Below are positions 1 to 23,358 of a DNA stretch of 23,358 nt, one piece after another. Within the stretch, counting starts at the first letter, position 1, and the number at the start of each line of letters is the position of its first letter. The notes beneath the pieces were generated by a model. It made no database searches and was not told where the DNA came from. It was given only the letters and a program-made list of their open reading frames with translations. A program made the translations under genes and the position numbers. Origin of the DNA: a virus; the IMG/VR virus record IMGVR_UViG_3300038528_000007, positions 1 through 23,358 of that record, one strand, 5' to 3'.

Positions 1-122
1 TCGTCGTGTGCATGGACCGTCATCATCTCGCCCAGAAAGTCGTCAGCGTGTTGGCCGTCTAAGGTGCTATCGTCGATAGTGCCGGTGGTGTCGTTGTTGA
101 TTACTACGTTGTATGTGGTCAT
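1..122 (-). CDS. Unknown tail-region protein, N-terminal part only
   Basis: Only the first 40 codons are present; the rest lies beyond the left edge. The protein begins MTTYNVVINN and is rich in Asp, Thr and His. The ATG is preceded by an AAGGA ribosome site about 8 bases upstream. It lies just after the tube gene but is separated from it by a terminator and has its own promoter-like sequence, so it probably starts a new transcription unit. Tail assembly chaperones often sit at this position in contractile phages, but nothing in the 40 residues identifies one. Confidence 0.75.
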   Translation of the reverse strand, partial: MTTYNVVINNDTTGTIDDSTLDGQHADDFLGEMMTVHAHD

Positions 123-164
123 GTTCGTATTCCTTTTGTGTGGTTGGTGCCTCTTGATGACTTA

Positions 165-193
165 ATATTAAACCCACTGCCGCAGTATTTCAA
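165..193 (-). promoter_or_regulatory. Sigma70-like promoter for the gene at the left edge
   Basis: On the minus strand TTGAAA (188-193) is followed after exactly 17 bases by TAATAT (165-170). The spacer contains a perfect small palindrome, ACTGC-C-GCAGT (176-186), that could be an operator. The promoter sits between a terminator (205-229) and the start codon at 122, which fits a separately controlled downstream tail operon. Confidence 0.5.
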
Positions 194-204
194 CACCCTA
201 GACG

Positions 205-229
205 AAAAAAACCCCACCAATTGGCAGGG
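205..229 (-). terminator. Rho-independent terminator after the tail tube gene
   Basis: On the minus strand a seven-pair stem (CCCTGCC with GGTGGGG, two G-T wobbles, AATT loop) is followed by seven T. It starts 17 bases after the end of the tube gene, so it should end the head-tail transcript there. Confidence 0.7.
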
Positions 230-246
230 CCATAACTCTCGATCTG

Positions 247-678
247 TTACAGGTTCCGAGATCCGTTCCTAAACCGAATCACGTACTCCTGCAATGCGTT
301 GCCGTCAGTGCTTGATTTGGTGTTGGTCGGCTGGGTGGTGACGCTGCCGTTTTCCAGAATCCAAGACTCGACACCCGCAACACCATCCCGCGTAAAGCTT
401 TCTTTTGCGCTGCCGTTAATGACAGCCGGTGGCGACTGACGCGCCAGGTTGGCCATGAATACGTCAGACTCGCTGAACCGCTGAACCCGCAACAGAACGT
501 CATGTACGCCCCTGTCGCTGCGCTCGTTGATGTTCACGCCGCCGTTGATGCTGTTGACGTGTGAGGTGGCTGGGTTGGCTGGAGTGATAACAACGTAGTC
601 GCCTTCAACCAGGTCAAGAATGGCCGTGCCGTTAAGGACAACGGTTGTGCTGTCTACTGCTAGTGCAATGCCTGCCAT
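247..678 (-). CDS. Probable tail tube protein
   Basis: This 143-residue protein has the size of phage tail tube subunits and lies directly after the sheath-like gene, the usual tube position in contractile phages. It is a beta-rich sequence with few charged blocks, and its ending (EYVIRFRNGSRNL) is typical of DUF3277-like tail proteins that accompany DUF3383 proteins. It would polymerise as the inner tube through which DNA passes. AAGGAG lies 9 bases before the ATG, and this site overlaps the stop codon of the sheath gene, suggesting coupled translation. A terminator follows. The tube role is inferred mainly from position and size. Confidence 0.7.
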   Translation of the reverse strand: MAGIALAVDSTTVVLNGTAILDLVEGDYVVITPANPATSHVNSINGGVNINERSDRGVHDVLLRVQRFSESDVFMANLARQSPPAVINGSAKESFTRDGVAGVESWILENGSVTTQPTNTKSSTDGNALQEYVIRFRNGSRNL

Positions 679-690
679 GATGCGTGCTCC

Positions 691-2190
691 TTAACGGTTT
701 ACGTTGACGATGATGTCTACGGAATGAATAGCGCCGGCCAACTTAACCGCGCCCTGTAGTACAGGAGACTGTCGGGCCTCGCGTGAGTTCTGGGCCTGCG
801 CTGCAAGTGATCCTGCCAGCCAGTAAAAGCCGTTGTTGCTAATGCCGCGACGGAAGGTTTCCAGATCGCCGAACGTGTCAGGGCTTGACCATGTGCCGGG
901 CGCAAATACGCCTGCGCGTACAAATTGCAACGTGGTTTTTTCTGCCTGGTCAATCAACTGGTTAACGCCGCGTGTAGTTTGCGGGATCTTGGTGCTGGTT
1001 TGTTTGAGCAGGTTGTACATGTCGATTTGCAAGAAATCCACATACGCAATCAGGTTGTAACGTTCGTCGGTAAAGTTGTTAGCGCCACTGGTCAAAATTG
1101 CAGGCGTTAATTTAATGGTTGTGTACAGGTCTAGGCCAACAGTCTGCGCCTGGTTAACCTGGGTCTGTGTGTATTCCTCTGCTGCCACTGACAGCTCTTT
1201 CAGGTGCATTGTCAGCGCCGAGTTTTCAGCCGCAAAATTAACCGTGTGCGCCCGCGCCATGTACGATGCCGCCAGCTTGCGGTTGCCTGCCTTGCTAAAC
1301 AGCATCCGATAGTTAGTCAGGCTTGACAGTTTGATGTCCCAGACCACGTTTGTCGGGTCAACAGTCAAGTTGGCCGGTGCGTCGAACACATCATATTGCA
1401 GCACGTCGTTAGCTTGGCCGAACTCTGCCAGCGCCTTGGACTCTAAATCAGTCGGGTTGTCGATGAACATTGCGCCACGGAACTTGACCTGCGCAAACAG
1501 CTCTGTGATTGCCGCCAGCTTGGTTTCAGCGGTTAGCGTTTCAGCCGCCGCGCCTTGAGTCAGGAAGCCACCAGATCCGGTAGTCAGCGCCAAGGTCTGG
1601 CCGATGAATGTTCCGGTGCCTGGGTCGCTTGCGAACGTGACGGTGCTGGATGCGCCGCTGGTGTCGCTTGTAATCACAACACGCTGATCACTCACAGTTG
1701 CGGTTGCGCCTGCCAGTGCCGCGTCAATAACTGCAACGATGCCCGCCAAGGTTGTGGTGCTTTGGAAATCTAGGCCGGTCAGGTTCTCTGTGGAGCCGTC
1801 CACGTCCACGTCAAGCGTGCCGTCGTCAACTGACTGCAATGCGCCGACAACGGATGCCTCAGATAGCTGTGCTCCGTTTAGGCTTGCCGCTGTAGCTGCC
1901 ACAACTTCTTCGGCACCGCGCCAGTAGCCGATGACCAAGAAGCCGCCTGCGTTTGTCGGGTTTGGGGATGTGCCGAATACTGACAAGGCAAAATCGTAAA
2001 CCTTGCTGGCGGTGCCAAAGTCAGTCGCAACACTTGCTGCGTCTGCGTAGATGCGGTATCGGCTTGCTGTTGAAATCGGACCCTGCTGCTCTGCTGTCAG
2101 GATCGAGATTACGTTCGGGTTGTCAGCCAAGGCCAGCGCACCGCTTTGAAGCAGCGTGACTGTAACAACGTTATTGATGCTTACGCCCAT
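691..2190 (-). CDS. DUF3383 family protein, probable tail sheath
   Basis: This 499-residue protein starts MGVSINNVVTVTLL and resembles the DUF3383 family, found in contractile-tailed phages and taken to be the sheath subunit. The N-terminal third carries the GPISTASRYRIYADAASVATDFG-like segment, in which the protein is matched to successive layers. The middle (roughly residues 120-220) is Thr/Ser/Gly-rich and probably a surface domain. The C-terminal part (roughly 390-499) ends with a hydrophobic strand, VDIIVNVNR, as in sheath proteins. The sheath contracts around the tube during infection. AGAGGA precedes the ATG. Sheath function is inferred from family, size and the adjacent tube-like gene. 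Confidence 0.8.
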   Translation of the reverse strand: MGVSINNVVTVTLLQSGALALADNPNVISILTAEQQGPISTASRYRIYADAASVATDFGTASKVYDFALSVFGTSPNPTNAGGFLVIGYWRGAEEVVAATAASLNGAQLSEASVVGALQSVDDGTLDVDVDGSTENLTGLDFQSTTTLAGIVAVIDAALAGATATVSDQRVVITSDTSGASSTVTFASDPGTGTFIGQTLALTTGSGGFLTQGAAAETLTAETKLAAITELFAQVKFRGAMFIDNPTDLESKALAEFGQANDVLQYDVFDAPANLTVDPTNVVWDIKLSSLTNYRMLFSKAGNRKLAASYMARAHTVNFAAENSALTMHLKELSVAAEEYTQTQVNQAQTVGLDLYTTIKLTPAILTSGANNFTDERYNLIAYVDFLQIDMYNLLKQTSTKIPQTTRGVNQLIDQAEKTTLQFVRAGVFAPGTWSSPDTFGDLETFRRGISNNGFYWLAGSLAAQAQNSREARQSPVLQGAVKLAGAIHSVDIIVNVNR

Positions 2191-2251
2191 AATAAATTCC
2201 TCTGTTCAAAATTCCGTTGCTTGCGGCTTACATGATAACAGTAAACTATCG

Positions 2252-2653
2252 TTACGTGCCCATTTCGGGTTCTAGGGCTTTCTTCAGCCCCAGCGCTGCG
2301 ATGTGATCTTGTGCGCTGTCTGCGTTGCTGCCTAGTATAACAGCGATAACATCCGGGCCTGCTATGCCGTTGTTGATCTGTAGCAGCGCCTGTGCCCGTG
2401 TGGCTGCCTCTAAGTCCATGCCCGGCGCGTGGTCAGGGGCTTGTAGCGGCAGGCCTGCCATTTGCGCGAAAACTGGATTTGCGACTGTCGAGGCTACCGA
2501 GTACAGGTTGCCATCGGCGTCTTGATACGATGCGCTGGTGAACGTTTTGTCGTCTGCGCTGGACTCGCCAAGGCATAGGGCTAGTTGGTTGGCGTCAGGG
2601 ATGTGGGCTGCTGGGGCGGCAATTGTAACTCTCTGCGTGTATTCCGTGCTCAT
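2252..2653 (-). CDS. Hypothetical protein after the repeat fibre gene
   Basis: This 133-residue protein of unknown function starts MSTEYTQRVTIAAPAAHIPDA and is rich in Ala, with no membrane segment or clear motif. GGAGG lies about 9 bases before its ATG, and this site lies inside the end of the upstream gene, so translation is probably coupled to it. It may be a partner or assembly factor of the fibre-like protein, or a small virion protein; this is suggested only by position. The 61 bases after it, before the sheath gene, hold no further gene. Confidence 0.75.
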   Translation of the reverse strand: MSTEYTQRVTIAAPAAHIPDANQLALCLGESSADDKTFTSASYQDADGNLYSVASTVANPVFAQMAGLPLQAPDHAPGMDLEAATRAQALLQINNGIAGPDVIAVILGSNADSAQDHIAALGLKKALEPEMGT

Positions 2654-2654
2654 A

Positions 2655-4118
2655 CTAATAGCCTCCGGTTACTGTGACTGTCCAGCCGCGTGAGCGTAGG
2701 GTGTCGATAGCTGCCTCGCCGGTTGATGATGGGGCTGATCCGCCTGATTGGTCAAATACTCTTGTGCCTGAATCAATACCTGAAGTTACTAGTGATACTA
2801 GAATATTATCTATTGATTCTTGTGACAGGTTAGTAGTAGTGAAAGCGAGTGTAAAAACACCACCTTTAATATTATCAAAAGCATTAGCTGGAAAACTAGT
2901 TAATGAAGTACAATTACGCCATGCTTGATAAAAACTAGTACCACTAGATGTATCAATTAATGGAAAACTAACTAATGAAGTACAATAACGCCATGCTTGA
3001 TAAAAACTAGTACCACTAGATGTATCAATTAATGGAAAACTAGTTAATGAATTACAATTATACCATGCAGCATTAAAATCAGTACCACTAGATGTATCAA
3101 TTAATGGAAAACTAACTAATGAAGTACAATAACGCCATGCTTGATAAAAACTAGTACCACTAGATGTATCAATTAATGGAAAACTAGTTAATGAATTACA
3201 AAAGGACCATGCTAAAATAAAACTAGTACCACTAGATGTATCAATTAATGGAAAACTAGTTAATGAATTACAATTATACCATGCTAAAATAAAATTAGTA
3301 CCACTAGATGTATCAATTAATGGAAAACTAGTTAATGAATTACAATCACGCCATGCTTGATAAAAACTAGTACCACTAGATGTATCAATTAATGGAAAAC
3401 TAACTAATGAAGTACAATCACTCCATGCGTAATAAAAACTAGTACCACTAGATGTATCAATTAATGGAAATTCAATAATTTCTGAACGATCTCTCCAATA
3501 CTCACTAAAGCTAGTAACCTCACTGTAATCAACTCCAGCACCATTCTCAATGAAGTATTCTTCAGTATATCTCTTTTCAATGTTAGTCATCGCACTGTTA
3601 AGAAATACAACTCCATTAATAGCGTTACCGGGAAAGTATTCTCCGCCCAGCTCATACGCCCCAGCAGGTATACTAATGCCATAGCTCGCAGTACCATCAT
3701 CCGTAGCAAGCACCATAGTTCCATTCCAGCCGCCCGTAGGCACTGTGATAATCAGCGCGTCGTCTACTTTGTCCAGTGAGAGCCTGTCTGGGCTGGCGTT
3801 GTACGTGGGCCGGGCTGCGCTTGTTGATTGTACTGCGGTGTGTTCATTTGGTGACTGGTCAGCCATTGAACCAACAGGATCACCGTCCGCAGTAACAGGC
3901 ACAGTGCCTGCCGCGTCCTGAAAGAGTGCCTGTGTGCCGTTGACTACTGGCCGGGGGATGTAGAATGCGCCCTGTTCGCCTTGCAGGAATAGATCCGCTG
4001 GTGTAAAAACATAAGGCCGATGCTGCCCCTTACCTCCTAGCATTAGGCCGAATTTTAACAAGTCATTTCTCCCTTTTGTAAAGTTGACATTTATAAGGTT
4101 GTCAATACTTGCGGACAT
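2655..4118 (-). CDS. Leucine-rich-repeat fibre-like protein
   Basis: This 487-residue protein has three parts. Residues 1-216 resemble phage fibre or virion-surface proteins (for example the stretch FYIPRPVVNGTQALFQDAAG). Residues 217-408 are eight tandem 24-residue repeats of the form FPLIDTSSGTSFxxAWxxCxSLxS, related to BspA-like or DUF285-type leucine-rich repeats. Residues 409-487 end in GWTVTVTGGY, a C-terminal cap seen after such repeats in other phage proteins. Leucine-rich repeats form curved solenoids for binding ligands, so a receptor- or surface-binding role is likely but unproven. GAGGG precedes the ATG. The repeat part is about one quarter GC, far below its surroundings, suggesting a transferred module. 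Confidence 0.85.
   Translation of the reverse strand: MSASIDNLINVNFTKGRNDLLKFGLMLGGKGQHRPYVFTPADLFLQGEQGAFYIPRPVVNGTQALFQDAAGTVPVTADGDPVGSMADQSPNEHTAVQSTSAARPTYNASPDRLSLDKVDDALIITVPTGGWNGTMVLATDDGTASYGISIPAGAYELGGEYFPGNAINGVVFLNSAMTNIEKRYTEEYFIENGAGVDYSEVTSFSEYWRDRSEIIEFPLIDTSSGTSFYYAWSDCTSLVSFPLIDTSSGTSFYQAWRDCNSLTSFPLIDTSSGTNFILAWYNCNSLTSFPLIDTSSGTSFILAWSFCNSLTSFPLIDTSSGTSFYQAWRYCTSLVSFPLIDTSSGTDFNAAWYNCNSLTSFPLIDTSSGTSFYQAWRYCTSLVSFPLIDTSSGTSFYQAWRNCTSLTSFPANAFDNIKGGVFTLAFTTTNLSQESIDNILVSLVTSGIDSGTRVFDQSGGSAPSSTGEAAIDTLRSRGWTVTVTGGY
2895..3470 (-). repeat. Eight tandem 72-bp coding repeats
   Basis: The string CCACTAGATG occurs on the plus strand at 2941, 3013, 3085, 3157, 3229, 3301, 3373 and 3445, an exact 72-base period, so the reading frame is kept. 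About half of each unit is identical in all copies even at silent positions, while changes cluster in a few columns. Most copies carry three CTAG tetramers. This is a recently expanded array and may vary in copy number. Confidence 0.97.
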
Positions 4119-4129
4119 TAGTGCGCCCT

Positions 4130-4405
4130 CTAGGCAAAATGGAACGCGCCGCTTGTAACTTCTACAGTCACGGCTTCAGTGATCGAGAAATCATCACCCG
4201 CCACAAACGCAACAACCGCTGTACTTGCGTCACCCCACGTCAAGGTAAGCGAGCCATCCTCAACACAATGCGCAAGCTGTGGACGCAAGCCGGTATCTGG
4301 GTCGGTTACAACACCGGTTGATATATTAACAAGCCCTTTCCGCAACGGGAACGCCTGGACAGAATCGCCGGTCGCGCTGGGTGCCAATCTGATTTGTGGT
4401 GCCAC
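4130..4405 (-). CDS. Hypothetical small virion-region protein
   Basis: This 91-residue protein starts with GTG; AGGA lies 7 bases upstream. It begins MAPQIRLAPSATGDSVQAFP and ends VEVTSGAFHFA, with a Thr/Val-rich, beta-like middle. No family was recognised. It is the first gene of the three-gene cassette that contains the repeat fibre protein and follows the neck genes by 14 bases. It may be an adaptor or a small decoration protein, on position alone. Confidence 0.7.
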   Translation of the reverse strand: MAPQIRLAPSATGDSVQAFPLRKGLVNISTGVVTDPDTGLRPQLAHCVEDGSLTLTWGDASTAVVAFVAGDDFSITEAVTVEVTSGAFHFA

Positions 4406-4419
4406 GGTAAATCCTCGTG

Positions 4420-4923
4420 TTAGGGCTCAAATTCTATTCCGCGCTCGCTGCGTATTTGCAGCTCTGCGGTATCAATTCTCAGTATATCAACATCGACGCT
4501 TATGGCGAAACGCACGTTCAGTGTCATGTCCTGCCGTTCGCCATAGGTCATGCCGGCCAGTATTTTAACGTCGGTTATCGTCGATACCTGATATACCCCT
4601 AAGCCTAACGACTCTTGCAGCTCAAGGGCTTTCTGTGACTGTATGAGAAGGCCAAATTGTGTCGCGGTTGTCCATGCGTCAGGCCCATAAAACGATAGGG
4701 TCAAAGGTGCCTGCCATTGCTGTTGATAAGTCATTTCTTCTGCCGCGCCGTCGTACGCCTGTCCGCTGGCTAAACGCTGGGCTGCGCCAAGGGCATCAAT
4801 GCCAATATGCGCAATGGTAAAATCTTCTATCTCGTAATTTTGGCGACCGATGCGAATTAACTGCTCGTCATAATTAAGCAAGTCGCGCACGAATAACGCT
4901 GTCAGTCGCAGTGCTTCATTCAT
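4420..4923 (-). CDS. Probable neck/tail terminator protein
   Basis: This 167-residue protein resembles the phage neck terminator (gp12-like, LIC_12616) family. Conserved-looking features are the central QQWQAPLTLSFYGPDAWTTA segment, a helix rich in Leu and Gln, and a C-terminal TYGERQDMTLNVRFAISVDV segment typical of these proteins. They cap the tail at its head-proximal end. The gene follows the connector genes and overlaps the previous one by four bases (ATGA), so their translation is coupled. Assignment rests on sequence pattern and gene order. Confidence 0.72.
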   Translation of the reverse strand: MNEALRLTALFVRDLLNYDEQLIRIGRQNYEIEDFTIAHIGIDALGAAQRLASGQAYDGAAEEMTYQQQWQAPLTLSFYGPDAWTTATQFGLLIQSQKALELQESLGLGVYQVSTITDVKILAGMTYGERQDMTLNVRFAISVDVDILRIDTAELQIRSERGIEFEP

Positions 4924-5267
4924 GTTGGCGCCACCAATGGCCGGTTAGTTTCCGCAGCAACGACCTCAAAGTAGCCATAGCCGCGCCAGGGTCCACGTTC
5001 TGTCACGATGTAGTCTTGCCCGTCGTCTTCAATCAGCTCGCCGATCACTATGTCTGCGCGGCTGTGAACGAGGATATATTCGAGCGCCCAGTCTATCGTT
5101 TGCGGGTTTAGCTTCTGCTTCTCAGCCACTTGAACCACGCACAACTGCGACCGGGCCACCACGGTCAGCACTGGCACAAAGTCCACTGTGGTGTTCGTCA
5201 CGGTCTTTATTACCGTTGGCTGCTCCCACTCTATGAGCGCGTCTGACATGTCAACTATGCTGCTCAT
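4920..5267 (-). CDS. Probable head-tail connector or neck protein
   Basis: This 115-residue protein starts MSSIVDMSDALIEWEQPTVI and has a beta-rich middle ending in YGYFEVVAAETNRP. Proteins of this size lie between DUF4054 and terminator genes in related phages, where they form part of the head-tail joint. It overlaps both neighbours by four bases (ATGA). No catalytic motif is visible. The role is inferred from gene order. Confidence 0.7.
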   Translation of the reverse strand: MSSIVDMSDALIEWEQPTVIKTVTNTTVDFVPVLTVVARSQLCVVQVAEKQKLNPQTIDWALEYILVHSRADIVIGELIEDDGQDYIVTERGPWRGYGYFEVVAAETNRPLVAPT

Positions 5268-5734
5268 AAGCCGCGCACTACGTATGTTATCGAGTTGCGC
5301 AAGGTGCCGGTGTCGATCAACACCTGGCTGCTGCCCTTGTCATCCTTCGTTGCCTGCGTAATGTCCGGCCACTCACCATAGCCCCGCGTTGTAAATGCGC
5401 CCTTGCTGATATTAACGGCAACCGTTCCAATCAAGCCTAGCGCCTGCTCTGCTTTCTTGCCGCGCTGGAATACATCTTCAAACTGTTTGGCAATGGCTGT
5501 AGACAGTTCATTTCGCTTGGCCGTAAACGGCGTACGCAAAAATGACCGCCGTGGAACGCCAGCACCGTACTCATGCTGAGCGCCCACCGTGGCAACTGTC
5601 TGCCCATCGCCGTATACCTTGCCGCCCACTTCTTCAGCCGGTAAGCCTGCAGCAACATAGCCGCGCTTGGCTTTCTCAAGGTTCGCTAGGTAGTCACGGG
5701 TACGGGCTAGCATCTGTTCGGGTGTCAGCGTCAT
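5264..5734 (-). CDS. Neck protein, HK97 gp10-like / virion morphogenesis family
   Basis: This 156-residue protein begins with a Lys-rich helix (MTLTPEQMLARTRDYLANLEKA). It then has a segment with GAQHEYGAGVPRRSFLRTPF, in which 'HEYG' and 'P.RSFLR' match a motif seen in gp10-like and tail-completion proteins. It ends with LIDTGTLRNSITYVV, the classic 'L..TG.L..SI' ending of this family. These proteins help join head and tail. Four-base overlaps with both neighbours indicate coupled translation. Confidence 0.82.
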   Translation of the reverse strand: MTLTPEQMLARTRDYLANLEKAKRGYVAAGLPAEEVGGKVYGDGQTVATVGAQHEYGAGVPRRSFLRTPFTAKRNELSTAIAKQFEDVFQRGKKAEQALGLIGTVAVNISKGAFTTRGYGEWPDITQATKDDKGSSQVLIDTGTLRNSITYVVRGL

Positions 5735-6084
5735 ACGAACACCCCGCCCGCGCTACGCGACGTTAGCATCAGATACCTGGCCCCGTAACGTGTAGTCTGC
5801 AACCAGGACTTGCGCTCACTTGCCGGCGCAATGCCTTGACTGTAGGCAATTGACACGCTGCCGACTGATTTGGATTGCACAGATTTAATGTTACCGCTGC
5901 CCGGCAATGTCTCGCCAACCAATAAGTGTGCCAACAAGTTCAGCACAATTTCTTTATCACAAGCCGCGTCGTAACTGCCTCCGAAATAGCACGGCCATAT
6001 AGGCTCAAGAATCGGTAGGTATTGGTCCACCGTTGCAGTCTCGAACTCAGGAAAGCGTGCTTTAAAGTCGGCGGTTACTGTCAT
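5731..6084 (-). CDS. DUF4054 protein, head-tail connector
   Basis: This 117-residue protein starts MTVTADFKARFPEF, the usual opening of DUF4054 and similar head-closure proteins, and is largely helical, with an 'AHLLV' segment in the middle and a 'RYG.RYL.L' ending. These proteins are thought to bind the portal ring at the vertex. It is followed by the gp10-like gene with a four-base overlap and lies three bases after the small gene upstream. Confidence 0.85.
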   Translation of the reverse strand: MTVTADFKARFPEFETATVDQYLPILEPIWPCYFGGSYDAACDKEIVLNLLAHLLVGETLPGSGNIKSVQSKSVGSVSIAYSQGIAPASERKSWLQTTRYGARYLMLTSRSAGGVFV

Positions 6085-6087
6085 GCG

Positions 6088-6324
6088 TTAGACCCATTCC
6101 AGAAAGCCACAATCGACAGCATTGGCAGCACGCTTGCTTGCTAGGTTGTCAGCCTTGTCTGAGTCCGTGAGCTTGTATGTTACGCCAGGGTGCACGATCT
6201 TACCGTACAACACTTGGCGCTGACTGGACACGTTCTTGAGCATAGCCGGAGCCACGGGTTCCGCAATCTGTGCCGGTTCCTGCTTGCTGCCCTTTGGCCT
6301 GCCTCGTTGCTTAAAGTCTTGCAT
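6088..6324 (-). CDS. Small protein with N-terminal AT-hook-like motif
   Basis: This 78-residue protein begins MQDFKQRGRPKGSKQEPAQ. The RGRPKGSK stretch (about residues 7-14) matches the core of an AT-hook, a short peptide that binds the minor groove of AT-rich DNA. The rest (about 30-78) is a small predicted beta/helix domain ending in DCGFLEWV that I do not recognise by function. GAGG lies about 8 bases before the ATG. It lies between the major capsid and connector genes, so it may be a head protein that touches DNA; this is inference. Confidence 0.75.
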   Translation of the reverse strand: MQDFKQRGRPKGSKQEPAQIAEPVAPAMLKNVSSQRQVLYGKIVHPGVTYKLTDSDKADNLASKRAANAVDCGFLEWV

Positions 6325-6341
6325 GTGTCACCTCAAGTAAT

Positions 6342-6365
6342 GCCAGCCCTGTGTGAGCGGCTGGC
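6342..6365 (-). other. Hairpin after the major capsid gene
   Basis: A perfect seven-base inverted repeat (GCCAGCC and GGCTGGC, 10-base loop) lies 7 bases after the end of the major capsid gene. Read in the direction of transcription it is followed by ATTACTT rather than a run of T, so it looks like a weak terminator or an mRNA-stabilising hairpin that could raise capsid expression over the genes behind it. Confidence 0.5.
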
Positions 6366-6372
6366 CTCTGCG

Positions 6373-7353
6373 TTACAAACCCCGTAGAAACCGAGCTGCG
6401 TCGTCTTCGATAACGTCCAAGCCTGCAACGCCGAAGAACGACTCGACATAGTACTTAAAGCCGCGCTGTGATACAGCAGACACGTTCAGCGGCACCGGCA
6501 AACGGAACTGAATAGCCCGGCGGTTAGAACTAAACGCTACGGTTACAGACGCGCCCCCGGCAATGCTGACTGCTTTGGTGGTAAGGCCGAAAGTGACAGC
6601 CGGGAAGTTGGCTTGTAACGCCCGCAGCACTGTCATTTCTGAGCCTGCACTGTTCAGGATCTTAGTGCTGGCTACGTTGTAAACCGTGTTAGGCATTACT
6701 ACCCGGTCAGCCATGTAGGTATCCACGTTCAACACGCCCGCAAACTGCGAGGTTAGCAGCGTGGCGATTTCGTCGTACAGCTCTTGGCCGGTTGAGTTAA
6801 TCGCAGTTGCCGCTGCGTTGGCTGTTGCGAACCCGCCGTAGTTGAGCAGGCCGGTGGTCTTCTGGGTGCCGTCAGTGCGCGTTTGGCCGAGGTAGCCAAT
6901 AGTGTCTAGCTCTCGGTTGTACAGCTCAGCGTGACCCTCAAAAAAGCGGCTTGGCAGGTTGATGTTCTCAAGCTCTGCTTGCTTCAACTCAATTTCAGAA
7001 TAGTCGGACTCGGCCTCTTTGGTGAACACCGGGATGCTGTCATCTTCACCTTCCAAAGTGATTTTGCCAGACGTGTTGGTGTTGGTGCCGGACTCACGAA
7101 ACCCGCCAACGGTCTTGAGCTTTAGCTTACGAATTGAGGTAGAGAAGCCGCCTTCGTTGTTCAGGGTGATGCCCTGTTGTAGAAATGTCAGGCCCGCAAA
7201 TTCCTGCGTGAAGATCTCGGCGCTAACGTGCTCCAAGTTCCGCGCCAAGATAATGCCGCCCTCGTCTTTGAAGTGCTTCTTTGCATACACGGCGGCAGCG
7301 TCAAAGGACTTGATCCCGTAGAGGGATTGTACTCGCTTGATATCAGTCTTCAT
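6373..7353 (-). CDS. Major capsid protein, DUF2184 family
   Basis: This 326-residue protein resembles the DUF2184 major capsid family. It starts MKTDIKRVQSLYGIKSF and contains FTQEFAGLTFLQQ and ELEN.NLP..F.EGHAELYNRELDT segments typical of that family. Its C-terminal part is beta-rich (roughly 250-326), with RAIQFRLPVPLNVSAVSQRGF. The subunit forms the icosahedral shell. I start it at the ATG at 7353, which has a GGGG ribosome site 7 bases upstream, rather than an in-frame TTG two codons earlier. It follows the cement gene by 12 bases. Confidence 0.92.
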   Translation of the reverse strand: MKTDIKRVQSLYGIKSFDAAAVYAKKHFKDEGGIILARNLEHVSAEIFTQEFAGLTFLQQGITLNNEGGFSTSIRKLKLKTVGGFRESGTNTNTSGKITLEGEDDSIPVFTKEAESDYSEIELKQAELENINLPSRFFEGHAELYNRELDTIGYLGQTRTDGTQKTTGLLNYGGFATANAAATAINSTGQELYDEIATLLTSQFAGVLNVDTYMADRVVMPNTVYNVASTKILNSAGSEMTVLRALQANFPAVTFGLTTKAVSIAGGASVTVAFSSNRRAIQFRLPVPLNVSAVSQRGFKYYVESFFGVAGLDVIEDDAARFLRGL

Positions 7354-7365
7354 TATCAATCCCCT

Positions 7366-7848
7366 TTAAAGGTACTTGTTGATGCGAACGAGCCACACCA
7401 GCGCTGATTTTTGTTCCCAGAATACAACGTCGCCAGCGCTTACAATGCCGCCAGTAACAGCAGCCTCGGTGGCCTTGCCAGCGTCTGCGGTGCCGTCGTT
7501 AATGTATTGCACGGGGTCGTAGCGTGAAGGGTCGGCAGTGCCGGTAACGGTGACGGTTGCAAAGCCAAAGTTAATAATCTCTGCTACCGAGTCAATAGCG
7601 GTGCCGGTGGTGCTGTATACGCCAGTACCGATCTCGCCGGTAATCTTGCGCTTGACAATGCCAACGACTACCGGAGTGCCAGAGCCGTCCATGTTGTCAA
7701 CGCGGCCAGAGTCAAACTTTGCAAAGCGGCCCTCAATTAAGCCGTTCTCAAAAGTCTCAAAGCTTGATACGTTGTAGGGGCTTGCGGTAATGACTTCGCC
7801 CGCGCCCAGATCCGGGTTATCTTGGAGTACAGTGTTTGCAAAAGACAT
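7366..7848 (-). CDS. Structural cement / head decoration protein
   Basis: This 160-residue, nearly all beta, Gly/Thr/Val-rich protein starts MSFANTVLQDNPDLGAGEVI. It resembles the gp24-like structural cement proteins (DUF2190 neighbourhood) that bind the outside of the capsid and stabilise it. It sits between the DUF2213 protein and the major capsid gene, the usual cement position. GGGAG lies upstream of the ATG. Family recognition is moderate; gene order makes it likely. Confidence 0.78.
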   Translation of the reverse strand: MSFANTVLQDNPDLGAGEVITASPYNVSSFETFENGLIEGRFAKFDSGRVDNMDGSGTPVVVGIVKRKITGEIGTGVYSTTGTAIDSVAEIINFGFATVTVTGTADPSRYDPVQYINDGTADAGKATEAAVTGGIVSAGDVVFWEQKSALVWLVRINKYL

Positions 7849-7851
7849 GGG

Positions 7852-9009
7852 TTATTTCTCCCCCAAAGTGTCAGAGATACGAGACATCAAACCGGAATCG
7901 GCTTTAGTGTCACCAAATTGCGTATAGTCAGAACTTGCCTTACGCAGCAACTTAAACGCCACTGGCAGTTCCGAGTCTTCAAACTTGTCAGCGCTTTGTG
8001 TGGCCAGGGAGTCGCGCATAACAGTGTGTGCAGACTTGCCAACGAAATTATAATCCGCGTCTACAAAGTCGCGGGCCTTGTTGACAACTTCGGAGTACAA
8101 GCGGACCTGACCTTTAACCGCACTAGCAACGGCATCTTTAAACTGGGTGGAGTCGGCAAAGTTTTCTTTGCCGTTCATGTCTTTCATGTCCTTTTCTTCC
8201 ATGTCGGCGTCTTCCATGTCCTTATCCATGTCCTCCATGTCGACGTCTTCCATTTCCATGTCTTCATCTGCCACATCTTCTTCGGCAGGCATGATGTTTT
8301 GCTCTTTGGCGTAAGACATAATTTCCTGCATCGCCGGCATAAGCTTAACGAGCTGGTCAACAGGAACTTTACGGATAGCCTCGGGTAGACCAGTCGCAAT
8401 TTCTACGATCATGTCAAGGCTAACCGAGCCCTCGGCGTCGGTAAACGCCTTGTGTATCTTCTTCGGCTTCATGGTGTCACCCTCCAAGGGCTTGTGTGGT
8501 ATATCGGGTTTGCGGTCTAAGAAGCTGCACAGAGGACCACAACGGCCAGCGGGGACAGCGGCCAGGTGATGGGGTTGTATGTCAATCTGTTCAAAATCAA
8601 AGCGGCTGTGTGGCACAAGGTCTGCTTCATAGCCAAGAGATAATTGATGCTTGTCTTTTAAGAGGATTTGCAGCTCGTCACTTACAGCTAGCTTGTTCTG
8701 GACAGCGAGCCGGGAGTGTGTCGGCTCGTCTATCTGGTCAATGACAACAGACGACTCGACACGCGAACCAGATTCAACGGCAGGCCCATCCATGCTTACG
8801 TGGCCATCGGTCAGCGGTATGCCTGGCATAAGGTAGGCGGCGTTAGCAATAGTTGCCGGTGATCTGTAGACAGTAAACACTCGGTCAAGTGGCTCAAGGC
8901 CTAGCTCTGCACCAAGATACTCCAACACGCCGTCACGAATTGACACGGCAGTACGCGCTGTATCTGAGTAGACAGCTAGATCGGAAAATTGCTTGCGAAT
9001 CGTTGGCAT
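7852..9009 (-). CDS. DUF2213 prohead protease / scaffold-like protein
   Basis: This 385-residue protein matches the DUF2213 pattern: N-terminal MPTIRKQFSDLAVYSDTART, then GIPLTDGHVSMDGP (a conserved His region at about residue 70) and KDKHQLSLGYEADL (a conserved Ser region at about 120), which could be the catalytic His and Ser of a herpesvirus-like prohead protease. The C-terminal half is scaffold-like, with an acidic, Met-rich stretch (about 240-280) of repeated 'MED' units, and ends with helical segments. I prefer the ATG at 9009, with AAAGG 7 bases upstream, over an in-frame TTG at 9036. A strong promoter lies just upstream. The protease role is inferred. Confidence 0.82.
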   Translation of the reverse strand: MPTIRKQFSDLAVYSDTARTAVSIRDGVLEYLGAELGLEPLDRVFTVYRSPATIANAAYLMPGIPLTDGHVSMDGPAVESGSRVESSVVIDQIDEPTHSRLAVQNKLAVSDELQILLKDKHQLSLGYEADLVPHSRFDFEQIDIQPHHLAAVPAGRCGPLCSFLDRKPDIPHKPLEGDTMKPKKIHKAFTDAEGSVSLDMIVEIATGLPEAIRKVPVDQLVKLMPAMQEIMSYAKEQNIMPAEEDVADEDMEMEDVDMEDMDKDMEDADMEEKDMKDMNGKENFADSTQFKDAVASAVKGQVRLYSEVVNKARDFVDADYNFVGKSAHTVMRDSLATQSADKFEDSELPVAFKLLRKASSDYTQFGDTKADSGLMSRISDTLGEK

Positions 9010-9035
9010 ATAAAAGCCTTTAACTGGTTTACGCA

Positions 9036-9064
9036 ATTTTAATATGCTAAGGCTATGGTGTCAA
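9036..9064 (-). promoter_or_regulatory. Strong sigma70 promoter inside the late operon
   Basis: On the minus strand a perfect TTGACA (9059-9064) and TAAAAT (9036-9041) are 17 bases apart. Transcription would start about 20 bases before the ATG at 9009, leaving a short leader with an AAAGG ribosome site. It should boost protease/scaffold, cement and capsid genes apart from the upstream terminase genes. Confidence 0.65.
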
Positions 9065-9074
9065 ATTGATACGG

Positions 9075-9926
9075 TTATTGCTCCATCTCTGGAATAATTA
9101 GTTCATAATCGCAGCGACAATTGTATGACGTTCCAGGAAGTAAAAATTGACCGTTTATTTTTGCGCCGGTCGCTAAATCAAACTCCACTCCCTCAAGTGC
9201 AAAGTGACTAGGCTTTGCATTTGGGTATTTTCCACTAGGGTTGCCCCGGACCCTTTCATCTTTTGCGCTGCGCCAGATTGCTTTTGTAATGCCAAGGTTC
9301 TGCGCCCGCGCCTTTGTGGTCAGGCTGTTAAACGTCGCAATCTGTGTACGTGCAACCATCTTGGCGTGATTCTTGCGCTTTTCTACCATGTCATCAAACT
9401 GGCTTAGTATTTCCGGCAGACCCTTGCCTTCTGCCATAAGCCGCAGCGTGTTGCTGGTCCACATTTGTAGGGTATCGTCGCGGGTCTTCTTTACCCACTG
9501 CTGTGTTTCTGCCTGAAACGCATTTATCTGGAAAGTAAGCCCCTCGGTGGCCTCCAGCTCATCGCGACTGATTCCTATGGCGTTAGACGCACGCCGGTAG
9601 AACTCTGACTGGTTGCGCCGGTTGACCTTGCCGGTGTACTTGTTGGTCATCTTGTCAAGACGCTTGCCGTCAAACTGTTTTAGCAGCTTACGTTGCACAC
9701 GTGCGGCCATGGCTAGAAACACTTTGGCAAAGTTGCCTTCTTGTTTAGCGTCCGCAAACTTGGCAATCGTATCCTGATTCAGCTCTTTGAATATCTGCGT
9801 CCGCCACCGCTGCGCCATCTGGTCAACCATGTATTCTATGGCGTTACCGAATTGGCGGATCTCCGACTTAGGTGGCTCGGGTGACTTTACTTTCGCGCCG
9901 TTTGGACAGCAGACTTCACGTTTCAT
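9075..9926 (-). CDS. Minor head protein, Mu F-like
   Basis: This 283-residue protein has a C-terminal Mu gpF-like domain (about 190-283): RTQIATFNSLTTKARAQNLG, then TKAIWRSAKDERVRGNPSGK and a final SYNCRCDYELIIPE, which matches the usual 'NCRC' ending. The N-terminal part is helical and Lys/Gln-rich. MuF proteins act in head morphogenesis and DNA ejection, at the portal. It begins inside the 3' end of the portal gene (11-base overlap), with GGGGGG upstream of the ATG. Confidence 0.85.
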   Translation of the reverse strand: MKREVCCPNGAKVKSPEPPKSEIRQFGNAIEYMVDQMAQRWRTQIFKELNQDTIAKFADAKQEGNFAKVFLAMAARVQRKLLKQFDGKRLDKMTNKYTGKVNRRNQSEFYRRASNAIGISRDELEATEGLTFQINAFQAETQQWVKKTRDDTLQMWTSNTLRLMAEGKGLPEILSQFDDMVEKRKNHAKMVARTQIATFNSLTTKARAQNLGITKAIWRSAKDERVRGNPSGKYPNAKPSHFALEGVEFDLATGAKINGQFLLPGTSYNCRCDYELIIPEMEQ

Positions 9927-11175
9927 CGTCGCCCCCCATCAGTTCCTCTAGGCTCATGCCACCCTGCTCAGGCGTAGGCGCTTCGTCTTCGTCGGGCCTG
10001 CCAAACATCTGTTCAAACGGGTCATTCTCAGTCACGCCGTTGTCAATGAGGTACTTGTCGTAGTCAAGGCCCATCTGCCATAGCACAAGAGCGTTTTTAA
10101 TAACCTCAGTCTCTTGGCCAATGCGGTCTTTGTCAGTCTGGCCCTGGTTCTCTTTGAACGACACGCGCCCGCGCCCGTGCATAGCCATAAGCCGGTTAAT
10201 CTTGTCCAGCAGATACTCTGATTGCAGCGATTTGATGGTCTGCATGTCCACCTGCCTGTCGCCCTCGCCACTGCCGTTCAATCCTTTAGGTGGCTCACCT
10301 ACTAGGGTAGACAGTGAAAGCCCGGTCACCATAGCCAAGCGGCGCAAGGTAATCATGTCTGACTCTGCCAGGTTGCTCAGGGTTTGCTGTACCGTAACAA
10401 CCTCGTCTTCTTTGTCGATGACACCAGCGCCGTATGACGACCTCAGATCCTCTAAGCCAGCAAAGTACCGAAGCAGATCATCCTCTTTTTTGTCGTTGAG
10501 CAGGTCTTTAAACCCGGCGACTTTGTAAAAGACTGTGGATGACTTCTCAAGAATGGCCGGCACGGCACGCTGTACAATTTGATCGCTCACCAGCTCGTTG
10601 CGGATAAGCTCAAATTCAGATATGCCGCCAAAGAAATATTCAGGCGCGTCAAGCTCAACCGGCTGCACGTAAGTCATATCGACCACGCGGCTCGGGTGGA
10701 TTGTAAAGCCGCGTATGCTGTAGAACTTTGGCTTGTAGTAATTGGGGCTATTTAGGTTGTACTCGACGCTCTGGATGTACACCATGTCGCCGCTAAACAC
10801 CAGGCATCGAACGTTCGTGTAATCGTCAATCACTGGCAGGGGTGAGCTAAGGTCGGCGCCAGGCTCTTGCGTGACGATGATCCCACGGCCAAACGCCAGC
10901 ATGAATTTGCAGGTGTTTTTGACGTGTTGCTGAAGGCGTGTCTCGTAATAGTCTTTGTCTATTGTGTTCTCAAATTGCAAAGTTTCGTTCAACGCAATGC
11001 CGGACTTGATGCGAATGATCTTGCTACCCACGCCCGTCTTATAGATCGCCCGCAGCTCGTCAGAGTCTACCCGCGTGCTGGTCATGCGGTTGTTGTTGTG
11101 CACGTTGCGCCGGTTCGCCAGCTTGTTAGTTAGGCTGGTGATGCCGTCTGCGAATAGCTTTGGGAAACTGACCAT
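9916..11175 (-). CDS. Portal protein, DUF1073 family
   Basis: This 419-residue protein resembles the DUF1073 (Phage_portal_3) portal family: GVGSKIIRIKSGIALNETLQ near the N-terminus, a KFYSIRGFTIHPSRVVDMTY segment in the middle, and GLSLSTLVGEPPKGLNGSGE (about 290-310), a conserved loop of this group. The acidic tail ends in EELMGGDDET. Portals form the dodecameric ring for DNA packaging and exit. Its ATG overlaps the stop of the large terminase by one base (TAATG), a translational coupling pattern. Confidence 0.9.
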   Translation of the reverse strand: MVSFPKLFADGITSLTNKLANRRNVHNNNRMTSTRVDSDELRAIYKTGVGSKIIRIKSGIALNETLQFENTIDKDYYETRLQQHVKNTCKFMLAFGRGIIVTQEPGADLSSPLPVIDDYTNVRCLVFSGDMVYIQSVEYNLNSPNYYKPKFYSIRGFTIHPSRVVDMTYVQPVELDAPEYFFGGISEFELIRNELVSDQIVQRAVPAILEKSSTVFYKVAGFKDLLNDKKEDDLLRYFAGLEDLRSSYGAGVIDKEDEVVTVQQTLSNLAESDMITLRRLAMVTGLSLSTLVGEPPKGLNGSGEGDRQVDMQTIKSLQSEYLLDKINRLMAMHGRGRVSFKENQGQTDKDRIGQETEVIKNALVLWQMGLDYDKYLIDNGVTENDPFEQMFGRPDEDEAPTPEQGGMSLEELMGGDDET

Positions 11176-12416
11176 TACAATATGTTCCCGTAGTTGGTAA
11201 TTTTGCCATTCATAATAGGCTCTAGCGCGTATCTTATCGCATCTATTGCGTGGTTGTCAGCGTCTACGATTTTAGGAAGTATATCACCTGAATAGCGGTC
11301 CACCTTGTAGCTGTACAGATTAAACTCTTTAAAAGTGTTTTTGCAGCGCGGATGAATGATGACTTTGCCAAACGATCTGATGAATTCTATGCCGTCCTGC
11401 ACTGACCCCGGACCCTTCTTACACGACACTATACGCCTTATACCATGACGCTGGAGGTAGCTAATTGACTCGGGCCGGGCGTTGTCGGCGCGTACCGTGT
11501 GGCTTTCTACGCCTGGTAAAAGGTCAATCATAACTTTGCTTGTGTCGTCGATTTCAAGGTGCTGCACATAAAGTTCGTGCTCAATGTACAAATCACCGTT
11601 GTTTGCCCAGCACTTGACGCCGGCTGTTGGGTCTTGCGAGAACCCGAAGTCCAGCCCGAAGTAAGGGCCGTCCCATGTTTTTGTGGGCACAAACTCGCGC
11701 TGCACATACTTGTCGCTAAACACTTGGGCCTGTGAGCTTTCCCAGAATTGGCCCTCCCAGATGTGCGCGTATAGCGATGGGTCTAGTCTTTCCAGTGCGT
11801 CGAGGCGCTGCTCTTCTAGTATTTTGGAAAAGAACGGATTGTCTTGCCAATTAATTTCGACAATGTGCGACCGAGGCGGCGGCGTACTTAATTGAAATGT
11901 TTGCGCCACCCAACTGTTACGCTTTTTTGGGTTGTAAATAATCCATATTTCGGAGTTAGCAGCGCGTATTGTTGGCAGCAGATCCACCCAGCCCGCCGCC
12001 GGTATATCTTCCGCTTCCTCAACTACGCACAAATCCACCTGAGCAAGCGACTTTATAGAACCGATGTTGTGACGCAGGCCGCGAAAGATAAACTCTGTGC
12101 CGTTGCTGCGGTGCCGAAGGTAATCAACGCCGACGTCGTATTGCGTAGACAGCCAAGGGCAAGACTCAATAGCGTTCTTTAACTCGGCATGGAATGATTC
12201 TTTAATAGAGTTTTGCAGCTCACGAACGCACAAGATGCGCAGCGGGTCTATGGCGCCCCATATAGCGGCCATCTTTGCAGACGTGAACGATTTGCCAGAC
12301 CCTCGCCCGCCGTGCATTACACGGTATCTAAGGCTGCCTCTAGGCTCAGCAAAGAGTGGTATTAACTTGGGTGGAAGCTCAATGCTTAGGGTTGACAACG
12401 GGCGCAACCAGTTCAA
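11175..12416 (-). CDS. terL: Terminase large subunit
   Basis: This roughly 413-residue packaging motor has the ATPase and nuclease signatures. Walker A is HGGRGSGKS (about 35-43), Walker B is VDLCVVEEAED (about 127-137), and nuclease acids lie in GLDFGFSQDP (about 254), RADNARPESI (about 309) and DADNHAIDAIRYAL (about 385-398). It cuts and pumps phage DNA into the prohead. The start is uncertain: there is no ATG before the codon next to Walker A, only TTG codons at 12416, 12407 and 12398, and a stop lies just upstream in frame. The N-terminal SIELPPKLIP segment is normal for the family, so a TTG start is likely. Confidence 0.93.
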   Translation of the reverse strand: MNWLRPLSTLSIELPPKLIPLFAEPRGSLRYRVMHGGRGSGKSFTSAKMAAIWGAIDPLRILCVRELQNSIKESFHAELKNAIESCPWLSTQYDVGVDYLRHRSNGTEFIFRGLRHNIGSIKSLAQVDLCVVEEAEDIPAAGWVDLLPTIRAANSEIWIIYNPKKRNSWVAQTFQLSTPPPRSHIVEINWQDNPFFSKILEEQRLDALERLDPSLYAHIWEGQFWESSQAQVFSDKYVQREFVPTKTWDGPYFGLDFGFSQDPTAGVKCWANNGDLYIEHELYVQHLEIDDTSKVMIDLLPGVESHTVRADNARPESISYLQRHGIRRIVSCKKGPGSVQDGIEFIRSFGKVIIHPRCKNTFKEFNLYSYKVDRYSGDILPKIVDADNHAIDAIRYALEPIMNGKITNYGNIL

Positions 12417-12777
12417 TGCGGGTGGGGTTTGGCGTCATGCTGCCGTCAGGGCTTGTGTGTGACAGCTCCGACTTCTCGCTATAGCCATGATTGTGCAGTA
12501 TCAGCTTAGTGATAGCAGCGTTGAACGTGCCGTCAAGCCCACGGTTTACCGCTGTACGCTCCTGCATTGCGTCGATGTTCTCTAACGTGTGCAGAAATTC
12601 AGGGTAAAGTTTTTCCCATTCGTAGCTTACACGCTTTGACACGCCCAAGTAGCAGCACAGCCCAACACGGCTAGGGATAACGTCGCCGACCTCCTTGAAC
12701 TTATAAATATACTCGTCTGCCTGCTGTTGCAGGGCTTGAGTGTACTTTGTTGGCGCGCCTATCTTTGTGTTTTCCAT
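12379..12777 (-). CDS. terS: Terminase small subunit
   Basis: This 132-residue protein starts MENTKIGAPTKYTQALQQQA and has a helix-turn-helix-like centre (PSRVGLCCYLGVSKRVSYEW) followed by a long helix and the ILHNHGYSEKSE ending typical of small terminases. It would recognise the packaging site and work with the large subunit, whose gene overlaps its 3' end. The frame is open to a potential start at 13002, but the extra segment is unlike the family, so the ATG at 12777 is preferred. That ATG has no ribosome site but lies 6 bases after a perfect TATAAT, so the mRNA may be leaderless. Confidence 0.8.
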   Translation of the reverse strand: MENTKIGAPTKYTQALQQQADEYIYKFKEVGDVIPSRVGLCCYLGVSKRVSYEWEKLYPEFLHTLENIDAMQERTAVNRGLDGTFNAAITKLILHNHGYSEKSELSHTSPDGSMTPNPTRIELVAPVVNPKH

Positions 12778-12783
12778 ACACCG

Positions 12784-12789
12784 ATTATA
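12784..12789 (-). promoter_or_regulatory. Perfect -10 box immediately before the small terminase
   Basis: TATAAT on the minus strand lies 6 bases before the ATG at 12777, so transcription would begin at or next to the start codon. A -35 box at the usual spacing is poor (T-rich only). It lies after a terminator, as expected for a late-operon promoter. Confidence 0.5.
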
Positions 12790-12804
12790 CACTATTTCGC
12801 CCAC

Positions 12805-12844
12805 AAAAAATGCCCCTTGATTAGCGGGCGTAAGGTGCCATTTT
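12805..12844 (-). terminator. Terminator between early and late leftward genes
   Basis: On the minus strand an imperfect 12-pair stem (AAAATG...CCTT with AAGG...CATTTT, one bulge and one mismatch) surrounds a loop of about 14 bases, and the stem's final T run extends two bases past it. It would end transcription from the 13-18 kb genes; a phage antiterminator may be needed to pass it. Confidence 0.5.
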
Positions 12845-12933
12845 GCAGATACGCGCATATGGCTGTAGCGCATCCTCCTACTAATCGCCGGAGACAGGCT
12901 GTCAACACTCACTACACGGAAAAGGACTTCGAA

Positions 12934-13077
12934 ATGCTGTCGCTTCGAGAACACGCTTTTAACGTCAACAACACTTTGACCGAAGCCCTTATCAGTGCCC
13001 ACTCATACGCTGAATGGGTTGCGTGTACGTGTCGCTATCGCAGCGAGGTATTCACTATAACATCAGCCTTTGACTAG
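12934..13077 (+). CDS. Possible small protein opposite to its neighbours
   Basis: A 47-codon plus-strand reading frame starts at an ATG with AAAGGA 7 bases upstream and begins MLSLREHAFNVNNTLTEALI. It lies between the small terminase and the leftward gene at 13063 and overlaps the end of that gene by 15 bases, convergently. Nothing else in this 285-base gap looks coding. The good ribosome site is the only strong evidence; no family was recognised. Confidence 0.3.
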   Translation: MLSLREHAFNVNNTLTEALISAHSYAEWVACTCRYRSEVFTITSAFD

Positions 13078-13773
13078 GCGGTAGCCCTTTTCAATCATGC
13101 CGTTAACAATGCCTTTTGGCTTTAGGCCGGATGCGATTGCTAATTCTACAAAATTCTCTAGGTCTTCTCTTTCATTTTTTTCTTTCTTGGAAGGCAGTGC
13201 GCGAAAACACGCTAAATTGCAGCATCCATCATACGAAAAGTGGTAGTCGTCACCAGCCGCAAATACGACTGAATTTTCAAAATATGCAACCGGAACAACA
13301 ATACACTCTCTGTCATCGTCGCTGATAAAAATGCACTCTTTGCCGATTGGTGGCCACCCGATGCCGTCCCATGCCATGCCTGTTTCTACGGTCTGTGCTT
13401 GTTCGGTCTGGGGTTTGAGGTGCAACTCTTGGAACGCAAAGCCATAGCTCTTGATGTCATCAACCACATTCCAGTTACCCGCCGATCCCTGCACAACAAC
13501 CTGGCCGACAGGTATCACGACACACTCAAACCACTCTACGCTTGAACCCCACCGGCACTCACCATGAAAGCCTACTGGTGGCCAGCCGTCTACCCAGTCG
13601 TTTGATGGTGGCCCTACAGGGCGCGGTGTGTGGCGGTCTGTGCCCCACTGTGGGGTTTTTCCTTCTTGATATTCGCCGCGGTTCCACCATCCAAACTCAG
13701 TACAAAAACAATCGCCCCTGCTATCCCAGTGCGTTGCGCCTTCCGGTGCTTCTGTCCAATCTGGATTGCTCAT
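13063..13773 (-). CDS. Hypothetical protein with two related halves
   Basis: This 236-residue Trp-rich protein is of unknown function. It starts MSNPDWTEAPEGATHWDS. It then has two similar segments: one with GWPPVGFHGECRW...ECVVIPVGQ (about 63-105) and one with GWPPIGKECIF...ECIVVPVAY (about 135-175), an internal duplication. It ends with a Lys-rich helix (KGIVNGMIEKGYRLVKG). Proteins of this kind occur in the ninG-to-late interval of other phages, without known role. AGGAG lies 6 bases before the ATG, inside the end of the preceding gene. Confidence 0.82.
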   Translation of the reverse strand: MSNPDWTEAPEGATHWDSRGDCFCTEFGWWNRGEYQEGKTPQWGTDRHTPRPVGPPSNDWVDGWPPVGFHGECRWGSSVEWFECVVIPVGQVVVQGSAGNWNVVDDIKSYGFAFQELHLKPQTEQAQTVETGMAWDGIGWPPIGKECIFISDDDRECIVVPVAYFENSVVFAAGDDYHFSYDGCCNLACFRALPSKKEKNEREDLENFVELAIASGLKPKGIVNGMIEKGYRLVKG

Positions 13774-13991
13774 ATCGTTCTCCTGTGCCCTGTGCGGGCT
13801 ATTGATTTTGTGTGTGAGTTCTTAAAATCGCCGCTCCGCAAATTACAGGCGCGAACAAATTGTTGATGCTTATAATTATCATTGTGCTGGACTAAAATCT
13901 TTCCTGAATTTATGTAATTTATCACCGTGGCACTGCCGCCCGCATTAGTTTTGTAAACTTGCCCCGCTTCAATTTTTATAATTTTTCCCAT
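13770..13991 (-). CDS. Small hypothetical protein
   Basis: This 73-residue protein starts MGKIIKIEAGQVYKTNAGGS. The pattern 'G.VY.TN..G.ATVINYIN...I.VQH...' followed by LRSGDFKNSH resembles the short beta domain found in phage HNH/AP2-type proteins, but no catalytic part follows. No good ribosome site precedes the ATG; an in-frame TTG four codons earlier has GAAGAG nearby. It overlaps the next gene by four bases. Confidence 0.6.
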   Translation of the reverse strand: MGKIIKIEAGQVYKTNAGGSATVINYINSGKILVQHNDNYKHQQFVRACNLRSGDFKNSHTKSIARTGHRRTI

Positions 13992-14160
13992 AAAAAAAGT
14001 CAATGCGCTCTTCAGGTGGTGTAGGCCGGGCAATTAGCCTCTGAAAAACGCACTGACTTTTGATAATTACCCGTTTGAGGTCACCACAACCTGAAATCCA
14101 ATTTATCATACTGACCGACAGGCGCAACCATTCATTTTGCAATTTCTCTAAGTTTCGCAC
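13969..14160 (-). CDS. Possible small gene overlapping the end of ninG
   Basis: A 63-codon frame with a GTG start begins inside the last part of ninG and ends inside the start of the next gene. It fills a 140-base gap. Its end, ARPTPPEERIDFFYGKNYKN, looks protein-like, but neither the GTG nor the ATG at 14109 has a ribosome site. It could equally be chance; no family was recognised. Confidence 0.3.
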   Translation of the reverse strand: MRNLEKLQNEWLRLSVSMINWISGCGDLKRVIIKSQCVFQRLIARPTPPEERIDFFYGKNYKN

Positions 14161-14677
14161 GGTAATATTTTGTCATCGCCTTCAGGTCGTCAACCGTGTA
14201 TTTCTTGGCTTCGTGCTTTCCCTCTAGCCATGCCAGGTTTTCTGCGCCAATCCTGCCGGCCAGGTTTATGCGGTAGTTAACCACGTCGCCAGATTTGTGG
14301 TTGTTACAAGGGGCGCATTGTTTGTGACAATTATTCTCATCAAACCGCAATTCAGGGTGTGACCCTACCGTGCGATAGTGCCCGGCGTGATACTGCCCCT
14401 GGTGATGCCTGCCGCACGACACACAAGGCAAGTCTGAATCCCTCGCCCGGATAAATGCGTTAAACGCTATTTGCGTGTCCCTTGCGTGTGCGCCCTTGGT
14501 CTTTACACTTTCTTTTGCCTGGCGGACCTCTTGCCGTTTCTTCTTTTTGATAGACGCCTTGGCCTTTATCAGCCCATAGTCTGCGGCATGGTCAAAGGAG
14601 CAGTAGCCTTTAGCCTGGATCGGCGTGCTCTCGCTGACCTTTGGCAGCTCTGTCTTGCAGTGTCGGCATTTGCGCAT
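14132..14677 (-). CDS. ninG: NinG recombination protein (Rap-like)
   Basis: This 181-residue protein matches lambda NinG. It has an N-terminal Cys pair (CRHC) and a GYCSFDHAADYG zinc-finger-like part, a Lys/Arg-rich helix, and the HNH-like core CVSCGRHHQGQYHAGHYRT followed by HPELRFDENNCHKQCAPCN (about 105-155). NinG acts as a structure-specific nuclease aiding phage recombination. I start at the ATG at 14677, which overlaps the stop of the upstream gene (TGATG) and has AAAGG 9 bases upstream; a longer frame exists but lacks family similarity. Confidence 0.93.
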   Translation of the reverse strand: MRKCRHCKTELPKVSESTPIQAKGYCSFDHAADYGLIKAKASIKKKKRQEVRQAKESVKTKGAHARDTQIAFNAFIRARDSDLPCVSCGRHHQGQYHAGHYRTVGSHPELRFDENNCHKQCAPCNNHKSGDVVNYRINLAGRIGAENLAWLEGKHEAKKYTVDDLKAMTKYYRAKLREIAK

Positions 14678-14871
14678 CAGGCTGTGCCTTTCCCGGCCCT
14701 GACCCATCGGCGAACGCTCATCTCGCAGCCACTCACAAACGCAATATTGTTTGCCATGCCAATGTGCGTAGATCTGCGGTTGCAGCAACCACACTTCCGG
14801 CGGCTTTTTGTCTCAACTTTTGTGAAATGTCTTTTGTGGTAGTCAACACTTCCCCACTCACAACCTTCCAT
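14677..14871 (-). CDS. Small Cys-rich zinc-finger-like protein
   Basis: This 64-residue basic protein has KCGCCNRRSTHIGMANNIAFVSGCEMSVRRWVR near its end. The CxxC (CGCC) and later Cys and His residues suggest a zinc-binding site. Similar small proteins with the 'KGMAN...GCE...RRWVR' pattern occur beside ninG in other phages. The stop overlaps the ninG ATG (TGATG), so their translation is coupled and a joint role in recombination is possible. Only an AGGT-like site lies before the ATG. Confidence 0.7.
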   Translation of the reverse strand: MEGCEWGSVDYHKRHFTKVETKSRRKCGCCNRRSTHIGMANNIAFVSGCEMSVRRWVRAGKGTA

Positions 14872-14887
14872 AATAATTACCTATTAG

Positions 14888-15235
14888 TTAATTCCCGTAT
14901 CGTTTTTGCTCTTGCCGCTGCGTGGCCTGCTCTGTGCGCCACTCCTCAAAACGCATCTCCCTGCTTTTGAGCTGCCAACGCCTGTACTCCTCTGTCTCGG
15001 TTGCAGCCCTCAGCCCTTCTAGCAGCTCAATGTACTCATCATGCCTGTATGCGTATACCTCTTGACTGGCCGCTGATTTGTATTTCATCGGATCAATACT
15101 TTCGGCCTCTGCCATCAGCATGGCTTTCTTGCTTTTGCGGTAGTGCTCTAGGTACACACGTTGGGCTTTTGCTTCGGCAAAGTCTTTGACCAGTGCTCGC
15201 AGGCCGTGAAGCCAGTGTTCTGCTACCTCGCTCAC
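14888..15235 (-). CDS. Conserved hypothetical phage protein
   Basis: This 115-residue, strongly charged, almost wholly helical protein starts MSEVAEHWLHGLRALVKDFA. It has a coiled-coil-like ending (ELLEGLRAATETEEYRRWQL) and resembles proteins in the replication region of other gammaproteobacterial phages, whose role is unknown. It has a GTG start with AAGGA 7 bases upstream and a four-base overlap (GTGA) with the micro-ORF before it. A helper of the neighbouring helicase is possible but not shown. Confidence 0.8.
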   Translation of the reverse strand: MSEVAEHWLHGLRALVKDFAEAKAQRVYLEHYRKSKKAMLMAEAESIDPMKYKSAASQEVYAYRHDEYIELLEGLRAATETEEYRRWQLKSREMRFEEWRTEQATQRQEQKRYGN

Positions 15236-15282
15236 AGATCATCCTTTTTCTTTGCCAATACTTTTTTGCTGGGCAGGTTCAT
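15232..15282 (-). CDS. Possible 16-residue micro-ORF between dnaB and the next gene
   Basis: The reading frame MNLPSKKVLAKKKDDL starts at an ATG overlapping the dnaB stop (ATGA) and stops at a TGA overlapping the next gene's GTG (GTGA). It therefore bridges exactly the gap between two genes. The peptide is Lys-rich. It may serve to hand ribosomes on from dnaB to the next gene, or encode a tiny peptide. Chance cannot be excluded for 16 codons. Confidence 0.4.
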   Translation of the reverse strand: MNLPSKKVLAKKKDDL

Positions 15283-16661
15283 AGCGACATCCCCCGCTTC
15301 TTACTGTTGCCTTTTTGCGCTTCAGCCCACGCTATCGCCTCTTCGGCTGCCTTTCTTGCGCCAAAATCAATCTTGTGATCTGCCGCAACGAACCGGGAAT
15401 ACTGGCCTTCAAAGTGCAAAGCTTCGCTGCCTCGCTCACCCATGCGGATCTTTCCGAAGATGATTTCAGTCAGTGAGTCAGGGGCGTCGGGGTTCGTGTA
15501 ATACCCTTCACGGAACGGGAAGATGATGATGTCTGCGTCTTGCTCAATAGCTCCAGATTCGCGCAGGTCGCTCATCATGGGGCGCTTATCGGTGCGGGAC
15601 TCGACGCCGCGGCTAAGCTGCGACAGGGCGATCACTGGACACTTGAACTCTTTGGCCAGCGACTTGAGCCCGCCTGATATTTTGGTGATTTCCTGAGTGC
15701 GGTTTTCTGCCTTGCCCTGCATAAGCTGCAAGTAATCCACCATGATTAACCCGAGGCTTCCGGCCTTGCGCTTAATTGCGTGAGCCCTGGCTCGCATCTG
15801 GGCAACGGTTAGGCCGCCGCGGTCGTCGATGTGCAAGCTGGCGCTCTGGATTAGTTTGTTGGCCGCGGTGAACCGGGCCCACTCGCCCTCATCGTCCGAG
15901 AGTGTTCCCCGGCGCAATGAATTTAGGTTTATCTTGCCCAGCGAGGCGGTCATTTTTTCAAGTATCTGCGGGGCGCTCATTTCCATTGAGAACACCAGCG
16001 TCTGAATCCCGTCACGGATGCAGTTCTGTTCAACGATATTCATGGCAAACGTACTTTTTCCCATGGATGGCCGGCCAGCGACGATAATCAAATCGCCTTC
16101 GCGCATTCCGTTGATCCGGTCGTCAAGGTGCGGATAGCCAGTAGACAGGCCGATAAGCTCGCCATTCGATTCGTGGCGGCGCTGCATTTCCAGCAGGAAC
16201 TCTTTGGACGCTCGGCGCATATCCCACAGCGAGTCGTCGGCCTTGTTGGTTTTGACGCCCTCAAATTCGGAAAGAATGCGCTCGTGTGCGGTTTGCGGGT
16301 CTTTCTCGTCGTCCAAAATAACCCGCGCTGTCAGGGTGGCGCTGTACAGGTCACGGCGCAGGCCGCGATTGCTGAGAATGTCGCAGTAGGCTGACAGGTT
16401 CTCGATGCTGGGCTTGTTGCTCTGCTCAACGATCTGGGCCAGCAGCTCGCCGGCGTTTTCCATGCCTTCGGCTTCAAGGCGCTCGGCAACGGTAATCAGA
16501 TCCACCGGCTTGTTTTCTTGCAGCAGGTCGTAAGCGGTTTGGGCAAAGTGACGCAAGTGGCCGCTGAAATCACCGGGCTTCACTTTTTCGAATACCTGGG
16601 CGGCGTAATCGGCGCGAAGGGTCAGGCTTAGAACGGCGGCTTCGTAAACGTCGAGGTTCAT
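15279..16661 (-). CDS. dnaB: Replicative DNA helicase, DnaB family
   Basis: This 460-residue protein has both DnaB parts: an N-terminal helical domain (about 1-110, starting MNLDVYEAAVLSLTLRADYA) and a RecA-like ATPase domain. Walker A is GRPSMGKS (196-203), Walker B is LGLIMVDY (303-310), and the H4-like segment ALSQLSRGVESR...DLRESGAIEQDAD lies at 345-377. It unwinds DNA at the phage fork. It overlaps the O-like gene by four bases, so the phage carries its own helicase, as P22 does with gp12, instead of a lambda P-type loader. GGGGTG lies before the ATG. Confidence 0.95.
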   Translation of the reverse strand: MNLDVYEAAVLSLTLRADYAAQVFEKVKPGDFSGHLRHFAQTAYDLLQENKPVDLITVAERLEAEGMENAGELLAQIVEQSNKPSIENLSAYCDILSNRGLRRDLYSATLTARVILDDEKDPQTAHERILSEFEGVKTNKADDSLWDMRRASKEFLLEMQRRHESNGELIGLSTGYPHLDDRINGMREGDLIIVAGRPSMGKSTFAMNIVEQNCIRDGIQTLVFSMEMSAPQILEKMTASLGKINLNSLRRGTLSDDEGEWARFTAANKLIQSASLHIDDRGGLTVAQMRARAHAIKRKAGSLGLIMVDYLQLMQGKAENRTQEITKISGGLKSLAKEFKCPVIALSQLSRGVESRTDKRPMMSDLRESGAIEQDADIIIFPFREGYYTNPDAPDSLTEIIFGKIRMGERGSEALHFEGQYSRFVAADHKIDFGARKAAEEAIAWAEAQKGNSKKRGMSL

Positions 16662-17548
16662 GCGTCACCCCGTTCAAGCTCGTCTTCGTCGTGATACTTG
16701 CACTCAATAACTTTGGCAAAGTTGTCGGCCTTCACGAGCCAGTCCAGGCTGGCAACGAATACTTTGCGGCCCGGCTGCGGTTCAGCGCGTCCTGTAAGAA
16801 ATTTGCTTTTAGCGACAAACTCAAAATATCTGCGCCAGAATCCGAGGTCGTTGCACTGCGTTGATTTAACCTTGGAGTTCCAGCGCTGACGCATGTGGCT
16901 TTTGCGGCTGTCGTTGATGATGATGCACTCGGGGTTATTGGTTAGCAGCTCGTGATACAGGTCTACAATTTTCTGGTATGGGCAGGGGGTTTTCTTGAAT
17001 GCTTTCGTTGCAGCTTCAGGTTGCTCGTTCTCGCTCGGCGAGGACATGTAATACGGAGTATTACTTTTAGTTTTTCTTTTGTCTTTGGTGTGACCAGAAT
17101 TACTGTTCATTGAATGACCAGAATTACTGTTCACTGAACACAATTCCGGATTACTGGTCACTCGCTCTTTTATAAGCCCTTTTGTGGCCTTCTTTTGGAA
17201 CGTCCAGTCGCCTATTTGGGTGTTCATTTTTACCGCAGAACGACTGCCGCCTTCGCGGATAATGACGCCCATTTCGATCAGATCATTCAGTGCTGACGAA
17301 CACACCTGGCGGCGCATCCCTGTGATAGTTGCAAGCTGGCTTGCGGCTATCCTGTCCTTACCCTTACTCCATCCATAGGTCATGCGGATAACAGCCCATA
17401 CAACGCGCTGCTGAACCGATGTTATAGGGTGACTTGCCAGGCCCTCAGCCAGCGCATTAACTACCCGGCAATAGCCGTCCTTGAGCGCTGGCTTATCCCC
17501 TGACATACGCCCCTGCCTTGCGGTTTCAATTGATGCCACGTTATTCAT
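16658..17548 (-). CDS. Replication initiator, lambda O-like
   Basis: This 296-residue protein resembles the Phage_rep_O family. The N-terminal domain (about 30-115) has the winged-helix pattern VVWAVIRMTYGWSKGKDRIAA...ATITGMRRQVCSSALNDLIEMGVIIREG. A linker (about 129-170) is encoded by the iteron and A-rich origin DNA and is low in complexity (NSNSGHSMNSNSGHTK). The C-terminal domain (about 190-296) should contact the helicase. O binds iterons within its own gene and recruits DnaB. AGGGG lies 6 bases before the ATG, and both neighbours overlap it by four bases. Confidence 0.9.
   Translation of the reverse strand: MNNVASIETARQGRMSGDKPALKDGYCRVVNALAEGLASHPITSVQQRVVWAVIRMTYGWSKGKDRIAASQLATITGMRRQVCSSALNDLIEMGVIIREGGSRSAVKMNTQIGDWTFQKKATKGLIKERVTSNPELCSVNSNSGHSMNSNSGHTKDKRKTKSNTPYYMSSPSENEQPEAATKAFKKTPCPYQKIVDLYHELLTNNPECIIINDSRKSHMRQRWNSKVKSTQCNDLGFWRRYFEFVAKSKFLTGRAEPQPGRKVFVASLDWLVKADNFAKVIECKYHDEDELERGDA
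17048..17160. other. Probable phage replication origin inside the O-like gene
   Basis: Three directly repeated sites on the minus strand, TGA(A/C)CAGTAAT, begin at 17160, 17133 and 17109 (spacing 27 and 24 bases). The last two are 19 bases, TGAACAGTAATTCTGGTCA, an imperfect palindrome. An A-rich stretch (17065-17090, minus strand) follows, then a perfect hairpin palindrome, GTAATAC-GGA-GTATTAC (17048-17064). Iterons, A-rich DNA and a palindrome, all inside O, repeat the design of the lambda origin. Confidence 0.8.
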
Positions 17549-17763
17549 GCAAGCCCCTGTTTCAACGCCTTTTCACGCAGCTCGGATTCGGTGTAAAGCT
17601 CGTTCCGGTCATTCACCAGACCAACAAGCTTGGCCAGGCTGCCAACTACGTCGCCGCTTTTAATCTGAGCCATGCAGCGGTCAATATGACATTGCAGAAA
17701 ATAAATTTTTAAGCGGCGCAACCGGTCGGAAATTATGATGTCTTGCGTAATAAGTTCTCTCAT
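17545..17763 (-). CDS. Small unknown protein at the cII position
   Basis: This 72-residue protein starts MRELITQDIIISDRLRRLKI and is helical and basic, without a clear domain. It lies between cro and the O-like gene, where lambda has cII, but does not look like CII. GGAG lies 10 bases before the ATG and its stop overlaps the O start by four bases (ATGA). A regulatory or replication-accessory role is possible; function unknown. Confidence 0.7.
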   Translation of the reverse strand: MRELITQDIIISDRLRRLKIYFLQCHIDRCMAQIKSGDVVGSLAKLVGLVNDRNELYTESELREKALKQGLA

Positions 17764-17789
17764 GCTTAAATTGCTCCGTTATCTGATTA

Positions 17790-17831
17790 CCCCGCCGAGC
17801 TGTTTACGCAGCAATGACAGCGGGGTTTTTT
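17790..17831 (+). terminator. Rightward terminator between cro and the next gene
   Basis: Read on the plus strand, CCCCGC (17790-17795) and GCGGGG (17820-17825) form a stem enclosing a smaller GCTG/CAGC hairpin, followed by six T. Read leftward the stem is followed by TAATCAG, so the polarity is plus. No plus-strand gene lies to the left, so it may end an antisense transcript or block read-through into cro. Confidence 0.65.
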
Positions 17832-17834
17832 GGT

Positions 17835-18035
17835 TTAGACCGCAACCTTAATATCTTCGATCTTTAGCTTTCCCCTCGTAATTTTTTGAATCTGGTACTG
17901 CCTGAGCATTGGTACAGCGTCGTTTCTGATCCATACAGCTATTGCCGGCTGGCTTACGATAACACCTTTCTTGGTCAGTGCTCTTGACGTTGCCGCCTGG
18001 CCTCCAAAATATTTAACTACTTCATGCGCTTTCAT
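17835..18035 (-). CDS. cro: Cro-like repressor
   Basis: This 66-residue protein starts MKAHEVVKYFGGQAATSRAL and fits the small P22/lambda-type Cro pattern, with a helix-turn-helix about residues 12-37 (QAATSRALTKKGVIVSQPAIAVW). It ends LKIEDIKVAV. GGAGG lies 6 bases before the ATG at 18035; a TTG start four codons earlier is less likely because it contains that site. It is the first gene of the leftward early operon and likely represses the divergent promoters. The gene order cro, small gene, O matches lambda. Confidence 0.82.
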   Translation of the reverse strand: MKAHEVVKYFGGQAATSRALTKKGVIVSQPAIAVWIRNDAVPMLRQYQIQKITRGKLKIEDIKVAV

Positions 18036-18058
18036 GGCGTCCTCCAATGGATACCGAC

Positions 18059-18087
18059 ACTATAAATTAAAGCTTCACACGTTGCAA
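18059..18087 (-). promoter_or_regulatory. Leftward early promoter (PR-like)
   Basis: On the minus strand TTGCAA (18082-18087) is followed after 17 bases by TATAGT (18059-18064). It is placed to transcribe cro and the replication genes. Its -10 box is identical to that of the rightward promoter. Confidence 0.6.
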
Positions 18088-18119
18088 TAAATAAAATTAT
18101 CTAAAATGCAAAACTATCG

Positions 18120-18148
18120 TTGACCTCATGGATAACTTCGCTTATAGT
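18120..18148 (+). promoter_or_regulatory. Rightward early promoter (PL-like)
   Basis: TTGACC (18120-18125) and TATAGT (18143-18148) are separated by exactly 17 bases. It would transcribe the recombination operon starting at 18184. The -10 box lies inside the palindrome at 18128-18156, so a bound repressor would block polymerase. Confidence 0.65.
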
Positions 18149-18156
18149 TTATCCAT
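18128..18156. promoter_or_regulatory. Palindromic operator candidate over the rightward promoter
   Basis: Perfect eight-base arms, ATGGATAA and TTATCCAT, are separated by 13 bases and overlap the promoter spacer and -10 box. Further GGATA-type half-sites lie near 18048 and 18170, one inside the leader of each divergent transcript. The likely ligand is the Cro-like protein encoded next to it. Confidence 0.55.
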
Positions 18157-18183
18157 CAAATCACAAAACGGATAGACACCATC

Positions 18184-18414
18184 ATGAGCACATATAACGG
18201 TAACAGCCCAGCAATGCCGCAAGAGTGGCAGCCTTATGTAGAAGCTGCGCCTGTGGGCCTCACCGAGAGAGAGTATTTTGAAGCGCAAGCAATGCAAGGG
18301 CTTCTGTCTAACCCGGCATTAATTAACTCAGATAGCGTTGAAGTGTTTGAGATAATTGCGAATATTGCAAGGCAAGGTGCAGAAGCTCTTTTGAATAATT
18401 CTAATCAACCCTAA
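18184..18414 (+). CDS. Small phage protein, first gene of the rightward operon
   Basis: This 76-residue protein carries the GLTEREYFEAQAMQGLLSNPA segment (about residues 25-45), which resembles small early proteins of many phages, of unknown role. The rest is helical and acidic. It follows the rightward promoter by 35 bases. No strong ribosome site is visible (GGAT only, 12 bases before the ATG). Confidence 0.75.
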   Translation: MSTYNGNSPAMPQEWQPYVEAAPVGLTEREYFEAQAMQGLLSNPALINSDSVEVFEIIANIARQGAEALLNNSNQP

Positions 18415-18435
18415 CCCCACAGTAAGGAGAAGATC

Positions 18436-18633
18436 ATGGATAACGACATTAAATACAGAGTGACCATTCTATGCCCTTGGCACGAAACCGGAACGTCTGG
18501 ATTTCTGACTGCTTTGGATGCTTATGAGTACGTAGCGCAAATGGATGACTTGACCCGTGAGGATGTGATCCGCATAACAATAGAGTCTTACAGCCAAAAA
18601 GAATTGGCCAATCGGATGCCGGAGGTAGTATGA
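18436..18633 (+). CDS. Small hypothetical protein
   Basis: This 65-residue acidic protein starts MDNDIKYRVTILCPWHETGT. It has no recognised domain. An excellent AAGGAG site lies upstream of the ATG, and its stop overlaps the next gene's start by four bases (ATGA), so it is translated together with the annealing protein. Confidence 0.75.
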   Translation: MDNDIKYRVTILCPWHETGTSGFLTALDAYEYVAQMDDLTREDVIRITIESYSQKELANRMPEVV

Positions 18634-19343
18634 CAAACACATCAATTTGGGATCGGGTGCAATCCACTGACCCAAAGTTCACAAAAACCTATAAAGGCAC
18701 TGGCGGGTTTGCTGGCACCGCGATAAATGCTATCTACCTTGTCAAAAAGGCCACCGAGCAATTTGGGCCTCTAGGATCTGGGTGGGGCTATGAAATTGTA
18801 GAAGAACGCTTTGATGCTGGCGGACCTATCTCCGACAAAGAAGGCGCTTATCTTTGCGACGCTAAGATTCACACAATCCGGTTGCGGCTCTGGTATATGC
18901 AGGAAGGCGAGCGCAGAGAGCTGGATCACTACGGCCATACGCCTTATATTTTCACCAATAAGTATGGCGTTCAGACCGACATGGAGGCCCCTAAGAAGTC
19001 CCTGACAGACGCAATTAAAAAGTGTCTATCCATGCTGGGCTTCGGCGCTGACATCCACCTGGGCCTGTATGACGACTTCGAGTACGTGCAGGAAGCTCAG
19101 AGCGAATCCGCAATGACACACGCAGAGGACAAGGCCGCCGAAGCGGTAAGGCAGAAGGAAGAATACGCCCTGTTCCTTGACAAACACGTTGACTACATCG
19201 AAACCAGCAAGAGCTTGGGGGAGCTTGAAAAGCTGTTTACGGCATCCGTGAGGCGGGCACAAAGCAAAAAAGACGACCGTGGCATCATCCGGTTGACAAA
19301 GGCAAAGGACAGCCAAAAACTCATACTGCAAGGGGAAAAATAA
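18630..19343 (+). CDS. Single-strand annealing recombinase, ERF/Rad52-like
   Basis: This 237-residue protein has an N-terminal annealing domain (about 1-150) with TDPKFTKTYKGTGGFAGTAIN, GPLGSGWGYEIVEERF and TDAIKKCLSMLGFGADIHLGLYDD, a typical Rad52/ERF-superfamily pattern. The C-terminal third is helical and Lys-rich. It would anneal complementary strands during phage recombination and genome circularisation. Its partners follow: a Gp157-like protein and an SSB. The exact subfamily is uncertain. Confidence 0.82.
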   Translation: MTNTSIWDRVQSTDPKFTKTYKGTGGFAGTAINAIYLVKKATEQFGPLGSGWGYEIVEERFDAGGPISDKEGAYLCDAKIHTIRLRLWYMQEGERRELDHYGHTPYIFTNKYGVQTDMEAPKKSLTDAIKKCLSMLGFGADIHLGLYDDFEYVQEAQSESAMTHAEDKAAEAVRQKEEYALFLDKHVDYIETSKSLGELEKLFTASVRRAQSKKDDRGIIRLTKAKDSQKLILQGEK

Positions 19344-19344
19344 C

Positions 19345-19851
19345 ATGGCCAGGTTATACGAAATTTCAGGCCAGTACGCGGATCTGCAAAAAATTGCAGA
19401 GTCCTCGGACGATCAAGACGCTGATATGATGGAGGCAATAACCAACAGCCTTGGTGATATTACTGAGTGCTTTAACGAGAAAGCCGAAGCCCTTATGCAC
19501 GTTGTCAGAAACATGGAGGCAGAAACCGGCCCGATCGAAAAAGAGATTGCAAGGCTACAAGATCGGAAAAAGGCGATTAACAACCGGCAAGATTCGTTGC
19601 GTGATTACCTGCGCGACAACATGGAAAGGACCGGCGTGAAAAAGATATCATGCCCGCTGTTTACGATTACGTGCGCTGCTGGCCGCGAAGTCTCAATAAT
19701 TAACAACGAGGATCTCATTCCAGACGACTACATGGCCGTAACAACCAGCATCAAGCCCGATAAGGCAGCCTTGGCCAAGGCATTGAAATCTGGCATTGAA
19801 GTGCCTGGAGCTTCCCTAGAGCGTACAAAATCATCCATCCGCATTAAGTAA
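19345..19851 (+). CDS. Siphovirus Gp157-like protein
   Basis: This 168-residue protein resembles the Gp157 family (PF05565): a long N-terminal helical, coiled-coil region (about 1-100, with EIARLQDRKKAINNRQDSLR) and a C-terminal domain with IPDDYMAVTTSIKPDKAALAKALKSG. The family occurs beside phage recombination genes and has been linked to phage resistance in Streptococcus, but its action is unknown. AGGGG lies about 9 bases before the ATG. Confidence 0.88.
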   Translation: MARLYEISGQYADLQKIAESSDDQDADMMEAITNSLGDITECFNEKAEALMHVVRNMEAETGPIEKEIARLQDRKKAINNRQDSLRDYLRDNMERTGVKKISCPLFTITCAAGREVSIINNEDLIPDDYMAVTTSIKPDKAALAKALKSGIEVPGASLERTKSSIRIK

Positions 19852-19861
19852 GGAAATACTA

Positions 19862-20173
19862 ATGGCAGCATACGGAATTAACCTAAAGATTGACGTTTCA
19901 AAAATCATCAAAGAAAAAATGTTTAAAGGCGAAAAAGGGGTTTATCTTGACGCCACTGTTTTTGTGAATGTTGACGAAAAGGATCAGTACGACAACAACG
20001 GCATGATTACGCAAGGCTGGAAAGACCAGAAAAAAGGCGAAGGCCCGATACTGGGCAACTGCAAGGTGTTTTGGACTGACGCTGGCAGTGCTCCGCAGAA
20101 GCAAACTGCAGCGCCACAAAATAGGTCCATGCCTGATCCTGTTGACGACTTTGACTCAGACATCCCATTCTGA
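19862..20173 (+). CDS. ssb: Single-stranded DNA-binding protein
   Basis: This 103-residue protein has a beta-rich core (about 1-75, starting MAAYGINLKIDVSKIIKEKMF) and a Gln/Pro-rich linker leading to a tip of DDFDSDIPF. That acidic tip is the hallmark of bacterial SSB proteins, through which they bind repair partners. The core is not close to E. coli SSB and is short. AAGGA lies 8 bases upstream of the ATG, and a terminator follows, so it ends the recombination operon. Confidence 0.85.
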   Translation: MAAYGINLKIDVSKIIKEKMFKGEKGVYLDATVFVNVDEKDQYDNNGMITQGWKDQKKGEGPILGNCKVFWTDAGSAPQKQTAAPQNRSMPDPVDDFDSDIPF

Positions 20174-20192
20174 GCAAGCTAACTAAATACAG

Positions 20193-20220
20193 GCAGTGCT
20201 CTACGGCGCTGCTTTTCTTT
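20193..20220 (+). terminator. Terminator after the recombination operon
   Basis: GCAGTGC and GCGCTGC (seven pairs, one G-T wobble, six-base loop) are followed by TTTTCTTT. It lies 19 bases after the SSB stop. Confidence 0.75.
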
Positions 20221-20229
20221 GCCTAAGTG

Positions 20230-20258
20230 TTTACATTAACGCAGACTTGATTTATTGT
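20230..20258 (+). promoter_or_regulatory. Promoter of the second rightward unit
   Basis: TTTACA (20230-20235) and TATTGT (20253-20258) are 17 bases apart. The octamer TTAACGCA occurs twice around the -10 box (20237 and 20258) and could be a regulator site. It lies right after a terminator and 30 bases before the next gene. Confidence 0.45.
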
Positions 20259-20288
20259 TAACGCACGAATAGCGCAACGGAGAATGTC

Positions 20289-20903
20289 ATGCACAAAGAC
20301 TTAAAGTGGTTAGCAGAAAATATCAGCAAGTGGCATGATTGTCTTGGTGCAGGTAAAACAATTTTGCGCTTGAACGATTCTTTTCACAGTGCGGAATTTA
20401 TTAACGAAGCATATTATTTAGGCAATGAAGCCTTTACCCGAGACGAGTGGCAAGCCGCCCGCATAGAGCTAGGCTTAGAAAATCCTTTTGCCGCCTGCCT
20501 AAAAGAATCCGACGACACATGCGCCAGCGGAACGAGAAACGGGCAGAAAATCACAGTGCATCTGTCATCGTTCACCACGCCCGAAGAGGAAGAGGAGTGG
20601 ATCGCGGCAGAGAAGCGTATGGAAGCTATCGGCCAGAACGGCAATGACGGCGACCACTACGAACCGAAGCATCTTAGCGAGCTGTATCCACAGTATTACA
20701 AAGACGTTCGGCACTTAGATTCTGTTGACGTGTACCAGGTTCACGACCTGTTTGCTATTGAAGACAACAGCGGCTGCCTGCAACACGCCAGCAAGAAGCT
20801 GTTGCTCAGCGGTGTGCGTACAGGTGGCAAGACTAAGCGCCAGGATATTGCGGAAGCTAGGGACACCCTTACACGTTGGCTTGAACTGGAGCAGGGGCGA
20901 TGA
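20289..20903 (+). CDS. Phage protein with DUF3310-like C-terminal part
   Basis: This 204-residue protein has an unrecognised acidic N-terminal half. Its C-terminal part (about 135-204) contains the pattern YYKDVRHLDSVDVYQVHDLF...CLQHASKKLLLSG...DIAEARDTLTRWLELEQ. Such 'KDVRHLDSVDVYxVxxLF..HAxKKLL..G' domains are common in phage proteins annotated with DUF3310 or as nucleotide kinase-like; no kinase motif is visible, so no activity is claimed. GGAG precedes the ATG, and it overlaps the next gene by four bases. Confidence 0.75.
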   Translation: MHKDLKWLAENISKWHDCLGAGKTILRLNDSFHSAEFINEAYYLGNEAFTRDEWQAARIELGLENPFAACLKESDDTCASGTRNGQKITVHLSSFTTPEEEEEWIAAEKRMEAIGQNGNDGDHYEPKHLSELYPQYYKDVRHLDSVDVYQVHDLFAIEDNSGCLQHASKKLLLSGVRTGGKTKRQDIAEARDTLTRWLELEQGR

Positions 20904-21139
20904 CCAGCAGAATAGAAACAAGCCGCAGAAACTTTGAGCAGTTCCAGAAAATTGGTCGCGACATTGGCGGTGGGTTTGATTGCATGATCGCAGCAGTTCG
21001 CGAGCAATGCGATTTCCTGAAATTATTGCCCCATGGAAGCCCAGTGGATGCCGCTGACCACTTCGGTGCGCTGACTACACGGGAAGATAGGCTCAGGCAC
21101 ATGAAAGATTTTGCGAAACGATGGGAGTTTGAGCTATGA
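20900..21139 (+). CDS. Small hypothetical protein
   Basis: This 79-residue protein starts MTSRIETSRRNFEQFQKIGR and ends RHMKDFAKRWEFEL; it is helical and basic with no recognised domain. It is bounded on both sides by four-base overlaps (ATGA), so it is part of a translationally coupled chain. Confidence 0.7.
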   Translation: MTSRIETSRRNFEQFQKIGRDIGGGFDCMIAAVREQCDFLKLLPHGSPVDAADHFGALTTREDRLRHMKDFAKRWEFEL

Positions 21140-21327
21140 GCACCGCAAGCCTAGCCGACAAACTAACCCACGCCAAGCGCGAGACAAAAGCGCTCAAGGC
21201 ACAGCTAGAAGCCAGCCGCATAGCTTACGATGATCTGCTGGCAGCGTTTGAGAAATCTATTTACATGCCCGCCGTAGTTGATCGGCGGGGTCTTTTTGAG
21301 AATACTAGGGATAAATACAATGGCTGA
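21136..21327 (+). CDS. Coiled-coil small protein spanning a terminator
   Basis: This 63-residue protein starts MSTASLADKLTHAKRETKAL, with a Lys/Glu-rich coiled-coil-like first 40 residues. GGGAG precedes the ATG. Its last third (about MPAVVDRRGLFENTRDKYNG) is encoded by a DNA hairpin with a T run, so a normal-looking terminator lies inside the gene. The 3' end overlaps the next start by 8 bases. Confidence 0.6.
   Translation: MSTASLADKLTHAKRETKALKAQLEASRIAYDDLLAAFEKSIYMPAVVDRRGLFENTRDKYNG
21268..21297 (+). terminator. Terminator inside a coding region
   Basis: CCCGCCG (21268-21274) and CGGCGGG (21283-21289) form a perfect seven-pair stem with an 8-base loop, followed by GTCTTTTT. It lies within the last codons of the gene at 21136 and just before the zinc-ribbon gene. 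Confidence 0.6.
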
Positions 21328-21520
21328 TTTCGCAGACGACGCAGCAGAGATAACAGAGAACTATTTGCAGGTGGCATTGCAGAATGCCAGAGAGCAGCCC
21401 CGGCAGCATCCATTCACTGGCATCTGCCGCAATTGCGACCACCCTGTGAGTGAGGGCGCTTTTTGTCCTGGCGGTGAGTGCCGGGATGACTACCAGCGTC
21501 GAACGATACAAGGCAGGTAA
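21320..21520 (+). CDS. TraR/DksA-like small zinc-binding protein
   Basis: This 66-residue protein starts MADFADDAAEITENYLQVAL, with a DFADDA opening like the acidic 'DxxDxA' motif of TraR/DksA. Its end holds CRNCDHPVSEGAFCPGGECR, four Cys (CxxC then C-x4-C) that could bind zinc, a compact version of the family zinc finger. TraR and DksA bind the RNA polymerase channel, so this may alter host transcription; the finger is unusual, and it could instead belong to another zinc-ribbon family. AGGG lies 9 bases before the ATG. Confidence 0.65.
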   Translation: MADFADDAAEITENYLQVALQNAREQPRQHPFTGICRNCDHPVSEGAFCPGGECRDDYQRRTIQGR

Positions 21521-21523
21521 AGG

Positions 21524-21551
21524 AAAGCCCCGCGTTGGGGCTTTATTTTAT
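21524..21551. terminator. Bidirectional terminator
   Basis: A perfect eight-pair stem (AAAGCCCC and GGGGCTTT, five-base loop) is followed rightward by ATTTTATT. Leftward the same hairpin follows the stop of the helix-turn-helix gene at 21543. The two convergent transcripts share it. Confidence 0.75.
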
Positions 21552-21782
21552 TACGCGGTTTGCAACTTCCTGTATATCGACATTCTTGTACCAACGAGGC
21601 AGACCCGCCAAGTCAACCAGCGCAGACTGGGCCTTCTGGAATCTTTCGGCAGTAGGGTGCCGGTTGTTGGTCTTCCACACGCTAAGAGTGTTGGCGCCAA
21701 GCCCAGATGCTTTCTGGAGAGTGCCCTGTTGAATGCCACAGTAATGTGCCAGCGCCAGCAGAAGATAGACCTTCAATCTCAT
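21543..21782 (-). CDS. Small helix-turn-helix regulator
   Basis: This 79-residue protein starts MRLKVYLLLALAHYCGIQQG. Residues about 17-50 (QQGTLQKASGLGANTLSVWKTNNRHPTA) fit a helix-turn-helix of the XRE/Cro-like kind. The rest lacks a dimerisation or peptidase domain, so it is not a full CI. AAGGA lies 8 bases before the ATG. It is alone on the minus strand among rightward genes, and the region upstream has a divergent promoter and an inverted repeat, so it probably controls itself and the next rightward genes. Confidence 0.75.
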   Translation of the reverse strand: MRLKVYLLLALAHYCGIQQGTLQKASGLGANTLSVWKTNNRHPTAERFQKAQSALVDLAGLPRWYKNVDIQEVANRVIK

Positions 21783-21795
21783 AATTTATTCCTTT

Positions 21796-21836
21796 TTGTG
21801 TTTACAGTTAATCACTATGGGTATATGGTAACACAA
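21796..21836. promoter_or_regulatory. Inverted repeat between divergent genes
   Basis: TTGTGTT (21796-21802) and AACACAA (21830-21836) are seven-base perfect arms, 27 bases apart, flanking the rightward -35 and -10 boxes. They may be two operators for the adjacent helix-turn-helix protein. Confidence 0.4.
21801..21829 (+). promoter_or_regulatory. Promoter of the third rightward unit
   Basis: TTTACA (21801-21806) and TATGGT (21824-21829) are 17 bases apart. Like the promoter at 20230 it carries TGTTTACA at the -35 region. It should transcribe the genes from 21857 onward. Confidence 0.45.
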
Positions 21837-21856
21837 CACTAAGGAGAAAATGAAAC

Positions 21857-22054
21857 ATGACAAACATACAACCAGTACCCGCAATCAGCATTCTTGCCGG
21901 CGTCATCTTTATCGCTCTGATCTTAGGCGCTACAGATGCCAACGATGACTTGGCAGGCAAGCAGGCCAACTACTGCGAGATGCGCGGCATCTATGAGCAA
22001 AGCGGCGGCGAGTATGGCTGGCCGAGAATGGACGGATATGGAGAGTGCAAATGA
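21857..22054 (+). CDS. Small membrane protein
   Basis: This 65-residue protein has a hydrophobic stretch (residues 9-25, AISILAGVIFIALILGA) that looks like a single membrane anchor, followed by an outward-type segment with YCEMRGIYEQSGGEYGWPRMDGYGEC. The 'YC.M...Y..SGGE.GWP...G.C' pattern occurs in small proteins of other phages; function unknown. AAGGAG lies upstream. Its stop overlaps the next ATG by four bases. Confidence 0.75.
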   Translation: MTNIQPVPAISILAGVIFIALILGATDANDDLAGKQANYCEMRGIYEQSGGEYGWPRMDGYGECK

Positions 22055-22530
22055 ACGAACAAAATAGCAAAAACCTTTACCTCCCCACTGGCGATGAAAT
22101 AGAAGCGGCACGGGACAATCTGGCACAGACTGGCGTGTACTTGGAGAAGGGAGGGTATTTGTCCAGCAATGGCGACGGCGTTCGGGCATGCTACCGGTTT
22201 TTGGCATTCCAGAAACGCATTAAGACTAAGCCACGGTGGACTACCGCAAGAAAGGGTTTGGTTGAGCGGTGGGCTGGATTCTATGTCAGCAGAGACGATT
22301 TTGTTACAGCGGCGCACATGCTGGGGATTGAAGGCAGTTATCTTGATTACAAACTGTCGGTGAAGATGCTGCCGGTACCACATGATGGACTGGCTTGTTT
22401 TGGGTTGCACCGTTGTTATTTTGAACTGAATAGTTTTGTCGTCGAACGCGATAAGCCCCTTTTTGATTCAGCATGGCGCGATGCCGTCATATCCATTTTG
22501 AAAAAACATAGTAAAAAGGAAGAAAAATAA
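22051..22530 (+). CDS. Hypothetical protein
   Basis: This 159-residue basic protein starts MNEQNSKNLYLPTGDEIEAA and contains segments such as GVRACYRFLAFQKRIKTKPR and WAGFYVSRDDFVTAAHMLGI. I recognise no domain. I use the ATG at 22051, which overlaps the previous stop (ATGA) and has GGAGAG upstream, rather than a GTG two codons earlier. The last codons are Lys-rich. Confidence 0.75.
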   Translation: MNEQNSKNLYLPTGDEIEAARDNLAQTGVYLEKGGYLSSNGDGVRACYRFLAFQKRIKTKPRWTTARKGLVERWAGFYVSRDDFVTAAHMLGIEGSYLDYKLSVKMLPVPHDGLACFGLHRCYFELNSFVVERDKPLFDSAWRDAVISILKKHSKKEEK

Positions 22531-22868
22531 TGACTGATACAAGGTTTACTCCCGGCAGTTGGCATTGGCGCGAAGACAAATGGAATGGCGGATGGTCTGG
22601 CCTTTACTCAGACGACGACACGACAGTGCTAGTGCCTCAAAGCTGCAATGACGGCGATGACGGTGCCGCGTGGTTTGCGACGGTTGATGACGCTGGCGAA
22701 GAAGGGTTGACCGATGCTGACCGGGATTTGATCGCCGCAGCCCCTGAGCTTTATGCGGCACTAGACCTTGCACTGTCTCACATGAGTGAGCCTGACTGCG
22801 TTATCTGGAGAGATATTCAGTCACGAGCCAAGTCGGCACTAGCCAAGGCCACAGGAGAATGTAAATGA
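22530..22868 (+). CDS. Conserved phage hypothetical protein
   Basis: This 112-residue acidic protein starts MTDTRFTPGSWHWREDKWNG and contains LTDADRDLIAAAPELYAALD (about 70-90), a pattern widespread in small phage proteins ('ADA.LIAAAPELY.AL') whose function is not known. Start and previous stop overlap by one base (TAATG). A helical C-terminus follows. Confidence 0.8.
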   Translation: MTDTRFTPGSWHWREDKWNGGWSGLYSDDDTTVLVPQSCNDGDDGAAWFATVDDAGEEGLTDADRDLIAAAPELYAALDLALSHMSEPDCVIWRDIQSRAKSALAKATGECK

Positions 22869-23197
22869 CTGACCACCACACAGCCACCCTAGACCACTAC
22901 CAAGGGCTAGTTGATCAGCTAGCAGACGAAGACGCGGCGCTAGAAAAGTACCGCTCAGAATTTGCCCAGAAGCTGATGCAGGAGTACACGGAAGACAATC
23001 ACAAGCTGTCTTGGCTGGTCGCTGAGTGGCTTGGCGAGGAAAGCACGCAGCTTGAAGGCTATCTGTTCTCGGCGATGACAGACCCTGACTTTGACATGTC
23101 AGAGGTATGGCGCGACTGGCTGACAGACAAGTTTGTGGCGCTAGCTGACAGCATGGACAGCAAAGAAATTGACGCGTTTCAGCAGGAGTATTTCTGA
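22865..23197 (+). CDS. Hypothetical acidic protein
   Basis: This 110-residue, strongly acidic, helical protein starts MTDHHTATLDHYQGLVDQLA and ends EIDAFQQEYF. No domain was recognised. It overlaps the previous gene by four bases (ATGA) and the next by one base (TGATG), so it lies in a coupled chain of small genes. Confidence 0.75.
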   Translation: MTDHHTATLDHYQGLVDQLADEDAALEKYRSEFAQKLMQEYTEDNHKLSWLVAEWLGEESTQLEGYLFSAMTDPDFDMSEVWRDWLTDKFVALADSMDSKEIDAFQQEYF

Positions 23198-23358
23198 TGG
23201 GCAACTCAAAGAATAATTTTGCAGGAATGTGTCAGGATGCCGAGGGAACTATCCCAGTTACGAAAGAGGGCGACTCGGTCGGGCTTTACATAAGCCCGGT
23301 TGCTAAAATTTATGAGGAGGCCGCGTGCTGGTGGGACCCCGGAGACATATCTACTCTA
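23197..23358 (+). CDS. Unknown protein, N-terminal part only
   Basis: The first 54 codons are present, starting MGNSKNNFAGMCQDAEGTIP, then the window ends. The ATG overlaps the stop of the previous gene (TGATG). No stop occurs in the visible part. Function unknown. Confidence 0.65.
   Translation, partial: MGNSKNNFAGMCQDAEGTIPVTKEGDSVGLYISPVAKIYEEAACWWDPGDISTL

Follow-up and report, generated by a model that had tools for sequence, protein, structure and literature searches.

A mobile leucine-rich-repeat cassette in a putative phage spike gene, probably diversified by recombination

The best overall explanation of the 487-aa protein studied here is that it is probably a surface spike with a leucine-rich-repeat (LRR) domain for receptor binding, carried by a mobile cassette that is diversified by recombination, and that it most likely stands on the head with the ORF91 product as its base. 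The gene lies in a 23.4-kb viral record, referred to below as the window, which is a whole contig and probably a fragment, and whose late genes are on the minus strand (Table 1). In the proposed scheme, an LRR domain that recognises a molecule on the host surface would be borne by a hinge and a short anchor peculiar to the phage. Together with the cap and the adjacent 133-aa partner, this domain would form a transferable host-recognition cassette, and the protein would most likely be mounted on the capsid, as a head spike whose base is ORF91. That the LRR module is exchanged among phages and varies in fixed columns is supported by the comparison of related sequences. The earlier note on this DNA had proposed a binding module, and we agree that the LRR module is very probably for binding; reshuffling of the array probably changes what the virus grips on its host.

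Table 1. Features of the LRR gene and its neighbourhood in the window
Feature	Position	Strand	Remarks
Tail terminator gene	4923-4420	-	One side of the LRR gene, beyond ORF91
ORF91, 91 aa, candidate spike-base protein (by position alone)	4130..4405	-	Immediately precedes the fibre gene; Carin-1 gp40 has the same relation to gp39
Gene of the 487-aa LRR spike/fibre protein	2655..4118	-	Single open frame; anchor, hinge, LRR array, cap
Anchor motif LLKFGLMLGG, residues 20-29	4032..4061	-	Alternating hydrophobic/Gly
Hinge, residues 44-127, GEQGAFY..LFQDAAGTVPVTADGDPVG..	3738..3989	-	47.7% identical to Carin-1 gp39
AT-rich block around the array, limits approximate	2753..3639	.	Sliding GC 0.25-0.37
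Array, eight 72-bp units encoding 24-residue LRRs, FPLIDTSSGTxFxxAWxxCxSLxS	2895..3470	-	Predicted LRR fold
C-terminal cap, residues 409-487, FPANAFD...DQSGG...TLRSRGWTVTVTGGY	2658..2894	-	Conserved in relatives
ORF133, 133 aa, cassette partner gene	2252..2653	-	Homologues and HMM matches; Carin-1 gp38 58% identical
DUF3383/tail-sheath gene	2190-691	-	Follows ORF133

The array was first described as eight exact 72-bp repeats. The coordinates, the unit length and the frame all hold, but the sequences are not exact: in pairwise comparison of the eight units the nucleotide identity is 0.83-1.00, with a mean of 0.89. At silent positions the description is fully confirmed, that is, wherever two units have an amino acid in common they use the identical codon for it (1.00). 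The variable residues do cluster, in a range slightly wider than residues 11-18 as originally given, namely in columns 11, 13, 14, 17, 18, 20 and 23 of the unit. As for base composition, the array has a G+C content of 29% with 120-bp minima of 25%, while most neighbouring genes have 50-58%; the AT-rich region extends beyond the array (Table 1). The G+C content at third codon positions (GC3) is 0.21 just before the array and 0.05 within it; the first part of the cap has 0.11, and what follows has 0.50.

The tetramer CTAG had been taken for a rare word that most repeats contain three times. This is slightly too high for the units, of which three have three copies and five have two, and the rarity is not seen in the window, since outside the gene 47 copies are present against 44 expected by a Markov estimate, with no depletion. 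In the array the observed number (19 against 6.7 expected) is in excess because the codon pairs TCT-AGT and ACT-AGT were copied. CTAG as a functional signal was accordingly rejected, the word being a codon by-product.

The assignment of the 24-residue units to LRRs is borne out, and the LRR part is predicted to have a fold of the BspA/TpLRR class. The AlphaFold2 model (14 sequences) has useful confidence in residues 204-487, where pLDDT is mostly 70-92, and leaves residues 1-203 undefined. With this model, Foldseek matched LRR proteins at E values around 1e-3, and VIA-align placed the Bacteroides BspA-like proteins 4fs7 (Z 19.9) and 4fd0 (Z 19.4) at the top, together with Treponema pallidum TpLRR (6mlx, Z 16.6); animal and other eukaryotic LRRs were scored at Z 14.7 or less, below both of these. 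The matches in BFVD include proteins of Synechococcus phage S-SKS1 and Nonlabens phage P12024S. In sequence searches, the gene product matches phrog_34853 (function unknown) at 4.6e-58, and against Pfam and NCBIfam it gives sub-threshold matches only. Among 15 family members, Pfam LRR_5 (PF13306) matches three and DUF285 (PF03382) matches two, and the window protein is matched by neither. The likeness to BspA and TpLRR is in the repeat pattern and the predicted fold, whereas the window units differ in their uniform length of 24 residues and in belonging to a phage gene of virion type. Where Phe is usual in BspA repeats, the window units have Trp. The strands are predicted at unit residues 3-5 and 11-13, and from these positions and the usual alternation the constant residues F12, A15, W16, C19 and L22 would point inward and the variable residues outward.

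Overall, 20 loci encode close relatives of the LRR protein and 63 encode the sheath. The repeat motif is common among viral contigs, in which at least 119 stretches fit a degenerate pattern. The number of LRR copies differs widely from locus to locus, with one in L018, two in L040, five in L008, six in L039 (a locus cut at the N end with its array complete), eight in both the window and L196, nine in L003 and 11 in L002, so that the expansion and contraction proposed for the module is well seen in relatives having 1 to 11 units. In several phages with 84-91% identity in the sheath protein (L026, L027, L028 and L030) the whole cassette is missing and the terminator abuts the sheath. The domain itself can be replaced, as L025 keeps the anchor and ORF133 with a lectin-like domain in place of the LRR, and L032 keeps the anchor alone, with another domain and another partner. 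An old and stable array would be the same in all relatives, in copies as well as in composition; instead, copy number, presence and codon type all differ. Several other arrangements were observed. L007 (3-2183) encodes two hinge-LRR-cap modules fused in one protein; in L068 (1755-2857) and L079 (578-1680) the interval from the sheath to the following gene is about 1.1 kb longer than in other relatives, possibly through an insertion. In Psychrobacter sp. FME13 (L202, 7041-8378) the units have 23 residues and lack the usual Cys, two near-identical unit types alternate, and the codons are its own; this array is an independent case of concerted repeats.

The units fall into two codon types. The B type, with GC3 around 0.5, is found in most relatives, while the AT-rich A type, with GC3 of 0.04-0.09, is found in the window, L196, L018 and L131/L019. 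In L196 the cassette has 83% nucleotide identity to that of the window over 1.7 kb, with a different anchor and with structural and neighbouring genes unlike those of the window; for L018/L131, the window's sheath is absent from the sequence examined. Therefore the A type is present on three apparently unrelated backbones. The silent-codon identity to the window is higher in the array than in the parts around it: for L196 it is 0.94 in the array, 0.77 in the N part, 0.60 in the cap and 0.79 in ORF133; for L018 it is 0.99, 0.71, 0.90 and 0.55 respectively; and for L019 it is 1.00 in the array, 0.92 in the cap and 0.49 in ORF133. The mosaic structure is also visible within and around single arrays. 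L002 has units of both types as well as chimeras within units (B first half and A second half), and with an N part like that of L018 (0.89) and a cap like that of L008 (0.92) it reads as a recombinant. L003 and L039 are identical over the 414 nt directly before the array and differ in the arrays (nine and six different units), the cap and the backbone. Between L008 and L034 the identity is 98% across the 2.5 kb downstream but 88% in the caps, and their units differ.

The base composition could also be read as the trace of a single import from an AT-rich organism followed by a simple recent tandem duplication, with the differences among units being early neutral noise of no function. The low GC3 of the array (0.05) and of the first part of the cap (0.11), with about 0.5 around them, would fit such an origin, as would the silent identity inside the array. 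We nevertheless regard it as unlikely, because nearly all differences alter the protein and the same columns recur in other lineages, including the codon-distinct B-type arrays, and because an A type located on three backbones speaks against an import that is single and local. The search for an AT-rich donor of the A type found none, the exact 27-mer of this type being shared with just four other viral contigs. The earlier suggestion of a recent acquisition is retained for the module in its role as a mobile unit, but the AT-rich type is a lineage on three backbones.

We then consider how the diversity arises. The 22 A-type units, drawn from five contigs, comprise 20 variable haplotypes and show almost no silent change; since these units were picked by their first 30 nt, the constancy of columns 1-10 follows from the selection itself, and the constant columns after these show one silent difference. 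It should be noted that contig arrays may carry assembly errors. The block RNT (columns 17, 18 and 20) is present in all five A-type contigs with varying partners at columns 11-14. Homologous recombination among arrays would be the simplest process to give copy-number change, nearly zero silent divergence, reassortment of half-units and switching of flanks at the same time. We propose that unequal crossing-over and gene conversion among tandem units built on one codon skeleton generate the diversity, both within an array and between co-infecting phages; such recombination would change the copy number, reassort half-units and swap flanks, and selection would favour changes in the exposed columns. 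No within-population difference in copy number was found between the two ends of contig IMGVR_UViG_3300037296_000035, the shared arrays being identical. These two ends (L002 and L009) of the 44-kb contig are identical over about 4 kb including most of the fibre cassette and then divergent, which could reflect either a terminal duplication or the joining of two variants.

The variation had been called controlled, and targeted mutagenesis, for example by a diversity-generating retroelement that writes the variable columns, would be a mechanism of this kind. The changes are indeed mostly at codon positions 1 and 2, with minor-allele counts of 48, 59 and 14 for positions 1, 2 and 3; we quote these counts alone because a hypergeometric test for third-position depletion over the variable nucleotide positions is not significant (P 0.40). 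Such mutagenesis would vary silent adenines as well, yet all 22 units keep the silent A of Ala15, which lies within the variable stretch, other A-rich constant codons are invariant, and neither a reverse transcriptase nor a template was noticed by eye among the ORFs of the window, itself a fragment. A retroelement is hence very improbable. Recombination with selection explains the pattern, and with an adenine-targeted mechanism the invariant Ala15 is in conflict, so the description as controlled variation is not upheld.

The adjacent ORF133 belongs to the same piece. An ORF133-family gene is directly downstream in all 24 distinct loci having the DQSGG...RGWTV cap, while other cap types are mostly without it, and on sequence comparison the mobile piece is the hinge, the array, the cap and the 133-aa partner together. 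ORF133 may act as a chaperone or as a part of the spike. Its model has a pLDDT of 81, and no clear match was found for it in the PDB, by sequence or by fold, or among plasmids. L032 (2033-2299) and L199 (5732-6226) lack ORF133 and have, after the fibre gene, another small partner containing a 'GTYD(D/E)EGN' stretch, which suggests a second partner family. A genome scan with the hinge peptides gave no match, and the scan with the cap matched Psychrobacter, where the LRR-ORF133 pair is present in two genomes, one of them that of strain FME13; ORF133 itself is found in 2 of 105 Psychrobacter genomes. In both, the neighbours of the pair look like tail or baseplate genes when read by eye. The LRR module may be one that is plugged onto different virion anchors, and the two Psychrobacter genomes with the cassette offer testable hosts.

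The location on the virion was judged in part from Cobetia phage Carin-1, in which gp40, gp39 and gp38 have the same order of small ORF, hinge protein and ORF133-family protein (identities in Table 1). There the spike base gp40 (PDB 8cjz) is followed by gp39 with the shared hinge and by the ORF133 homologue gp38, near the major capsid gene, and the same type of order is repeated in L285. Carin-1 gp39 differs in having no LRR array and a lectin-like C-terminal part, and the Carin-1 base is not detectably homologous to ORF91. A similar hinge is found in genes adjoining spike-base genes in L242, L243 and L261. A second known system is the gene transfer agent RcGTA, whose spikes attach it to the host capsule; there a single head fibre is held in a pentameric base by the peptide IALGLGLGL (PMC7296036). 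The likeness of this pair (base Rcc01079, fibre Rcc01080) to the window genes lies in the short N-terminal anchor peptide of hydrophobic residues and Gly on the fibre, and no sequence homology between them was detected. The anchor motif of the window protein has the form expected for a head-spike anchor, as a resemblance and not a proof; the alternating motif is also present in L002, L008, L040 and L032, and a loose alternation of hydrophobic and small residues near the start is found in 23 of the 34 genes that follow spike bases, compared with 92 of 557 background ORFs. Against the spike-base profile ORF91 gave no match by hhalign (E 0.46, probability 0.1%), nor did it against the PDB, and its size and place fit.

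Because the order, the hinge and the partner are shared with Carin-1 and the anchor resembles the RcGTA peptide, we favour, by analogy and with moderate confidence, a head spike that has ORF91 for its base; the earlier term fibre-like is suitable in a broad sense, though a head spike is likelier than a tail fibre. The recognition cassette might instead provide an accessory tail fibre, mounted on the tail at the neck, sheath or baseplate. Such a location is possible because the cassette sits between the tail terminator and the sheath in the window and because the Psychrobacter copies are among tail- or baseplate-like genes; a weak match to PHROG 1424 'tail protein' also points in this direction. 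We consider this placement the less likely of the two, as the hinge and the partner are common to the Carin-1 gene pair beside a solved head spike base and the anchor is like the RcGTA head-fibre peptide.

Besides these, the exchange of recognition modules has been described in other phages. In Alteromonas phages A5 and V22, modules of a fibre and its cognate chaperone are exchanged across phage families (PMC10579305); the likeness to our cassette is an exchanged fibre with its partner, which are different proteins, likened by description. In the Vibrio mediterranei phage species P. lipares, a two-ORF insertion in the tail module includes an LRR-like protein as the most variable gene, with the LRR assignment having an HHpred probability of 10% (PMC10945359). 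The likeness here is a two-ORF insertion with an LRR-like variable gene, and one V. mediterranei phage record was matched in a doubtful frame only. A match in Vibrio phage 367.14 was set aside, its matching frame being unlike a real LRR gene. In the open-access literature searched, no paper was found on the silent-site pattern, on this LRR cassette or on a connection of the cassette with spike genes.

If the favoured head-spike reading and its recombination scheme are true, phages use an LRR scaffold for adhesion which is diversified by shuffling of units, not by retroelement mutagenesis, and is exchanged between backbones. A solved head-spike operon would then be linked to the unannotated phage protein family phrog_34853. 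As a tentative analogy, the system could be a counterpart in outcome of the lamprey variable lymphocyte receptors, with a fixed codon skeleton, hypervariable half-units reassorted across unrelated backbones, and a binding repertoire shared together with a partner gene. The array also provides a natural experiment, in which silent sites record recombination under strong selection. In addition, two other repeats were observed in the window: 15-bp tandem repeats at 8176-8265, in the gene at 7852-9036, encode a stretch rich in D, E and M (MEDVDMEDMDKDMEDADMEEKDMKDM), and a 24-bp repeat occurs twice at 17091-17138 inside the gene at 16658-17548 (NSNSGHSMNSNSGHT).

Follow-up and report, generated by a model that had tools for sequence, protein, structure and literature searches.

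The immunity regions of phages lambda and P22 are among the known systems closest to the locus reported here: in them, divergent early promoters drive a replication operon headed by cro on one side and recombination genes on the other. Pseudomonas phage AH02 (MZ501271), in which a single P22-family Cro gene diverges from a Rad52-like/Gam-like operon, has been described as lytic (PMC8567786). Vibrio phage VvAW1 (JQ801337) is a P22-like podovirus that forms turbid plaques; it is thought to be temperate and has been proposed to be a plasmid prophage (PMC3558961). SA97, which has neither a cI-like nor a cro-like repressor, does not form lysogens (PMC4632378). A search limited to open-licence papers returned no description of a junction controlled by Cro only as a class. 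Here, we describe a divergent early junction with a single cro gene, which we read, with a probability of roughly 70%, as the early control region of a virulent phage under Cro-only control and without a lysogeny branch.

Gene layout around the divergent junction

The window, meaning the whole stretch of DNA analysed (23,358 bp), is the entire IMG/VR virus record G000, which is probably a fragment of a viral genome. Its leftward late block encodes tail tube, sheath, capsid, portal and terminase proteins, and NinG is encoded as well; late genes were assigned partly through synteny with Pseudomonas phage vB_PcuM_KLEP17-4 (OM654375), which has the closest terminase in GenBank (63% identity) and shares the myovirus block. 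A leftward replication block with a small regulator, cro, at its head comprises a 72-aa ORF with no assigned function (17545-17763), a replication protein O-like gene (16658-17548; Pfam Phage_rep_O, E 1e-23) and a DnaB-like replicative helicase (15279-16661; Pfam DnaB_C, E 9e-90), all on the minus strand. On the plus strand, the rightward block opens with two small ORFs without assigned function, a phrog_2201-like gene of 76 aa (18184-18414) and a conserved ORF of 65 aa (18436-18633). These are followed by a Rad52-like single-strand annealing protein (18630-19343; phrog_7838, E 1e-80, with a weak Rad52_Rad22 match) and a Gp157/Mu Gam-like end-protection protein (19345-19851; Pfam Sipho_Gp157, E 8e-44; phrog_253). 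The family of the annealing protein is named "exonuclease" in PHROG, and the copy of one relative is annotated as RAD52-like. The position of the 76-aa gene varies among relatives (L056; L055; L002:3877-4086), as if it behaved like a mobile cassette.

A nucleotide search with the early region gave no match among GenBank phages, RepO peptide patterns retrieved no viral contig, and the terminase search of bacterial genomes yielded only relatives at 53-60%.

The divergent promoters and Cro

Two promoter-like sites were identified between the operons. The leftward, PR-like site (TTGCAA-17-TATAGT, 18059-18087, minus strand; -35 box 18087-18082, -10 box 18064-18059) precedes cro and the replication genes, while the rightward, PL-like site (TTGACC-17-TATAGT, 18120-18148, plus strand; -35 box 18120-18125, -10 box 18143-18148) precedes the recombination operon. 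The two diverging -35 boxes are separated by 32 bp. When both strands of the window were scanned at every position with a sigma-70 weight matrix, the leftward site ranked fourth and the rightward site sixth, and the pair at 18059-18148 was the only divergent pair of equal strength with -35 boxes at most 80 bp apart. Dinucleotide shuffling of the window produced a divergent pair this strong in 2 of 100 cases, and none of 150 shuffles of the 152-bp junction reached the pair score; chance promoters were rejected on these grounds. Both pairs of boxes would, on this sequence evidence, direct transcription starts. An overlapping, mirror-image promoter geometry was unsupported at this junction (p 0.4).

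The interval between cro and the first rightward gene (18036-18183, 148 bp) contains no ORF able to encode CI, so that a CI hidden inside the junction is ruled out. The original prediction of back-to-back PR-like and PL-like promoters 32 bases apart, with no cI gene between them, was thus borne out on both counts.

The cro gene (17835-18035, minus strand) encodes a 66-aa member of the P22 Cro family (Pfam P22_Cro, PF14549, E 4e-14), with a score of 52.5 bits against a curated cut-off of 30.2. Furthermore, a profile built from Cro and ten homologues (11 sequences) matched the P22 Cro structure 1RZS at 1.7e-15. The ORF runs back to a TTG at 18047; the ATG at 18035 is the best-placed start, since a GGAGGA Shine-Dalgarno sequence lies just upstream and homologues start at the same methionine. 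The AF2 model contains four helices with a mean pLDDT of only 66, indicating low confidence. Compared with its homologues, the protein has a five-residue insertion in the HTH, and its binding specificity therefore cannot be guessed.

Search for CI and integrase in the window and its relatives

No hits to integrase (PF00589), serine recombinase (PF00239), S24 peptidase (PF00717), the CI HTH family (Phage_CI_repr, PF07022) or ParA-type ATPase (PF13614) were obtained in the window, which is a partial genome. Since a fragment alone cannot show that CI or integrase is missing, relatives were used, traced through the recombination genes (L002-L004) or through an antisense HTH gene of the right arm (L042-L048), and these led to G011. 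The two ends of this 44-kb contig overlap at a period of 38,775 bp, corresponding to a genome of about 38.8 kb; the overlapping copies differ within roughly their first kilobase and match exactly beyond it, and the contig was accordingly taken to be near-complete. Across 5730-12449 of the window, a stretch of packaging and capsid genes, its identity to the window is 91%, and by synteny the part missing from the window consists of tail, baseplate, fibre and lysis genes. G011 retains the right arm with its antisense HTH gene and has one small regulator at its divergent junction. It differs from the window in that the regulator is another HTH protein of 56 aa, the early genes are replaced and the promoters overlap face to face. 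As a separate observation, a late structural ORF of the window (2655-4118, minus strand) contains tandem repeats of the unit type SFPLIDTSSGTSF, and repeats of this type are also present in the duplicated ends of G011.

None of G011 (over its entire 44-kb record), KLEP17-4, AH02, PB15 and VvAW1 gave a hit to integrase, serine recombinase, S24 peptidase or ParA-type ATPase, while the same search detected the positive controls YA3, K242 and PseuP_222, in which CI lies beside cro. KLEP17-4, AH02 and PB15 are complete genomes, each with one Cro-type gene at its divergent junction. The window, these three phages and G011 all have one small HTH regulator where the early operons diverge. Among 25 IMG/VR contigs carrying Cro homologues, an S24 CI was identified in only one (L027), divergent from and adjoining its cro; most of these contigs are short, so the count speaks to the neighbourhood of cro and not to whole genomes. 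By plain ORF calls, the first divergent genes were early DNA-metabolism or accessory genes, not CI, in at least 18 of the 25. The layout is uncommon but not new, as several complete phages lacking integrase and CI have it.

Other arrangements were also observed in the wider set. A 232-aa ORF (L060:6250-6948, plus strand, contig G012) combines a complete P22-type Cro domain with HNH_3 endonuclease and AP2 domains, a Cro-homing endonuclease-like fusion heading a replication operon. Genes for a 60-aa HTH-like protein, a replication protein and a DnaB-like protein in L004:3960-6201 share a strand with the recombination genes, an inversion of the replication module compared with the window. At 22052-22221 of G008 (L063), a divergent junction with a replication gene has no recognisable regulator between the operons.

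Lysogeny, a carrier state or a lytic cycle

The phage is most likely strictly lytic, as judged from its gene content and that of its relatives, and would be unable to lysogenise. The promoters, the palindrome described below, the Cro family, the gene order and the layout shared with complete integrase-less relatives, on which this reading draws, are all features of the sequence itself. The original prediction also considered Cro the only local regulator and the phage possibly virulent. The relatives without integrase or CI agree with this view, and the search of the window, G011, KLEP17-4, AH02, PB15 and VvAW1 found neither gene; the part of the prediction that left room for a repressor elsewhere still carries some weight, as the phage's own genome is partial. 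Moreover, the relatives exchange early modules with one another, and the absence of CI from them is therefore no proof of its absence here.

A temperate phage with its repressor elsewhere is accordingly the first alternative to weigh. The repressor gene could lie in the third of the genome that the window does not cover. Alternatively, the repressor could be a 79-aa HTH protein whose gene runs antisense within a gap of the rightward operon (21543-21782, minus strand; HTH_3 match below threshold) and which would then act on either the early promoters or the genes of the right arm. This gene is present in relatives at full length, with 62-82% identity and in the same place and orientation, and a partial copy in L048 is 97% identical. 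Its upstream block is conserved in eight sequences, a feature that, together with the conservation of the gene, its good HTH model and the fragmentary state of the window, speaks for the alternative. The AF2 model (pLDDT 89) resembles restriction-modification controller proteins in a fold search (E about 0.1, TM about 0.65-0.7), and a PDB sequence search gave no match. A promoter-like site (TTTACA-17-TATGGT, 21801-21829, plus strand), ranking ninth in the window, lies between the HTH gene and the next rightward gene, and the region 21543-21856 has the appearance of a second divergent regulatory locus within the rightward operon. The most likely targets of the antisense protein are its own gene and the genes of the right arm, and it may have a role in lysogeny. 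Several points speak against a repressor of the early junction: neither an S24 nor any other oligomerisation domain is seen in the 79-aa protein, the conserved block is confined to the surroundings of its own gene, and the window contains the palindrome at 18128-18156 only once. In addition, the records containing this gene, including the near-complete G011, have no integrase, and G011 synteny leaves tail, baseplate and lysis genes for the missing part. We therefore consider a repressor elsewhere unlikely.

It is also improbable that the lone Cro-type protein is itself the repressor that maintains a carrier state in which the phage persists unintegrated, either plasmid-like or as a pseudolysogen. 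Small Cro proteins are not known to hold lysogeny on their own, which counts against this explanation, and no ParA-type partition ATPase was found in the window or its relatives. VvAW1, with a lone small HTH gene at a similar junction, no integrase and turbid plaques, offers a precedent for it (PMC3558961), but AH02, which combines this layout with a P22-family Cro, has been described as a lytic phage (PMC8567786).

The palindrome and a proposed early circuit

A palindrome, ATGGATAA-N13-TTATCCAT, spans the rightward -10 box and start site (18128-18156) and is the presumed operator. It occurs once in the window, and a match with at most three mismatches was found in 4 of 100 shuffles; shuffling of the junction only gave p of about 0.03. 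The palindrome is therefore modestly beyond chance (p about 0.03-0.04). A third copy of the half-site, ATGGATA (18047-18053), is found where the leftward transcript is expected to begin, and its role there would be regulatory. The original claim of a single palindrome overlapping the rightward promoter consequently holds as regards its uniqueness and its coverage of the -10 box, and requires amendment for the additional half-site near the cro start. The exact operator sequence is absent from all viral contigs searched, and a similar palindrome in L002 is within chance expectation (p 0.46).

The arms are 21 bp apart from centre to centre, equivalent to two helical turns. In lambda or P22, the site of one Cro dimer is narrower than this, so that a single-dimer operator at 18128-18156 is not obvious; the spacing suggests two Cro dimers or an unusual dimer. 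Cro is the presumed ligand of the palindrome. That the palindrome is instead a host-regulator site or a chance feature, with Cro acting solely on its own promoter, would fit the modest excess over chance, the HTH insertion that leaves the specificity of Cro unguessable and the half-site at the cro start, but appears quite improbable, given that coverage of the rightward -10 box and a half-site at the other start, within one 148-bp junction, fit a common regulator, and that the rightward promoter of G011, whose regulator is another protein, is also covered by a palindrome, though one of different sequence (p 0.03).

Under Cro-only control, host sigma-70 polymerase would fire both back-to-back promoters simultaneously on infection. 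The leftward transcript would supply cro, repO and dnaB, and the rightward transcript the annealing, end-protection and accessory genes. Cro, as the first product of the leftward transcript, would accumulate, occupy 18128-18156 over the rightward promoter and probably also the half-site 18047-18053 at its own start, and turn down both early operons ahead of late expression. Without CI there would be no bistable choice, and the circuit would reduce to a single negative-feedback timer.

Promoter geometry among relatives

Back-to-back promoters were also found in KLEP17-4 (0 of 150 junction shuffles) and AH02 (p 0.007). Most relatives, unlike the window, use mirror-image overlapping promoters: such oppositely oriented pairs were observed in L002, G011, G010, PB15, VvAW1, L011 and L015, where none of 150 shuffles reached the score, and in L020 (0.007) and L025 (0.013), all of these geometry values being per junction, uncorrected for the number of junctions and obtained from contigs of which several are interrelated. 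Examples are located at L002:7875-7971, L058 (G011 22463-22569), L041:22215-22347 and L025:4449-4563. The palindrome arms of G011 and L025 consist of the -35 boxes. Symmetric bidirectional promoters, at which one polymerase excludes the other, are present in E. coli (PMC12825309).

These patterns allow a broader, tentative proposal, which we regard as possible but doubtful: that Cro-only early switches are a widespread and unrecognised control class in environmental phages. Such a class would consist of a compact cassette of one small HTH regulator and a palindromic divergent promoter, swapped as a unit between phages that are otherwise near-identical. It would occur in two geometries, one back-to-back, like that of the window, and the other overlapping and mirror-image; in the latter, the palindrome would serve as both promoters and as operator.

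Comparison with known systems

If the Cro-only reading is correct, the junction offers a natural example of the remnant of a lambda-type switch without its lysogeny arm. It raises the questions of whether Cro alone can act as a timer, and whether the repressor was lost or never present. It also implies that an annotation as Cro or "Cro/CI family" is no evidence of a temperate phage, a point that matters for the lifestyle classification of environmental phages.

Among the individual phages, KLEP17-4 resembles the window in its P22_Cro-domain gene at a divergent early junction, its strong back-to-back promoters and its lack of integrase and S24 CI. It differs in that its rightward operon opens with AAA-ATPase and polymerase genes instead of a Rad52-like gene, and in having 6 bp between the -35 boxes compared with 32 bp in the window. 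AH02 shares the back-to-back promoters and the lack of integrase and CI, whereas its virion genes are different and an inverted repeat lies between and over both -35 boxes. VvAW1 has a lone small HTH gene (HTH_26) at its divergent junction, a Rad52-like gene and no integrase, and it departs from the window as a podovirus that is possibly temperate. With respect to the lambdoid immunity region, the window has, from its sequence, divergent early promoters flanking the regulator region. In contrast to lambda and P22, no cI gene lies between the PL and PR equivalents, no integrase is seen in the window, and the triple operators (OR1-3, OL1-3) are replaced by one palindrome and one extra half-site.
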